Part shown: piece after piece, positions 1-61,351 of the stretch
Numbering within the stretch: position 1 is the first letter of the stretch
Layout of the letters: each line of letters begins with the position of its first letter
Assembly (NCBI GenBank): GCA_016223045.1
Contig: JACRPT010000152.1
Location: forward strand, 1 to 61,351
DNA from: Candidatus Eiseniibacteriota bacterium
GTDB lineage: Bacteria; Eisenbacteria; RBG-16-71-46
Length of the DNA stretch: 61,351 bases
Direction of reading: 5' to 3'
The notes under the pieces: generated by a model
The model's database searches: none
What the model was told of the DNA's origin: nothing
What the model saw: only the letters and a program-made list of their open reading frames with translations
Position numbers and translations under genes: made by a program

Positions 1-54
1 AGCGGGGGTCTTACCGCCAGCCGCTTGTTCAGCGGTGTCACGTAGGATCTACCA

Positions 55-711
55 ATGATGCCCCTGCGGCTCCCGTTCAAGTTCAAGGAGGTGTGGCGCC
101 GCTTCGGCGACCGGCCGTTCGCGCTCCTCGACGTAGGCGCGGGCAACCACTCCGCGAGTCTCACCAAGCGCTGGTTCCCCAACTGCCACTATGCAGGCAT
201 CGACCGCGACCGCAGCTACAACAACGACGGCGCCGACTTCGCCGCGATGGACGAGTTCTTCGAGCTCGACCTGACGGATCTCAGGTTCGAGGCGATCCCC
301 GGGGCGCGCTACGACGTCATCCTCATGGCGCACGTGATCGAGCACCTGCCGAATGGTGATGAAGTCATCCGCGGGCTGGTCCCGAAGCTCAGGCCGGGCG
401 GGGTCATCTGCATCGAGTTCCCGGGCAGGCGCAGCCTGCACCTGCCGTCGAAGAAGGGCACGCTCAATTTCCACGACGACCCCACGCACGTGCGACTCTT
501 AACTGCCGGCGAGGTCGCGGGACTGCTGCGCGGGCTCGGTCTGGAGGTGCTGCGCGCGGGCACGCGCCGCGACCCGCTGGGCATCCTGCTTCTCCCGGTC
601 CACGCCCTGCGGGCGAAGCAGGCGCACGGCTACGTGCCGGGTGGCGTGTTCTGGGACCTCCTCGGCTTCGCCGACTACGTGGTGGGAAGGCGGCCCGAGA
701 GCAGCCGCTGA
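55..711 (+). CDS. Class I SAM-dependent methyltransferase
   Basis: A 218-residue protein with a class I SAM methyltransferase fold. Motif I is LLDVGAGNHSAS near residue 24, an acidic residue ends strand 2 (AGIDRD), and the post-I motif is YDVILMAHVIEHL around residue 87, followed by LRPGGVICIEFPG. The HVIEHL plus LRPGG pattern is typical of small-molecule or sugar methyltransferases of polysaccharide loci; the substrate cannot be read from sequence. ATG codons lie at 55 and 58. An AGGA seven bases upstream favours 55. The 3' end overlaps the convergent glycosyltransferase by 37 bp. The gene probably belongs to the surface-polysaccharide locus that follows. Confidence 0.85.
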   Translation: MMPLRLPFKFKEVWRRFGDRPFALLDVGAGNHSASLTKRWFPNCHYAGIDRDRSYNNDGADFAAMDEFFELDLTDLRFEAIPGARYDVILMAHVIEHLPNGDEVIRGLVPKLRPGGVICIEFPGRRSLHLPSKKGTLNFHDDPTHVRLLTAGEVAGLLRGLGLEVLRAGTRRDPLGILLLPVHALRAKQAHGYVPGGVFWDLLGFADYVVGRRPESSR

Positions 712-1721
712 ACCCGCACCCGCCCGCGCACCAGCGCGAGCGTGAGCGCGAACGGCACCAGCAACACCACCGGCAGCCGCAGCGGCGAGAACCGCCACTT
801 CGCCCACACCGGCAGGAACGCCGCGCCCGCCACCGCCAGGAGCGGGACCACCGCGCCCCGCGCCCCGGCCACCGCGGCGACCAGCGCCACGCCGACCGCC
901 AGCACGCAGCCCACGCTGGCGCGCACGATGGGCCGGCGCACGCGCAACGGCCCCAGCCGGTGCACCTCGACGCGGGTGCGGAACAGCGCGGGGTGCTTCG
1001 CCGCCAGCAGCGGGTCCATCTCGTGCCGGCGCGCCCAGCGCAGGGGATCGAGGAAGCGCGCGTGCTCCTCGGGGTGTGTGACCACCGCGCCCGGCTCGCG
1101 GGCCACGCGCGCGCCGCGATCTTCGAGCGTGAAGCCGAGGTCGGCGTCCTCGCGGAAGTAAACGCCGCTCTTCGCGTCGAAGAAGCGCTCGTCGTAGCCT
1201 CCCGCGGCCTCGAACACCGCGCGGCGCACGAACAGGTTGGTCGGCAGGAAGAGCGGCTGGTCCTGCGCCTGCCGGTGCACGGGCCGCCCGCCGGGCTTGA
1301 CGGTGAGCCCTTCGAGCACGTCGAGCGCGGGCTCGCGTTCCAGCCGCTCCGCGGCGCGCTGGAGCCAGTCGGCCTCGGGCGTGACGTCGTCCTCGGTGAA
1401 GGCGAGGAAGGTGCCGCGGGCGAGCGCGGCGCCGCGATTGCGCGCGGCGCCCGGCCCGGCGCGGCGCTCGAGCGTGACGATGCGCACCTGCAGCACCTCG
1501 GGCCGCGCGGCGACGGCGGGCGCGACGTCCGCCCGACCGCCGAGCGCTTCGAGCTTCGCGTCCACCGCGGGCGCAGCATCCGCGCCGTCGAGCGCCACGA
1601 TCACCTCGAAGCGCTCGTGAGGCAGGCTCTGGCGGGCGAGCGCTTCGAGCAGCGTGAGGAGCTTGGCCTCCTCGCCGCGCGAAGGGACGACGACCGAGAA
1701 CAGCAGGGACGCTTCGCTCAC
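675..1721 (-). CDS. Family 2 glycosyltransferase with C-terminal membrane segments
   Basis: A 348-residue GT-A glycosyltransferase. The N-terminus reads FSVVVPSRGEEAKL, followed by a nucleotide-sugar pocket (RAGPGAARNRGAAL) and a divalent-metal acidic motif (FTEDDVTPEADWL, near residue 133). FREDADLGF supplies the likely catalytic acidic residues near 215. Hydrophobic stretches after about residue 260 predict two to three membrane helices, so the enzyme probably works at the inner face of the membrane on a lipid-linked sugar. The start is GTG and the stop is TAG. The gene is convergent with the preceding methyltransferase and divergent from the WbaP-like gene. Donor and acceptor are unknown. 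Confidence 0.85.
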   Translation of the reverse strand: MSEASLLFSVVVPSRGEEAKLLTLLEALARQSLPHERFEVIVALDGADAAPAVDAKLEALGGRADVAPAVAARPEVLQVRIVTLERRAGPGAARNRGAALARGTFLAFTEDDVTPEADWLQRAAERLEREPALDVLEGLTVKPGGRPVHRQAQDQPLFLPTNLFVRRAVFEAAGGYDERFFDAKSGVYFREDADLGFTLEDRGARVAREPGAVVTHPEEHARFLDPLRWARRHEMDPLLAAKHPALFRTRVEVHRLGPLRVRRPIVRASVGCVLAVGVALVAAVAGARGAVVPLLAVAGAAFLPVWAKWRFSPLRLPVVLLVPFALTLALVRGRVRVQRLLSGRLPTT

Positions 1722-1814
1722 GGGACCCCGGGTGGTGGAAGGACAGGTCGGCGCGCGGTCGCGCCGCAGCTTCCGGCCTCGCCCCGCGCCGCGTCAAGGC
1801 GGGCCCGGCCGCGC

Positions 1815-1844
1815 TTGCGCCGCGACGCACCCGCGCCGTAGCCT
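1815..1844 (+). promoter_or_regulatory. Probable promoter of the WbaP-like gene
   Basis: TTGCGC (1815-1820), an 18-bp spacer and TAGCCT (1839-1844). The -10 ends nine bases before the ATG at 1854, so the predicted transcript would start at or within a few bases of the start codon. No Shine-Dalgarno sequence is visible, which fits a leaderless mRNA. Inference from spacing and from the same TAGNNT -10 form elsewhere in the window. Confidence 0.5.
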
Positions 1845-1853
1845 GCGCTTCGT

Positions 1854-3251
1854 ATGCTCGCCCGCCATCGCCAGCTCCTCGCCACCGGCGTCTTCGCGCT
1901 CGACGGGGCGCTGATCGCGGCCTCGTGGCTCGGGGCCTACTGGCTGCGCTTCGTCGCGCTCGGCCTGCCCGCGCCGCTCGGCGTGCCGCCGCTCTCGCTC
2001 TACCTGTGGTTCGGCGCGGTCACCACGCCGATCGCGCTGCTGGTGCTGCGCTCGTTCAAGATCTACCGCTCGGCCCGCACCGCGCCGCTCGGGCAGGAGA
2101 TCGGCGCGCTCGCGCAGGGCATGGCGATCGTAACCGCGGTCGCCGGCCTCGCCTCGTACTTCGCGCGCGGCGAGCTGTCGCGCTCGATGCTGGTGATGTT
2201 CTGCGCGCTCGCCACCGCGCTGCTGGTCGCGAGCCGCGTCGGGATCAGGCTCGCGCTGCGCCGCATGCGCCGCGCCGGCCGCAACCTGCGCCACACCCTG
2301 GTGGTCGGGACGGGCGAGCTGGCCGCGCGCCTGCTGCGCAAGATGTCTGCCCATCCCGACTACGGCATTACGGTCGCGGGGATGGTGGCGGAGCGCGCCG
2401 GGGACGCGGGCCGCGTCGTCGAGGGCGTGCCGGTGGTCGGCACGGTCGCCGAGCTGGACCGGCTGGTCGAGACGCACGGCGCCGAGCTGGTCTACATGGC
2501 GCTCGCGCGCGCCGAGTGGGAGGCGGAGCAGGAGGCGCTGGCGCGGCTCGCCAACTCGACCGCGGCGGTGCGGCTGGTGCCCGACCTCGCGCAGGCCTTC
2601 GTCCTGAACGCCACGGTCGAGGACTTCGACGGCATGCCGGTTGTGCTGGTGACCGAGACGCCGGGACTGGGCTGGAACGCGGTCTTGAAGCGCCTCTTCG
2701 ACCTGGTGCTCTCGCTGGCCGCGCTGCTGGTGCTCTGGCCCGTGTTGCTGGCGGTCGCGCTGTGGGTCAGGCTCGATTCGCCGGGGGCGGTGCTCTACGC
2801 GCAGGAGCGCGTGGGCATGAACGGCCGGCGTTTCCGCATGCTCAAGTTCCGCACCATGCGCGCCGACGCGGAGCGGGAAGGCGCGGGCTGGAGCCGCCCC
2901 GGCGATCCGCGCCGCACCCGCGCGGGCGCGATCCTGCGCCGGCTCTCGCTCGACGAGCTGCCGCAGCTCTGGAACGTGCTGGTCGGGCACATGAGCCTGG
3001 TGGGTCCGCGCCCCGAGCAGCCCGTGTACGTGGACCGCTTCCGCGTGACCATCCCGCGCTACATGCTGCGCCACCACGTCAAGGCCGGCATCACCGGCTG
3101 GGCGCAGGTGAACGGGCTCCGGGGCGACACGCCGTTGGATCGGCGGATCGAGTACGACCTCTACTACATCCGCCACTGGTCGCCGGCCTTCGATCTCAGG
3201 ATCCTGCTGCTGACGCTGGTGCGCGTCTTCCGCGACGCCAGCGCGCACTGA
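1854..3251 (+). CDS. Undecaprenyl-phosphate sugar phosphotransferase (WbaP/WcaJ-like)
   Basis: A 465-residue polyprenyl glycosylphosphotransferase. This family moves a hexose-1-phosphate from a nucleotide sugar onto undecaprenyl phosphate and starts assembly of O-antigen, capsule or exopolysaccharide. The N-terminal ~115 residues give four membrane helices. A soluble Rossmann-like domain follows (HTLVVGTGELAARLL near 150). The bacterial sugar-transferase domain occupies about 265-465, with KRLFDLVLSLAALLVLWPVL, the basic KFRTMRADAE motif, the LSLDELPQLWNVL catalytic D-E segment and SLVGPRPEQP. Length is normal for the family. The stop overlaps the next start by one base (TGATG), so the two genes are co-transcribed. 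Confidence 0.93.
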   Translation: MLARHRQLLATGVFALDGALIAASWLGAYWLRFVALGLPAPLGVPPLSLYLWFGAVTTPIALLVLRSFKIYRSARTAPLGQEIGALAQGMAIVTAVAGLASYFARGELSRSMLVMFCALATALLVASRVGIRLALRRMRRAGRNLRHTLVVGTGELAARLLRKMSAHPDYGITVAGMVAERAGDAGRVVEGVPVVGTVAELDRLVETHGAELVYMALARAEWEAEQEALARLANSTAAVRLVPDLAQAFVLNATVEDFDGMPVVLVTETPGLGWNAVLKRLFDLVLSLAALLVLWPVLLAVALWVRLDSPGAVLYAQERVGMNGRRFRMLKFRTMRADAEREGAGWSRPGDPRRTRAGAILRRLSLDELPQLWNVLVGHMSLVGPRPEQPVYVDRFRVTIPRYMLRHHVKAGITGWAQVNGLRGDTPLDRRIEYDLYYIRHWSPAFDLRILLLTLVRVFRDASAH

Positions 3252-4030
3252 TGCCCGGGTCCGCGCCGCACGCCGGGCCGGTCCCGGACGACGCCATCCT
3301 GCGCGAGATCATCGCGCGGGCGGTGCCCGGCGTGCCGGAGCTGCCGCAGTTCCACAGCCTGGCGGGCGCGCGGCAGTACCGGCACCTCTACCGCATGGTG
3401 CGCCGCCACGTGCCGGCGGGCGCGCGGGTGCTCGACTGGGGCACCGGCAGCGGGCACTTCTCCTACTTCCTCACCCGCGCGGGCTACCGCGCCACCGGGT
3501 TCTCGATCGCAGGCGTCTCGCACGCCGCGTGGCTGGGCGAGCCCTACGAGCGCTTCGTCGGCGGCAATGCGACCGACCCGGTGACGCTGCCCTTCGAGAG
3601 CGGATCCTTCGACGCCGTGGCCTCGGTCGGCGTGCTCGAGCACGTGCGCGAGACCGGCGGCAGCGAGGCGGCGAGCCTCGACGAGATCGCGCGCGTGCTC
3701 GTGCCGGGCGGCGCGTTCCTCTGCTACCACTTCCCGAACCGCACGAGCTGGGTGGATTTCGCCGCGCGCCGCGTTCCCGGCAGGCACCACCACGTCCACC
3801 GCTACGGGCGCGCCGACATCGAAGGGCTGGTGCGCGCGGCGGGCCTCGAGCTGGTGGAGGCGCGGCGCTACGGGTTCCTGCCGCGCAACTCGCTCCATCG
3901 CGTGCCGGGCCCGTTGCGCGAGGCGCGCTGGGCCGCCGACCTGTGGGACGCGCTGGACGCCGGGCTGGGCGCGCTGCTCTCGCCGCTCTGCCAGAACTGG
4001 GCGTTCGTGGCGCGCAAGCCGGCGCGCTGA
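3251..4030 (+). CDS. SAM-dependent methyltransferase of the polysaccharide locus
   Basis: A 259-residue class I methyltransferase with motif I VLDWGTGSGHFSYFL near residue 63, the VASVGVLEHVRE segment and VPGGAFLCYHFPN. The frame is open far upstream, but only the ATG at 3251 is consistent with the upstream gene: it shares the A of that gene's TGA stop. This TGATG coupling implies translational linkage to the WbaP-like transferase. The likely role is modification of a lipid-linked sugar or a sugar precursor. The next gene is convergent, and the 117-bp gap between them is GC-rich with no obvious signal. Confidence 0.85.
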   Translation: MPGSAPHAGPVPDDAILREIIARAVPGVPELPQFHSLAGARQYRHLYRMVRRHVPAGARVLDWGTGSGHFSYFLTRAGYRATGFSIAGVSHAAWLGEPYERFVGGNATDPVTLPFESGSFDAVASVGVLEHVRETGGSEAASLDEIARVLVPGGAFLCYHFPNRTSWVDFAARRVPGRHHHVHRYGRADIEGLVRAAGLELVEARRYGFLPRNSLHRVPGPLREARWAADLWDALDAGLGALLSPLCQNWAFVARKPAR

Positions 4031-4147
4031 AGCGGGGAGGCGCCGGAGGACCTCGCCCGGCGCTGCGCGGTTCCCGCCGCGCGGCGGACACGCCGGCTGG
4101 CTGCCGTCGTGCCGCGGCTCCGGCGTGCGCGCGCCGCGAGACGCCGC

Positions 4148-7087
<2,940 letters not shown>

Positions 7088-7091
<4 letters not shown>

Positions 7092-7888
7092 GGTGATCGC
7101 AACCCGCGCCGCAGGGTCTCGCAGTCCGCGAGCGTCAGCGAGGGGCGGAGCCTGCGGATGGCGGGGAAGAGCAATCCGTTCCAGCGCTCGGCGGCGCGCC
7201 AGCGCCACGCCGGGAACGGCGCGCGGGCGAACACCTGCCACGTCGGCCCGGCCAGCACGTGCGGGTAGCCGCAGGCCTGGCCCAGGCGCCGGAGCGTGTC
7301 GGCGCGATAGAACGCGACGTGCTGGCCGCTCTCCACCGAAAGGTACTCCCAGTCCTGCGCCGGGCGTGGCCCGGGATGGAGCCGGGTGCTGGTGATGATC
7401 CAGTCGGCGCCATGGCTGGCGATGCGGCGGAACTCCTCGAGTGGCTGCACCAGGTGCTCGAGCACCTAGAACGCCGTGCACGCGACGGGAGGGCCCAGGT
7501 CGTCGCGCCATTCGAAGCCGCGGGCGAACAGGTTGGTGGCGTAGGGGTCCATCCAGTGGAAGCGGAAGCCAGCGTCCCGCATCAGCCGCACGAACACGCC
7601 GTAGCCCGCGGCGTAGTCGAGGCACGGGCGGTCACCCACGCCGCACAGGTGCAGGAACGTCGCCGCGACCCGGCAGGCCAGCCGGTTCCGCTCCAGCAGC
7701 CCGGTGTCGGTCGGGTGCAGCGCGTCGGCGTACGCCTCCTCGAGCCAGGTCGGCGTCGCCGTCTGGGTGAGCCCGCAGGCCTCGCACTGGTAGTAGCCGG
7801 CCGGGTAGCGGCCGAGGACGGTCCGCTCGAACAGCAGGCGGGCCGGCTGGCCGCATAGCCGGCAGGCGGTCGTCGCGTCATGGGTCAG
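7088..7888 (-). pseudogene. Zinc-finger class I methyltransferase interrupted by one in-frame TAG
   Basis: One reading frame encodes a methyltransferase with an N-terminal CxxC...CxxC zinc-binding module (CRLCG, then CEACG), SAM motif I CLDYAAGYGVFV and a C-terminal WEYLSVESGQHVAFY segment, as in sugar C-methyltransferase relatives. At 7468-7466 a TAG replaces the residue before VLEHL, where the family has Glu (…TAF[E]VLEHL…), so GAG to TAG explains it. The product splits into 140 and 125 residues. The 5' end is also unclear: CTG at 7888 overlaps the flippase TGA as CTGA, while the ATG at 7881 is in the wrong frame. The gene is either a recent nonsense mutant or contains a consensus error. 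Confidence 0.75.
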
Positions 7889-9219
7889 TCCCTTCTCGGC
7901 GTCCCGCGCAGCAGCGCCCGGCACTGCAACCGGAACAGGCCGCGCGTCGGGGCGAAGGCGGCGTTCGCGAGCCAGTACGCCAGCGTCTGCGCCGCCAGCG
8001 TGGCGAGCGCGGCGCCCCGCGCGCCGAAAGCCGGGATGAGCCACAGGTTGAGTGCCACGTTGGCGGCTGCGGCGATGATGCTCCGCACCATCAGGTCGCG
8101 CTGGCGCTCCTCGGCGATGAACCAGTTGCTGATGCCGACGCCCATGAAGAGCGCCGGCGCGCTCCAGATGTGGAGCGCCAGCACCGGGCCCGAGTCGGCG
8201 AACTCCGGGCCGAACAGCGTGGTGACGATGGGGCGGGCGAGGAGGGAGACCGGCAGCGCGATCCCGACCGCGGTCCAGGTGAGGACGAAGAACACGCGCT
8301 GGAGCCGCCGGTCGTACTCCGCACGGTCGCGCCGGTGCGAGCGCAGCAGCGCGGGCGCCGCGGCGTTCATGAAGGCGACCGGGATGAAGAACAGGATCTC
8401 GGTGAGGCGCTGGGCCGCGGCGTAGATGCCGTTCTCGTGCTCGCTGCGCATCAGCGTGAGCATGGCCTGGTCGATGCGGATCGAGAGCATCACCGCGGCG
8501 CCGTTGAGCACCAGCGGCCACGCGTCGCGCAGCAGCTGTGAGGCCACGGCAGGGCGCCAGCACCACCCGGCCGGGGCATCGCCCTGGCGGCGGTAGGCCA
8601 GCGCCAGCCCCACGGCTGCCAGCACGTACTCGCCCGCCATGGTCATGGCCAGGACGACGATTGGCGCGCCGGCGATCAGCGCCCAGGTCTTGGCGATGGA
8701 GGAGAGGACGAACGCCACGCTGCGCGCCACCACGTAGGGCGCCACGCGGGTGCGGCTCTGGAACCACGACTCGACCACGTCGAGCGCGAGGAAGAAGTAG
8801 ATGCTCGCGAACACCATCGCCAGCGCCAGCGCCGTGCGGTTGTCGGGGCGCAGGAGGGCGATGGTCGCGACCGAGAGCGCGAAGGTGGCGGCCGCGCCTG
8901 CCAGCCGCAGGCCCAGCGCGCTGCCCAGGATCTCGCGGGTCTCGTCCGGGCGGCGCACCAGGTCGCGCACCAGGATGGTCTCGAGGCCGAGCTGGCTCAG
9001 GATGGCGAGGATCCCGACCACGCTCTGGGCGAAGCTGAACAGCCCGAGCTGCTGCGCGCCCAGGTAGCGGATCATCCACACGTTCAGCACGGTGCCGACC
9101 GCGAGGCGGAACACGCGGTCGGCCGCGAGCCATCCGACGTTGCGCTGGATGACGGCGCCCTCCTCGCCGACCGCGAGGAACGGCGCGGCGAAGGCGCGGA
9201 AGCGCGCGGAAAGGCTCAT
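7885..9219 (-). CDS. Polysaccharide flippase (Wzx/MATE-like)
   Basis: A 444-residue polytopic membrane protein with about a dozen hydrophobic segments and the N-terminal pattern NVGWLAADRVFRLAVGTVLN. Further matches are YLGAQQLGLFSFAQSVVGIL and a conserved LVRRPDETREILGSALGLR loop, as in RfbX/Wzx O-antigen translocases. It would move the undecaprenyl-linked repeat unit across the inner membrane. The ATG overlaps the upstream glycosyltransferase stop (ATGA). It sits between the polymerase-like gene and the transferases, the usual composition of a Wzx/Wzy locus. Confidence 0.92.
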   Translation of the reverse strand: MSLSARFRAFAAPFLAVGEEGAVIQRNVGWLAADRVFRLAVGTVLNVWMIRYLGAQQLGLFSFAQSVVGILAILSQLGLETILVRDLVRRPDETREILGSALGLRLAGAAATFALSVATIALLRPDNRTALALAMVFASIYFFLALDVVESWFQSRTRVAPYVVARSVAFVLSSIAKTWALIAGAPIVVLAMTMAGEYVLAAVGLALAYRRQGDAPAGWCWRPAVASQLLRDAWPLVLNGAAVMLSIRIDQAMLTLMRSEHENGIYAAAQRLTEILFFIPVAFMNAAAPALLRSHRRDRAEYDRRLQRVFFVLTWTAVGIALPVSLLARPIVTTLFGPEFADSGPVLALHIWSAPALFMGVGISNWFIAEERQRDLMVRSIIAAAANVALNLWLIPAFGARGAALATLAAQTLAYWLANAAFAPTRGLFRLQCRALLRGTPRRD

Positions 9220-10373
9220 GCCGTGGCGCCTCTCCGGGCGGCGAGGCCGCGCTCGAGCGCTTCGCCGAACGCGCGGTCGAAGGTCGCGGCCGAGAAGGGC
9301 AGCGCGCGCTCGCGCAGCCGGTGCGGATCGACGTCCAGCGTCTCGAAGTGCCGCATCGCCTCCACCAGCCCCTCCACGTTCTGCGTGCCGAACAGCACGC
9401 CGCCCGGGACCGCCGCCACGCCGCCGGCCTGCGCGCAGGCCAGCGCCCCGGGGCTCGCGCCGCCGCCCACGGTCTCGAGCGCGCCGCCGCGGGCGAAGGC
9501 GATCACCGGGCAGCCGCTCGCCATCGCCTCGACCGGCATGATGCCGAAATCCTCCTCGCCCGGGAACAGCAGAGCGCGGGCCCCGGCGTAGTAGCCGGCC
9601 ATCCGCTCGTCGCTCACCCAGCCGTGGAACTCGGTCCCGGGCGGCGCGAGCCCGCGCAGGACGCGCTCCTCCTGCCCGGTGCCCACGACCACGACGCGGC
9701 GGCCGAGGCGCCGGCAGGCCTCGAGCGCCAGATCGCCGCGCTTGTAGGGGGCGAAGGCCCCGGCCAGCAGATAGTAGTCGCGCGAGCCCGCCGCCGCGGC
9801 GAAGCGGTCCACGTCCACCGGCGGGTAGACCACCTCGGCCTCGCGGCCGTAGTGGCGGCGGATGCGCTCGGCCACGGTCCGCGAGTCGGCGAGCATCACG
9901 TGGGCGCGCGTGCTGGTCGCGCGGTCCCATGCGCGCAGGGCGGCGCAGGTGCGGCGCACGTACCAGGAGAGCGGCCACGGGAAGCGCCCGGGCGGGAAGT
10001 ACTGCGGCTCGAGGTCCCAGACGTAGCGCATCGGCGTGAAGACGTAGCTCAGGTGGAAGGCCCCGGGCGCCGCGATGGCGCTCTTGGCGGCGGCATGGCT
10101 GGTGGAGATCACCACGTCGTAGCCCCCGAGGTCGAGGCTCTCGATGGCGCGCGGGAACAGCGGCAGGAACCAGCGGTAGCGCCGCTCGGCATCGGGCAGG
10201 CGCTGCAGGAACGAGGTGACGATGCGGTGCGACTCGAGCGCGGGCGAGACCGAGCCGCGCTTCCACACCAGGGTGAAGATGGTCGCGTCCGGGTGCATGC
10301 GCGCGATGCGCTCGAGCACGCGCTCGCCGCCGCGCATGCCGGTGAGCCAGTCGTGGACCAGCGCCACCCTCAC
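9216..10373 (-). CDS. Family 4 glycosyltransferase
   Basis: A 385-residue GT-B transferase. The N-terminus is VRVALVHDWLTGMRGGERVL, and DVVISTSHAAAKSA and YLLAGAFAPYKRGDLALEA follow. The donor-site E-x7-E motif is EEDFGIMPVEAMASGCPVIA near residue 285. This resembles the WbaZ/mannosyltransferase-type GT4 group. The start is GTG at 10373, overlapping the polymerase stop (GTGA), and the end overlaps the flippase start. It is probably one of the transferases assembling the repeat unit. Confidence 0.91.
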   Translation of the reverse strand: MRVALVHDWLTGMRGGERVLERIARMHPDATIFTLVWKRGSVSPALESHRIVTSFLQRLPDAERRYRWFLPLFPRAIESLDLGGYDVVISTSHAAAKSAIAAPGAFHLSYVFTPMRYVWDLEPQYFPPGRFPWPLSWYVRRTCAALRAWDRATSTRAHVMLADSRTVAERIRRHYGREAEVVYPPVDVDRFAAAAGSRDYYLLAGAFAPYKRGDLALEACRRLGRRVVVVGTGQEERVLRGLAPPGTEFHGWVSDERMAGYYAGARALLFPGEEDFGIMPVEAMASGCPVIAFARGGALETVGGGASPGALACAQAGGVAAVPGGVLFGTQNVEGLVEAMRHFETLDVDPHRLRERALPFSAATFDRAFGEALERGLAARRGATA

Positions 10374-11635
10374 GGCGCGTGCTCCGGCGCGGCCGCCGCG
10401 AGCCCGGCGGTGCCCTCGCCCGGCGCGGAGACCGCCGGCGCCTCCCAGCCGCGCGCGGCCCAGGCGAGCCCCACCAGCGTGAAGAGCAGGTAGAGCAGCT
10501 CCTCGTCGCCGAAGTTCCATTCGAAGAGCCCGGCCACCAGGAACCCGGAGAAGGCCGCCGTCACGCCGAGGCGCAGGCCGGCCGCGAGACCGCCGGCGCG
10601 CAGCGCGGGGGCGAGGTCCCGCGTGGTGGCGCGGAACAGGCCGAAGACCAGCCACGCGAACGCCATGAGCCCGACGATTCCCATGCTGGCTGCCACCTGG
10701 ATCGGCACGCTGTGCAGGTGGCCGGCCCGCTCGTGCGCCTGCGGGGGCCGGTAGCGGTCGTAGACCGTCTTCAGGTCCTGGAGCCCGACACCGGTGAGCG
10801 GGTGGTCGCCAAACATGCGGAGCCCGGCCTGCCACATGTAGGTGCGCTCGAGGTTCACGGGATGGCGCGGGTCGAAGGCGCTGAGCGCGCGCGCCCGGTA
10901 CGGGGCGGGCGCCGCCACCAGCGCCAGCGCGATGACCGCCGCGAGCGCCGGCAGCCGGCGCGGGCGCACCGCGCCGAGCAGCACCGCGAGCGCGACCGCG
11001 AGCCCGATCCAGGCGCTGCGGGTGAAGGTGACGGCCAGCGCCGCGGCTCCGAGCGCCGCCCCGGCGGCCGCCCCGGCGCGCCAGCGCGGCTCGCGGGCGA
11101 GCACGGCCACGCCGGCCGCCGTGCCGGCGAGCAGCAGGAGCTGTCCCGCGAAGGTCATGTAGTGGCCGACCGCGCCGCGGGCCCGCGCGGCATGGCTCGC
11201 GCCGTGGGCCGCGAAGGCGCCGAGCCCGAAGGTCGCCCCGAGACCCGCGGAGACCAGCAGGACCGCGAGCGCGCGCCGCCCCCGGCGCGGGTCGCGCGCG
11301 TGGAAGGCCGCGAGCAGGACCAGCGCCGGCATCAGCCCCTTCGACACCCGCGCCAGGCTCGCCGTGCGGTCCAGCGCGAACGCAGCGGAAAGCACCAGGG
11401 CGGCGAGCCACCCCAGCGCCGGCAGGTCCACCGGCGTGCGCTGCGCTACCAGGCCGGGGCGGCGCACCCACAGTGGTAGCGTGAGGGCGGCGCAGAGCCC
11501 CGCAGCGATGGACATCGGTGCGATGCTCCAGGGCAGACTGGCGACCATCAGGAGGAAGCTCCCGGCCGCGGCCTGCCCGAGCGGGGTGTCGGGCGGCCCG
11601 GGGGGCAACGGCAGCCGGGCCGGCCGCTCGATCAT
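10370..11635 (-). CDS. O-antigen polymerase/ligase-like membrane protein (Wzy/WaaL)
   Basis: A polytopic protein of about 421 residues with ten or more hydrophobic helices. It has the large periplasmic loop and the G-[VIL]-G-x-x-x-[FL]-x motif of the Wzy_C/O-antigen ligase family, here DHPLTGVGLQDLKTVYDRYR near residue 270, followed by GHLHSVPIQVAASMGIVGL (His-rich ligase/polymerase motif). I use ATG 11635; a GTG at 11683 is also open and lies 21 bases after the predicted transcription start, so the protein may be 16 residues longer. No Shine-Dalgarno is evident for either. It is the first gene of the polysaccharide operon. Confidence 0.88.
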   Translation of the reverse strand: MIERPARLPLPPGPPDTPLGQAAAGSFLLMVASLPWSIAPMSIAAGLCAALTLPLWVRRPGLVAQRTPVDLPALGWLAALVLSAAFALDRTASLARVSKGLMPALVLLAAFHARDPRRGRRALAVLLVSAGLGATFGLGAFAAHGASHAARARGAVGHYMTFAGQLLLLAGTAAGVAVLAREPRWRAGAAAGAALGAAALAVTFTRSAWIGLAVALAVLLGAVRPRRLPALAAVIALALVAAPAPYRARALSAFDPRHPVNLERTYMWQAGLRMFGDHPLTGVGLQDLKTVYDRYRPPQAHERAGHLHSVPIQVAASMGIVGLMAFAWLVFGLFRATTRDLAPALRAGGLAAGLRLGVTAAFSGFLVAGLFEWNFGDEELLYLLFTLVGLAWAARGWEAPAVSAPGEGTAGLAAAAPEHAP

Positions 11636-11710
11636 CGTGTCCGGGACCAGGACTTGCACGGGAGGCCAGCGTCCGCGACGCACGTTCGGGGCGTGAGTTG
11701 CAAGCCGGGG

Positions 11711-11740
11711 ACGCTATCCGAAGGGGTGACCGCCTGTCCA
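11711..11740 (-). promoter_or_regulatory. Promoter of the minus-strand polysaccharide operon
   Basis: On the minus strand TGGACA (11740-11735), an 18-bp spacer and TAGCGT (11716-11711). The -35 differs from TTGACA at one base and the -10 is identical to that of the divergent promoter at 11848. Transcription would start near 11704 and run through the polymerase, transferases, flippase and fcl to about 4.1 kb. Confidence 0.65.
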
Positions 11741-11847
11741 GAAGGGCGGGCCCAGGCCTTGAGTTTACCTGGTGCAAGATCCCGGTGATTCGGGGTATCA
11801 TGCCCCGGTTCTGATGCCCGAGACGGCACCGGGCCGCCGGGTCGCCA

Positions 11848-11877
11848 TTGACACGGGCGACACGAATTCCCTAGCGT
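11848..11877 (+). promoter_or_regulatory. Promoter of the sugar-nucleotide epimerase gene
   Basis: A consensus TTGACA (11848-11853), an 18-bp spacer and TAGCGT (11872-11877). The predicted start near 11884 gives a 5' leader of about 97 bases before the ATG at 11981. It diverges from the polysaccharide-operon promoter about 110 bp away, so a shared regulatory region is likely. Confidence 0.7.
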
Positions 11878-11980
11878 GCCGGCCACAGATCCTGCTCCCG
11901 AGGGTGCGCGAGTGCACCTGCGCCGATAAGGAACCCGTGCTGTCGAACGTCCACCGGGCAGATCCAGCGAAGGAACGCCA

Positions 11981-12979
11981 ATGAGAATCCTCGTAACGGG
12001 TGGAGCAGGGTTCATCGGCTCCCACCTGTCGGAATCGCTCCTCGAGCGTGGACACGAAGTCTGGGCCCTGGACGACCTCTCCACCGGTCGGCTCGAGAAC
12101 CTCCGCAGCTTCGAACGCCATCCGCGCTTCCGCTTCCTCGAAGGGAACGTCGTGGACCAGCCCATGGTCACGGGGCTGGTGGCCCAGTGCGACCGGGTGT
12201 TCCACCTGGCTGCGGCGGTGGGCGTGAAGTACGTCCTCGAGAACCCCCTGCGCTCGCTCATCACGAATATCCGCGGCACCGAGGTGGTGCTGGAGGCCTG
12301 TGCCGAGCACGGGCGCAAGGTGATGCTGTTCTCGAGCAGCGAGGTGTACGGGAAGGGTGTGGCCGTGCCGTTCCGCGAGGATGACGATCGGCTGATGGGC
12401 TCGACCCACAAGTTGCGCTGGTCGTACGCCTGCGGCAAGGCGGTGGACGAGTGCCTGGCCATCGCGTACCACGAGCAGCGCCAGCTCCCGGTGGTGGTGG
12501 TGCGCTGCTTCAACACCTGCGGCCCGCGCCAGTCGGGCGCCTACGGCATGGTGATCCCGAACATGATCGCGCGCGCGCTGCGCGGCGAGCCGATCCTGGT
12601 GTTCGGCGATGGCCAGCAGTCGCGCTGCTTCTCCGGGGTGAGCGACGTGGTGCGCGGATCGCTGATGCTGATGGATTGCCGTGAGGCCGAAGGCGAGATC
12701 TTCAACGTCGGCACCGACGAGGAGGTCACGATCGGCGAGCTGGCCGAGCGCATCCGCCGGGTCTGTGGCAGTGACTCCGAGATCGAGCACGTTCCCTACG
12801 AGAAGGTGTACGGCAGCTCGTTCGAGGACATGCTCCGCCGCGTGCCCGACCTCGCCAAGATCCGACGCTTCACCGGCTACCAGCCCGAGATCGGGCTCGA
12901 CCAGATGCTCGAGCTCACCGTGCGGGACATGTGCGAGCAGATGAGACGCCCGGTTCCGGCGGGACTCGCCACGGCCTGA
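11981..12979 (+). CDS. NAD-dependent sugar-nucleotide epimerase/dehydratase (extended SDR)
   Basis: A 332-residue extended short-chain dehydrogenase. It has the NAD-binding RILVTGGAGFIGSHL at the N-terminus, AAAVGVKYVLENP, the SSSEVYG catalytic-loop serines and Y-x3-K in WSYACGKAVDE near residue 148. RCFNTCGPRQSGAYGMVIP follows, typical of UDP-sugar epimerases/decarboxylases. AAGGAA five bases upstream supports ATG 11981. It probably makes a nucleotide-sugar precursor for the adjacent polysaccharide locus. Whether it is a 4-epimerase or a UDP-glucuronate decarboxylase-type enzyme cannot be decided here. Confidence 0.9.
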   Translation: MRILVTGGAGFIGSHLSESLLERGHEVWALDDLSTGRLENLRSFERHPRFRFLEGNVVDQPMVTGLVAQCDRVFHLAAAVGVKYVLENPLRSLITNIRGTEVVLEACAEHGRKVMLFSSSEVYGKGVAVPFREDDDRLMGSTHKLRWSYACGKAVDECLAIAYHEQRQLPVVVVRCFNTCGPRQSGAYGMVIPNMIARALRGEPILVFGDGQQSRCFSGVSDVVRGSLMLMDCREAEGEIFNVGTDEEVTIGELAERIRRVCGSDSEIEHVPYEKVYGSSFEDMLRRVPDLAKIRRFTGYQPEIGLDQMLELTVRDMCEQMRRPVPAGLATA

Positions 12980-13013
12980 CCGGCCGCGCGCGGGCGGGGG
13001 CTACGGGAATCGC

Positions 13014-14039
13014 ATGCTGCCTGCGGCAGCGTTCGGCTTTGCGCTGTTCCTCGCCCTGGTCCTGACCCCGCTCGGGGCTCGGCTGGCCTGGGCCGTCGGC
13101 TACCTCGATCACCCGGAAGCCCGCAAGCTCCATACCTCGGCCACCGCCCTGCTCGGCGGGGTGGTGGTGTTCGTGAGCGCGCTCGCGGCCTGGTTCGGCG
13201 CGCACCTCGCGCGCCACGGCAACGCGCGCCACGAGGCCGTGTTCCTGCTCGCCGGCGCCGTGATCGTGCTGCTCCTGGGGCTGTGGGACGACCGCTTCGG
13301 CATGCGGCCGGGAGTGAAGCTCTGCGGTCAGGCGGCCGCGGGGGCGGCGCTGCTGGCGTCGGGGCTGGTGCCCGACCTGGGCCTGCCGGTGGCGCTGAAC
13401 GTGGGGTTGACCCTGGTGGCGCTGGTGGCGCTCATGAACGCGGTCAACTTCCTCGACAACATGAACGGGATGGTGGGCGGCCTCGCCGCGATCGCGCTGG
13501 CCGCGTTCGGCTGGACCTCGGCGGCGCGGGGGGCCGGGGGCCTCGCCGCCGCACAGTTCGCCATCGCCGGGGCCTGCCTCGGCTTCCTGCCCTACAACTT
13601 CCCGCGGGCCCGGATCTTCCTGGGTGACGCAGGGAGCCTGTTCCTGGGGTATAGTCTGGGCGCGTCGGCGGTGCTGGCGTTCGCGTCGGCGCCGCCCGGC
13701 TGGGGTCGGCTCGGGCCGCCGCTGATGCTGGCCTACCCCGCATTCGACATGATCTTCGTCGTGGTCAACCGTCTCCGCGAGGGCCGCAGGGTCCACGTGG
13801 GGGGCAGGGACCACACCAACCACCGACTCGCGAGTGTGATCCGATGTCCGACGAGAACCGTCCTCCTGTTGTGGGTCAGTGGGGCCGCCCTCTGCGCAAG
13901 CGGTCTCGCGGTCCTCAAGCTCAACCGGCCGCTTCCGACGCTCCTGCTGTGGGGCCTGTGGACGATCCTGCTCGGCTGGACCGGGCTGCGGCTATCGTCC
14001 ATACCGGTCCGGCCCCGGGAAGCGAACCCGGCGCCGTAG
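13014..14039 (+). CDS. WecA/TagO-like polyprenyl-phosphate aminosugar-1-phosphate transferase
   Basis: A 341-residue MraY/WecA superfamily membrane protein with about ten helices. Characteristic loops are DHPEARKLHTSATALLGG (residues ~32-50), LLLGLWDDRFGMRPGVKL, the Mg-binding NAVNFLDNMNGMVGGL near 142, FLGDAGSLFLGYSLG, and the basic GGRDHTNHRLAS HxxHR-type motif. It transfers GlcNAc-1-P or a related sugar phosphate to undecaprenyl phosphate, so it is a second potential initiator besides the WbaP-like enzyme. The stop is TAG. It lies 57 bp upstream of the KhpA reading frame, where rpsP usually sits in this gene neighbourhood. Confidence 0.92.
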   Translation: MLPAAAFGFALFLALVLTPLGARLAWAVGYLDHPEARKLHTSATALLGGVVVFVSALAAWFGAHLARHGNARHEAVFLLAGAVIVLLLGLWDDRFGMRPGVKLCGQAAAGAALLASGLVPDLGLPVALNVGLTLVALVALMNAVNFLDNMNGMVGGLAAIALAAFGWTSAARGAGGLAAAQFAIAGACLGFLPYNFPRARIFLGDAGSLFLGYSLGASAVLAFASAPPGWGRLGPPLMLAYPAFDMIFVVVNRLREGRRVHVGGRDHTNHRLASVIRCPTRTVLLLWVSGAALCASGLAVLKLNRPLPTLLLWGLWTILLGWTGLRLSSIPVRPREANPAP

Positions 14040-14095
14040 CCCCGCCCCCGCGCCCGCGGCGCGAGGCGCAGGAGCCCCAGGCCGAGGACTTCCGG

Positions 14096-14326
14096 CTGCG
14101 CGACCTGGTCGCCTACGTGGCGAAGGGACTGGTGGACCATCCCGACGACGTGCGGGTCGAGATCCTCGAGCCCGGCGACGACGCCTCGTTCGAGCTGCAC
14201 GTGCATCCCGACGACCTGGGCCACGTCATCGGCAAGCAGGGACGCACCGCGCGCTCGATGCGCCTCGCGCTCGGCGCCGCCGCCGCGCGCAGCGGACGCC
14301 GGGCGAATCTCGAGATCGCCGACTGA
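14096..14326 (+). CDS. khpA: KhpA-like KH-domain RNA-binding protein
   Basis: A single type II KH domain containing DLGHVIGKQGRTARSMR, where VIGKQGR is the GxxG RNA-binding loop. The family usually has about 76 residues and begins at the LVxYxAKxLVD helix. The frame is open upstream to an ATG at 13844 inside the TagO-like gene, but no ATG, GTG or TTG occurs near the domain boundary. CTG at 14096, preceded by GAGGA at seven bases, gives exactly 76 residues, so I choose it. It forms an operon with rimM, trmD and rplS and probably acts in rRNA/ribosome or small-RNA binding. Confidence 0.8.
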   Translation: MRDLVAYVAKGLVDHPDDVRVEILEPGDDASFELHVHPDDLGHVIGKQGRTARSMRLALGAAAARSGRRANLEIAD

Positions 14327-14339
14327 TCCGGCGGTCGCC

Positions 14340-14849
14340 ATGCCCCTCGTGGTGGTCGGCCGCATCGGGCGGGCGCACGGCGTGAACGGCGAGGTGGCGC
14401 TCGACGGCGTTTCGCTGACCCCGCTCGAGCTGCACGAGGTGAATGTCTTCACCTGGCGCGGGCGGGCCGGGGAGGAGCGCACGCTCAAGCTCGCCACCGC
14501 GCGCCCGGCGCACACCCGGCTGCTGGTGCGCTTCGAGGGGATCGCCGGCCGCGACCAGGCCTCGGCGCTCACCAACGGCGAGCTGCTGGTGGAGAGCGAC
14601 CGGCTGCCCGACCCCGGGCCGGGCACCGCGTACACGTTCCAGCTCATCGGGCTGCGGGTCGAGACCGAGGACGGCCGCGCGCTCGGCACGCTCGAGGACA
14701 TCGTCGCGACCGGCGCGCACCCGGTCTACGTGGTGCAGGGCGAGCGCGAGCTGCTCATCCCGGCCACGCCCGAGGTGGTGCGGCGCGTGGACCTCGCGGC
14801 CGGGGTGATCGCGGTCGCCCTGCCGGCCGGGCTGGAGGAGATCTTCTAA
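14340..14849 (+). CDS. rimM: Ribosome maturation factor RimM
   Basis: A 169-residue RimM. The N-terminal RimM beta-barrel starts VVVGRIGRAHGVNGEVALDG, and the C-terminal PRC-barrel-like domain contains TGAHPVYVVQGERELLIPA and ends LPAGLEEIF. RimM binds S19 and assists 30S head maturation. Length is normal. It sits between khpA and trmD in the conserved order, and its stop (TAA) is the rare type in this window. Confidence 0.96.
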   Translation: MPLVVVGRIGRAHGVNGEVALDGVSLTPLELHEVNVFTWRGRAGEERTLKLATARPAHTRLLVRFEGIAGRDQASALTNGELLVESDRLPDPGPGTAYTFQLIGLRVETEDGRALGTLEDIVATGAHPVYVVQGERELLIPATPEVVRRVDLAAGVIAVALPAGLEEIF

Positions 14850-14863
14850 GGGAGGCCTGCCGC

Positions 14864-15622
14864 GTGAGGATCTCGCTCGTCACCATCTTCCCCGACTTCT
14901 TCCCGCCGGCGCTCGCCGAGGGGATGATCCGGCTCGCGCAGGAGAAGGGCCGGCTCGCCGTGGACGTCGTCCACCTGCGCGACTTCACCGACGACTCGCA
15001 CCGCTCGACCGACGACTACCCGTTCGGCGGCGGCGTCGGGATGATCATGAAGATCGAGCCGATCGCCCGCGCACTGCAATCGCTGGGCGTCGGGGAGAAG
15101 GGCGCACGGGCCGCGGGTGTGCGCACCGTGCTGTTCTCGCCGCAGGGAAGGCGCTTCGCCCAGGACGTGGCGCTCGAGTACGCCGCGTTCGAGCACCTGG
15201 TGCTGGTATGCGGGCGCTACAAGGGCGTGGACGAGCGCGTCGCCGAGCACCTGGTGGACGAGGAGCTCTCGCTCGGAGACTTCGTGCTCTCGGGCGGCGA
15301 GCCCGCGGCGCTGTGCGTGGTGGACGCGGTGGCGCGCCTGCTGCCCGGCGTGGTCGGGACCTTCGACTCGGTGGAGGGCGACTCGTTCCACTCCGGCCTG
15401 CTCGACGCGCCCTACTACACACGGCCGGCCGAGTACCGCGGCTGGGGCGTGCCCGAGGTGCTGCTCTCCGGCCACCACGCCCAGATTGCGCGCGCCCGCC
15501 GCGAGGAGTCGCTGCGCCGCACCTTCGAGCGGCGCCCCGACCTGCTCGAGACCGCCGACCTCACCGAAGCGGACCGCCGCTTCCTGCGCGGCCTGGGCTG
15601 GCGCGGGGGCGCGAAGGCGTGA
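14864..15622 (+). CDS. trmD: tRNA (guanine-N1)-methyltransferase
   Basis: A 252-residue SPOUT methyltransferase that makes m1G37 in tRNAs. Diagnostic segments are ISLVTIFPDFF, STDDYPFGGGVGMIMK, the SAM-knot VLVCGRYKGVDERV, and ELSLGDFVLSGGEPAALCV. The start is GTG at 14864, 14 bp after rimM. This is the usual khpA-rimM-trmD order; the next ribosomal gene, rplS, is separated from it by an inserted lipoprotein gene. Confidence 0.97.
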   Translation: MRISLVTIFPDFFPPALAEGMIRLAQEKGRLAVDVVHLRDFTDDSHRSTDDYPFGGGVGMIMKIEPIARALQSLGVGEKGARAAGVRTVLFSPQGRRFAQDVALEYAAFEHLVLVCGRYKGVDERVAEHLVDEELSLGDFVLSGGEPAALCVVDAVARLLPGVVGTFDSVEGDSFHSGLLDAPYYTRPAEYRGWGVPEVLLSGHHAQIARARREESLRRTFERRPDLLETADLTEADRRFLRGLGWRGGAKA

Positions 15623-15722
15623 TGCGGCGCGCGTGGGGCCGAAAGTCCCATGCGTGAGGAACCGGCCCCGCGAGTACAGTGTAGGGCGAGCGTCCACCCG
15701 GTTCCCCCGTACGAGGAGTTCC

Positions 15723-16457
15723 ATGCGCCGTCTCCTCCCTGCGCTCGTCATCCTGTCCGGGCTCGCGGCTGCCGTCGGCTGCTCGAAGCACCCGACCCGC
15801 GCAGCGTCGCCGGCAGCCGCGTCGCCGTCCCCCGCGCCGAGTTCCCCGGCCGGCGTCATCCGGCTCTTCGAATGGTCCTGGAACAACCGGGACACGTTGC
15901 GGCCGCGCGAGATCCTCACCGACGACTTCCGCTTCCAGTTCGCGCTCGGCGACTCGGCGGGGAACCAGTTCCGCGACCAGCCCATGGACCGCGAGCGACT
16001 CCTCCTCTGCCTGCGCCACCTGTTCGTGGGTGGCGGCGCGCAACCTCCGGCCTCGAGCATCCGGCTCGTGTTCGATCCCGTCCTGAGCGTCCAGCCCGAT
16101 TCCCGTCCCGGCAGGGACCCGACCTGGCACAAGCAGATTCTCACCGGCGTGGACCTGTCCATCAGGTGGCCGGCCAGCGAGTACCGCGTCACGGGCAACG
16201 CCCGCTTCTTCGTGGTGCGCGGAGACTCGGCGGCGATCCCGGCCGACCTTGTGGCGCGCGGGTTCGGCCCCGACTCGACCCGCTGGTGGATCCAGGCGTG
16301 GTGGGACGAATCGCTCGTCGGGCCCGCGGCCGTGGCCGGGCCGTGGCGGTCGCGTGGCGCGGAAGCCCGCGGCGCCGGCCCCGGCCGGGTGCTCCCGGCC
16401 GTCAACCGGACCTGGGGCGACATCCTGGCCGCCTATCTGGCGTCGGTCGCTCCATAG
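15723..16457 (+). CDS. Predicted lipoprotein of unknown function
   Basis: A 244-residue protein with a lipoprotein signal: a basic start, the hydrophobic core LLPALVILSGLAAA and a lipobox ending AVGC at Cys20. A Pro/Ala/Ser-rich linker follows (residues ~25-45). The mature domain reads like a SnoaL/NTF2-type fold (FEWSWNNRDTLRPREILTDD, later RWWIQAWWDE); this is tentative. Near the C-terminus TWGDILAAYL resembles the TWG tail motif found in other exported proteins here but is followed by five more residues. GAGGAG four bases upstream fixes ATG 15723. Stop TAG. It interrupts the usual trmD-rplS adjacency. Confidence 0.75.
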   Translation: MRRLLPALVILSGLAAAVGCSKHPTRAASPAAASPSPAPSSPAGVIRLFEWSWNNRDTLRPREILTDDFRFQFALGDSAGNQFRDQPMDRERLLLCLRHLFVGGGAQPPASSIRLVFDPVLSVQPDSRPGRDPTWHKQILTGVDLSIRWPASEYRVTGNARFFVVRGDSAAIPADLVARGFGPDSTRWWIQAWWDESLVGPAAVAGPWRSRGAEARGAGPGRVLPAVNRTWGDILAAYLASVAP

Positions 16458-16650
16458 CGCCTGGCCGGCGCGCTCCCGGGCCCGTCCCGTTTCCGGGGCC
16501 CGACCTCGCGCGCTCACGGCCGGGCGAGCCTCGCGATCCCGCGACGCCCCGGCTCCGCCCCGGTAGTTGTCCACGTCCTGTTCGTAGTCGAGCGTCTTCG
16601 CCCCGGCGCCGCCCCGCCAGTCCCCGCAAACGCCCCGGCAGCGCCCCGAT

Positions 16651-16679
16651 TTGGCTTCCACCGGCCCCTCGCCTATACT
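16651..16679 (+). promoter_or_regulatory. Promoter of rplS
   Basis: TTGGCT (16651-16656), a 17-bp spacer and TATACT (16674-16679), about 60 bases before the rplS start. The 285-bp gap between the lipoprotein gene and rplS holds no other recognisable feature. rplS-rnhB can therefore be transcribed independently of the khpA-trmD operon. Confidence 0.65.
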
Positions 16680-16742
16680 GCGCGGCCGCTTGATCGCCCC
16701 CAGGGACCCTCAGGACTTTGGTGGTGAGGAAAGGAGATTCCC

Positions 16743-17117
16743 ATGAGCCTGATCGACAAGATCGAGGCCGCTCAGCTCAAGTCCGACCGTCCCGACCTGC
16801 GACCCGGCGACACCGTCGAGGTCTCGGTCCGTGTCATCGAGGGCGACAAGGAGCGGCAGCAGAAGTTCCGCGGCGAGGTCATCAACGTCCGCGGCGGCGG
16901 GCTGCGCAAGACCTTCACCGTCCGCAAGATCAGCGAGGGCGTGGGGGTGGAGCGCACCTTCCCGATCCACAGCCCGTCGGTGGCGGAGATCAAGGTGATG
17001 AAGCACTCGAAGGTCCGCCGCGCCAAGCTCTTCTACCTGCGGCGCAAGACCGGCAAGGCCGCGCGGCTGACGGAGCGGAAGACGCTCGGCAGCGGGGAGA
17101 CCGCCAAGAAGGAGTAG
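16743..17117 (+). CDS. rplS: 50S ribosomal protein L19
   Basis: A 124-residue L19 with the family hallmarks [50 protein letters not shown] and [16 protein letters not shown] six bases upstream supports ATG 16743. The gene ends in a TAG right after a short basic tail and the next gene starts three bases later, showing that TAG works as a stop codon in this genome. Confidence 0.98.
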
Positions 17118-17120
17118 GGC

Positions 17121-17756
17121 ATGAAGCCCTGGCGCCGGCTGGCCCGCGCCGAAGCCCGGCTGGCGGGCGAGGGTGTGACGGTGGCGGGCGTGGACGAGGC
17201 CGGCCGCGGTCCGCTCGCCGGCCCGGTGGTCGCCGCGGCGGTGGTGCTCGACGCCACGCGCGACTGGGACGGTCTCGACGACAGCAAGCAGCTCGACGCC
17301 GCCACGCGCGACGCGCTGTACGCCCGGGTCCTCGCAGGGGCCCGGGCGTTCGCCTGGGCGGTGCTGGGCCCGCGCGCGATCGACGCGCTGAACATCCGGC
17401 GCGCGAGCCTCGAGGCCATGCGCCGCGCCGTGCTGCTCCTGAAGGTCGCGCCCGAGGTGGTGCTGGTGGACGGGCTCGACACCGTCCCCGGCCTGGCCTG
17501 CCGCCAGCACGCGGTGGTGCGGGGCGACGGCCACGTGCTCTCGATCGCCGGGGCCTCGATCGTGGCGAAGGTGGTCCGCGATCGCATCATGGAGCGCCTC
17601 GACCGGGTGTGGCCGGAGTACGGCTTCGCGCGCCACAAGGGCTACGGCACCCCGGAACACCTCGCGGCCATCGGACGGCTCGGCCCCTGCCCGCTGCACC
17701 GCTACTCGTTCGCACCGGTGCGCGTGCAGGAGCTGCCGCTGCCCGGCTCCGTCTGA
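17121..17756 (+). CDS. rnhB: Ribonuclease HII
   Basis: A 211-residue RNase HII, which removes ribonucleotides from DNA. The active-site motif GVDEAGRGPLAGPVVAAAV carries the catalytic Asp-Glu pair, then DDSKQL, SIAGASIVAKVVRD and the C-terminal FARHKGYGTPEHL. The start lies three bases after the rplS stop, so the two are co-transcribed. Length is normal. Confidence 0.97.
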   Translation: MKPWRRLARAEARLAGEGVTVAGVDEAGRGPLAGPVVAAAVVLDATRDWDGLDDSKQLDAATRDALYARVLAGARAFAWAVLGPRAIDALNIRRASLEAMRRAVLLLKVAPEVVLVDGLDTVPGLACRQHAVVRGDGHVLSIAGASIVAKVVRDRIMERLDRVWPEYGFARHKGYGTPEHLAAIGRLGPCPLHRYSFAPVRVQELPLPGSV

Positions 17757-17869
17757 GCCGGCACGCGCCGTCCGTGGCGCGGTGAGGTGCGCGCGCCGCG
17801 GGTCACGCGTAGCTCGTGCTAGTATCCCCGCGGTCAGCGCCCCCGCACGCGCCCCCGTGGAGCAGAGCC

Positions 17870-18220
17870 ATGGGCATGGCGCAGGAGCGCGGCCGCGCCG
17901 GCGAGGCGCTGGCCGCGGCGTACCTCGAGCTCGCCGGCTGCACGGTGCTGGCCCGCAACCGCAAGCTCGCGGGGGTGGAGGTGGACCTGGTGGTGGCGGA
18001 CGGGCGCTGCCGCGTGGTGGTCGAGGTCAAGCTGCGCACCCGCGGCGACTACGGCGGGCCCGCGCTCGCGGTGGACCGCGGCAAGCAGCAGCGCCTGGCG
18101 CGCGCCGCCCGCGCGCTGGCGGATGCGGAGGAGGGCCCGGTGCGGGTGGACGTCATCGCGGTGGAGCTGGCGGACGACGGCGCGCGGCTCCTCCACTACC
18201 GGAACGCCGTCACCGACTGA
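17870..18220 (+). CDS. yraN: UPF0102 (YraN-like) nuclease-fold protein
   Basis: A 116-residue endonuclease-fold protein: GRAGEALAAAYLELAGCTVL, then the catalytic-like VEVDLVVADG and VVVEVKLRT (D-ExK of the PD-(D/E)xK fold). Function in the family is unsettled. ATG 17870 has GGAG seven bases upstream; the frame is open from 17816, but that codon lies upstream of a TAGTAT -10-like element (17820-17825), so the shorter form is chosen. It follows rnhB, as in many genomes. Confidence 0.9.
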   Translation: MGMAQERGRAGEALAAAYLELAGCTVLARNRKLAGVEVDLVVADGRCRVVVEVKLRTRGDYGGPALAVDRGKQQRLARAARALADAEEGPVRVDVIAVELADDGARLLHYRNAVTD

Positions 18221-18236
18221 GGAACTCCCCCGCGCC

Positions 18237-19589
18237 GTGAAAGTCCCCCGGTTCGGCAGGCTCAAGCTCTCGCCGCGCCTGGCGCGGCGCTGGCGCGCGC
18301 GGCTGCGGGCGCAGCGACGCTGGTGGCGCGCGCGCTGGCGGCGGTGGGACGCGTCGGGCGAGGTGCTGTTCCCGCCCGCCGGCAGGGGCATGGTGGCGGT
18401 CGAGACGCTGGCAGGCGCGCCGCCCGGGCCGGACGCCGCCCCCGCGGGCCCGCGCATCGCGGTGCTGCACGCCACCGCCGGCAGCGGCCACAAGCGCGCC
18501 GCGCAGGCGCTGGCGCTGGCCATCGGCGAGCTCGCGCCCGGCGCCACGGTGCGCGAGGTGGACACGCTGGTCTACGCCTCGCGGCTCTACCGCGGCACCT
18601 ACGCCGCCTCGTACAACGCCATGGCGGCGCGCGCGCCCGCGCTGTGGGGCGCGCTCTACCACTCGTGGGCGCTGGCGCCGGTCAACCGCGGCACCGCGCC
18701 GGTCAGGCTCGCGATGGACCGGCTGAACCTCAGGCGCCTGGTGCGCGTGGTCGAGCGGGAGCAGCCCGACGCGGTGGTTTGCACGCACTTCCTGCCGGTC
18801 GAGGCGCTCTCGCCCATCCGCGGCCGCGGGCGGCTCATGGTCCCGCTCCACTGCGTGATCACCGACTTCGCGGCCCATCCGTTCTGGGCGTTCCCGCACG
18901 TGGACCGCTACTTCGTCGCGAGCGAGCGCGTGGCCGAGGAGCTGGTGGGCCACGGCGTGGAGCGCGCCCGCGTCCAGGTGACCGGCATCCCCATCGACCC
19001 CAGGTTCGCCAACGCCATCGGCCGCGACGCGGCGCGCGCGCACTTCGGGCTCGACCCGCGCCGCCCGGCGGTGCTGGTGATGGGTGGCGGCAGCGGCGTG
19101 GGGCCGCTCGCCGACCTGGCCGAGCGCCTGGGCAGCCTCGCGCTCGAGCCGCAGGTGATGGTGGTGTGCGGGACCAACGCGCGGCTGCGCGACGAGATCG
19201 ACCGGCTCCCCGCCGGGCGCACGGGCAGGATCCGCACGCTCGGGTTCACCAACGAGGTGGACGTGCTGCTCGAGGCCTGCGACGTGGCGGTGAGCAAGGC
19301 CGGCGGCCTCACCTGTTCGGAGGCACTGGTCAAGCGCACGCCGCTCGTCATCTTCAAGCCCACGCCGGGACAGGAGGTGCGCAACGCCGACTACCTGGAA
19401 TCGGGCGGCGCGGCGGTGCACGCCGATTCGGCGGACGAGGTGGCGGCCACGGTGGGGCGCTGGCTCTCCGATCCCGAGCGCGCCGAGCGCGTGCGCGAGG
19501 CGCAGTGGCTGCTCGCCGCGCCCGACGCCGCGCGCACCATCGCGCGCCAGGTGCTCGAAGGGATCGCGGCGGCGAAGGCGGCGGGCTGA
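18237..19589 (+). CDS. MGDG synthase/UgtP-like glycosyltransferase (GT28)
   Basis: A protein of about 450 residues. After a strongly basic N-terminus (about 60 residues, Arg/Trp-rich) come RIAVLHATAGSGHKRAAQAL (MGDG synthase N-terminal domain), VCTHFLPVEALSPI, VITDFAAHPFWAFPHVDRYF and the GT28 C-terminal domain with VMGGGSGVGPLADLAE and VSKAGGLTCSEAL. The family adds sugars to diacylglycerol, so a membrane glycolipid is the likely product. The basic Trp-rich N-terminus could mediate membrane binding. The start is GTG 18237, 17 bases after yraN; ATG further in is possible. Confidence 0.88.
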   Translation: MKVPRFGRLKLSPRLARRWRARLRAQRRWWRARWRRWDASGEVLFPPAGRGMVAVETLAGAPPGPDAAPAGPRIAVLHATAGSGHKRAAQALALAIGELAPGATVREVDTLVYASRLYRGTYAASYNAMAARAPALWGALYHSWALAPVNRGTAPVRLAMDRLNLRRLVRVVEREQPDAVVCTHFLPVEALSPIRGRGRLMVPLHCVITDFAAHPFWAFPHVDRYFVASERVAEELVGHGVERARVQVTGIPIDPRFANAIGRDAARAHFGLDPRRPAVLVMGGGSGVGPLADLAERLGSLALEPQVMVVCGTNARLRDEIDRLPAGRTGRIRTLGFTNEVDVLLEACDVAVSKAGGLTCSEALVKRTPLVIFKPTPGQEVRNADYLESGGAAVHADSADEVAATVGRWLSDPERAERVREAQWLLAAPDAARTIARQVLEGIAAAKAAG

Positions 19590-19700
19590 GGCCCCGGCCG
19601 GGCCGCCGGGCGGCCCTCGCGGGAAACCCCTTGCACGCCCCGCCGCGTTCGGGCATCTTATTTCGGTGTTTGGCGAACTAGCGAACGAGGACCCATCCCG

Positions 19701-19985
19701 ATGAACGAGGTGTTCCGCGCGCTCGGGGATCCGACGCGCCGCGAGATCCTGACGCTGCTCAAGCGGCGCGACATGACCGCCGGCGAGCTGGCGGAGCGCT
19801 TCCCGCTCGCGAAGTCCACTCTGTCCGGGCACTTCAACGTGCTCCGTCACTCCGGGCTGATCGTCTCCGAGCGCCACGGCACGACGATCGTCTACAGCCT
19901 CAACCTGTCGGCGTTCGAAGAGGCGCTCTCGGCCGTGATGGACCTGCTCCACGCCGGCCGGCCGCGCCCGGAGAGGAAGCGATGA
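19701..19985 (+). CDS. ArsR/SdpR-family transcriptional repressor
   Basis: A 94-residue winged-helix protein: FRALGDPTRREILTLLKRR, then AGELAERFPLAKSTLSGHFN as the recognition helix and a wing (SERHGTTIVYSLN). It lacks the cysteine metal site of arsenic sensors, and the domain start matches the SdpR type. It overlaps the next gene by ATGA; that gene encodes an SdpI-type membrane protein, so an autorepressor-sequestration circuit is plausible. Upstream, TTGCAC at 19631 and the inverted TTCG/CGAA repeat around 19661-19677 are candidate promoter and operator parts. A GGGCCG/CGGCCC hairpin lies in the same 111-bp gap. Confidence 0.88.
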   Translation: MNEVFRALGDPTRREILTLLKRRDMTAGELAERFPLAKSTLSGHFNVLRHSGLIVSERHGTTIVYSLNLSAFEEALSAVMDLLHAGRPRPERKR

Positions 19986-20659
19986 GGTTCTCGTGGCGCA
20001 GCGAGTGGCCGCACCTGCTGCTCATCGCGGCGATGTTCGCGCTGGGGACGGCGTCGTGGAGCGGGGCGCCCGACCGCATCCCGATGCACTGGGACCTGAC
20101 CGGGCGTCCGGACCGTTACGGCGGGAGGTTCGAGGGCCTGTTCGCCATCCCGCTGCTGGCGCTCGGGATCTACTTCCTCATGCGGTTCTTCCCGCGCATC
20201 GACCCGGGTCGCGCGAACTACGACGCCTTCGCCCATGCCTACGCCACCGTGCGGCTGGCGATCGTCACGCTCATGGCCGCGCTCTATGGCCTCATCCAGC
20301 TCGCCATCCGCGGCCACGAGGTGCGCATGAGCGCCGCCGTGCCGCTGCTGGTGGGCGGGCTGTTCGTGGTCGTCGGAAACGTGATGGGCAAGCTCCGGCC
20401 CAACTGGTTCATCGGCATCCGTACGCCATGGACGCTGTCGAGCAAGCTGGCCTGGACTCGCACCCACCGCCTCGGCGGCCGGCTGTTCATCGTGCTCGGC
20501 CTGCTCTTCATGGGCTTCGCGGTGACCCAGAGCCCGCGGCTGCTGTGGGCGCTCGCCGTGGCGGGCGGCGGCGGGATCCTCGGCCTGGTCGTCTATTCGT
20601 ACGTGCTCTGGCGGCGTGACCCGGACAAGACGCCGCCCGCGGGGACCCTGCCGGCCTGA
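19982..20659 (+). CDS. SdpI-like integral membrane protein (DUF1648)
   Basis: A 225-residue protein with about six helices. The first periplasmic loop carries the DUF1648 signature PMHWDLTGRPDRYGG, and the SdpI domain signature GNVMGKLRPNWFIGIRTPWT lies near residue 138. In Bacillus SdpI is both the immunity protein for the SdpC toxin and a sensor that sequesters SdpR. Here the ATG overlaps the repressor's stop, keeping that arrangement. No toxin gene is present in the window, so the role may be general envelope-stress sensing. Confidence 0.9.
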   Translation: MRFSWRSEWPHLLLIAAMFALGTASWSGAPDRIPMHWDLTGRPDRYGGRFEGLFAIPLLALGIYFLMRFFPRIDPGRANYDAFAHAYATVRLAIVTLMAALYGLIQLAIRGHEVRMSAAVPLLVGGLFVVVGNVMGKLRPNWFIGIRTPWTLSSKLAWTRTHRLGGRLFIVLGLLFMGFAVTQSPRLLWALAVAGGGGILGLVVYSYVLWRRDPDKTPPAGTLPA

Positions 20660-20674
20660 GCGCGCGGTCGTTCC

Positions 20675-20703
20675 TTGACCCGTTCTCCGCCCGGTCTTAG
20701 CTT
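20675..20703 (+). promoter_or_regulatory. Promoter of the meaB-like GTPase gene
   Basis: TTGACC (20675-20680), a 17-bp spacer and TAGCTT (20698-20703). Transcription would begin near 20710, just upstream of the TTG start at 20723. Confidence 0.65.
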
Positions 20704-20722
20704 CGTGCGCCGTGAGTGACCG

Positions 20723-21784
20723 TTGCGGTCCCGCGCTCCGACCGGGCGGGGATCCGCCGACGCCATCCCCGGGATCTCCTTGCGCCACGACCCTTCCGCC
20801 GACGACCTGATCTGCCGCATCCTGGCCGGCGAGCGCGTCCCGCTCGCGCGGGCCATCTCGCAGGTGGAGAACGAGGCGCCGGACGCGGTCGCGATCCTGG
20901 ACGCCTGCTTCGAGCGGAGCGGCCGCGCGTTCCGGGTGGGTATCACCGGGCCGCCGGGGGCGGGCAAGAGCACGCTGGTGACGCGGCTCGCACAGGCCTG
21001 GCGCCGGCGCGGCGAGACCGTGGCGATCGTGGCGGTGGACCCCACCAGCCCGTTCAGCGGCGGCGCGCTGCTCGGCGACCGGGTGCGGATGGGCGAGCTT
21101 TCGGGCGACGAGGGCGTGTTCATCCGCTCGATGGCCACGCGCGGGAGCATGGGCGGGCTGGCGGTCCACACCGCGCAGGCCTGCGACGTGCTCGACGCCG
21201 CGGGCTTCAGCCGCATCCTGATCGAGACCGTCGGCGTGGGACAGAGCGAGCTGGAGGTGGCGCAGACCGCCGACTCGACCGCGGTGGTGCTGGTGCCCGA
21301 GTCGGGCGACACGGTGCAGGCGATGAAGGCCGGCCTGATGGAGATCGGCGACCTGTTCGTCATCAACAAGGCCGACCGCGAGGGCGCGGAACGCGCGGCG
21401 TTCGCGGTGCGCTCGGCGCTCGAGCTGCGCCCGGGTGGCGCGGCATGGGCGCCGCCGGTGCTGCTCACCGTGGCCTCCCAGGGCACCGGCGTCGAAGAGG
21501 TGCTCGAGCGCTTCGAAGCGCACCTCGAGTACTTGAGAGGTCTCGGCGGGCTCGACCGGAGGCGCCGCCAGCGGCTCGAGCAGCGGCTGCGCGACCTGCT
21601 GCGCGGGCAGTTGTGGGAGGAGTTCCAGGCCCGCGTGCCCGCGGACGCCTGGCGTGAGGTGCTCGCGTCGCTCGCGGCGCGCGAGCTGACCCCGCACGAC
21701 GCGGTGGCGAGCCTGTTCGCGCGTTTCGGCGCCCCGACCGGCGGGCCCTACGCGGACGTCGAAGAGGGGTCGGAGGGGAGCTAG
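20723..21784 (+). CDS. meaB: MeaB/ArgK-type GTPase, B12-dependent mutase chaperone
   Basis: A G3E-family P-loop GTPase that protects and reloads adenosylcobalamin-dependent acyl-CoA mutases. Seen: Walker [15 protein letters not shown] near residue 76, [33 protein letters not shown], switch segment [12 protein letters not shown], and NKAD for guanine recognition. About 353 residues from TTG 20723; a second in-frame TTG at 20780 precedes the conserved [15 protein letters not shown] helix and may be the true start (334 residues). Stop TAG. It lies immediately upstream of the mutase catalytic subunit, as expected for a dedicated chaperone. Confidence 0.93.
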
Positions 21785-21964
21785 CGCCGGCCGCGCGTTC
21801 CGAAGCCTCGCGCGCCCCAGACCCCGGGCGCCCGCCGGGCAGGCGGTCGTCATGCGCGGGACCGCACGCCCGCCCGCGACCACTGCTCCCGCGCACCTCG
21901 CTTCCTGTGGGTCGTGCCCGAGGCGGGCGCGTGCGTGGCCGTCACGCCGAGCGCGCCGGCTTCC

Positions 21965-21994
21965 TTGACTCCGGTCGGAAGCGGCGCTTAGCCT
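21965..21994 (+). promoter_or_regulatory. Promoter of the ICM-type mutase gene
   Basis: TTGACT (21965-21970), an 18-bp spacer and TAGCCT (21989-21994), about 65 bases before the ATG at 22060. The 275-bp gap after meaB contains nothing else recognisable. Confidence 0.65.
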
Positions 21995-22059
21995 CTCTCG
22001 GTTTCGAGCGCCCTTGCGGGCCTGCGGGCCCGGCCACTCTTCGCGGAGGAGCCCTCTCC

Positions 22060-23907
22060 ATGGCATTGCGCACCAGACGAACCGCGGGCCGCCCCGCCGC
22101 GCGGGAGCGCACCCACGTCGCCCGCAACCGCCGTCCGTCGAAGAATGGCGCCGCCGCGAAGGGCAAGTCGAAGGACGGCGCGGCCAGGAATGGCGCGCCG
22201 GCGAAGGATGGCATGAAGGCCGGCACCCGGGACGGGGCTAAGACCGGCCCGACCTGGGCCACGCAGCGCCGCGCCTGGGAGGCGCGCTGCGCCGCGGCGC
22301 CGGAGCGCGAGGGGCTCCACCCGTTCACCATCTCGGGGATCCCGATCAAGCCGCTCTACACGCCCGAGGACCTCGCCGGCATGGACCTCCCGCGCGACCT
22401 CGGCTTCCCGGGCGAGTACCCGTACACGCGCGGCATCCACTCCACCATGTACCGCGGGCGCATGTTCACCATGCGGCAGTTCTCGGGCTTCGGCACGCCG
22501 CGCGAGTCGAACCAGCGCTACCACTACCTGCTCGCGCACGGCCAGACCGGGCTCTCGATCGCCTTCGACAACCCGACCATCATGGGCTACGACTCCGACC
22601 ATCCGAAGGCGCACGGCGAGGTCGGCAAGTGCGGCGTGGCTGTGGACAGCCTGCGCGACATGGAAATCCTGCTCGACGGCATCGACCCGGGGGCGATCTC
22701 GACCTCGATGACCATCAACGGCCCGGCCTCCATCATGTTCGCGTTCTACCTGGCGAACGCCGAGAAGCGCGGGGTGCCGTTCGCGAAGGTGCGCGGCACG
22801 CTCCAGAACGACATCTTGAAGGAGTACATCGCGCAGAAGTGCTGGTGCTTCCCGCCGCGGCCTTCCCTCAGGATCATCGTGGACCTGATCGAGTTCGCGA
22901 CCCGGCACGTGCCGCAGTGGAACACCATCTCGATCTCGGGCTACCACATCCGCGAGGCGGGTTCGACGGCGGCGCAGGAGCTGGCCTTCACGCTCGCCGA
23001 CGGCTTCACCTACGTCGAGGAGTGCCTGAAGCGCGGGCTCGACGTGGACCACTTCGCGCCGCGGCTCTCGTTCTTCTGGAACAGCCACCTCGACTTCTTC
23101 GAGGAGATCGCCAAGCTTCGGGCCGCCCGCCGCATCTGGGCGCGGCACATGCGCGAGCGCTACCGGGCGAAGCGCCCGGAGTCGTGGCTCATGCGGTTCC
23201 ACACCCAGACCGCAGGCTGCTCGCTGTGGGACAAGCAGCCCGAGAACAACATCATGCGCACCGCCTTCGAGGCGCTGGCGGCGGTGCTGGGCGGCACCCA
23301 GTCGCTCCACACCAACTCGATGGACGAGACCATCGCGCTGCCGAGCGACAAGGCGGTCAAGATCGCGCTGCGGACCCAGCAGATCATCGCCCACGAGACC
23401 GGCGTCACCGAGACCATGGACCCGCTGGCCGGCTCCTACTACGTCGAGAGCCTGACCAACGCGCTCGAAGAACAGGCCGAGGACTATTTCCGCCGCATCG
23501 AGGCGATGGGCGGCGTGGTGGCGGGCATCGAGCAGGGCTTCTTCCAGCGCGAGATCGGGCGCGCCGCCTACCAGTACCAGCAGGAGGTCGAGAGGCGGCA
23601 GCGCATCCTGGTGGGCGTGAACGAGTACGTCGAGCCCGACGAGAAGCTCGACATCCCCATCCTCCACATCTCCGAGCGCGTGGAGGAGGAGCAGAAACAG
23701 GCGCTCGAGGAGCTGCGCCGCACCCGCGACGGCAGGGCGACCGCGACCGCGCTCCAGGCGCTCACCGCCGCGGCGCGCACCGCGCCCGGCGAGGCGAATC
23801 TAATGGAGAGGATCCTCGACGCGGCGCGCGCCTACGCCACCGAGGGCGAGATCCGGAACGCCATGCGCGAGGTGTTCGGCGACTACGTCGAGAGCGCGGA
23901 CTTCTGA
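22060..23907 (+). CDS. Isobutyryl-CoA mutase-type catalytic subunit
   Basis: A 615-residue B12-dependent acyl-CoA mutase large chain without a B12 domain. GGAGGAG eight bases upstream fixes ATG 22060. Residues 1-75 are a Lys/Arg/Ala-rich extension not usual in the family. The TIM-barrel core has [43 protein letters not shown] and [13 protein letters not shown]. Two substrate-determining positions are Phe141 and Gln259 (118 apart, with His296 in SGYH): in methylmalonyl-CoA mutase these are Tyr and Arg, in isobutyryl-CoA mutase Phe and Gln. I therefore call it ICM-type, acting on isobutyryl/n-butyryl-CoA. Its B12 subunit is at 25571, two genes away. Confidence 0.9.
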
Positions 23908-23985
23908 GCGCGCACCATCCATGATCCGTTCCTCCGCAGGCGATCCGGCCCGGAGCCGACCGGGCCTCGAGCGGCGGGTGACCCG

Positions 23986-24675
23986 ATGACCCCGGCCGAG
24001 ACCACGATCCTCATCCTGCTCGGCGCGGGCGCGGCGGCCTGGCTGATGCGCGCGTTCTCCGGCGGACGCGACGAGCAGGTCACGTCGGAGGGTAGGGCGC
24101 GCGCGGCGGGGCCCGGCGAGCAGGAGCTGGCCGAGGCCGCGGCGGCCGAGACGCTGGCCGTGACGTCCGAGGGCTGGGCGTTCCTGCCCGACGGCGACGC
24201 GGTGCACCTGATCCCGCCGGGCGATCCGGAGGAGACGTGGCCGGTGCCCGCCGGGCACGAGGCCGGCCTGGAGCCGGGGACCAATCCCGAGACCCAGGCT
24301 CTCGGCGGGCGCGGCGCTCCGGTGAATCCGAAGACCGGGCGGCGGGTGCCGGGATGGATGCCGGGCGAGCACCTGGTCGCCGGCGACCTCATCGCCGCGC
24401 GCGTGGTGCGCGGCGCCCCGGACCACGACCAGTGGCGGCTCGAGGCGCTGGGGCGCGACCGCGACTACCGGGCGTGGCGCTTCGAGACCGAGGAGGCCGC
24501 GCGCACCGCGCTCGCCCTGCTCAGCAGCCGCATCGTGCGCGCGCCGCGCGACCAGGACGGCGATGCCGTGCAGGTGGTCGCTGCCGACTTCGCCGATGCG
24601 CAGCGCGAAGCGGAGGAGATCGAGCGCGAGCTGGCGACCGAGGCCGGGGAGAGCGGCGAGGACGACCCGCGGTGA
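23986..24675 (+). CDS. Membrane-anchored protein of unknown function
   Basis: A 229-residue protein not recognised. One N-terminal membrane helix (TILILLGAGAAAWLMRAF, residues ~6-23) is followed by an acidic, Ala/Glu-rich hydrophilic region. A central segment is rich in Pro and Gly (NPKTGRRVPGWMPGEHLVAG), and EEIERELATEAGE is a charged C-terminal helix. It lies between the two mutase subunit genes and overlaps the next methyltransferase start by GTGA, so it belongs to that operon. No catalytic motif was seen. Confidence 0.65.
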   Translation: MTPAETTILILLGAGAAAWLMRAFSGGRDEQVTSEGRARAAGPGEQELAEAAAAETLAVTSEGWAFLPDGDAVHLIPPGDPEETWPVPAGHEAGLEPGTNPETQALGGRGAPVNPKTGRRVPGWMPGEHLVAGDLIAARVVRGAPDHDQWRLEALGRDRDYRAWRFETEEAARTALALLSSRIVRAPRDQDGDAVQVVAADFADAQREAEEIERELATEAGESGEDDPR

Positions 24676-25349
24676 GCTTCGACTTCGAGGCGCGCTTCTT
24701 CCAGCGCATGCTGGCCGGGCGCCCGAGCCCGGCGCGGCGCGTGCTGGTCGTGGGCTGCGGTGACGGCAGCGAGGTGGCGCACATCGCGGGCGCGACCGGC
24801 GCGACCACGATCGGACTGGACCTCGGCGTGGACGCGCGCGCCAGGCGGCCCGGCATCCACCTGCTCCGTGCTGACGCGCGTCGCCTGCCGTTCCGCGACG
24901 GCACGTTCGACGCGCTCTACTGCTACCACGTGCTCGAGCACGTGCCGGGACCACAGCATGCGGTCGCGGAATCGCGCCGGGTGCTCGCCTCCAGCGGCAT
25001 GGGCTTCTTCGGCACGCCCAACCGGTCGCGGCTGGCCGGCTACCTGGGCGGACGCGCGACCACTTGGGAGAAGGTGAAGTGGAACCTCGCCGACTGGGGC
25101 AAGCGCTTCGCCGGCCGCTGGTCGAACGAGCAGGGGGCGCACGCCGGCTTCACCGGCCGCGAGCTGGCGCGGCTGGCGGCCGGGGTGTTCGCGCGGGTGG
25201 AGAGCGTCAGCCTGCCGTACTATGTCGCCAAGTATCCGAAGCTCGGGGCCTTCGTGAGGGCCTCGTTCAGGCTCGGCCTGGCCGGGTTCCTCATGCCGTC
25301 GGTGTACGTGCGCGCCACGGTCGAGGACACGGCGTCGGGCCATCGCTAG
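24672..25349 (+). CDS. Class I SAM-dependent methyltransferase
   Basis: A 225-residue methyltransferase: motif I VLVVGCGDGSEVAHIAG, an acidic strand-2 end GLDLGVD, LPFRDGTFDALYCYHVLEHV and FFGTPNRSRLAGY. The HVLEHVPGP form matches ubiquinone/sugar-type Methyltransf_11. The start is GTG 24672, overlapping the upstream gene. The TAG stop is part of the left CTAG end of the repeat element at 25346, so insertion of that element may have defined or trimmed the C-terminus. Confidence 0.82.
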   Translation: MSFDFEARFFQRMLAGRPSPARRVLVVGCGDGSEVAHIAGATGATTIGLDLGVDARARRPGIHLLRADARRLPFRDGTFDALYCYHVLEHVPGPQHAVAESRRVLASSGMGFFGTPNRSRLAGYLGGRATTWEKVKWNLADWGKRFAGRWSNEQGAHAGFTGRELARLAAGVFARVESVSLPYYVAKYPKLGAFVRASFRLGLAGFLMPSVYVRATVEDTASGHR

Positions 25350-25549
25350 CCCGGACTATTCATGAACCGCCAGCCGAGAGTGCGAGATGCCTGTCAGCCG
25401 CCAGCAGCTCGACCGGCCGCGACGGAGTCGTGTTGTCAACACGTCGCGGGGCACCCACGCGAGGCGTGGGTCGCGGCCGGTCGAACGACGCCGCGGATGG
25501 CGGGCAGATCGCGCTCGCAGGCGGCGGGCTCATGAATAGTCCGGGCTAG
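25346..25549. mobile_element. MITE-like element with nested inverted repeats
   Basis: Two perfect 20-bp inverted arms (25346-25365 and 25530-25549, outer core CTAGCCCGGACTATTCATGA) bound 204 bp with no coding capacity. CTAG at both outer ends may be a 4-bp target duplication; this is ambiguous because CTAG is a palindrome. Inside are a second perfect 15-bp inverted pair (25409-25423 with 25470-25484), a CCCACGC-GAG-GCGTGGG hairpin (25454-25470) and a GTGTTG-T-CAACAC palindrome (25430-25442), giving a cloverleaf-like fold. No transposase or second copy is visible here. Confidence 0.75.
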
Positions 25550-25570
25550 GTTCGCGAGTCAGGAGAGACC

Positions 25571-26317
25571 ATGCAGCGAAAGATCCGTGTGCTGGTGGGC
25601 AAGCCGGGGCTGGACGGGCACGACCGCGGCGCCAAGGTCGTGGCGGCCGCGCTGCGCGACGCGGGCATGGAGGTGATCTACACCGGCCTGCACCAGACGC
25701 CGGAGCAGATCGTGGAGGCTGCGCTCCAGGAGGACGTGGACGTGGTGGCGCTCTCCATCCTGTCGGGCGCGCACATGAGGCTGTTCCCCGAGGTGCTCGA
25801 GCTGATGCGGCGTCGCGGAGTCGGCGACCGGCTGCTGACGGGCGGCGGCATCATCCCGCCCGAGGACGTGGAGACGCTCGCGAAGCTCGGGGTGGGCCGG
25901 CTGTTCGGTCCGGGCTCCTCGACCCAGGACATCGCCCGCTACATCCGCGAGTGGTTCGTGGGCGTGCATGGCGAGGACTCGCTGGCGCCCATGCCCGTCC
26001 AGCCCGCGGGCGCGCAGACCGACCTGTTCGAGGGTCCGATGCCGTTGCCAAGCCCGTCGCCCGCGCCCGTGAAGCCCGACGCGCACCACGCGCGCGCCGC
26101 GCGGCGCACCGCCGCGCGCCGGGCGAAGCAGGCCGTGAAGAAGCGAGCGCCCGCCCGCACCGCGCGGACCGCGAAAGCGGTGAAGCGTGCGAAGCCGGCG
26201 CCGCGGACCGCGAAGCGGACCTCGAAGCAGAAGCCGCCGGCCCGCGCCGCGAAGCCGCCGAAACGCGCCAGGCCGAAGGCGAGGCGTCCCGCGAAGCGCG
26301 CGGCGCGCCGGCGCTGA
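25571..26317 (+). CDS. B12-binding mutase small subunit with histone-H1-like tail
   Basis: A 248-residue protein. Residues 1-~135 are a complete cobalamin-binding domain: [17 protein letters not shown] with the D-x-H-x-x-G motif (His17 as lower axial Co ligand), [30 protein letters not shown] and [13 protein letters not shown]. It should pair with the ICM-type catalytic subunit at 22060. After a short linker, residues ~165-248 are almost entirely Lys, Arg, Ala and Pro (for example [20 protein letters not shown]), like an H1 or AlgP-type nucleic-acid-binding tail, which the family normally lacks. GGAGA four bases upstream supports ATG 25571. Confidence 0.92.
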
Positions 26318-26331
26318 GCCCGCACGCCGTC

Positions 26332-27144
26332 ATGGACGCGCGCTGGGCCGCGCCCGAGATCACCATCGCCCGACGCGGTGAGCTGCCGTTCCTGGTCGAG
26401 CACTGGTACCTGGGCTCGCGCACGCGGCGCTACATGATGGTGCGGCGCTTCCGCGAGGTGCTGAAGCGCGCCGACCTCAAGCCCGGCCAGCGAGTCCTCG
26501 ACCTGGGCTGCGGCTGGGCCTACGGCACGCACTGGGCGCGCGCGCTGGGTTGCACGGTCGCCGGCATAGACCTCGGCCTCGACCAGCTCTGCTGGGCGCG
26601 CGGCGGGCTGCCGCAGGGCGGGGGCCTGGGGCTCACGCAGGCCAACGCGAAGGCGCTGCCGTTCCGCGACGCCGCCTTCGACCGCGCGTTCTCGGTCGAG
26701 ATGATGGAGCACGTGTTCCGCCCCGACCGGGCCACCGTCCTCGCCGAGATCGCCCGCGTGCTGAGGCCCGGCGCGATGGTCGCGCTCTCGACCCCGAATC
26801 CCTCGTCGCCGATCGAGGCGGTGAAGCGCGCCGCGGTGGGCTGGCCCGCGCTGCGCCGGCGCCTGCCCTCCTCGTGCTTCCCGGAGGCCGCGGACGACGC
26901 GGCCAGCTACCACCCGTACCGCTACCACCACCCGCTCACGCCGGCGGAGCTCAGGCAGGGGCTCGAGCGCGCCGGTTTCGCCGTTCAGGGCGCGTTGCGC
27001 TTCCTGTGGGTGCCGAAGACCCTGCCCGACGCGCTGCTCGGCGCGGGCATCGCCGCCGAGCGCGCCGCCGAGCGGGTGCCGCTCCTGAACCGGCTCGGCG
27101 CCACGACGCTGGTGTGGGCGGTGAAGCGCGGGAGCGCGTCGTGA
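26332..27144 (+). CDS. Class I SAM-dependent methyltransferase
   Basis: A 270-residue methyltransferase with motif I VLDLGCGWAYGTHWA near residue 55, AGIDLGLDQL, LPFRDAAFDRAFSVEMMEHV and LRPGAMVALSTPNPSSP. ATG 26332 lies 15 bases after the B12-subunit gene, so the two are likely co-transcribed. The C-terminal 100 residues are amphipathic and include HPYRYHHPLTPAELRQGLER. Substrate unknown. Confidence 0.85.
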   Translation: MDARWAAPEITIARRGELPFLVEHWYLGSRTRRYMMVRRFREVLKRADLKPGQRVLDLGCGWAYGTHWARALGCTVAGIDLGLDQLCWARGGLPQGGGLGLTQANAKALPFRDAAFDRAFSVEMMEHVFRPDRATVLAEIARVLRPGAMVALSTPNPSSPIEAVKRAAVGWPALRRRLPSSCFPEAADDAASYHPYRYHHPLTPAELRQGLERAGFAVQGALRFLWVPKTLPDALLGAGIAAERAAERVPLLNRLGATTLVWAVKRGSAS

Positions 27145-27743
27145 GCGCGCGCCTGCTGGTCGCGCTCAACGGCAGCCCGGTCCGCGGCAGCAGCGTGGAC
27201 CTGCTGCTGCGCGCGGCCTGCGCCGGGGCCGAGGAGGCGGGCGGGCGCTCGGAGCACGTCTACTGCAACGAACTCTCCGTCCGGCCCTGCCAGGCCTGCG
27301 GACCCGAGCCGACCACGGGCTACTGCGTGTTCCACGACGACATGGATCGCATCTACGAGCTGCTGCGCGATGCGCACGCGGTGACCGTGGGCTCGCCGGT
27401 CTACTTCGACACGGTGAGCGCGCAGCTCAAGCTGGTGATGGACCGCTGCAACTGCGTGACACCGCTGGTGCGCGCCCCCGGCGGGGGCTATGATCTGCGC
27501 CCGCTGTGGAAGCGCACGCGGCACGGCCTGTTCGTCACCGCGTGCAGCACCGGCCAGCGTCACGACTTCGCCGAGCGCAGCGTGCGCGGCTTCCTCAAGT
27601 GGGTGGGCGCGAAGTGGGAGGAGACCATCGTGTGGCAGCACGACGACGCGGACCCGGGCAGCGTCGCCACGCGCCCCGAGCTGCTGGCGCGCGCGCGCGC
27701 CGCGGGGCGCCGCATGATCGAGAGTGCCCCGCTGGAGGCGTGA
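27141..27743 (+). CDS. NADPH-dependent FMN reductase-like flavoprotein
   Basis: A 200-residue flavodoxin-fold protein. LLVALNGSPVRGSSVDLLLR forms the FMN-phosphate loop, and VGSPVYFDTVSAQLKLVMDR matches the iron-sulfur-flavoprotein/NADPH-dependent FMN reductase pattern. The cysteines in RPCQACGPEPTTGYC could bind a metal or Fe-S cluster, as in related iron-sulfur flavoproteins. The start is GTG 27141, overlapping the methyltransferase stop by GTGA. The electron partner is not identifiable. Confidence 0.83.
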   Translation: MSARLLVALNGSPVRGSSVDLLLRAACAGAEEAGGRSEHVYCNELSVRPCQACGPEPTTGYCVFHDDMDRIYELLRDAHAVTVGSPVYFDTVSAQLKLVMDRCNCVTPLVRAPGGGYDLRPLWKRTRHGLFVTACSTGQRHDFAERSVRGFLKWVGAKWEETIVWQHDDADPGSVATRPELLARARAAGRRMIESAPLEA

Positions 27744-27744
27744 G

Positions 27745-28440
27745 ATGACCCTGCTGCTGCTCGGACTCCTGCTGCTGGCGCCGCCGCCCGGTTCGCCGGG
27801 CTCGCCCGAGCTGGGGGGCGCGCAGAAGCCGCCCGATCCGGTCGGCACCATGGAGCTGGTGGAGCGGGACACGCTCCCGGCGCTGCCGGGCATGGGGAAC
27901 TTCCTCCACCTCGTCGCCATCGAGAACCTGCCCGCGGGCGCCGTCGAAAGGAACGCGTTCCTCGCCGGCTTCCGCGGCGCCTTCACCGACGACGCGCTCA
28001 TGACCGAGCGCGTGCCGAGGAGGAAACCCGGCCCGCCGCGTCCGAGCCTGCCCATCCGGAACCGCTTCCACCTGCTGGAAGGAAGCGAGAGCAGGGGGAC
28101 CTGGCGGGCGCAGGTGACGCTCGAGTGGCTGCCGCCCGTGCCGGTCGCCGCGGTGCCGCGCGACACCTCGCAGCACGTGGCCGCCACGCCGCCGGGGCTG
28201 CGTGTCACCTACTGGGCGCTCACGCCCGAAGCCGTCGAGGCCGACGCGCGGCCGCTCCCGATCCGCGAGGAGCTTGCGTTCGAGAGCGCGGGCACATCGC
28301 CGCCGGAGTTCGCCGTGCACGCCGGCCGCCAGGTCGCGCTGATGCTGCTCGAAGCGCTGCATCGGCTCGCGGGCGAGCTGGACGACGACCAGCGCGTGCG
28401 GCTCGAAGCGACGGCGCGGCGCTCGCTCGCCCCGAGGTAA
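27745..28440 (+). CDS. Secreted protein of unknown function
   Basis: A 231-residue protein with an N-terminal signal sequence (MTLLLLGLLLLAPPPGSPG) and a Pro-rich beginning. The mature part has no motif I recognise; hydrophobic and charged segments alternate (RNRFHLLEGSESRGTWRAQV). It starts one base after the flavoprotein stop and so belongs to the same transcript. One of the few TAA stops in the window ends it. The 175-bp gap that follows has no strong promoter match. Confidence 0.65.
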   Translation: MTLLLLGLLLLAPPPGSPGSPELGGAQKPPDPVGTMELVERDTLPALPGMGNFLHLVAIENLPAGAVERNAFLAGFRGAFTDDALMTERVPRRKPGPPRPSLPIRNRFHLLEGSESRGTWRAQVTLEWLPPVPVAAVPRDTSQHVAATPPGLRVTYWALTPEAVEADARPLPIREELAFESAGTSPPEFAVHAGRQVALMLLEALHRLAGELDDDQRVRLEATARRSLAPR

Positions 28441-28615
28441 CCCGACTCCGGCGGCTGTCGGTGCGCCGCCCGCCTGCGCCCCGCTGACACGATTGGCCCA
28501 TTTCCTCCGCCCGCGACGGCTGGGGTACATTCCAGCGGCCGTCGCGACATCCCGCACCGGCGGATGAGTTCCCCGGCCCGCGGCCGGGTCCCTCGAACAC
28601 GGAGCCGACTACGAC

Positions 28616-29758
28616 ATGCTGTTCCTGAGAGAAGAGCACCTCCAGGTCCGCGAGATGGCGCACAAGTTCGCGGACGAGGTGGTCGCGCCGCGCGCCCGCG
28701 AGCTGGACGAGAAAGAGGAGTTCCCGGCCGACATCGTGCGCCAGATGGCCGAGCTCGGCTTCCTGGGCCTGCCGTACCCGGAGAAGTACGGCGGCGCGGG
28801 GCTCGACAACCTGGCCTACATGATCGCGGTCGAGGAGATCTCGCGCGCCTGCGGCTCCACCGGCCTCACGCTCGCGGCGCACGTCTCGCTCGGCTGCTGG
28901 CCGGTCTACGAGAGCGGCACCGAGGAGCAGAAGCTGAAGTTCCTGGTGCCGATGGCGAAGGGCGAGGCGCTCGGCGCCTTCGGCCTCACCGAGCCCGAAG
29001 CCGGTTCGGACGCCGCCGGCACGCAGACCCGCGCCGAGCCGGCGGACGGCGGCTGGCGCGTCAACGGCGCGAAGACGCTGATCACGAACGGGAGCGTGGC
29101 AAAGTACATCACCTTCACGGCGCGCACCGACGCCAGCAAGGGCACCAGGGGCATCTCGGCGTTCATCATCCCCACCGACACGCCCGGCTTCCGCGTGGGC
29201 AAGCGTGAGCAGAAGCTGGGCGTGCGCGGCTCCGACACCGTGGAAGTCGTGTTCGAGGACGTGCTGGTGCCGCGCGACGCGCTGCTGGGCGAGCTCGGCG
29301 GCGGCTTCAAGGCGTTCATGCACACGCTCACCGGCGGGCGCATCTCGATCGGCGCGCTGGCGCTCGGCCTCGCCCAGGGCGCCTACGAGTACGCGCTTCG
29401 ATACTCGAAGCAGCGGAAGCAGTTCGGCAAGCCGATCGCCGAGTTCGAGGGCGTCCAGTTCATGCTCGCGGACATGGCCACGAAGATCGAGGCCTCGCGG
29501 CTGCTGGTCTACCACGCCGCGGTGCTCAAGGACGCCGGCGAGGAGTACTCGAGGCAGGCGTCCATGGCCAAGCTGTTCGCCAGCGAGGCGGCGAACTGGG
29601 TGACCGACAAGGCCATCCAGATCCACGGCGGCCTCGGCTACTGCCGCGATCTGCCGGTCGAGCGCATGCACCGCGACGCCAAGCTCACCGAGATCGGCGA
29701 GGGGACCAGCGAGATCCAGCGCCTGATCATCGCACGCGACATCCTGAAGAACGTCTGA
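28616..29758 (+). CDS. Acyl-CoA dehydrogenase
   Basis: A 380-residue flavoenzyme of the short/medium-chain group. It has EYGG-type [50 protein letters not shown] and [20 protein letters not shown], and the catalytic glutamate in [11 protein letters not shown] near the C-terminus. It catalyses FAD-dependent alpha,beta-dehydrogenation of acyl-CoA. It is intact and useful as a reference for the interrupted paralogue at 42440: the segment [19 protein letters not shown] aligns with the TAG site there. It stands alone between a secreted protein and a FIST protein. Confidence 0.95.
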
Positions 29759-29854
29759 GCGCCGCTTGCGGGAGCCCCGCATGATTCGAGCGACCGGGCG
29801 CGGAGAGAGAGCTGCCGGGCGACCACCTCGCGGTGCGGCCGACGCGAGCACCGC

Positions 29855-31063
29855 ATGACCCGAGCGGCCGACGCCACCATGCGCTGGGCCTCCGCCGCGT
29901 CCACCCTGCCCGACACCGCCGCCGCGGCGGACGAGGTGTGCGCCGCGCTCGCGGCCGCGCTCGGCGACGGACCCGTGGACCTGGCGCTGGCGTTCTTCAC
30001 CGCGTCCCACGTGCCGCGCGCCGAGGCGCTCGCGGCCGCCTTCAAGTCACGCATGCGTCCCGGCACGCTGGCGGGCGCGAGCGCGCACGGCGTGGTCTCC
30101 GCGGAGCACGAGATCGAGTCCGGCCCCGCGCTCTCCGTGATCGCCGCCCGGCTGCCCGGCGTCGCGGTGCGGCCGCTGGTGCTGGTGAACGAGGGCTGGG
30201 GCGAAGCGGTGGCGGATCCGCTCGCCTTCGCGCGCTGCGCGCCCGGGATGGCGGGCGCCGAGCTGGTGCTGATGCTGGGCGAGCCCTTCAGCCTCGACGT
30301 CGAGAGCGTGCTGCGCGCCTTCGACCGCCACGCGCCGGGCGGGCGCGTGGTGGGCGGCATGGCGAGCGCCGCGCCGCGACCGAAGGGGAACGCCCTCTTC
30401 CTCAACGACTGGGTGGCGGGCGAGGGCGGCATCGCCATCGCGCTCGCGGGCGCGCTGCGCGTGGACGTGGTGGTCTCGCAGGGCTGCCGCGCCATCGGAC
30501 CGACGCTCGCCGTGACCGCGGGCGAGGGGAACGTGGTCGCCGGGCTGGACGGCCGCCCCGCGGTCGAACGACTCGAGCAGGTGCTGCGGGAGCTGCCGGA
30601 GGAGGAGCGCGAGCGTCTGAAGCACGGCCTCTACGTCGGCAAGGCGGCGCGCAGGGGCGCCGAGGGGCGCGGCGACTGGCTGATCCGCAACCTGCTCGGT
30701 GCCGACCGCGACCGGGGCGTGCTGGCGGTGGGCGACCACGTGCAGGCGGGTGAGAAGCTCCGGCTCCACGTGCGCGATGCCGCGACCGCGCGCGAGGATC
30801 TGGAGCTGCTGCTCTCGCCTCAGGCGTTCGACACGCGCGCGGAGGCGGCGCTGTTGTTCTGCTGCAACGGGCGCGGACAGGGGCTCTACGGCGCGCCCGA
30901 CGGCGACATCGCGCCGTTGCAGGTCGCGCTCGGCGGCCACGTCCCCGCAGCCGGGATGTTCTGCGCGGGCGAGATCGGCCCGGTGGGCGAGCGCAACCTG
31001 CTCCACGGCCACACGGCGAGCATCGCAGTGGTGCGGGGGAAGGAAGCGCCGCGGGCGGAATAG
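29855..31063 (+). CDS. FIST-domain sensor protein
   Basis: A 402-residue FIST_N plus FIST_C protein, a family linked to small-ligand sensing in signalling systems. Seen: MRWASAASTLPDTAAAADEV, AFKSRMRPGTLAGASAHGVV and GGMASAAPRPKGNALFLNDW in the N-domain; LLFCCNGRGQGLYGAPDGD and GMFCAGEIGPVGERNLLHGH in the C-domain (~residue 330). It has no transmembrane or signalling output domain, so it probably acts alone or with a partner. An internal ATG at 29879 better matches the family start. Its last 129 codons are duplicated at 37971. Stop TAG. Confidence 0.9.
   Translation: MTRAADATMRWASAASTLPDTAAAADEVCAALAAALGDGPVDLALAFFTASHVPRAEALAAAFKSRMRPGTLAGASAHGVVSAEHEIESGPALSVIAARLPGVAVRPLVLVNEGWGEAVADPLAFARCAPGMAGAELVLMLGEPFSLDVESVLRAFDRHAPGGRVVGGMASAAPRPKGNALFLNDWVAGEGGIAIALAGALRVDVVVSQGCRAIGPTLAVTAGEGNVVAGLDGRPAVERLEQVLRELPEEERERLKHGLYVGKAARRGAEGRGDWLIRNLLGADRDRGVLAVGDHVQAGEKLRLHVRDAATAREDLELLLSPQAFDTRAEAALLFCCNGRGQGLYGAPDGDIAPLQVALGGHVPAAGMFCAGEIGPVGERNLLHGHTASIAVVRGKEAPRAE
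30655..31042 (+). repeat. Copy 1 of a 388-bp direct repeat (FIST C-terminus)
   Basis: Aligns without gaps to 37971-38358 at a constant offset of 7316 bp. By eye I count about 18 mismatches, roughly 95% identity; most are third-position changes and four alter the amino acid. This copy lies in the intact FIST gene. Confidence 0.9.
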
Positions 31064-31263
31064 CCCGGCATGCGGCTGCAGTGTCCACGTCACGGTCGGT
31101 CCGGCTCCGTCGGGATTGCCGTAGCGGAGGATCCGGGCCCGCCGTGCCACCGCGATCCGCGGCGGACCCGGAGGCCCACGCGTGCCAACGAACCCCCAGG
31201 GACTCATTGCCCTTTTCCCGCCTGCACCTTTCTGGACCCCGACCGACTTCTCTGCGAAGGGGT

Positions 31264-31647
31264 TGCCCGGTCGAGGTCCGTACGCTTGGTGACCACATCC
31301 GGCGGAGACGGCTCGACCAGGTCCTGTGGCAACGAACCGTGGCCCAGAAGCTCGGGGTTCGCACGGAAACCCCGGCGATGTGGGAGCGGGGCCGGGCGAG
31401 ACCCCTGCCGCGCCACTACCAGGCTGTCGTCCGCTTCCTGAGCTAAGACCCGGAATCGGTCGATGGCGCCTTCCCGGGCCGCCTCACGGCCATCCGCCGA
31501 CGGCTCGGTCTGACCCAGGCCGAACTGGCCGAGCGACTCGGCCTCGACGAGGGCACCATCCGGGACGCCGAACGAGGGCGCAGACGCCTTGCCCAAAGGA
31601 CTCGCAGGTTGCTCGAAGCGCTGCTGGAGGCAGGGCACGAGGGTCGG
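31264..31647 (+). pseudogene. Remnant of a double-HTH XRE-type regulator
   Basis: One frame reads TLGDHIRRRRLDQVLWQRTV, then [20 protein letters not shown], a TAA stop at 31444-31446, DPESVDGAFPGRLTAIRRRL and GLTQAELAERLGLDEGTIRD. This is the pattern of small two-HTH XRE proteins in which the first half ends IEFLGYDP; the stop falls where Tyr is expected. No credible start codon precedes the first HTH. The 694-bp gap 31064-31757 holds nothing else that I can support. Confidence 0.65.
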
Positions 31648-31757
31648 GCCTGGCGTCGCGAAGATGATTCTCGACCCCCCGTGCTAAGCCGGTGTACCTT
31701 GCCCACGCCTTCCCATACCTCACGGCTGCCAGGCCGCCCCGCCGCGGAGACATCGCA

Positions 31758-34700
31758 ATGAGCCGGCGCATCCTGCCCATCGCAGTGCTGAGTTTGGCAT
31801 GCCTGCTCCCAAACAGCGGCCACGCCGGCAAGAACGCGGCAGGAACGGTCCGCCTGAGCTGGGATCCGGCCGGTGCGGTCACCGACCGGACCAAGGTCCC
31901 CGCCGGGGTCTTTCCACTCTATCTACATCTCGATTCTGCTCCCGACGTGCGTGCCCTGGCCGTGCACCTGCGGTGGTTCCCCTTCGACTCCCGCACCAAG
32001 TGCTACAGCTCGGTCTCCGCCGCCGGGAACACAGCGTGTGGGTGGGCGACGGCCGTTCCGCCGAACGGAGACTTCGAGGGCGATTCGTCCTACACCGGGA
32101 GCATCGTGTTCTCGCCGTTGAGCAGCGGCAGGGACTGCGTCGAGTACTGGTTCTCGGCAGCGACCTGCGGCGAACCGAGTCCCGCGGACTTCGTGCTGGC
32201 TTCGGTGAAGGTGAAGGACTCGGCCGGGAGCGTCGATAGCCTCACCGTGCTCAACCGCGCGACGATCCTCGGGGGCTCCAAGATGGCGGTCACAGTCGAG
32301 AGCGTCCATCCCGGGGAGGTCCTGGCCGGTCACGAGGTGGCCGTGACGGTCAGCGGGCGCAACTTCACACCGGGGGCCGCGGTCGAGTTCGATGCCCCCG
32401 GCATCCACGTGGCCGTCTCGCCGGTCAAGGTGGTGGATGAGAGGACGATCCTGGCCACGTTGCTCGCCCCCGACGCGCCGGGAACGGTGCTCAGCGCCGC
32501 GGTGATCCTGCCGGATGGGGGGAGCGGCACGCTCGACCAGGCGTTGAGGCTCGTCGCCTTGCCGCCGCTCCTTCCAGCCAGCGGTGACGACGTTCCCCTG
32601 CCGGCGCCCACGTACGTCACGGAATGGGGCACGCAGGGCAGCGGGGCTGGCGCGTTCCAGTACATCAAGGGGGTCTCCTGCGGTCCCGAGTCGTTGATCT
32701 ACGTGTGCGATTGGGGCAACGGCCGGGTCCAGGTGTTCCGCGAAGGCGGCGCCCTGGAGCGCACGATCCCTTTCGAGACGAGCGCCGAGGGCTATTCGCT
32801 CGGTCCCAGTGACGCCAGCGTGGATCGCGGCGACACGCTTTACGTCCTGGACACCGGCGGCATCGTTCAGATGTTCGGCCCGGATGGAAACCGCATCGCC
32901 GAGTGGAAGACCACCGATTTCGTGCCCCCCGGCAACATCCCTGGCGGCTACCTGGGAGGCATCGAGGCAAGCCCCAACTTCATCTACGTCACCACCAGCC
33001 GCTTGAGCAACAACCCGCCGCACCAGAACGGCGGGATCGTCCAGCTCACCAAGGACGGACAGGTGCTGCGCGAGATCCCGGTGTGGGACTCGAGCGACGA
33101 ATACATCGGCCAGCAACAGGGGCTTGCCACCGACCGTTTCGACAACGTCTACGACGTGATCAACTTCACCGTGGGCTTCAACGGCCCGCGCCAGACCGTG
33201 ATCAAGAAGTACGACAAGAACGGGTTCAAGCTGAAGGCGTGGACCATGCCCGTCGGAGACTACCGCGGTCTCTTCGTGGACCCGTCCGGAGTGGTCTACT
33301 TCACGACTGCGCAAGGACACGTGCGGGTGCTGGCCGACTCGGTCGAGACGAACTGCGACTTCAGCGGCGCGGATTCACCGCGTGGGCCCGCCACGTCCCT
33401 CTATGGGCTGGCCGGCGACTCGCTTGGCGCCTTGTACGTCACCGATCGGAGCGCGAGCCTCGAACGCGTGATGCGGGCTCGCATCGACATCGACGACGAC
33501 GGGCTCAACGACGCGTGGGAAAAGTACGGCATCGAGGTGGACGCGAACGGGCGCCGGTGGATCCCGGATTCACCACAGGTGTTCAAGAAGGATCTCTACG
33601 TCGAGGTGGACTGCCTGGCCGGGCGGACGTTCGGTCCGGCGGCGGTCGAGCTGGTGCGCAACGCATTCGCAAACGTCTCGAGTTGGTCCCTGCCCTCGCC
33701 CAATCCCGGCTTCGTGAACGGGGTCGAGCTCCACGCTCAAGTGGACGAGACCGGGCTTGCCGACCCTGGATTCGCGGGCGATGTGCTCGGCAGCTTCCGG
33801 ACGTTCAAGGGCAGTCGTTTCGGAACGCTCGCCGAGCGCGATTCCGGTTTCACCGCGGCCAAGCGGATGGTGACGCGCTACTGCGTGTTCGCGGCCGACA
33901 ATGCCACGGGTGGCAGCGGCCTCGCCGAACTCGTGGGCGACGACTTCCTGGTGTCGATCGCCCAGTTCGACTCCGCCGGAGTGAGCCCAATCCGGCACCA
34001 AGCGGCCGCCTTCATGCACGAGCTCGGGCACAACCTCGGACTGTGGCATGGGGGCCAGGACGACTGGAACCACAAGCCGAACTACCACAGCATCATGAAC
34101 TACACGTGGCAGTTCCCGGTGCCAGAGAAGCGCGATTGGGAACGCGGGTGGCGACTCGATTACAACCGGGATTCGCTCCAGACCCTGCTCGAGAACGGGC
34201 TCGTGGACGATGATGGCATATGGGACGGAAGCGAGCAGTTGCGGTTCAAGGTTCCGTTCGGGCCGGCAGAGTGTGACGGCGACTTCGTCGTGATGAAGGG
34301 ATGGGCCACCAACACGGGGCGCGTGGACTGGAATCGGGACGGGTTCTGGGGCCTCTGCTTCGATTGCGACATCAATCGATTCGCCGGCCGGAGGGTCCCA
34401 GGCGGTCCTTGCGTCGTTGATGACCCCAGTGCAGGCCAGGCGCTACGCTCGTACCGGGACTGGAACAAGATCCGGTTCCTCCCTCGTCTGGACCCGCATT
34501 GGCGTGTTGACGCTCACGACGAGATGCTCTCTGCGCCGGGTGCCCAGGAGCTGACGTTCAGCGAGTACCAGGCCTGGGCGCTCTCGCCCATCGACTGCAA
34601 CGGGAACGGCATCGAGGACAATGTGGATATCGAGCAGGGCACGAGCCTCGATGTGGACCGCAACCTGATCCCGGACGAGTGCGACCCGCCCAGGCTGTCG

Positions 34701-35840
34701 GGCGTGACCGCCCGAATCCTCGCGTGTCCCGGCGCCGACGCCGAGAGCCTGGCGTGGCGGCTCGACGTGACGGACGTGTACGGAACCAACATCTACGATC
34801 CGGCGGTGCCGATCTACGCCGTGCTGCGCGGCACAGACCCCGGAGTTCGGGCCTGGGATGCCCGGCAACGGACTCTGGGCGACGGCGACACTCTGTGGGC
34901 GGCCAGCTACGATCCCGACAGCGCGCTGGCGAAGTTCCGGGTGGGCCGCTGGTCCGGCTGCGGGACGTTTCGCTGCGACCTCTACGTGGACGACACCCTG
35001 GTGGTTCGCCAGGCGATGACCCAGGTGGTGAGCCTGGACCTGAATGGATATGGGCTGGGGTCGGTGGACCATCTCGATCGCGCCACTTGGAGCGAGTGGC
35101 ATACGAGCGGCTGCCCGAGCTGCCCGGCCTGTGGCGACTTTGACGGGGACGGGGCGCTGGCGGAGTCCGATTCGCTCGCGCTCGACCAGCATCTGGGCCA
35201 CCACGTGCCGAGGCAGCTCTTGACGCCCAATGGCGGCGAGGTCTGGGTCGTCGGCACGCCGGACACGATCCGCTGGGTGGCCGGCGCCGGGGATTCGGCG
35301 CGCGCAAGCCTCTACCTGCTGCGCGACTCGGACGTGGCTTACCGGGCACGCATCGCGCGTGACGTGCCCGACACGGGGCGATTGGTCTGGACGCCGGGTA
35401 CCTCGGTGGCCACCGGTACCGACTTTCGGGTCGAAGTGGTCCACACCGTGGGCGTGATGGACACCGTGACCAACGAGAGCGTGGGCAGCGACGTCTCGGA
35501 TGCCACCTTCACGCTCAGCGGCGGTACGGTGGACGTGCGAGCTGTTGACGGCCCTCGCCCGCTCACCTTTGCGCTCGGTCCCTCGCGTCCTAATCCGTTT
35601 GGCGGCTCGGCGGCCATTGGCTTCGATCTTCCGATCACGAGCGACGTGCGGATGGTGGTGTTCGACTTGCAAGGCCGTGCGGTCCGCCACCTGGTCGCGG
35701 GACGATACGGGCCGGGGCGCTGGACGGTGGAGTGGAATGGCTCTGACGATCAGGGCCGTGCGCTCCCGCCCGCAGCCTACCTCTACCGGGTGGAGGCTGG
35801 ACCGTTCCGAGCCCATCGAAAGGCTGTGCTGCTGAAGTAG
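31758..35840 (+). CDS. Large exported metzincin-type metalloprotease with FlgD-like C-terminal domain
   Basis: A 1360-residue secreted protein with a signal peptide ending near SGHA (residue ~22). Order: a cohesin-like beta domain (~25-170); an IPT/TIG-like domain (~175-265); NHL-type beta-propeller repeats (~280-560, e.g. VCDWGNGRVQVF); a Ca-binding DIDDDGLNDAWE; a metalloprotease domain with the full zinc motif HELGHNLGLWH near 755 and Met-turn SIMNYTWQ; a Ca-binding DCNGNGIEDNVDIEQG repeat near 945; a KRE9/'TPNGGEVW' segment near 1155; and a C-terminal FlgD-like domain (VVFDLQGRAVRHLV). The last type is a presumed secretion or anchoring signal. GGAG eight bases upstream supports ATG 31758. 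Stop TAG. Confidence 0.88.
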   Translation: MSRRILPIAVLSLACLLPNSGHAGKNAAGTVRLSWDPAGAVTDRTKVPAGVFPLYLHLDSAPDVRALAVHLRWFPFDSRTKCYSSVSAAGNTACGWATAVPPNGDFEGDSSYTGSIVFSPLSSGRDCVEYWFSAATCGEPSPADFVLASVKVKDSAGSVDSLTVLNRATILGGSKMAVTVESVHPGEVLAGHEVAVTVSGRNFTPGAAVEFDAPGIHVAVSPVKVVDERTILATLLAPDAPGTVLSAAVILPDGGSGTLDQALRLVALPPLLPASGDDVPLPAPTYVTEWGTQGSGAGAFQYIKGVSCGPESLIYVCDWGNGRVQVFREGGALERTIPFETSAEGYSLGPSDASVDRGDTLYVLDTGGIVQMFGPDGNRIAEWKTTDFVPPGNIPGGYLGGIEASPNFIYVTTSRLSNNPPHQNGGIVQLTKDGQVLREIPVWDSSDEYIGQQQGLATDRFDNVYDVINFTVGFNGPRQTVIKKYDKNGFKLKAWTMPVGDYRGLFVDPSGVVYFTTAQGHVRVLADSVETNCDFSGADSPRGPATSLYGLAGDSLGALYVTDRSASLERVMRARIDIDDDGLNDAWEKYGIEVDANGRRWIPDSPQVFKKDLYVEVDCLAGRTFGPAAVELVRNAFANVSSWSLPSPNPGFVNGVELHAQVDETGLADPGFAGDVLGSFRTFKGSRFGTLAERDSGFTAAKRMVTRYCVFAADNATGGSGLAELVGDDFLVSIAQFDSAGVSPIRHQAAAFMHELGHNLGLWHGGQDDWNHKPNYHSIMNYTWQFPVPEKRDWERGWRLDYNRDSLQTLLENGLVDDDGIWDGSEQLRFKVPFGPAECDGDFVVMKGWATNTGRVDWNRDGFWGLCFDCDINRFAGRRVPGGPCVVDDPSAGQALRSYRDWNKIRFLPRLDPHWRVDAHDEMLSAPGAQELTFSEYQAWALSPIDCNGNGIEDNVDIEQGTSLDVDRNLIPDECDPPRLSGVTARILACPGADAESLAWRLDVTDVYGTNIYDPAVPIYAVLRGTDPGVRAWDARQRTLGDGDTLWAASYDPDSALAKFRVGRWSGCGTFRCDLYVDDTLVVRQAMTQVVSLDLNGYGLGSVDHLDRATWSEWHTSGCPSCPACGDFDGDGALAESDSLALDQHLGHHVPRQLLTPNGGEVWVVGTPDTIRWVAGAGDSARASLYLLRDSDVAYRARIARDVPDTGRLVWTPGTSVATGTDFRVEVVHTVGVMDTVTNESVGSDVSDATFTLSGGTVDVRAVDGPRPLTFALGPSRPNPFGGSAAIGFDLPITSDVRMVVFDLQGRAVRHLVAGRYGPGRWTVEWNGSDDQGRALPPAAYLYRVEAGPFRAHRKAVLLK

Positions 35841-35928
35841 GACGCACCGCTCGAGCAAGTTGCCACGGGGGCCGATGATAAGGGTGATTCTCCTGCGACA
35901 GACTCGAGGATCTGAGGGGGGGCACGTC

Positions 35929-36621
35929 ATGAAGCGATCTGTTCCTGTGATTCGGCTTCACAGCCCTGCCGCGCGATTGCGTTCGTGGCCGCGAGTCTGG
36001 AAGCCACTTGTCGCCCCGCCGGTGATGCGTCGCTGCGGGCTCATTCTGGCACTGCTGCTCCCCCTTGGGTCCGCCCCTCGCCCAACCGTGGACACCACCG
36101 GTGCAGTCCCTCAGAACGCTGGCTCTGGAGGGGCCCCGCAACGCGCCACCGGTGGCGCTATCAAGAACGACTACGGCCCGGACGATTGCAACGACAACGG
36201 TATCCCCGACGACGAGGATCTCAAGCAGGGCTCGGCCGAGGACATCAACCACGACGGGACGGCTGACGATTGTGACATGGAGCAGTCCGTCTACGACTGG
36301 GTTCACGGCGACTGGCAGAAGCTTGCCGGGGCGAAGGGGGATACGGCCTATGTGGGGGTCCTCTACTGGCGCGAGGACTCCATCGGCGTGCTCTATACGG
36401 TCCCGGCGGGGAAGCACCGGGTGGTGGTGACGGTTCGGGACTACTCCTCCTGGCGGACCGTGGTGGTGTGGAACAAGCGACAAAAGGCGGGCGCCTACCG
36501 CGTCCTGTGGCGCCCGAGCAAGCCCGACGGTAGCTTCATGCCCAGGGGTCGGGCGGATCTCAACGTGCGCATCGGCCGGCGCGAGTACCACAAGTTCCTC
36601 GCCTGGCGCTGGCGGCGCTGA
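35929..36621 (+). CDS. Small exported protein with dockerin-like Ca-binding repeat
   Basis: About 230 residues from ATG 35929 (GAGGGGGG six bases upstream). A hydrophobic segment, CGLILALLLPLGSAP, starts at residue ~36, so the signal is either internal to a long n-region or the true start is ATG 36025. The centre carries DDCNDNGIPDDEDLKQGSAE followed by a second DINHDGTADDCD, the same Ca-binding motif type as in the upstream protease (DCNGNGIEDNVDIEQG), suggesting related attachment or pairing. The C-terminal 100 residues are beta-rich (HRVVVTVRDYSSWRTVVVWN). Function unknown. Confidence 0.65.
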   Translation: MKRSVPVIRLHSPAARLRSWPRVWKPLVAPPVMRRCGLILALLLPLGSAPRPTVDTTGAVPQNAGSGGAPQRATGGAIKNDYGPDDCNDNGIPDDEDLKQGSAEDINHDGTADDCDMEQSVYDWVHGDWQKLAGAKGDTAYVGVLYWREDSIGVLYTVPAGKHRVVVTVRDYSSWRTVVVWNKRQKAGAYRVLWRPSKPDGSFMPRGRADLNVRIGRREYHKFLAWRWRR

Positions 36622-36771
36622 TCTTCGCGGCAGTAGCAGGTCAGGTCGTCGCCTGCGGGGAGATTCGCACGCCACGGTACCTTTGCGAGCCTGACCCTGG
36701 CGGACACTCGGTGATGGTTGAGTCGAGGCAGAAGGTCACGGTTGCCTGACAGGGCTCCTCACCTTATGCGC

Positions 36772-37200
36772 CCGGTACTGCAGCGCCTCGCCAAGGTGCA
36801 GGACGGCGACGCGCTCTTCGGCCACGAGATCCGCAATCGTCCGCGGCACGCGCAGCGCCCGGTGCACCCCGCGCGCCGACATGCCGCCGCGGTCCACGGC
36901 GCCTGAAACCAGTCGGCGGCCGGCCGCATCGAGCGCACACCAGCGCTTCACCTCGGCGTTGGGCAGCCGCGCGTTGAGGCAGCCGCGCCCGCGCGGCGAG
37001 CACGCGCGCGCGCTCGACGGCACTCGTCTCACCGGGCGCAGCGTCCTGAAGCTCGGCCGAGGTCAACGCCGGCACCTCGATCTGAAGATCGCCCCGGTCC
37101 GGCAGCGGCCCGCTGACCCGCCCCGCGTACCGCGCCAGGTCGGGCGGCGTGCACTTGCACCCGCGCTGCGGATACCCCAACCAACCGCACCTGCACCGTT
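36772..37200 (-). pseudogene. Fragment of ComM/YifB Mg-chelatase-like ATPase, frameshifted
   Basis: Two minus-strand frames join to give the C-terminal ~145 residues of ComM/YifB. The first reads CRCGWLGYPQRGCKCTPPDL, RYAGRVSGPLPDRGDLQIEV and GETSAVERARVLAARAR. After a shift near 37010 the second reads NARLPNAEVKRWCALDAAGR, SARGVHRALRVPRTIADL and GEALQYR. The N-terminal AAA+ domain is absent. The fragment abuts the LamG-like remnant on the opposite strand, indicating an old recombination or deletion scar. Confidence 0.8.
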
Positions 37201-37231
37201 GCGTTGCCTTCTTCCCGCTTCGCCTCCGGGA

Positions 37232-37555
37232 CGCTTCGCCTTCCTCGGCTACGATCCCGAGGCCCGTACATGGAAGAGGCCGCACTCGAGCGATCAGGGA
37301 CCAGCCCGGCCGTGGCACCACATGAAGGTCACGGCCGTCGGGAGCTCGTTCCGCTGCTTCTGGGACGACACCGAGCTCACCACCACCCCGATCACGGATG
37401 GCGATCTCGGCTCGGGCTGGGTCGGCGTCTGCAACTTCCGGTTCGATCTCGGCGGCGTGCCGTTCCTGACCGACGACCTGCTGCTCTCGCCCGAGGGCGA
37501 ACCCACCCCCACCATCCCTGCCACCTGGGGAGGTCTGAAGGCTCGGTATCGATGA
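37232..37555 (+). pseudogene. C-terminal fragment of a LamG-like exported protein
   Basis: Open frame without a plausible start: FAFLGYDPEARTWKRPHSSD, then WHHMKVTAVGSSFRCFWDDT and DGDLGSGWVGVCNFRFDLGG, as in concanavalin-A/LamG-like sandwich domains. It ends PATWGGLKARYR followed by TGA, which matches the TWG C-terminal motif of the LTD proteins at 45005 and 45969. It looks like the 3' end of a truncated secreted-protein gene next to the comM fragment. Confidence 0.65.
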
Positions 37556-37614
37556 CGGGTGGAAGTCGAGTACCAGGGCCGTGCCGAGTCACACTTGAGA
37601 GGAGCAAAGGGACG

Positions 37615-37860
37615 ATGCGCCACCACGTGCCCGGTCGACCGGTGTTGCTCGTCATGCTGGTGGTGACGCTCGTTGGGTCCGCTTCGCCCCCGGCCGGGCG
37701 GGATGCGGTGCCGGCCCACTTCGGCGACGGGATGGACCGGATCGGTCGACACTTCCCGCTCGACATCGTCGAGCAGGGCGACTCGACCCTGACGGCGGTC
37801 GCCTGCCTCGCGGCGGACTTGCCGCCGTCCGTTCTGGAGGTGGCCGCGGAATCCGGCTGA
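37615..37860 (+). CDS. Short exported ORF of unknown function, possibly truncated
   Basis: An 81-residue ORF from ATG 37615 with a signal-like start (VLLVMLVVTLVGSASPPAG) and no known domain. GAGAGGAG lies about ten bases upstream. The same frame runs on past the TGA at 37858-37860 without another stop through the duplicated FIST fragment to 38379, so this may be the 5' part of a chimeric, decaying gene. Confidence 0.4.
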   Translation: MRHHVPGRPVLLVMLVVTLVGSASPPAGRDAVPAHFGDGMDRIGRHFPLDIVEQGDSTLTAVACLAADLPPSVLEVAAESG

Positions 37861-37970
37861 GCCGCCGCCGCCGCGCTGCCAGCCGACCCTCCAGCGCTGC
37901 CCATGGCGCCCATCGGCTCCTCCGGGAACATGGTCCCCGGCGACAGCATCCAGCCCAAGCCCGCGCGCAC

Positions 37971-38379
37971 GGGCGCCGAGGGGCGCGGCGACTGGCTGAT
38001 CCGCAACCTGCTCGGCGCCGACCGCGACCGCGGCGTGCTGGCGGTGGGCGACCACGTGCAGGCGGGCGAGAAGCTCCGGCTCCACGTGCGCGACGCCGGG
38101 ACCGCGCGCGAGGACCTGGAGATGCTGCTCTCGCCGCAGGCGTTCGACACGCGCGCGGAGGCTGCGCTGCTGTTCTGCTGCAACGGGCGCGGACAGAGGC
38201 TCTACGGCGCGCCGGACGGCGACATCGCGCCGCTCCAGGCGGCGCTCGGCGGCCACGTCCCCGCGGCCGGGATGTTCTGCGCCGGCGAGATCGGCCCGGT
38301 GGGCGAGCGCAACCTGCTCCACGGCCACACGGCGAGCATCGCAGTGGTGCGGGGGAAGCAGACGGGACAGGACGGCTAG
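37971..38379 (+). pseudogene. Duplicated FIST_C fragment (copy 2 of the 388-bp repeat)
   Basis: Positions 37971-38358 align without gaps to 30655-31042 of the intact FIST gene at about 95% identity. The fragment keeps the reading frame (GDWLIRNLLGADRDRGVLAV, LLFCCNGRGQRLYGAPDGD, GMFCAGEIGPVGERN) and ends with its own TAG at 38377. It lacks the N-domain and two thirds of the gene. Differences are mostly synonymous, so either the copy arose from a diverged paralogue or it stayed under selection for some time. Confidence 0.8.
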
Positions 38380-38654
38380 CGTCCGCAGCCCGCGCCAGCT
38401 GCGTGGCACGGCGGCCCCAACCGCGAAGCCCCGGCGCGTCGGCGCCGAGGGGCGGACACTCAAGGAGGTCGGACACGCGCAGTCCGTCGCGCGCGGTGCG
38501 ACCGACGGACCGCGCGCGTGTACGCCCAAAGGAGCATCGGCGCGCCGCGCTCTCCGGCGCCGGCGCGCGTGCCTCCGCGGCCCGCTGTGGTGTAGTATCC
38601 GCCGGTTTGGACGAGCACCTCCCCTGGGCACGAACCACTTCGAGAGAAACCCCC

Positions 38655-39848
38655 ATGAGCACGTATCCCGACGTCTTCATCGTGGGCGCGGCGCGCACGC
38701 CCATCGGCAAGTTCCTCGGCGGCCTCGCCCCGCTCAAGGCCGCGGACCTCGGCGCCATCGCGATCCGGGAGGCGATGAAGCGCGCCGGCGTCGGTGGCGA
38801 CGAGGTGGACGAGGTGCTGATGGGCCACGTGGTGTAGGGCGGCCAGGGCCAGGCGCCGGCGCGGCAGACCCACATCAAGGCCGGCATCAGCCCGGTGGCC
38901 GGCGCGGTCACGGTCAACAAGGTGTGCGGCTCGGGCCTCAAGGCCGTGATGCTGGCCGCGCAGGCCATCAAGGCCGGCGACGCCCACTGCATCGTGGCGG
39001 GCGGGCAGGAGAGCATGAGCACGGTCCCGCACTACCTGTTCACCGGTCGTACCGGGCAGAAACTCGGTGATGCCACGCTCAAGGATGGCGTGGTGTTCGA
39101 CGGCCTGTGGTGCTCGTTCAACGACTGCCACATGATCGACCTGGCCCAGTACACCGCGGAGAAGGCAGGCCTGAAGCGCGAGGAGCTGGACGTGTTCTCG
39201 GCCGAGAGTCACCAGAAGGCGGCCGCCGCGTGGGCCGCGGGCAAGTTCGCCAGGGAGATCGCCGTGGTCACCATCCCGCAGCGGAAGGGTGACCCGGTCG
39301 TCATCGGCAAGGACGAGTCGGTGCGGCCCGACACCACGGCCGAGGCGCTGGCGAAGCTCCCGGCGGTGACGCGCGAGAAGGGCGGCATGATCACCGCGGG
39401 GAACGCCCCGGGCCTCAATGACGGCGGCGCGGCGCTGGTGGTCATGAGCGGTGAGCGCGTGAAGCAGAAGGGCGCGAAGCCGCTGGCGCGCGTGGTGGCC
39501 TACGCCACCGGCGGCGGCGAGCCGAAGGAACTGTTCTTCGCGCCGGTGGACGCGGTGCAGAAGCTGATGAAGAAGATGGACGTCAGGATCGGCCACTTCG
39601 ACCTGATCGAGGCCAACGAGGCGTTCGCCGCGCAGGCGCTCGCCGACGGCCGGGCGCTCGGCTGGGACTGGGGCCGCGTCAACGTCAACGGCGGCGCGGT
39701 GGCGCTCGGGCACCCGATCGGCGCCTCCGGCGCGCGCGTGCTGACGACGCTGCTCTACGCCCTCGAGGACCGTGGACTGAGGACCGGCCTGGCCACGCTC
39801 TGCCTGGGCGGCGGGAACGCGGTGGCGCTGGCCGTGGAACGCGTGTGA
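38655..39848 (+). pseudogene. Acetyl-CoA acetyltransferase (thiolase) interrupted by one in-frame TAG
   Basis: The whole 397-codon frame encodes a thiolase. It starts DVFIVGAARTPIGKFLGGLA, has the nucleophile region VNKVCGSGLKAVMLAAQAI (Cys near codon 92), the catalytic His in [14 protein letters not shown] and the second Cys in LCLGGGNAVAL. Codon 61 (38835-38837) is TAG in MGHVV[*]GGQGQAPARQ, where thiolases have a conserved Gln; CAG to TAG is one transition. All catalytic residues lie after it. A TAGTAT -10-like element is at 38593-38598. The gene heads the beta-oxidation cluster. Confidence 0.85.
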
Positions 39849-39926
39849 CGTGAGGCGGCGGAGCCGCGGGGGCGCGGTGCCCGCAGTCGGCGCGCCCGGC
39901 TCCCGCGATGCCGCGGAGGGAAGACC

Positions 39927-40832
39927 ATGAGCACCGTGACCGAAGCAGTGGCGAGCGGCCCGTCGGCCGCCGTGAAGAAGATCGCCGTCGTGGGCGGCGG
40001 CACCATGGGGAACGGCATCGCGCAGGTGTTCGCGAGCAGCGGCTTCGACGTGCAGCTGGTGGACCAGCGCCAGGAGTTCGTGGACCGCGCGCTCGGCACC
40101 ATCGGCAGGAACCTGGAGCGCGTGGCGAAGAAGCTGAACTGGGAGTCCGACCGCGTCCAGGCGATCCTGCAGCGCGTCCGCGGCGGGGTGAGCCTCGAGG
40201 CGGCGCGCGACTGCCAGCTGGTGATCGAGGCGGTGAACGAGGACCTGGCGGTCAAGCGCCGGATCTTCGAGCAGCTCGACGCGCTGGCGCCGGCGGGCGC
40301 GGTGCTCGCCAGCAACACCTCGAGCATCTCGATCACCGAGCTCGCCGCGATCACGAAGCGTCCCGACCGGGTCATCGGCATGCACTTCATGAACCCGGTG
40401 CCGGTGATGCAGCTGGTCGAGCTGATCCGCGGGCTCGCCACCAGCGACGCGACCTATCGTCTGACGGAGGACCTCGCGAAGCGGCTGGGCAAGACGCCGG
40501 TCGAGGTCAACGACTATCCCGGCTTCGTCTCGAACCGCATCCTGATGCCGATGATCAACGAGGCGTGCTACGCGCTCATGGAAGGCGTGGCGAGCCGCGA
40601 CGCCATCGACACGGTGATGAAGCTCGGGATGAACCATCCCATGGGGCCCCTCGCGCTAGCTGATCTCATCGGGCTCGACACCTGCCTCAGCATCATGGAA
40701 GTGCTGCACGAGGGGCTCGGCGACTCGAAGTACCGTCCCTGCCCGCTGCTGCGCAAGATGGTCAAGGCGGGCTACCTGGGGCGCAAGAGCGGACGCGGAT
40801 TCTACGACTACACGGAGGCCGCGAAGGCATGA
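39927..40832 (+). CDS. hbd: 3-hydroxyacyl-CoA (3-hydroxybutyryl-CoA) dehydrogenase
   Basis: A 301-residue enzyme oxidising 3-hydroxyacyl-CoA with NAD. The Rossmann motif is [19 protein letters not shown] near residue 18. [14 protein letters not shown] and the catalytic His in [18 protein letters not shown] follow, and the C-terminal domain has [19 protein letters not shown] and [22 protein letters not shown] five bases upstream fixes ATG 39927. It overlaps the next acyl-CoA dehydrogenase by ATGA and acts between that enzyme and the thiolase in beta-oxidation or butanoate metabolism. Confidence 0.95.
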
Positions 40833-42019
40833 CCCCCGGGACCCTCGCGCCGGCCACCGGCCCGTCGTTCGATCTTGGCGAGGACCAGCTCGCGGTGCGC
40901 GAGATGGTGCGCGAGTTCGCCGAGAGCGAGATCCGCCCCATCGCCGCGGCGATCGACGAGAGCCACGAGTTCCCGATGGAGACGACGAGGAAGATGGCCG
41001 GGCTGGGCCTGCTCGGCATGTTCGTGCCGGAGGAGTACGGCGGCGCGGGCATGGACTACCTGTCTTACGTCATCGCCGTCGAGGAGCTGTCGCGCGTGTG
41101 CGCCACGCACGGCGTGATCGCGTCGGTCAACAACTCGCTGGTGTGCTACCCGCTGCTGACCTACGGCAACGAGGAGCAGAAGCGCGAGTACCTGGTGCCG
41201 ATCGCGAAGGGCGAGAAGCTCGGCTGCTACTGCCTGACCGAGCCGAACGCCGGCAGCAACGCGGCCAACCAGCAGACCACCGCGGTCGAGGACGGCGACG
41301 CCTTCGTCCTCAACGGCACCAAGGTGTTCATCACCACCGCCGGGCCGGCGGACGTGCTGATCCTCTACGCGGCCACCGACCGGTCGAAGGGGCCGAAGGG
41401 CATCACCGCCTTCATCGTGGACGCCGACACGCCCGGGGTGAACAAGGGGAAGAAGGAGAAGAAGCTCGGCATCCGCGCCTCCGACACGCGCGAGATCGCG
41501 CTGGTGAACGCGCGGGTGCCGAAGGCCAACGTGCTGGGCGAGCGGGACAAGGGCTACACCGTCGCGCTCGCCACGCTGGGCGGCGGCCGCATCGGCATCG
41601 CCGCGCAGGCGCTGGGGATCGCGCAGGCGTCGCTCGAGGCGGCGGTGCGCTACGCCGGCGAGCGCGTGCAGTTCGACCGCATCATCGGCGAGTTCGACGC
41701 CATCCGCGAGATGCTGGCGAACGCCGCCATCGAGGTCGAGACCGCGCGGCTGCTGGTCTACCAGTCGGCCTGGCTGCGCGACCGGGGCCGCCCGCACACC
41801 AAGGAGGCCTCGCTCGCCAAGTGGCACGCGGCGGAGGCGGCCTCGAAGTGCGCGAACTGGGCCATCCAGGTGCACGGCGGCTACGGCTACATGGCCGAGT
41901 ACCTGGTCGAGCGCTACCTGCGTGACGCGAAGATCTGCGAGATCTACGAAGGCACCACCGAGGTGCAGAAGATGGTGGTGGCCGCCCAGGTCCTGAAGGA
42001 GCGCGCGCTCGCCGGCTGA
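40829..42019 (+). CDS. Acyl-CoA dehydrogenase (short/branched-chain type)
   Basis: A 396-residue acyl-CoA dehydrogenase: [75 protein letters not shown] and the catalytic Glu in [12 protein letters not shown]. It is intact. At the position of the TAG in its paralogue at 42440 it has His ([13 protein letters not shown]). ATG 40829 overlaps hbd, so it is the third gene of the operon after the thiolase. Confidence 0.95.
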
Positions 42020-42048
42020 GCGCGGCCAGTCATCCACCGAGGAGCATC

Positions 42049-42432
42049 ATGACCCGTCCCGTCCGGCCCGTCGCCCTCGTGATCCTCACGCTGTGCATGA
42101 TCTATCCCGGCGTGACCCTGCTGTTCCAGGGGCTCTATCCGTTCGTCGCCGGCGAGAGCTTCATGCTCTCCGGGCAGCTCGGTCCCTGGGTGACGCTGGG
42201 GCAGAAGCTCGGGATCCCGCCGGTGGTGGCGCCGCTGCTCAAGACCGCGCTCGGCCTGCTGTGGGTGCTGGGCGTGCCCGGCCTGTGGGCCGGCGACCGC
42301 CGCGCCTGGCCGCTGGTGCTGCTCGCAGCCGCGGGCTCGGTCCTCTACCCGTGGGGCCCGTCGGCGATGGGGATCATCGCGCTCGTGTGCCTCCTTGGCT
42401 TCCGCGAAGACCCCGACCGGGTGCTTGCCTGA
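42049..42432 (+). CDS. Small membrane protein of unknown function
   Basis: A 127-residue protein with four predicted helices (VALVILTLCMIYPGVTLLFQ; a second near 60-75; LVLLAAAGSVLYPW; AMGIIALVCLLGF). GAGGAG upstream supports ATG 42049. It is embedded between two acyl-CoA dehydrogenase genes in the same orientation and so is probably co-expressed with beta-oxidation. No known family was recognised. Confidence 0.7.
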   Translation: MTRPVRPVALVILTLCMIYPGVTLLFQGLYPFVAGESFMLSGQLGPWVTLGQKLGIPPVVAPLLKTALGLLWVLGVPGLWAGDRRAWPLVLLAAAGSVLYPWGPSAMGIIALVCLLGFREDPDRVLA

Positions 42433-42439
42433 GAAACCC

Positions 42440-43591
42440 ATGAACCTCGACCTCACCGAAGACCAGGTCCAGATCCGCGACGCGGTGCGCGAGCTGTGCG
42501 GGCGCGAGTTCGGCGCCGCGGCCGCCAGCTGGGACCGCGAGCAGGTGGTGCCACGCTCGGCGATCGCCACGCTCGCCGAGCAGGGCTTCCTCGGCATGGC
42601 GATCCCCGAGGAGTGGGGCGGCGTGGGCTACGACTCGCGCACCATCACGGTGGTGCTCGAGGAGATCTCGCGCGTCTCGGCGGCGCTCGGCATCATGATC
42701 GCCGTGCACAACTCGGTGGGCGCGCTCCCGGTGTTCCGCTTCGGCACCGACGAGCAGCGCAAGCGCTTCCTGCCGCGCCTGGTGTCGAAGGAGCTGGGCG
42801 CGTTCTGCCTCTCCGAGCCGGCCTGCGGCTCGGACGCGGCGGCGCTCACCTCCACCGCGGTGCGCGACGGCGACCGCTACGTCCTGAACGGCGCCAAGAA
42901 CTGGGTGACCAACGGCGAGCAGGCCGGGGTCTACCTGGTGTTCGCGCGCACCACGAAGGACGGCGGCGCGAAGGGGATCTCCGCGTTCATCGTGGAGCGC
43001 GGCACGCCCGGGCTGGTGCTCGGCAAGCCCGAGGACAAGATGGGCCTGCGCGGCTCCGAGACCGTGGGGCTGACGCTCGAGGACCTGAAGGTCCCGGTGG
43101 AGCAGCGGCTGGGCGCCGAGGGCGAGGGCTTCAGCATCGCCATGAGCATGCTGGACGCGGGCCGCGTCGGCGTCGCCGCGCAGGCGCTCGGGGTGATGCG
43201 CGCGGCGTTCGAGGAGGCGGTGAAGTACGCGCAGCAGCGCCAGGCCTTCGGCGGGCCGATCGCGAAGATCCAGGCCATCCAGTTCAAGCTCGCCGAGATG
43301 GAGCGGCGCATCCAGAGCGCACGGCTGCTCACGCAGAAGGCGGCGTGGCTCAAGGACACCGATCAGCCCTAGACGCGCGAGGCCTCGATGGCCAAGCTCT
43401 ACGCCAGCGAGGCCGCGACCTGGGTGACCCACCAGGCCATCCAGGTGCACGGCGGCTACGGCTACGTGAAGGAGTATGCGGTCGAGCGCTACTACCGCGA
43501 CGCGCGCGTGATGGAGATCTATGAGGGCACCAGCGAGATCCAGCGGCTGGTGATCGCGCGCTCGCTGCTCAAGGACGGCGTGAAGCTGTGA
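42440..43591 (+). pseudogene. Acyl-CoA dehydrogenase interrupted by one in-frame TAG
   Basis: A 383-codon frame of a complete acyl-CoA dehydrogenase: LDLTEDQVQIRDAVRELCG, EEWGGVGYDSRTITVVLEEI, FCLSEPACGSDAAALTS, KNWVTNGEQAGVYLVFA, then TDQP[*][34 protein letters not shown] and [17 protein letters not shown] is codon 311 (43370-43372); the aligned residue is Tyr in the 28616 paralogue and His in the 40829 paralogue, so TAC to TAG is the simplest change. The truncated product would lack the catalytic Glu of IYEGTSE. No other lesion is seen. Confidence 0.85.
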
Positions 43592-43765
43592 GCGGATGAC
43601 CGCCGCGCCTGCGTCCCTGCGTGGCGCGCGTTCAGAGTCCCGGCCCGGCGGCCGATGACGTGCTGAGTGACGCGCCGGGTCCTGCGGCGCGCGGCGCCCT
43701 CTGCTAGAATCCTCCGCGCCGCGGGACGCCCGGCCGCCTCATCCCACGACCACCCGGAGATCCCG

Positions 43766-44887
43766 ATGTCGAAAGTCGCCGTCCTGCGCACCACGCCCGA
43801 GACCGTCGTCGAGGACTACGGCCGCCTGATGGACCTGGCGGGCTACCGCGAAGCCCTGCCCTTCAGCGCCCAGACCTGTCTCAGGATCAACATCTCCTGG
43901 CACGTCTACATGCCGGCCTGCTCGACCACGCCGTGGCAGATGCACGGCGTCATCGAGAAGATGAAGCGCGACGGCGTCGACGTCTCGCGCGACCTGATCG
44001 CCGCGCAGAACGACACCGTGGTGGTGAGCTGCCGCGAAGGCGCGGTCAACAACCACCTGCAGCCGGTGCTCGACCGCTACCGGGTGCCGATCCAGTACCT
44101 GAGCGAGCCGCCGACCGAGTGGGTGCGCTACGAGCCGAAGGCGAAGCTGCTGGTGCTGGACCGGGTGTTCGAGAAGCAGGGCATCCAGATCCCGAAGCTG
44201 CTGCTGGGGAAGAACGTCATCCACATGCCGACCGTGAAGACCCACGTCTTCACCGGCACCACCGGCTCGATGAAGAACGCCTTCGGCGGGCTCTTGAACC
44301 TGAACCGCCACTGGACCCACTCGGTGATCCACGAGACGCTCGTGGACCTGCTGCGCATCCAGAAGGAGATCCATCCCGGCATCTTCGCGGTGATGGACGG
44401 CACCATCGCCGGCGCGGGGCCCGGGCCGCGCGCGATGCGGCCGCACGTCAAGAACTACATCCTGGCCTCCAGCGACTGCGTGGCCATCGACGCCATCGCG
44501 GCGAAGATGATGGGCTTCGATCCCATGACCGACCTCAAGTTCATCCGCCTGGCGCACGAGCACGGGCTCGGCGTCGGCCGCCCCGAGGAGATCGAGATCG
44601 TGGGTGACGACATCCGCGGCGTGAACTTCGGCTTCCGCGGCTCGCTCCAGGAGAACACCTTCGCCTCGTGGGGGCAGAAGCTCATCTACTGGGGGCCGCT
44701 GAAGCCGCTCGAGAACATCCTGCTGCGCTCGCCCATCGTGCCGTGGAGCTACGCGGCGTCGCGCGCCTACCACGACGGTTACTGGTACCCGGTGAAGGGC
44801 CGCCCGCGCGTGCGCGACATCATGAAGACCGGCTGGGGCGGTCTGTTCCGCGCCTACGGCGACGGGCGGGCGCTGCACGAGGCGTAG
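43766..44887 (+). CDS. DUF362 family protein
   Basis: A 373-residue DUF362 protein: an N-terminal VAVLRTTPETVVEDYGRLM, the diagnostic VIHMPTVKTHVFTGTTGSMK, NAFGGLLNLNRHWTH and VMDGTIAGAGPGPRAMRPHV. It lacks the C-terminal ferredoxin module that some members carry. The biochemical role of the family is not settled; redox or Fe-S functions are suggested. GGAG six bases upstream supports ATG 43766, and TAGAAT at 43705-43710 is a possible -10. Stop TAG. It may be a separate transcript after the acyl-CoA dehydrogenases. Confidence 0.88.
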   Translation: MSKVAVLRTTPETVVEDYGRLMDLAGYREALPFSAQTCLRINISWHVYMPACSTTPWQMHGVIEKMKRDGVDVSRDLIAAQNDTVVVSCREGAVNNHLQPVLDRYRVPIQYLSEPPTEWVRYEPKAKLLVLDRVFEKQGIQIPKLLLGKNVIHMPTVKTHVFTGTTGSMKNAFGGLLNLNRHWTHSVIHETLVDLLRIQKEIHPGIFAVMDGTIAGAGPGPRAMRPHVKNYILASSDCVAIDAIAAKMMGFDPMTDLKFIRLAHEHGLGVGRPEEIEIVGDDIRGVNFGFRGSLQENTFASWGQKLIYWGPLKPLENILLRSPIVPWSYAASRAYHDGYWYPVKGRPRVRDIMKTGWGGLFRAYGDGRALHEA

Positions 44888-44919
44888 CGGCCCGCTCCCT
44901 CCGCGGACCACGAAGCGTC

Positions 44920-44947
44920 GAGGCCGGGCTCGCTCGAGCCCGGCCTC
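44920..44947. terminator. Bidirectional hairpin terminator between convergent genes
   Basis: Perfect 11-bp stem GAGGCCGGGCT / AGCCCGGCCTC (44920-44930 with 44937-44947) and a 6-base loop, in the 117-bp gap between the DUF362 gene (+) and the LTD gene (-). No T-run follows on either strand, so it may need Rho or act as an intrinsic GC-type terminator. Confidence 0.65.
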
Positions 44948-45004
44948 TCGACACGGCCGTCGCCTCGCCCCAGCGGGGGCAGGACCCCGCCGGTCGCACG
45001 GGTC

Positions 45005-45646
45005 CTACCGGTAGAGCAGCTTCAGCTCTCCCCAGGTCCTGCCCCGCGCCGGCGTCGTGGTGTGGCAGGTGGACGCGGCATCCTGCGGGTCGCTCGGTGA
45101 GATGAGCTGGAAGTCCGTGGCGTTGTCGTCGGTGTCCTGTCCGCTCCCGAGACTGCCGCCCGGCTTGCGCTCGTAGCCCTGGTCCACGTTCGTGGTGAGC
45201 GGCGCCAGCAGCGTGCCCTCCCCGTACGCCGAGCCCGGGCTCATCCCGGCGGCGTCCATGACGATGGTGCCGTTCTGCACCGAGACGCCGCCGTCGTCGG
45301 GGATGCTGCCGGTGGTGAACCACTGGTCGGGCGCCACCGATCCCGAGTAGCCGTTGGGGTTCGCGAACAGGTAGCGGCAGCCCGGGAACACCACGATGCC
45401 GCCGGTCACCATCCCCAGCTCGACCGTGTTCCCCGCGTTGTCCGAGGCGTGGACGGTCCAGCCGCCGATCAGGAAGGGACTGGTGGACACGTTGTACAGC
45501 TCGATGAACTCGTCGTCCGCTCCATTGGGCCCGCGCGTGCGGAACTCGCCGATGACGAGCGTGGTCGAGGTCGCGAAGGCGGTGGCGAAGGATCCCAGCA
45601 CGGCAAGCAGCGCGAGCGGGGACACGAGGCGGGTGGCAAGGCGCAT
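45005..45646 (-). CDS. Secreted lamin-tail-domain (LTD) protein with TWG C-terminal motif
   Basis: A 213-residue protein with a signal peptide (LVSPLALLAVLGSFATAFA) and one LTD beta-sandwich: LVIGEFRTRGPNGADDEFIE near residue 29, LYNVSTSPFLIGGWTV, then PDDGGVSVQNGTIV. LTD domains occur in exported nucleases and cell-surface proteins; no catalytic domain is present here. The last residues are GRTWGELKLLYR at the very C-terminus, shared with the neighbour at 45969. GGGAG before ATG 45646 supports the start; the frame is open further upstream. Stop TAG. Confidence 0.85.
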   Translation of the reverse strand: MRLATRLVSPLALLAVLGSFATAFATSTTLVIGEFRTRGPNGADDEFIELYNVSTSPFLIGGWTVHASDNAGNTVELGMVTGGIVVFPGCRYLFANPNGYSGSVAPDQWFTTGSIPDDGGVSVQNGTIVMDAAGMSPGSAYGEGTLLAPLTTNVDQGYERKPGGSLGSGQDTDDNATDFQLISPSDPQDAASTCHTTTPARGRTWGELKLLYR

Positions 45647-45783
45647 GGGAGACTCCCGGTGGAACGGCTCCCCCTGCGGGTCGGGCTGTGGGGGAGCCCT
45701 GGGTGGATGGGGGATCCGGAGCGACCGGACCGGGACGAAAGCTGCGGCGAGGATAACGCGCCGGGGCGCGCGGACGCGACAGC

Positions 45784-45837
45784 GAAATGCGACGCGGGAG
45801 AATGCGACACACGGAAATGCGACGCGGGAGAATGCGA
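45784..45837. repeat. Two 24-bp direct repeats with 30-bp period
   Basis: The sequence GAAATGCGACGCGGGAGAAT followed by GCGA occurs at 45784-45807 and again at 45814-45837, exact over 24 bp. It lies in the 322-bp gap between the two LTD genes, upstream of the downstream one, and so within its promoter region. No gene is supported in this gap. Confidence 0.85.
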
Positions 45838-45850
45838 GGGAAAGGCGCAC

Positions 45851-45874
45851 GGAAGTCGCGCGCTCGCGACTTCC
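45851..45874. terminator. Perfect hairpin between the two LTD genes
   Basis: GGAAGTCGCG (45851-45860), loop CGCT and CGCGACTTCC (45865-45874) form a perfect 10-bp stem. Lying 95 bp after the end of the LTD gene at 45969 on the minus strand, it could terminate that transcript; alternatively it is a protein-binding palindrome for the next gene. No T-run. Confidence 0.5.
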
Positions 45875-45968
45875 GGGTCCGCTGCTGCCGGGCCCCGCCC
45901 GGGAGCGCAGACGCGGCTACCACCCCTGCGAACCGGGGTGATCACCGCAGGCCAGCTCCCACTCCACG

Positions 45969-46616
45969 TCAGCGGTACAGGATCTTCACCCGGCCCCAGG
46001 TCTCGCCGGTCGCGGGCGTGGCCGCGACGCAGATCGAGGCACGATTCTGCGGGTTGCTCGGTGAAACCACGAAGAAGTCCGAGGCGTTGTCGTCGAGGTC
46101 CTGTCCGTTTCCCCCGATGCCGCCCGGCAGGCGCTCGTAGCTCCGGTTCGTGTTGGTGGTGAGCGGCGCGAGCACCGTGCCTTCCTTGTAGGCCGACCCC
46201 ACGCTCATCCCGACCTGGTCCACGACGACCGAGACCGTATTGAGCAGTGCGATCCCGCCGTCGTCGGTGATCCCGGTGGTGTAGGTCTGGTCGGGCGACA
46301 CGCCACCCGAATAGCCGCTCGGGCTGTTGTTGGCGAGCAGGTAGTGGCAGCCGGGGTTGAGGAAGGTGTTCGCCGGGATGGTGGCCCGCGTCGCGATGGA
46401 ACCGCTGCTGTTGGAGCCGTTGACCCTCCAGCTGCCGAGGTTCACGGCGGCGCCCGACAGGTTGTAGATCTCGATGAACTCGTCGCTCGCCCCGTTCGGG
46501 CCACGGGTGCGGAACTCGCCGATCACGATGTTCGGGGAGGCGGCGGCCGCGGGGGCCGCGGGCACCAGCAGCGCGAACAGCGCCGGCAGGAGGATGAGGG
46601 GGGAAGCAGGGCGCAT
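45969..46616 (-). CDS. Secreted lamin-tail-domain (LTD) protein with TWG C-terminal motif (paralogue)
   Basis: A 215-residue paralogue of the protein at 45005: signal peptide LILLPALFALLVPAAPAAAA, LTD core IVIGEFRTRGPNGASDEFIE, SWRVNGSNSSGSIATRA, APLTTNTNRSYERLPGG, and the C-terminal tail GETWGRVKILYR with nothing after it. GGAGGAA five bases upstream supports ATG 46616. A TAGGAT element on the minus strand at about 46724-46729 may be its -10. The pair arose by tandem duplication and has since diverged in the loop regions. Stop TGA. Confidence 0.85.
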   Translation of the reverse strand: MRPASPLILLPALFALLVPAAPAAAASPNIVIGEFRTRGPNGASDEFIEIYNLSGAAVNLGSWRVNGSNSSGSIATRATIPANTFLNPGCHYLLANNSPSGYSGGVSPDQTYTTGITDDGGIALLNTVSVVVDQVGMSVGSAYKEGTVLAPLTTNTNRSYERLPGGIGGNGQDLDDNASDFFVVSPSNPQNRASICVAATPATGETWGRVKILYR

Positions 46617-46777
46617 GCGCGTTCCTCCGCGATGAGGGCGCTCGCGCCTGGGAAGCACGTCCCGGGAGCCCGGTGTCTCGGGGCTGCCGGGGGGAGGACG
46701 AGCGTCCGTTCGACGGCCTCTATCCTAGCGCTGCGGGGCGCGCGCCGCGATGGAAGATTGCGAAACCCGGGGAATGC

Positions 46778-47268
46778 CTAGGGTTCGGGCGCCTGGCTCA
46801 GCTCCACCAGCACCCCGCCCAGGCTCTTCGGGTGGAGGAAGGCCACCTGCGTGCCGTGGGCGCCCGCGCGCGGGGTCTCGTCCACCAGGCGCAGGCCGGC
46901 GTCGCGGCAGCGGGCGAGCGCGGCCGCGAGGTCCGCCACCTCGAGGCTCACGTGGTGGAGCCCGGGGCCGCGCGACGCCAGGAACCTGGCCACGGTGTGC
47001 TCGGGCGAGCGCGGCTCGAGCAGCTCGAAGGTGACGGGCCCGAGATGGACGAACAGCACGCGCAGCGCGCCGCCGTCGAGCAGCTCCTCGGCGCCGCGTG
47101 TGGCGCCGAGCCCGGCGACGAACGCGGCGGCCAGGGAATCGGCGTCTTCGACGGCGATCGCGACGTGCGAGAGGCCCCGCACCGGGCCGGACCCTTCGCG
47201 CGACCCGCCTACCGTCACGCGCCCCTCGGCTGGGCCGCCGCCCGCCGGACGATCCGCCGGCTCGCCGC

Positions 47269-47272
<4 letters not shown>
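46778..47272 (-). CDS. mce: Methylmalonyl-CoA epimerase
   Basis: A 164-residue VOC-fold protein with a ~30-residue Gly-rich N-terminal extension. Core: [57 protein letters not shown] and [17 protein letters not shown]. His and Glu metal ligands (HVAI, HHVSLEV, VELSQ) are present. It interconverts (2R)- and (2S)-methylmalonyl-CoA. The ATG overlaps the mutase stop (ATGA), and it is the last gene of the acpS-accC-accB-mcmA-mce operon. Stop TAG. Confidence 0.93.
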
Positions 47273-48977
<1,705 letters not shown>

Positions 48978-48981
<4 letters not shown>

Positions 48982-49493
48982 GGCTGCTCCGGACGGATCT
49001 TCAGCAGCGGCTGGCCGGCCGCGACCGTGGCGCGCTCCTCGACCAGCACGTCGCTCACCACGCCGCCCTCGCGCGCCACCAGTTCGTTCTGCATCTTCAT
49101 CGCCTCCACCACCGCCACCGCCTGCCCGGGCCTGACCGTCTCGCCGGGGCGCACGCGCAGCGCCACCACCAGGCCGGGCATCGGCGCGACGATGGTCTCG
49201 CCCGCGGGTTTGCCGCGCGCGCGCTGTACCGCCTGCAGCGCCTTCTCGAGCGGGTGGCGGGCCTCCACCGGGAAGGTGACGCCGCCGTAGGTGACCTCCA
49301 AGTGCTCGCCGGCGGGCGAGACGCGCACCTCGTGCGAGCGGCCGTTCACCAGCAGCGAGTAGACCTCGCCGTCGGGGAGCCGGCGGAAGTCGGCCTCGAG
49401 CCGCCGGCCCTCCACGTCGAGCCACAGCCGGCCGGCCTCGGCGTGCAGCTCGACCTCGGCCTCGCGGCCCTCGAGCGTGACCCAGAACCTCAT
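48978..49493 (-). CDS. Biotin carboxyl carrier protein of an acyl-CoA carboxylase
   Basis: A 171-residue protein whose C-terminal 75 residues form a biotinyl domain: [20 protein letters not shown] and [13 protein letters not shown], with the biotinylated Lys in AMKM. The N-terminal part ([20 protein letters not shown]) resembles the linker or BT domain of propionyl-CoA carboxylase alpha chains. It carries CO2 from the biotin carboxylase to the carboxyltransferase. ATGA overlaps at both ends. The carboxyltransferase beta subunit is not in the window. Confidence 0.93.
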
Positions 49494-51004
49494 CGCTTCC
49501 CCTGCGGCGCGCGGCGCCGCCGCTCCGCCCAGCGCCACGGCGAGCGCGCGCCGTCGCCGCTGCCGGGCAGCGCTACGCGCAGCCGGTCCTCGCGCGCGTG
49601 GAGCGCGGCGGCGAGCAGGGCGACCTCGGCGGCCGCCGCGTCGGGGCCGAGCAGGGTGGGATCGAAGTGCTCCTCGATGAAGCGGGTCGAGAGGTTCCCG
49701 GCCACGAACTCGGGATGCGCGACCAGCCAGCGGTGGAACGACAGGTTCGTGTGCACGCCCTCGATCACGAACTCGCGCAGCGCGCGCGCCAGCCGCCGCC
49801 GCGCCTGCTCACGGTCGGGGCCGTGCACCACGAGCTTGCCGAGCAGCGAATCGTAGAAGATCGGAACCTCGTAGCCGCGGTAGAAGCCGGCGTCGTTGCG
49901 CACGCCGGGGCCCTGCGGGAAGCGGACGCGCTCGATGCGGCCGACCGAGGGCATGAAGCCGGCGAGCGGGTCCTCGGCCACGATGCGCGCCTCCATCGCC
50001 CAGCCGCGCGGCGCGGGCGGCGTGTCGCCGAACGAGAGCGGCGCGCCCTCGGCGATGCGCACCTGCTCGGCCACCAGGTCGAGCCCGGTCACCATCTCGG
50101 TCACCGGGTGCTCCACCTGGAGCCGGGTGTTGACCTCGAGGAAGTAGAACGCGCCGCTCTCGTCGAGGATGAACTCGACGGTGCCGGCGTTCAGGTAGCC
50201 GACCTGCTTCGCCACCCGCACCGCGGCCTCGGCGAAGCGCGCGCGCGTGGCGTCGTCGAAGGCCGGCGACGGGGTCTCCTCGAGCAGCTTCTGGTGGCGG
50301 CGCTGCACCGAGCATTCGCGCTCGCCCAGGCACGCCACGCGTCCGCTCGCGTCGGCCAGGATCTGCGCCTCGACGTGGCGCGGGCGTTCGATGAAGCGCT
50401 CGATGTAGACGCGGTCGTCGCCGAAGGCCGCGAGCGATTCACCGCGCGTGAGCGACCACGCCGACTCCAGCCCGGCGTCGTCGCGCACCACGCGCATGCC
50501 CTTGCCGCCACCGCCGGCCGCGGCCTTGAGCATGAGCGGGTAGCCGACCTGCTTCGCCACGTCCCTGGCCTGGTCGAGCGTGGCGGGCGGCGTCACCGAG
50601 CCCGGCACCATCGGCACGCCGGCCGCGCGCGCCGCGGCGCGCGCCGCCAGCTTGTCGCCCAGCCCGGCGAGCGTCGCGGGCCGCGGGCCGATGAAGGTGA
50701 TGCCGGCATCCTCGCAGGCCTGCGCGAACGCGGCGTTCTCGGCGAAGAAGCCGTAGCCGGGGTGGATGGCGTCGGCCCCGACGCGCACGGCGGTCGCCAG
50801 CACGCGCTCGAGGTTCAGGTAGCTCTCGCGCGAGGGGCCCGGCCCGATGGGGTAGGCCTCGTCGGCCATGATCACGTGGTAGGCGACGCGGTCGGGCTCG
50901 CTGAACACCGCGATCGAGGTGATGTCCAGCTCGCGCAGGGTGCGGATGACGCGCACCGCGATCTCGCCGCGGTTCGCGATCAGGACGCGGCGGATGGGAC
51001 GCAT
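49490..51004 (-). CDS. Biotin carboxylase subunit of an acyl-CoA carboxylase
   Basis: A 504-residue ATP-grasp biotin carboxylase. The N-terminus is [30 protein letters not shown], the ATP-binding [15 protein letters not shown] loop near 165, [16 protein letters not shown], and the active-site [20 protein letters not shown] near 285 follow. In context (mutase and epimerase downstream) it most likely belongs to propionyl-CoA carboxylase. Start ATG 51004 shares one base with the acpS stop (TGATG). Confidence 0.95.
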
Positions 51005-51384
51005 CAGCCCTCGATCACCACGCAGGCGATGGCGAGCCCGCCGTCGTGCGTGAGGGAGACGTGGGCCGAGCGGCCGCCGAGCGACTCAAAGCGCTCGCGC
51101 GCCGTGCCGTGGAACTCGAGCCGCGGCTGGCGGCCGCCCGGCTGGATCACCTCGAACTGCCTGAAGCCCACGCCGCCGCTCATGCCGGTGCCGAGCGCCT
51201 TGGAGGCCGCCTCCTTGGCCGCGAAGCGCGCCGCCAGGTGGGGCAGGGGGTCTTTGTGCGTGCGGCAGTAGGCCAGCTCGGCCTCGGTGAACAGGCGCCT
51301 CTCCATGCGCTCGCCGAAGCGCTCGAGCGCCTCGACCAGCCGCTCGACCCTGATGACATCCACGCCGATCCCGCGGACGGGCAC
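51004..51384 (-). CDS. acpS: Holo-[acyl-carrier-protein] synthase
   Basis: A 126-residue 4'-phosphopantetheinyl transferase that activates acyl carrier protein. It has the metal-binding RGIGVDVIRVERLVEAL at the start, LAARFAAKEAASKALGTGM (F-A-A-K-E-A) near residue 52, and SLTHDGGLAIACVVIE at the end. The start is GTG 51384 with GGAGGA just upstream. It is the first gene of the propionate operon, a typical neighbour in high-GC bacteria. Confidence 0.95.
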   Translation of the reverse strand: MPVRGIGVDVIRVERLVEALERFGERMERRLFTEAELAYCRTHKDPLPHLAARFAAKEAASKALGTGMSGGVGFRQFEVIQPGGRQPRLEFHGTARERFESLGGRSAHVSLTHDGGLAIACVVIEG

Positions 51385-52311
51385 CGGTCCTCCGAACTCG
51401 GGACGAAGGGGAGACTCGTGGCTGGCAATCTAGAGAGCGGCCACCCCGGAATCAAGCGGGCCCGGCGCACCGGAAGCCGCCTGCGGCGGGGTCCCCGCGG
51501 CGCAGCGGCGAATCAGCTCCCGCACATCCAGTACCATCAGGCTCCTTCCTGCCGGGGGCACTCTTCTCTGGTTGAGTGAGAACCACCCAGAGAACGTAGG
51601 TGCTCCACTGGCGGGAAGGACCACCGCGTGCCGTCGGTCGTCTCCGCCCCCGGCCGTTCGCTGCCCCGGGTCTGTTCCGGTTCCGGGAGACGTCTCCGGT
51701 TGGCTCCCGGTCGCGCGAGAACCTTGCCCACCTACCGGGCGAAAGCGGGTGGCAACCCATCGGGCGAAGACCCCGGTTCCCTGCCCGCGAAGTCCCTGGC
51801 TACCTATGCGCCGACGGGTGACACATCCGCGCTTTCCGGAGGCCAGCGATGGATGAAGAGAAGGCGCGCGAGGGGAGCGGGCCGGACCCATCGGGGGCGC
51901 TGTCGACCACGGTCACGTCGTAGCAGTCCGTGGAGGCGGGTCCCGGGACCCCTCGCGGGGGAGTACCTACCGCCGCCCGCGGGGAAGCGGAATGCTCTCA
52001 TCTCACTCATCTCCCACGTCCCCTCTTCCTCCGGGTAGCCTAACGGACCATAGCCGCTGCTGGGGCCAAGGCGTCCACTGCATCTGTCACCGGCATCGTG
52101 GCAATCCGCTGGGATGTCGCATGTCAGGCCGCATGTTTGATACGGGTGTTCTTTCGCCGCACGCTCCCACCCGCGCGGCGATTCGTCGGCTACGCCTTGG
52201 GGCAACGATTGAAAGCCCGCAGTCCAGGTTCGCCGCAGGCGCTCCGGGCCTTGCATCGGATTGTGCAGTGCACTCCGGCGCGCAGGGAAGCGCCCGACAA
52301 GGAGGCCGAGC
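51385..52311. other. 927-bp intergenic region without a supported gene
   Basis: It separates the divergent acpS operon and the exported protein at 52312. I see a GAGACGTCTC palindrome in the Pro-type GC sequence near 51688 and two CGGGCGAA boxes around 51737 and 51764. A short minus-strand stretch at 51540-51470 (VLDVRELIRRCAAGTPPQA) could be the start of an IS21-type transposase, but too little is left to call it. Both promoters presumably lie here, but no convincing -35/-10 pair stands out. Confidence 0.5.
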
Positions 52312-53061
52312 ATGAGAATCCCCCTCGCGTTGATGGTTCTTCTGGTCGGAACGGTAGTCCCGGCGGCGGGAGCGACGGCCGCCGGCGTCAACTTCTCCTG
52401 GGACGCCTGCGCTTCAGAAGGCGGTGTCCAGAGCAAGACCTTCGCCTGCAACACGAATGCTGGTTCCCGGGCGGCGTGGGGCTCGTTCATCGTCGCAGCC
52501 GCCCAGGACAGCTTCGTCGGCGTCGAGATCATCGTCGCTGTGCAGGCCCAGAGCGACACGCTGCCCGACTGGTGGCAGTTCTTCAACTCCGGGGCCTGTC
52601 GCCAGACCGCGCTCTCGACCTCCTTCGACTTCACCTCCGCTCCCGGGGCCTCGTGCACCGATCCCTGGTTCGGGCAGGCGGCCGGTGGCTTGGCCGCATA
52701 TCACACGATCAACACCGTGCCGCCGGTGCCGAGCGGCCTGCCGAACGCCGCGCGGATCAAGATCGGTGCGGCCGTGCCGAGCACGAGCCCGCTCACTCTC
52801 GCGGCGGGGACCGAGTACTACTGCTTCAGGCTGATCCTCACGAACGCCAAGACGGCCGGCAGCGGGGCATGCAGCGGCTGCGACATCCCGGTCTGTCTGA
52901 CCCTCTCCGAGATCAAGGTGGCGCAACTGAACGGCGCGGTCGAGGACCTGACCCAGCCGATCTCGCAGAACGTCGTCTACTGGCAGTCCAGCGGGGGGAG
53001 CTGCGGGGCGACCGCGCCGCAGAACGTCATCTGGGGGCAGATCCGGAGCATTCTCCGGTGA
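52312..53061 (+). CDS. Exported protein of unknown function with TWG-type C-terminus
   Basis: A 249-residue protein with a signal peptide (IPLALMVLLVGTVVPAAGAT). The mature part is Cys-containing and beta-rich (WDACASEGGVQSKTFACNTN, YYCFRLILTNAKTAGSGACS), resembling other short FCB exported proteins of unknown role. It ends QNVIWGQIRSILR directly before TGA, a variant of the TWGxxKxLYR tail. AAGGAGG six bases upstream makes ATG 52312 certain. It is followed after 78 bp by another exported protein. Confidence 0.8.
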   Translation: MRIPLALMVLLVGTVVPAAGATAAGVNFSWDACASEGGVQSKTFACNTNAGSRAAWGSFIVAAAQDSFVGVEIIVAVQAQSDTLPDWWQFFNSGACRQTALSTSFDFTSAPGASCTDPWFGQAAGGLAAYHTINTVPPVPSGLPNAARIKIGAAVPSTSPLTLAAGTEYYCFRLILTNAKTAGSGACSGCDIPVCLTLSEIKVAQLNGAVEDLTQPISQNVVYWQSSGGSCGATAPQNVIWGQIRSILR

Positions 53062-53139
53062 CGGCCGGGGCCCTCAACCATGATCCTGCAGCGCACGTGC
53101 CCACGAGAAGTCGGTCCTACTCGTCACAGGAGGCCGTTC

Positions 53140-55278
53140 ATGCGCCGCATCTGCTGGCTGCTCGCCCTCATGATCGCGTTGATCCCCAGCGCATCTCAGG
53201 CCATCCAGCTCCGCTGGAGCTCAGGTGGCACGTCTCTCAGCTTCACCTCTGCGACACGATGCACTCTGGTTGTTGAGGCCGACTCTGCTGAACAAACCCT
53301 GTCCCGGGAATGGCGGCTGCTGTGGGCCGCAGACAGCAGCTCGATCCAGCCACTGGCCCTTGGTGCGGAGCTGGCCTGCCAGGAGGCCATCGCCCAGGTC
53401 TCTGGAATTGACCTCCCCACGACCCGCGCCGACAGTGCCGCCAATCTGACCACCGCGCACTTTTGCGTGGCTGGCAGCAGCGCCCCCTCCGGGGCACAGT
53501 ACGTCCTCGACCTGCCGGTCGGGACCAGGGGCAAGCTCAAAGTCGTGGCCCTCGACCCGAACGACCCCGACTCCAGCCGCGTCATCGAGTCGAACGAGGT
53601 GACGTACAATGGAGGCCTCGCAGGCAGCTACCCGCCGGTCGTCCTTCACGCTTCGAGCGTTCACCAGTCGCTCCAACTCCGGGTCACGGCGGTCGGCTCC
53701 GGTCTGAGCACGGCAAGTTCGATGAGCATCGTGGCTCTGGATTCCTCCTGGACCCTGCCGCTCACCGTCACGGCGCGGAGCGACGGGTCGCTCATGGGCG
53801 CCGCTTCTGTTGCAGCCCTCCTGCCGGCCAGCCAGGCAAGCGTCGGGTCGGAGAGTGGCGCAGTGTCGGCGGCCTCTCTTGCGGCGGACGAGGAGCCTGG
53901 GTCGCTCAGTCCGCAAGGATGCCAGGGGCAGTTCAATGAGGAGCTACTCCTGCCTCCGCCGCCCCTGCACGGCTACACGATTCAGCCGAAGGACTTCGCC
54001 TTCACCCGGGGCTTCGTGGACCAGTCCAGCAATCGGTTCGCGCTGCACCTGTTCTACATCCGCCACAACTACTGGTACTACCCGCCGCCGCCCGCGATTC
54101 AGCATCCGGAACTCGACGAGAAGAACCTCGGCCACATCTGGACGACCGACTTCAACTCCTGGTACGGACCCGGCGGACTGAACAAGCCCGACACCGTCGC
54201 GCTCACTGTCCGGTCGGGCAAGTTCGATGAGTTCCACGTGTGGGCGCCAACGATCGTCCAGCGGGGCCCGACGTTCTGGATGTTCTACACGGGTGTCAGG
54301 GACGAAGGTGGGCGCCGGAACCAGCGCATCGGGGTGGCGACCTCGACCGACCTCAACACGTGGACGCCCAACGACAATCCGGTGCTGACCGCGCCGGACG
54401 TCCCATGGGCCAGGAAGAACCCGACGGCCTACGACGGCCAGCAGCTCCGGGATCCCTTCGTCATGGAGGATCCGGTCAACTCCGGCCAGTGGCTCATGTA
54501 CTTTGTCTCGGTAGACTCGCTGACGGGGAGCAAGATGGCGGTCGGTGTGGCAAGGTCCCTTGGCGATTTCGCCACGTGGGCGGCCGCCCCCGATTCTCTG
54601 GGCAGCACGCAGAAGCCCACCTTCCAAGGCACGACGACCATCGTCGAATCGCCGCACGTCTTCCGGCGTCACGGGCAGTGGTGGATGCCGTACACGGTTG
54701 GCGGCGACCAGGTGTTCTTCGAGACCACCGCCAGCGCCGACCCGACGGACGCGACGACCGAGCATTGGACCGATCCGATCTGGCTGCGGGGCGTCGCGGA
54801 GGGGCAACCGACGGAGCTTCAGTACTGGCATGCGAGCGAGTACCTCCGGATCAATTCGACCGAGTACCTGGCCGCCTTCAACGACAACGCGAGCTCGATC
54901 GACATCAAGGGCATGTTCGCGCCTGCGAACGCGGCGGTGGACAGCTTCCTGCTCTATTGCCCGCCGATCGCCGGCGTCGCCGACCGGGATGGCTCCGGCA
55001 ACGGAGTGCGCATGGCGATCTCGCGCCTGCGGTGGGGCGCCCCCGAAGTGGGCCTGCGGCTCGAGCTGCCTTCGCGGATGCCGGTGCGGCTCGCCGTCTA
55101 CGACATCGCGGGACGCCGACGTTCGACACTCCTCGATCGAGAGCTGCCGGGTGGCGTAACCGAGGTGACGTGGGACGGGCGCGACGACAGCGGCGTGCGG
55201 GTGGCGAGCGGGATGTACTTCATCCGACTCACCTACACGAGGGGCGCCCGGGTCTCCAGGCTCGTGATGCTCCGGTAG
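53140..55278 (+). CDS. Exported beta-propeller (GH43/32-like) protein with FlgD-like C-terminal domain
   Basis: A 712-residue protein with a signal peptide (WLLALMIALIPSASQA). Residues ~20-260 are a beta/Ser-rich region. About 290-620 look like a five-bladed glycosidase propeller: FHVWAPTIVQRGPTFWMFYT, IGVATSTDLNTWTPNDNPVL, RDPFVMEDPVNSGQWLMYFV and ESPHVFRRHGQWWMPYT, the blade pattern of GH43/GH32/GH130. The C-terminus (VRLAVYDIAGRRRSTLLDRE, ASGMYFIRL) is a FlgD-like secretion or anchoring domain. AGGAGG six bases upstream fixes ATG 53140. Stop TAG. A polysaccharide-degrading or binding role is likely but substrate is unknown. Confidence 0.85.
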   Translation: MRRICWLLALMIALIPSASQAIQLRWSSGGTSLSFTSATRCTLVVEADSAEQTLSREWRLLWAADSSSIQPLALGAELACQEAIAQVSGIDLPTTRADSAANLTTAHFCVAGSSAPSGAQYVLDLPVGTRGKLKVVALDPNDPDSSRVIESNEVTYNGGLAGSYPPVVLHASSVHQSLQLRVTAVGSGLSTASSMSIVALDSSWTLPLTVTARSDGSLMGAASVAALLPASQASVGSESGAVSAASLAADEEPGSLSPQGCQGQFNEELLLPPPPLHGYTIQPKDFAFTRGFVDQSSNRFALHLFYIRHNYWYYPPPPAIQHPELDEKNLGHIWTTDFNSWYGPGGLNKPDTVALTVRSGKFDEFHVWAPTIVQRGPTFWMFYTGVRDEGGRRNQRIGVATSTDLNTWTPNDNPVLTAPDVPWARKNPTAYDGQQLRDPFVMEDPVNSGQWLMYFVSVDSLTGSKMAVGVARSLGDFATWAAAPDSLGSTQKPTFQGTTTIVESPHVFRRHGQWWMPYTVGGDQVFFETTASADPTDATTEHWTDPIWLRGVAEGQPTELQYWHASEYLRINSTEYLAAFNDNASSIDIKGMFAPANAAVDSFLLYCPPIAGVADRDGSGNGVRMAISRLRWGAPEVGLRLELPSRMPVRLAVYDIAGRRRSTLLDRELPGGVTEVTWDGRDDSGVRVASGMYFIRLTYTRGARVSRLVMLR

Positions 55279-55291
55279 CCGGCGGGTTCAA

Positions 55292-57985
55292 ATGGCGAAG
55301 ATCCAGCTCTGCATCTTGCTCAGCATCGGCCTGCTGGCGACAGGCATCACGCCTGTCATCGCGAACAGCCAGGAGGTATCCACATGGCGCGCAGCGCCCG
55401 TGGATACCTCCCGGGCGCTTGGACCCGACGGCCTCTGGAACGATCGCCCGCTGTGGTCCCGGGGCGATCCTCGCCTGCGCCGGCGGGCCGGCCCGGGAGC
55501 AGACCAGCCCCTGTCGGCGAGTCCATCGACAACGACTTCTCGAAGGGCCTGGACCCAATCTGCGGGCCAGCTGGTCGCGGACCCGAACCTGTGGGGGGCG
55601 GACGGCAACGTCCTCGACATCGCCCGCTCGGGGAACACGCTCTACATCGCCGGCTCGTTCCGCTCGGTGGGCGAGAATAGTGGCGGCTTCGTGCCGATCG
55701 ACGCCCGGACCGCGGAGGCGCTGGGGCCCTTTCCGAAGGTCGCGGGGTCGGTGGCCGTGATCTTGCCCGACAGTTCTGGTGGTTGGTACATCGGGGGCGA
55801 GTTCACTGCCGTCGCGGGGAAGCCGCGCTCCTCCCTGGCGCAGATCCGGGCCGACGGATCGGTGACGGACTGGAATCCGAGCGTGACGGGGTCTCCAGGG
55901 TACATCGATCCCCCCGCCGTTGTTGCGATGGCAATCTACCGCAACCGACTCTTCGTGGGTGGCGCGTTTCGAGAGATCGGCGGGCAGCCGCACGAGAACC
56001 TCGGCTGCGTGGACGTGCGGACCGGCGCGGTGCTCGACTGGAATCTCGACACCAACGTCGACGGATGGGTGTCCGCGTTCGCCGTCCACGACAGCACGGT
56101 CTTCGTGGGGGGCACCTTCACCACCGTTGGTGGTCAGGCGCGCAGTTACCTAGCGGCCCTCGATGCCACCACCGGTGCGCTGACGCCTTGGCAGGCGAAC
56201 CCAGACTACAGCGTGCTGACTATGCTCGTCCGCGAGGACACCTTGCTCGCAGGTGGTCAGTTCGGCTGGATCGCCGGGAGCATTCGGCCCTATCTGGCGG
56301 CCCTGGACGTCCACACCGCGCAGCTGCTGCCTTTCAATGCCGATGTGCGAGGGATCTATGTGGACTACACCCCGACCCCCCGCGTGAGCGGCCTGGCGCT
56401 GGTGGGTGACACCCTCTATGCAGCGGGGAACTTCACTCAGATCGGAAGAGCGGCGCGGTCAAGCCTTGCGGCGCTCAACGCGACGACGGGGGACGCGCTC
56501 CCATGGGTGCCGCCAGCTCTGGGGCCGCAGTACGACGGCTTTCCACCGCCGCTCTGCGGAATGGTGGCCGTAAGCGACGGAACGGTGTACGTCGGAGGCT
56601 GGTTCGAGACCGTCGGCGGGGAGAGTCGTCCGTTCGTAGCCGCGCTCGACAGGGAGACGGGAGCCCCGACGACATGGAATCCCAAGCCCAATCTGCCAGT
56701 TTCTGCAGTCGTCACAAGGGGCGACACGGTGTACATGGGCGGGATCTTCAGCCTGGTAGGTGAATGGAGGCACCGCGCGGGGTTGGCCGCGATCGACCTC
56801 ACCAGCGGGATCGTGAGACCCTGGAATCCGAATCCGAATGGGTCGGTCGTCACGGCGGTGCTGGTGGACCGCGGCCGGGTGTTCGTCAGCGGGGGTTTCA
56901 CCAGCATTGGCGGGCAGCCGCTGCCGCGCAGCCACTTCGCTGCGCTGGACACGATCAATGGGGAAGCGACCGACTGGAACCCAGGCGCCAACGGGCTCGC
57001 CGACGCTCTACTCATGGTCGGCGACACCCTGTACGCGGGCGGGTACTTCACCCAGGTCGGGGGGCAGACGAGGAACTACCTCGCCGCGATGAACGCCAGC
57101 ACCGGAGAGGTCACCGCCTGGGATGCAAACGCGAGCTGGCCGGTGCTCGCGCTGGCGCGAAGCGGGAACACGCTCTACGCGGGCGGGCTCTTCCAGCAGA
57201 TGGGTGGCCAGTGGCGCCGGGGGATCGCTGCGGTGGACGCCACCACGGGAGCGCTCACCCCGTGGAATCCCGACACGGACTACGGCTTCGTCGAGGCGAT
57301 CGTTGTGGGCGGGAACACAGTCTACGCGGGCGGGGTGTTCCATCAGATTGGAGGGCAGGCCCGGAAGAGCCTTGCCGCTCTCGATATCGTCAGCGGGGCG
57401 GCCACCGCTTGGGATCCCCATCCGACGGAATGGGACGTGACAAACCCACGGATCTACGCCATGGCCCTCTGCGACTCGGTTCTCTACGTAGGGGGCAGTT
57501 TCGCCAGCATCGGCGGGCAGCCGCGCATCTGTCTGGCCGCGGTAGACACCGCGACCGGTCTCGCCACCGACTGGGATCCCGGGACGGACGGCCGCGTCTG
57601 GTCGCTCACGGCGGAGGGAAACACCATCTATGCCGGCGGAGGCTTCACGCGCGCCGGCGGGCTTCCTGCCGTGGGGCTGGCGGCTTTCTCGCTTCCCGAG
57701 GAGCCGCTGCCAACGCCGGTTCCCTTCGCACTGGCCCAGAGCATCCCGAACCCGGCACATTCGAGCGCGATCATCCGCTTCGCGTTGCCGGAGGCGGCGC
57801 CCGTGACCCTGTCGGTCTATGACCTCCAGGGCCGCCGTGTCGCGACCCTGCTCGATCACGTCTTGCAGGCGGCAGGTCGCCACGACGTGCCCGTGCAAGC
57901 CGACCGGTGGAAGCCCGGCGTCTACCTCTACCGTCTCGAGGCCAGAGGTCGGTCGGCCACCCGGAAGATGGTGGTCGTGGAATAG
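55292..57985 (+). CDS. Exported repeat beta-propeller protein with FlgD-like C-terminal domain
   Basis: An 897-residue protein. Signal peptide: KIQLCILLSIGLLATGITPV (cleaved near IANS). From about residue 95 to 810 there are roughly a dozen ~55-residue units of the form GDTLYAGGxFTxIGGQxRxx LAALDxxTG, a DUF5122/Kelch-like propeller. The C-terminal ~85 residues (VTLSVYDLQGRRVATLLDHV, PGVYLYRLEA) are the FlgD-like domain. Residues ~35-93 are Arg/Pro-rich and unlike the rest; part of this stretch reads more naturally in another frame, so a frameshift there is possible. The Shine-Dalgarno for ATG 55292 is weak. Stop TAG. Confidence 0.82.
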   Translation: MAKIQLCILLSIGLLATGITPVIANSQEVSTWRAAPVDTSRALGPDGLWNDRPLWSRGDPRLRRRAGPGADQPLSASPSTTTSRRAWTQSAGQLVADPNLWGADGNVLDIARSGNTLYIAGSFRSVGENSGGFVPIDARTAEALGPFPKVAGSVAVILPDSSGGWYIGGEFTAVAGKPRSSLAQIRADGSVTDWNPSVTGSPGYIDPPAVVAMAIYRNRLFVGGAFREIGGQPHENLGCVDVRTGAVLDWNLDTNVDGWVSAFAVHDSTVFVGGTFTTVGGQARSYLAALDATTGALTPWQANPDYSVLTMLVREDTLLAGGQFGWIAGSIRPYLAALDVHTAQLLPFNADVRGIYVDYTPTPRVSGLALVGDTLYAAGNFTQIGRAARSSLAALNATTGDALPWVPPALGPQYDGFPPPLCGMVAVSDGTVYVGGWFETVGGESRPFVAALDRETGAPTTWNPKPNLPVSAVVTRGDTVYMGGIFSLVGEWRHRAGLAAIDLTSGIVRPWNPNPNGSVVTAVLVDRGRVFVSGGFTSIGGQPLPRSHFAALDTINGEATDWNPGANGLADALLMVGDTLYAGGYFTQVGGQTRNYLAAMNASTGEVTAWDANASWPVLALARSGNTLYAGGLFQQMGGQWRRGIAAVDATTGALTPWNPDTDYGFVEAIVVGGNTVYAGGVFHQIGGQARKSLAALDIVSGAATAWDPHPTEWDVTNPRIYAMALCDSVLYVGGSFASIGGQPRICLAAVDTATGLATDWDPGTDGRVWSLTAEGNTIYAGGGFTRAGGLPAVGLAAFSLPEEPLPTPVPFALAQSIPNPAHSSAIIRFALPEAAPVTLSVYDLQGRRVATLLDHVLQAAGRHDVPVQADRWKPGVYLYRLEARGRSATRKMVVVE
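55372..55411 (+). promoter_or_regulatory. Strong hairpin covering an AGGAGG-ATG site
   Basis: GGAGGTATCCAC (55372-55383) pairs perfectly with GTGGATACCTCC (55400-55411). The loop holds an ATG (55384) and an inner 5-bp stem GGCGC/GCGCC (55386-55398). AGGAGG at 55371 is correctly spaced for that ATG, but the ATG is out of frame with the 897-residue protein. A second hairpin (GACAGGC-ATCAC-GCCTGTC, 55339-55357) lies just upstream. Whether this is regulatory or a terminator-like structure is open. Confidence 0.5.
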
Positions 57986-57999
57986 CTCGGTTCTCGCTC

Positions 58000-58215
58000 A
58001 CCGCCTCCGCGCTCGTGAGCCTCGTGGTCCACGACCTCCAAGGCTGACGGATAGCAACGCTGCTCGACCACGAGTCGCAACAAGCAGGCCCACACGAAGT
58101 GCCGATCCGCGTCGAGGGCTGGCAGGTGGGCTGCTACTCCTGCCGGCTGAAGGCAGGGGACACGACGGCGGCGCGGAAGATGTCGGCTGTGAAACAGGAG
58201 CACCGATCGACTTGA
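58000..58215 (+). pseudogene. Decayed copy of a FlgD-like C-terminal domain
   Basis: Read through one TGA, the frame gives ALVSLVVHDLQG[*]RIATLL, DHESQQAGPHEVPIRVEGWQ and YSCRLKAGDTTAARKM. It matches the C-terminal domain of the preceding protein (VTLSVYDLQGRRVATLLDHV ... TRKMVVVE). The stop replaces an Arg (CGA to TGA). It directly follows the intact gene, so it is either a partial tandem duplication or the 3' end of a deleted paralogue. Confidence 0.8.
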
Positions 58216-58226
58216 CTTCCTGTGCC

Positions 58227-59481
<1,255 letters not shown>

Positions 59482-59539
59482 GCGCCTTCCCCCGGCCGGC
59501 CGCGGCGCGGCCGGCCCACACGACCCCGAGGATGACCGA

Positions 59540-59869
59540 ATGTTCCTGGTGACCGACGCACTGGCGCAGGGGGCGGGCTCCGGCTCGCCCAACCCCACGC
59601 TCACGCTGCTCCTGCAGATGCTGCAGTTCGCGCCGATCTTCCTGATCCTCTACTTCCTGCTGATCCGCCCGCAGCAGCAGCAGGCGAAGAAGCTCAAGCA
59701 GATGATCGCCGCGCTCAAGAAGGGCGACAAGGTGGTCACGTCGGGCGGGATCGTCGGCACCGTGGTGGGTCTCGACGACGCCAGGGTCGTGCTGCGCGTC
59801 GCCGAGGACGTCAAGCTGGAGTTCGTGAAGAGCGCGGTGGTCCAGGTGGTGGCGGAGCCCGCGAAGTGA
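59540..59869 (+). CDS. yajC: Preprotein translocase subunit YajC
   Basis: A 109-residue single-span membrane protein: MLQFAPIFLILYFLLIRPQQ, then the conserved KLKQMIAALKKGDKVVTSGG and GTVVGLDDARVVLRVAEDVK. It associates with SecDF-YidC in the inner membrane. It lies between tgt and def. The secD and secF genes that often follow are not present before the window ends. It overlaps def by GTGA. Confidence 0.96.
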   Translation: MFLVTDALAQGAGSGSPNPTLTLLLQMLQFAPIFLILYFLLIRPQQQQAKKLKQMIAALKKGDKVVTSGGIVGTVVGLDDARVVLRVAEDVKLEFVKSAVVQVVAEPAK

Positions 59870-60414
59870 GCATCCGTCCGGTCCGCATCTACGGCGACCC
59901 GGCGCTGCGCACGCGCGCGGCCGAGGTCGGCGCACCGGACGAGACCCTGCGCGGGCTGGTGCAGGACCTGCGGGACACCATGAAGGCCTACAGCGGCGTG
60001 GGCCTGGCCGCGAACCAGGTCGGCGTGCTCCATCGCGTGTTCGTGGTGGACGTGCCGCTCGACGACGAGGAACGCGCGGCGTTCGCGCTGGTGGACCCGG
60101 TAATCGTGAGCCGCTCCGGCTCGCAGCGCGCCGAGGAGGGCTGCCTCTCTATCCCCGGCGTGTGGGAGGACGTGACGCGCTCGCGGGTCGTCCGGATCAC
60201 CGGGCTCGACGAGTTCGGCAAGCCGGTGGAGATCGAGGCCGACGGCTACCTGGCGCGCGCCATCCAGCACGAGGTGGACCACCTGGACGGCGTGCTCTTC
60301 GTGGACCGGCTGATGCCGCTGCGGCGGCAATTCCTCAAGCGCCAGCTCGAGGCGCTGGCGCGCGGCGAGCTGCCCGAGGACTACCAGCCGCCCGCCGGGG
60401 GAGAACCGTGCTGA
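59866..60414 (+). CDS. def: Peptide deformylase
   Basis: A 182-residue enzyme removing the formyl group from nascent proteins. All three motifs are present: GVGLAANQVG near residue 45, EEGCLSIPGVWEDV (metal Cys) and QHEVDHLDGVLFVD (two metal His and catalytic Glu). The start is GTG 59866, overlapping yajC. It precedes fmt and overlaps it by seven bases, the usual def-fmt pair. Confidence 0.97.
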   Translation: MSIRPVRIYGDPALRTRAAEVGAPDETLRGLVQDLRDTMKAYSGVGLAANQVGVLHRVFVVDVPLDDEERAAFALVDPVIVSRSGSQRAEEGCLSIPGVWEDVTRSRVVRITGLDEFGKPVEIEADGYLARAIQHEVDHLDGVLFVDRLMPLRRQFLKRQLEALARGELPEDYQPPAGGEPC

Positions 60415-61351
60415 GCCGCCCGCGCGTGGTGTTCATGGGCACGCCGGAGTTCGCGGTGCCCGCCCTGAAGGCGGTGGCCGGCGCCTGCGAGGTGGCCGCG
60501 GTGGTGACGCAGCCCGACCGCCCGCGCGGCCGCGGCCGCGAGCTGGCCGAGTCGCCGGTGGCCGCGGAGGCCGCGCGGCTCGGGCTCGCGGTGGTGAAGC
60601 CCGCCGACCTGCGCGCCGACGAGGTGCGCGCGTCGCTCGCCGCGCTGGCGCCCGACCTGTTCGCGGTGGTGGCGTTCGGCGCCATCCTCTCGCCGGCGCT
60701 GCTGGCGGTGCCGCGGCTCGGCAGCATCAACCTGCACGGCTCGATGCTCCCCGAGTACCGCGGCGCCTCGCCGGTGCAGCGCGCGTTGTGGGAGGGCCGC
60801 GCCTGGACCGGCGTGACCACGCTGTTCATGGACGAGGACATCGATACCGGCGACTGCGTGCTGCAGCGCTGGCTCGCCATCGAAGCCGCCGACAACGCCG
60901 GGACGCTGGCCGCGAAGCTCGCCGGGCTCGGGGCGCCGCTGCTGGCCGAGAGCCTGCTGCTGGCGCACGCGGGCCGCGCGCCGCGCCGCCCGCAGGACCG
61001 CGCCGCCGGCTCGTACGCGCGCAAGCTCGCCAAGTCCGACGGGCTGGTGGACTGGGGGCACGACGCCGTGACCGTGTGGAACCGCCAGCGCGCGGTGACG
61101 CCGTGGCCCGGCGCCACCACCGGCTTCGAGGGCCGGCGCCTGCTGGTGACGCGGGCGTGGCCGCACCACGCTCTGGCGGTGAAGGAAGGCGCGGGCACGG
61201 TGCTGGCGGTGACGCACCAGGGCGTGATGGTGGCGTGCGCTCCCGGCGGGCTGGTGCTCGAGCGCGTGAAGCCCGAAGGGCGCGGCGAGATGACCGCGGC
61301 CGAGTGGGCGCGCGGCGCGCGCGTCGCCGCCGGCGCGCGGCTCGCGCTCGA
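60408..61351 (+). CDS. fmt: Methionyl-tRNA formyltransferase (3' end outside window)
   Basis: An open frame of 314 residues running to the end of the window without a stop. It starts RVVFMGTPEFAVPALKAVAG, has the formyl-transfer core SINLHGSMLPEYRGASPVQR (Asn and His) and the catalytic Asp in FMDEDIDTGDCVLQRW. The C-terminal OB-like domain begins around GLVDWGHDAVTVWNRQRAVT. The start is GTG 60408, four bases after GGGGGAG; CTG at 60411 is an alternative. Family length suggests only a few residues are missing. Confidence 0.95.
   Translation, partial: MLSRPRVVFMGTPEFAVPALKAVAGACEVAAVVTQPDRPRGRGRELAESPVAAEAARLGLAVVKPADLRADEVRASLAALAPDLFAVVAFGAILSPALLAVPRLGSINLHGSMLPEYRGASPVQRALWEGRAWTGVTTLFMDEDIDTGDCVLQRWLAIEAADNAGTLAAKLAGLGAPLLAESLLLAHAGRAPRRPQDRAAGSYARKLAKSDGLVDWGHDAVTVWNRQRAVTPWPGATTGFEGRRLLVTRAWPHHALAVKEGAGTVLAVTHQGVMVACAPGGLVLERVKPEGRGEMTAAEWARGARVAAGARLAL

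Follow-up and report, generated by a model that had tools for sequence, protein, structure and literature searches.

MITEs are usually viewed as internal deletions of an insertion sequence. The Correia/NEMIS MITEs of Neisseria resemble the element described here in being about 100–200 bp long, having inverted ends, lying near genes, and giving a stable stem-loop transcript, and their transcripts are cut by RNase III, according to the accessible parts of two papers (PMC10969869, PMC2229807). However, they use TA as target rather than CTAG/YTAR, which rules out membership of that group, their sequence is unrelated, and the same parts mention no comparable core shared across phyla. ERIC/IRU sequences of enterobacteria are likewise stem-loop repeats dispersed between genes and co-transcribed, but they have other ends and another target, and, as far as the accessible text goes, ERIC comes from E. 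coli and other enterobacteria, whereas the present core comes from several phyla (PMC2229807). GTAG- and CGTC-tagged REPs are palindromic and often downstream of genes, and CGTC REPs occur in several phyla; unlike the present element, which spans 31–214 bp (mostly 175–196 bp) and has terminal repeats and a target duplication, REPs are 20–40 bp long and tagged at one end (PMC3733652, accessible parts). The GTAG-tagged REP/RAYT system was rejected on account of the CCCGG-type termini and the 196-bp body of the element.

Insertion sequences of the IS1380 family (PF13701, NF033539) share with the element CCCG..TATTCATGA-like termini, a YTAR target, and a 4-bp duplication, but the element lacks a transposase, and its interior shows no relationship to that of the insertion sequences. 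IS1380 does not appear in the accessible parts of a review of prokaryotic MITEs (PMC10969869); four papers mention IS1380 without, in the parts available, any such MITE (PMC3281130, PMC4133298, PMC9330008, PMC3542288), and the available parts of three others hold nothing bearing on an IS1380-linked MITE or on the core (PMC3055811, PMC4853749, PMC12542641). A search of the full-text literature, subscription papers excluded, gave no paper on either subject among the matches listed.

Results

The window, i.e. the whole stretch of DNA analysed here, comprises 61,351 nucleotides of a Candidatus Eiseniibacteriota contig (JACRPT010000152.1). At positions 25346–25549 it carries an element that begins with CTAG and CCCGGACTATTCATGA (25346–25365) and ends with their reverse complement (25530–25549), the match being perfect at 20 of 20 positions and the inverted arms reaching 30 nt at 87%. 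An earlier note on this DNA had described a MITE with 20-bp terminal repeats that include CTAG. The perfect match stands, but CTAG is the duplicated target, which leaves an inverted repeat of 16 bp. Specifically, the element body of 196 bp (25350–25545) consists of the left terminal inverted repeat CCCGGACTATTCATGA (25350–25365, + strand), which recurs in the genome and matches IS1380-family ends, a structured core (25366–25529), and the right terminal inverted repeat (25530–25545, − strand), the mirror of the left one. The body is flanked by the left target duplication CTAG (25346–25349, + strand) and the right target duplication CTAG (25546–25549, + strand), the latter read from the sequence.

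The core comprises 145 model positions plus a nested hairpin and matches the core model with 90.6 bits; its polar strand, termed A, is the + strand in the window, the same as that of the genes. All of its parts named below lie on the + strand. The inner stem is a perfect 15-bp pair of TCGACCGGCCGCGAC (25409–25423) with GTCGCGGCCGGTCGA (25470–25484), of which other copies carry compensatory variants. The central hairpin CGTGTTGTCAACACG (25429–25443) is helix 4 of the core alignment, in which 97.4% of cells are paired, while the nested extra hairpin ACCCACGCGAGGCGTGGGT (25453–25471) accounts for a window copy of 196 bp instead of about 176 bp. The inner pair, the two hairpins, and the branched RNA fold that the earlier note had proposed are thus real features of the element, whose fold has an energy of −86.4 kcal/mol as DNA (z = −11.1; 0 of 200 shuffles equally stable) and −137.5 kcal/mol as RNA.

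The element lies between a class I methyltransferase gene (24672–25349, + strand; start inferred from the overlap with the preceding ORF), which has the same neighbour in five relatives, and a gene identified by family match as the B12-binding (C-terminal domain) subunit of methylmalonyl-CoA mutase (25571–26317, + strand). Upstream of both genes are meaB and the mutase large subunit; matches to the MeaB, methylmalonyl-CoA mutase, and B12-binding families bear out the assignment to a B12 mutase locus. The TAG at 25347–25349 is the stop codon of the methyltransferase gene. The element had been said to supply this stop, which is nominally correct; however, an empty site with one CTAG yields the same stop. 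As CTAG is the target duplication, the stop belongs to the target and predates the insertion.

A separate, tiny palindromic repeat resembling GGGGCACCCACCGNNGGTGGGTCCGGG coincides with window positions 25453–25471. Exact matches to its 17-base core occur 10 times in the host genome, 119 times in G019, and 3 times in G004; sites are on host contigs C8, C49, C52, C69, C86, C127, C140, C153, and C163, in G004, and in G019 (L438–L457). Variants are nested at four different MITE loops, giving the 195- and 214-bp length classes, and the repeat is also found within gene-like DNA, where, read by eye, it apparently encodes GAPT(E/G)GGSG in frame.

The host genome (G000; 3.88 Mb in 164 contigs) contains seven full-length copies at 81–100% identity to the 204-bp query, together with diverged or partial ones, and 19 core-model matches. 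With up to two mismatches, the end sequence occurs 27 times in this genome, compared with 0 for a reversed-pattern control. With up to one mismatch, it is present in 17 of 59 genomes searched, at between 1 place (e.g. G002) and 195 (G019), and G019 has 391 occurrences at up to two mismatches. The 66 distinct copies first collected fall into lengths of 175–179 bp (35 copies), 194–196 bp (16), 214 bp (2), and 31–117 bp (13).

A later set comprises 120 copies from 14 Eisenbacteria genomes, counted as one copy per locus, so that a few duplicates of the same place between loci are possible. Both ends are kept (at least 11 of 16 positions) in 113 of these copies. Exact 4-bp direct repeats flank 57 of the 120 (CTAG in 51, CTAA in 2, TTAG in 2, ATAG in 1, and TTAA in 1), an exact target duplication is absent in 63, and two copies have inverted-looking flanks, TTAG/CTAA and CTGG/CCAG, the latter plausibly a decayed CTAG. 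Because CTAG is palindromic, the non-palindromic flanks decide, and these are direct in five cases and inverted-looking in two. The direct non-palindromic flanks, in particular TTAG/TTAG and CTAA/CTAA, rule out CTAG as part of the inverted repeat, leaving a 4-bp duplication as target and an inverted repeat of 16 bp.

Very short derivatives of 31–78 bp (L065:1501-1539, L066:1501-1561, L275:759-789, L124:1504-1581) are nearly end-to-end inverted repeats, some of them flanked by CTAG. In a further genome, G031, six contigs (C1, C10, C13, C63, C98, and C114) break off within a few bases inside the terminal repeat; this assembly is probably interrupted by a multi-copy element that has such ends. 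The core was not found in G031 by the core-model search.

Empty sites were sought in 20 family genomes, the host included. In each of the five relatives with matches to both the methyltransferase and the B12 gene at a single place (G002, G004, G013, G016, and G018), the two genes adjoin without the element, across a gap of about 12–20 nt, and the methyltransferase gene of G018 has a TAG stop at the corresponding point. A second case is a G019 copy (L244:6147-6323), whose flanks are closer together by 181 bases in G013 and G016, precisely the length of the element with one copy of the target, by 160 in G001, and by 193 in G018. At the junction, G001 reads AGTCTAACGGAGC and G016 reads AGTGTAGCGGAGC, compared with AGTCTAGCGAAGC for the joined flanks. 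Since intergenic DNA aligns poorly elsewhere, this copy counts two clear empty sites, in two species, and two consistent cases. The earlier note had held that its MITE reading would fail if the element were found only once and were fixed in orthologous loci. Neither is the case: the search of the genome and its relatives for the end and for full-length copies returned many, and the five relatives have the same gene pair without the element. Copy number in the host, inverted ends, 4-bp direct repeats, and empty sites all support the identification as a MITE.

The earlier note had further expected the terminal sequence to identify the parent transposon, and it led to IS1380-family insertion sequences with CTAG/TTAG targets. 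The element has the IS1380-type features of ends beginning with CC and a 4-bp duplication of a YTAR target. We took the CC ends to be IS1380-like, a lead that IS1380 searches then confirmed, and a YTAR target is presumably also a pointer to IS5-like ends. IS1380-type transposases (PF13701) are matched in 16 of 47 Eisenbacteria genomes, and the element is present in 11 of these 16 compared with 9 of the 31 without such a match (Fisher p = 0.013). In four Eisenbacteria genomes, five IS1380 loci have termini made up of CTAG and a CCCG..TATTCATGA-like repeat. The transposase of G001 belongs to the IS1380 equivalog NF033539 (350 bits; cut-off 180), and its use as a query found 150 loci, of which 80 named ones were kept and 51 of these scanned for ends by script. 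Many of the 51 have ends such as CCCGGATTATTCACGA with duplicated CTAG, TTAG, ATAG, or CTAA; the remainder of the 51 gave no convincing ends. The complete genome of the Planctomycetes Poly30 (CP036434) contains three IS1380 copies of 1708 bp with CTAG and CCCGGAtTATTCAcGA-like ends, and a Vicinamibacterales MAG has an IS1380-family element with CTAG/TTAG/ATAG targets and CCCGGAtTATTCAcGA-like ends.

The strongest link is the identity of ends in G001, where the IS1380 end CCCGACCTATTCATGA is identical to 13 of the 19 MITE ends read. Furthermore, 18 of the 19 contain CCCGACCT, the exception being L335; at the same position the MITE ends of most other genomes, which are mostly CCCGGACTATTCATGA-like, carry other triplets, most often CCCGGACT. 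Only the 3′ end of the G001 IS copy is assembled, the contig end cutting it. Counting against the link, G006 has the same IS end as G001 yet different local MITE ends, and the assembled IS1380 ends of G019 differ from the local MITE ends. The host assembly contains no complete IS1380 element with the exact ends of the window copy, the nearest being a decayed 3′ IS1380 remnant on contig C91 (CTAG followed by CCTGCTTCGCTCGTGA). The IS1380-type elements on host contigs C26 and C39 (L138, L149) carry a different 22-bp inverted repeat, CCCGGATTTCGCARGGGTGAGC, and were excluded as parents by their different ends.

The core is not derived from the IS1380 interior by deletion either: no significant core-model match lies inside IS1380 elements, and the significant matches in IS1380 loci are separate flanking copies. 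Since the interiors of IS and MITE are unrelated, the element is not a plain deletion derivative. We read it as a MITE moved by an IS1380-family transposase, with a core independent of the IS interior, and assign this reading a probability of roughly 0.9.

In copies of different genera the stem sequences differ yet still pair. Among 32 aligned copies, both sides have changed in 44 of 56 predicted pairs. The same holds for 37 of 40 pairs in 28 interiors without ends, in which 92.5% of cells are paired, compared with 69.1% after shuffling and 28–42% with slid partners. Between family f1 and families f9/f10, agreement is 0.41 at paired columns and 0.56 at unpaired ones. Several loop columns are invariant, and there is almost no variation in the asymmetric internal loops, in which GA or AA faces GCA, while the surrounding stems vary; the invariant purine loops are GCAAGG, CCGNAGGCGTAC...GTACGTCGAGGA, and AACGCAG. 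The A strand of the interior folds better as RNA in 53 of 53 copies, by a mean of 13.3 kcal/mol compared with 2.5 for shuffled interiors, and 79% of unpaired core bases are purines on one strand. The copies are related, so neither the polarity nor the covariation counts are independent observations. G-U and A-C at common pairs number 24 and 17, but which pairs are chosen is determined by the strand that is folded, so the case for strand polarity is made by folding energy and loop composition. The interior is a conserved, strand-polar folded core and not a shrunken IS.

Pairing of this kind could also be kept by mutation bias, the arms of a palindrome correcting each other through template switching in replication, in which case covariation would say nothing about function. 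The terminal repeats do change in concert, and the two ends of one copy are closer (1.39 mismatches) than after reshuffling of ends between the copies of a genome (2.41, sd 0.09). However, such correction would erase the nearly invariant asymmetric loops, and it runs against the purine bias of unpaired bases on one strand and the better folding of that strand in every interior. Arm-to-arm correction could yield part of the covariation, not the nearly invariant asymmetric loops, and as an account of the core we consider it unlikely without being able to dismiss it.

In Rfam 15, the window segment 24900–26000 has no match at E ≤ 1, none of 20 cross-phylum loci has a match over the element, and five Eisenbacteria loci gave only sub-threshold microRNA-like matches over the element, in one of the five. 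The core appears unreported so far, a statement that rests only on the literature searched and Rfam 15.

A covariance model of the interior alone (R1) matches 20 of 47 Eisenbacteria genomes and 7 of 25 other genomes chosen for holding IS1380 relatives, namely the Acidobacteria genome Zod_Metabat.240 (34 matches, best 95.9 bits), three Nitrospira MAGs, one Deltaproteobacterium, one Thermoanaerobaculia MAG, and G079, where the match is weak (E 0.0086). The same core is found with several kinds of ends. In Zod_Metabat.240, the Acidobacteria MAG G064 (L462, L469, L473, and L481) it occurs with three terminal repeats, CCCGCTTTATTCATGAA, CCCGGATTATTCATGAA, and CCCGCATTTCTCACAGG. In Poly30, core elements with a long unrelated inverted repeat, GGAGTCTGCGCCACAG, lie beside IS1380 copies (L179:4040-4200 and L180:2018-2310), at least one of them sharing a CTAG with an IS1380 element; these copies came from the IS loci, and none was returned by the search of the whole Poly30 genome, in which the first look was looser. 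The ends of Nitrospira copies L463, L470, and L476, GGAG(T/C)CTGTCCGA, are similar to the Poly30 repeat, while some Nitrospira and Deltaproteobacteria copies have no recognisable transposon end.

Across 35 cross-group sequences, both sides have changed in 40 of 40 pairs, and 89.3% of cells are paired compared with 56.5% after shuffling and 27–44% with slid partners; the alignment, having been fitted to the model, is biased in its favour, and 4 of 40 loci were omitted because the antisense strand also matched. A model rebuilt from it (R2; E ≤ 1e-5, with few candidates scored per genome and rough E-values) matches 62 of 385 genomes, 20 of 47 in Eisenbacteria and 42 of 338 elsewhere in Bacteria. 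The spread over phyla is known only from named carriers, Acidobacteria, Nitrospira, Deltaproteobacteria, and Planctomycetes among them. Sixteen copies from 15 R2-positive genomes share this core, and clear inverted ends are seen in about half of them. In Nitrospira SJ521, a core copy (L484:1501-1644) lies immediately 5′ of the tmRNA gene and shares its strand. Searches of plasmid and phage collections with two cross-phylum core copies (two plasmid queries, one phage query) gave no match.

CTAG occurs 16 times in the window, compared with 157 predicted from base composition. In 46 of 109 copies with enough flank, the stop of a coding-like ORF falls exactly in the target duplication, compared with 7 of 34 other CTAG sites in the same DNA (p 0.026). 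Gene calls relied on codon-position GC instead of a trained gene finder, and this method missed the methyltransferase gene of the window itself. At such stops, 24 copies are in sense and 24 in antisense orientation (24 and 25 before duplicate removal). A role of the sense strand in the 3′UTR, suggested by a first small count made by hand (11 vs 3), was rejected since the larger count did not uphold it. Target choice and survival thus account for the stop codon in the window; providing it is not a function of the element.

These counts bear on the proposal that the element is a fixed, cis-acting regulatory RNA of the B12 mutase operon that controls the small subunit. Its place in the transcribed gap of the operon, its polar strand sense, the very stable RNA fold, and the strong covariation would all suit such an RNA. 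However, the element is absent from the same gene pair in all five relatives, copies are dispersed at many unrelated places, and the lack of orientation bias leaves a cis-regulatory role unsupported; we judge it highly improbable. We give scarcely more than nominal credence to a REP/ERIC-type palindromic repeat spread by another enzyme (e.g. a RAYT tyrosine transposase) with an accidental likeness to IS1380 ends, for, while small, highly palindromic, gene-end-associated repeats are known (accessible parts of PMC3733652, PMC2229807), the 4-bp duplication, the YTAR target, the IS1380-type ends with an exact match in G001, and the lack of a GTAG tag at the termini all oppose it.

Discussion

For a MITE mobilised by IS1380, the proposed course is as follows. 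An IS1380-family transposase would recognise the 16-bp ends in trans and insert the element at CTAG or a close variant, duplicating the 4-bp target. Surviving insertions would cluster at gene ends because CTAG is rare in a GC-rich genome and is often part of a TAG stop. The window copy would have entered the CTAG that ends the methyltransferase gene of a tight operon, with the result that the stop was preserved and the B12-subunit gene is now preceded by a very stable hairpin of about 200 nt. The core would have diversified by compensatory changes, flanked in distantly related bacteria by terminal repeats of several kinds. Trans-mobilisation by an IS1380 transposase is inferred and is the best-supported step, not a demonstrated one.

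By inference, the core works for the element and not for the gene beside it, acting either as an RNA or in the form of a single folded DNA strand; this is the reading we favour, without a direct test. As the core is preserved for its fold, it is probably used, in propagation, as RNA or as a folded single strand. For the operon, the likely side effect is a structured spacer of 200 nt between stop and ribosome-binding site, which may uncouple translation or make a target for RNase III. A wider proposal, to which we give even odds, is that the element represents a domain-wide, undescribed family of mobile structured elements with one strand-polar fold, which swaps terminal repeats between transposon systems and acts in its own propagation.

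The ends of these MITEs follow IS1380-type transposases, and the interior is an independent fold kept by compensatory mutation across phyla. The window illustrates how insertions are guided by a rare target motif to stop codons, at which they do little damage. The family would explain a repeat of high copy number at which assemblies of uncultured bacteria break up, and Rfam-style annotation would gain an additional family, with carriers making up about one in eight of the 338 other bacterial genomes sampled. Whether a functional structure is part of some MITEs, and with what role, thereby becomes a testable question. If the proposal is true, MITEs of this kind are vehicles for a functional fold, not insertion-sequence debris.

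What the first reader, a model, noticed from the sequence alone, without database searches (positions are those of the whole stretch)
37232..53061. Shared C-terminal TWG tail on four exported proteins or remnants: candidate sorting signal
Four sequences with otherwise different domains end exactly at the same short motif: LTD proteins GRTWGELKLLYR (stop at 45005) and GETWGRVKILYR (stop at 45969), the LamG-like fragment PATWGGLKARYR (stop at 37553) and the protein at 52312, NVIWGQIRSILR. The consensus is [TI]-W-G-x-[ILV]-[KR]-x-x-[YL]-R-COOH. The three complete proteins have signal peptides. The largest exported proteins here instead end in a FlgD-like domain, so two classes of C-terminal signal may coexist. 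The lipoprotein at 15723 has a near match (TWGDILAAYL) five residues before its end. The motif is not one of the C-terminal sorting tags I know (PEP-CTERM, T9SS types, GlyGly-CTERM).
Basis: partly seen in the sequence, partly recalled or inferred. Interest (0 to 1): 0.8.

Follow-up and report, generated by a model that had tools for sequence, protein, structure and literature searches.

The report
New C-terminal tag on exported proteins
Dozens of otherwise unrelated exported proteins in Eisenbacteria, Krumholzibacteriota and, more sparsely, Poribacteria end in the same short sequence (roughly Thr/Ser-Trp-Gly-x-Ile-Lys-x-Leu-Tyr-Arg), which looks like a previously undescribed address label that takes the place of known sorting tags and occurs in genomes that mostly also encode the type IX secretion channel SprA.

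Summary
The window's genome has about 36 genes ending in [ST]-W-G-x-[ILV]-K-x-x-[YFL]-R-stop. 44 of 47 genomes of its phylum have the strict form (672 matches; reversed-pattern control 0 with the stop codon, 9 against 804 without it). It is also in 76 of 78 sampled Krumholzibacteriota genomes and, sparsely, in Poribacteria. The 197 tail proteins read fall into 73 unrelated sequence clusters. 90% have a signal peptide against 23% of neighbouring genes. Conservation stops at the stop codon and synonymous sites vary, so selection acts on the peptide. It sits on domains whose relatives carry other sorting tags (choice_anch_V and J, ScyF, MXAN_6652), and in this genome LTD and NHL proteins carry either this tail or a FlgD/type-IX-like domain. 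No NCBIfam model, Pfam model or paper found describes it. Best explanation: an ultra-short C-terminal sorting signal read after Sec export, most likely coupled to the type IX system (SprA is in 25 of 26 good genomes of the phylum). The reader protein is unknown and no dedicated neighbour gene was found.

The parts
45005..45646 (-). LTD (lamin-tail domain) exported protein ending GRTWGELKLLYR
   Evidence: ORF and translation; PF00932 match
45008..45034 (-). WG tail (WGELKLLYR)
   Evidence: pattern hit with stop G000:C146:45005-45034
45969..46616 (-). LTD exported protein ending GETWGRVKILYR, paralogue of the former (55% identity)
45972..45998 (-). WG tail (WGRVKILYR)
52312..53061 (+). exported beta-rich protein of a family with at least 9 relatives, all with the tail; ends NVIWGQIRSILR
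   Evidence: alignment A3; AlphaFold model: tail residues 232-249 have pLDDT below 50, outside the fold
53032..53058 (+). WG tail, IR..LR variant (WGQIRSILR)
37232..37555 (+). LamG-like gene remnant keeping the tail PATWGGLKARYR; no start codon or signal peptide in frame
   Evidence: three-frame reading
37526..37552 (+). WG tail (WGGLKARYR)
31692..35840 (+). large exported NHL-type protein ending in a FlgD-like (type IX type A-like) domain: the other class of C-terminal signal, upstream of the remnant
   Evidence: PF13860 hit 35598-35798; ScyF/NHL match
53080..55278 (+). exported protein with a weak arabinosidase-like match, ending in a FlgD-like domain, directly downstream of the 52312 gene
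   Evidence: PF13860 hit 55045-55245; weak PorZ/PorU C-terminal-domain matches

Best explanation
The tail is a very short C-terminal sorting signal. Proteins cross the inner membrane by Sec with an N-terminal signal peptide. A flexible linker (consensus [TS]-P-[VT]-E-x-[TS]) then presents the peptide [ST]-W-G-x-I-K-x-L-Y-R, disordered or a short amphipathic helix with W, I and Y on one side and K and R on another. A periplasmic or outer-membrane receptor reads it to take the protein across or onto the outer membrane. The most likely machine is the type IX secretion system, with the tail as a second signal class beside the ~80-residue FlgD-like/type A domains, favoured by small (about 290 aa) proteins. 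Shown here: the motif, its position, its exported context, its exchangeability with other tags, and presence of SprA in most genomes that carry it. Inferred: recognition, route and destination. My estimate is about 0.85 that it is a sorting or targeting tag and about 0.5 that the type IX route is used.
For: Phylum-wide recurrence with near-zero control. 197 proteins in 73 clusters, and an unselected S/T just before the W in 187 of 197. Signal peptides in 83 of 92 tail proteins against 131 of 565 other genes, P about 7e-36. DNA information is near zero straight after the stop codon and low at synonymous sites of Gly and Arg, so the peptide is what is conserved. Tail proteins match choice_anch_V, choice_anch_J, ScyF (PEP-CTERM) and MXAN_6652 (MYXO-CTERM) bodies, families named for carrying other anchors. 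In this genome LTD proteins end either in the WG tail (C142, C146 twice, C81) or in a FlgD-like domain (C70, C81), and NHL proteins likewise. SprA_N is found in 25 of 26 good genomes of the phylum, 66 of 78 Krumholzibacteriota and, weakly, in 54 of 59 Poribacteria. FlgD_ig is the commonest family among immediate neighbours, with Por_Secre_tail second (15 and 8 of 117), and 10 of 36 tails lie within 2 kb of a FlgD domain against 3.5 expected. The tail lies outside the predicted fold.
Against: SprA is also in the tail-free genome G038 and at low tail numbers throughout one family, so SprA alone does not predict the tail. 12 Krumholzibacteriota genomes with tails, including one with 29 and two with 14 and 10, gave no SprA_N match, though these are MAGs of unknown completeness. 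The tail shares no motif with type IX domains and is far shorter than the shortest described (40-55 residues, PMC11969387). No dedicated gene was found beside tail genes in low-copy genomes. Clustering with FlgD-domain genes may only reflect islands of exported proteins. No expression or localisation data.
Confidence: 0.6

Rival explanations
1. A separate, undescribed machine (receptor, protease or transferase) reads the tail for release, anchoring or modification, independent of the type IX system; the motif would then define a new tag/enzyme pair of the GlyGly-CTERM/rhombosortase or PEP-CTERM/exosortase kind, but without a membrane helix.
For: No sequence resemblance to type IX domains; some tail-rich genomes gave no SprA match; lipoproteins with the tail are already membrane-anchored, so the tail must do something other than simple anchoring.
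Against: No neighbour family recurs beside low-copy tail genes; SprA is present in 25 of 26 good genomes.
Confidence: 0.28
2. The tail is a docking peptide: after export by another route it binds a surface or periplasmic scaffold, so it localises the protein but does not drive export (dockerin-like logic).
For: Tail is an exposed, unfolded or short-helix peptide behind a linker; domains are typically adhesive or surface types (LTD, NHL, CHRD, LamG, beta-helix).
Against: No scaffold candidate identified; such a scaffold would have to be shared across three phyla.
Confidence: 0.1
3. The tail is a recognition signal for a periplasmic tail-specific protease or chaperone (quality control), not a destination signal.
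For: C-terminal tails are typical ligands of tail-specific proteases (general knowledge, not tested).
Against: 0-9 extra residues after the R are tolerated, against strict carboxylate reading; a conserved degron on dozens of unrelated proteins is unexpected; substitution for other anchors is not explained.
Confidence: 0.05
4. Common ancestry of the proteins, a mobile DNA repeat over the 3' ends, or chance.
For: Some tandem paralogues exist; the two LTD genes of the window are paralogues.
Against: 73 clusters, 55 of them singletons; DNA information near zero after the stop codon and 168 distinct 30-mers among 169; controls near zero.
Confidence: 0.01

Closest known systems
Type IX secretion type A C-terminal domain (TIGR04183 / PF18962, FlgD-like), including the short form of Prevotella intermedia
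   Same: C-terminal signal on Sec-exported, otherwise unrelated proteins, present in dozens of copies, exchangeable between domain families; SprA present
   Different: Type A is about 70-100 residues with a beta-sandwich, and the shortest described are 40-55 residues with motifs B, D (GxY) and E (PMC11969387, PMC12618676); the WG tail is about 10-16 residues with none of these motifs
Type IX type B domain (TIGR04131)
   Same: second signal class beside type A in one genome
   Different: 150-235 residues, often next to a PorP/SprF-like gene (PMC12618676); the WG tail is tiny and has no recurring neighbour
PEP-CTERM, GlyGly-CTERM, MYXO-CTERM tags
   Same: short C-terminal homology on diverse exported proteins; shares host families (ScyF, MXAN_6652, choice_anch)
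   Different: those have signature, membrane helix and basic cluster; the WG tail has no membrane helix

Membership tests
Type IX type A CTD | folded C-terminal domain of at least 40 residues with motifs B, D (GxY) and E | tested here: not met
   tail core is 9-10 residues (logo), pLDDT below 50 outside the fold in one model; no TIGR04183 among the families listed for 84 tail proteins
Type IX type A CTD | N-terminal Sec signal peptide on substrates | tested here: met
   83 of 92 against 131 of 565 background, heuristic predictor
Type IX substrates in general | genome encodes the SprA translocon | tested here: met
   25 of 26 good genomes, 66 of 78, 54 of 59 weakly; not specific, tail-free G038 also has it
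Type IX substrates in general | secretion depends on the type IX system and a PorV or SprF-type shuttle | not testable with these tools
   needs genetics
PEP-CTERM / GlyGly-CTERM / MYXO-CTERM | C-terminal transmembrane helix followed by basic residues | tested here: not met
   last 25 residues read directly in about 200 proteins: linker plus WGxIKxxYR, no hydrophobic stretch
PEP-CTERM / GlyGly-CTERM / MYXO-CTERM | partner exosortase, rhombosortase or myxosortase | not tested
A sorting tag of the CTERM kind in the wide sense | short C-terminal homology on many unrelated signal-peptide proteins in many-to-one fashion | tested here: met

The most novel reading that the evidence does not exclude
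The WG tail is the signature of an undescribed, type-IX-independent sorting system, with its own reader or processing enzyme, shared by Eisenbacteria, Krumholzibacteriota and Poribacteria.
Probability: 0.28. Interest if true: 0.92.

Novelty: new variant of a known kind. Interest (0 to 1): 0.78.

Why it matters
C-terminal tags have been the way into several export and anchoring systems (PEP-CTERM, GlyGly-CTERM, MYXO-CTERM, type IX domains). A 10-residue tag without a membrane helix, on dozens of proteins per genome in at least three phyla with no model organism, would be among the shortest such signals proposed. It allows secretomes of these phyla to be predicted and gives a direct test of whether the type IX system can read a linear peptide. 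Poribacteria were reported to have type IX-type domains but no structural genes (PMC3909097); the SprA-like frames found here bear on that question.

Tried and rejected
Dedicated neighbour gene: gene calling and all-against-all comparison around low-copy tail genes in Eisenbacteria family f11 and in 20 Krumholzibacteriota loci chosen mostly for low tail counts, plus 112 scan loci, and a Pfam scan of 117 immediate neighbours: only local synteny, tandem tail paralogues, TPR and FlgD/Por_Secre_tail proteins. Presence/absence logic: SprA does not separate tail-rich from tail-poor genomes. Chance, homology and DNA-repeat explanations were rejected. Lipoprotein 15723 as a member: rejected, lacks K and R. 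Structure of the LTD protein: model too poor to use (mean pLDDT 44.8). Fold search for the 52312 protein: only weak beta-sandwich matches. Literature: no paper found naming this motif.

Full report
CHECKING THE OBSERVATION. All four C-termini exist at the stated places. A DNA pattern for W-G-x-[hydrophobic]-[KR]-x-x-x-R-stop gives 37 matches in the 3.88 Mb genome in which the window lies (36 with a real stop codon), against 2 for the same pattern read backwards. Reading the genes behind them shows unrelated exported proteins with a Pro/Thr-rich linker before the tail.

HOW WIDE. The stricter pattern W-G-x-[h]-K-x-x-[FY]-R-stop is present in 44 of 47 genomes of the window's phylum, up to 41 per genome, 672 in all, with 0 reversed-pattern matches. 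Genomes behind these loci carry up to 64 tails. 76 of 78 genomes sampled from the phylum of a Krumholzibacteriia MAG have it, many with only 1-3. 21 of 59 genomes of the Poribacteria phylum have 1-3 (control 2). Of twelve loci taken from these (L236-L247), ten end in forms such as KLSTTWGSLKSKFR, nearly all on LamG-like or other secreted domains; the other two lie in very short frames and are chance. The scan pattern was GC-biased, so low-GC phyla are not excluded.

WHAT IS CONSERVED. From 197 distinct tail proteins: [TSV]-P-[VT]-E-x-[TS]-[TS]-W-G-x-I-K-x-L-Y-R. The S/T before the W (187 of 197) and the P at -6 (110 of 197) were not part of the search pattern. Without the stop codon requirement, matches in the same 47 genomes rise only from 672 to 804 (reversed control 9), and 18 of 20 such extra matches read lie 9 or fewer residues from the C-terminus. 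The location is therefore C-terminal, but the final carboxylate need not be that of Arg. Tandem relatives in Krumholzibacteriota keep [ST]WGxIK and relax the end (WGAIKSMMD, WGAIKNMYE), so the strict counts are lower bounds. Information in the DNA falls to near zero directly after the stop codon, synonymous positions of Gly and Arg vary freely, all three stop codons are used, and 168 of 169 30-mers are distinct. Selection is on the peptide.

NOT HOMOLOGY, AND EXPORTED. The bodies of the proteins fall into 73 BLAST clusters, 55 of them singletons. With one heuristic applied to both groups, 83 of 92 tail proteins and 131 of 565 other genes of the same loci have a signal peptide. A minority (9 of 153) have a lipobox. 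Pfam and NCBIfam find LTD, NHL, CHRD, LamG-like, beta-helix, PKD, choice_anch_V, choice_anch_J, ScyF (a PEP-CTERM family), MXAN_6652 (a MYXO-CTERM family) and others, and no model for the tail itself. The tail thus occupies the slot where relatives elsewhere carry other sorting tags. Within the window's genome, LTD proteins end either in the WG tail (C142, C146 twice, C81) or in a FlgD/type IX-like domain (C70, C81); NHL proteins likewise.

RELATION TO THE TYPE IX SYSTEM. The genome has 98 FlgD-like domain hits, median open frame 762 residues, against a median of 290 for WG-tail frames. 10 of 36 tails are within 2 kb of a FlgD domain, 3.5 expected. Among 117 immediate neighbours of tail genes the commonest family is FlgD_ig (15), with Por_Secre_tail second (8). 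SprA_N is found in 39 of 47 genomes of the phylum (25 of 26 good ones), 66 of 78 Krumholzibacteriota and, weakly, 54 of 59 Poribacteria, and in none of 14 control genomes. This fits a type IX route but does not prove it: tail-free G038 has SprA, and 12 tail-bearing Krumholzibacteriota MAGs gave no SprA match.

COMPARISON WITH THE KNOWN. Type A signals are about 100 residues and type B 150-235 (PMC12618676); the shortest described type IX signals are 40-55 residues with motifs B, D and E and a three-stranded sheet (PMC11969387). The WG tail fails that definition. It also lacks the membrane helix of PEP-, GlyGly- and MYXO-CTERM. It works like a sorting tag; it is not a member of a described tag family. 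Searches of the paper library found no description.

STRUCTURE. In the AlphaFold model of the 52312 protein (mean pLDDT 65, ten sequences) the last 18 residues have pLDDT below 50 and form no secondary structure. The LTD model is too poor to use. The amphipathic-helix reading (W, I, Y on one face; K, R on another) is inference from spacing.

LIMITS.

Noticed in passing
G047 and 58 further genomes of its phylum (Poribacteria): SprA_N-like matches, mostly in 2,000-2,300-residue frames, in 54 of 59 genomes ([quoted passage not shown]
   Followed up: partly
L214:8796-11553, L231:4753-6431, L232:8873-11038: Tandem arrays of small secreted paralogues in Krumholzibacteriota in which only one copy keeps the full ...YR end and the others end WGAIKSMMD, WGAIKSMME, WGAIKNMYE or WGAIKGLFE.
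   Followed up: partly
G000:C70:20670-20699 and G000:C75:33663-33692: Two contigs of the window's assembly end 3 bases after identical tails of near-identical paralogues: assembly breaks at recent duplicates.
   Followed up: no
Eisenbacteria family f11 (G038-G046): Tail nearly lost: at most a few copies per genome, mainly on a single-copy LTD protein and on choice_anch_V-like CxxCH proteins; G038 has none although 97% complete.
   Followed up: partly
L174:1310-1762: A protein with a FlgD-like domain directly followed by a WG tail (LGTWGRMKELFR); FlgD_ig matched only one of the 84 tail proteins scanned.
   Followed up: no
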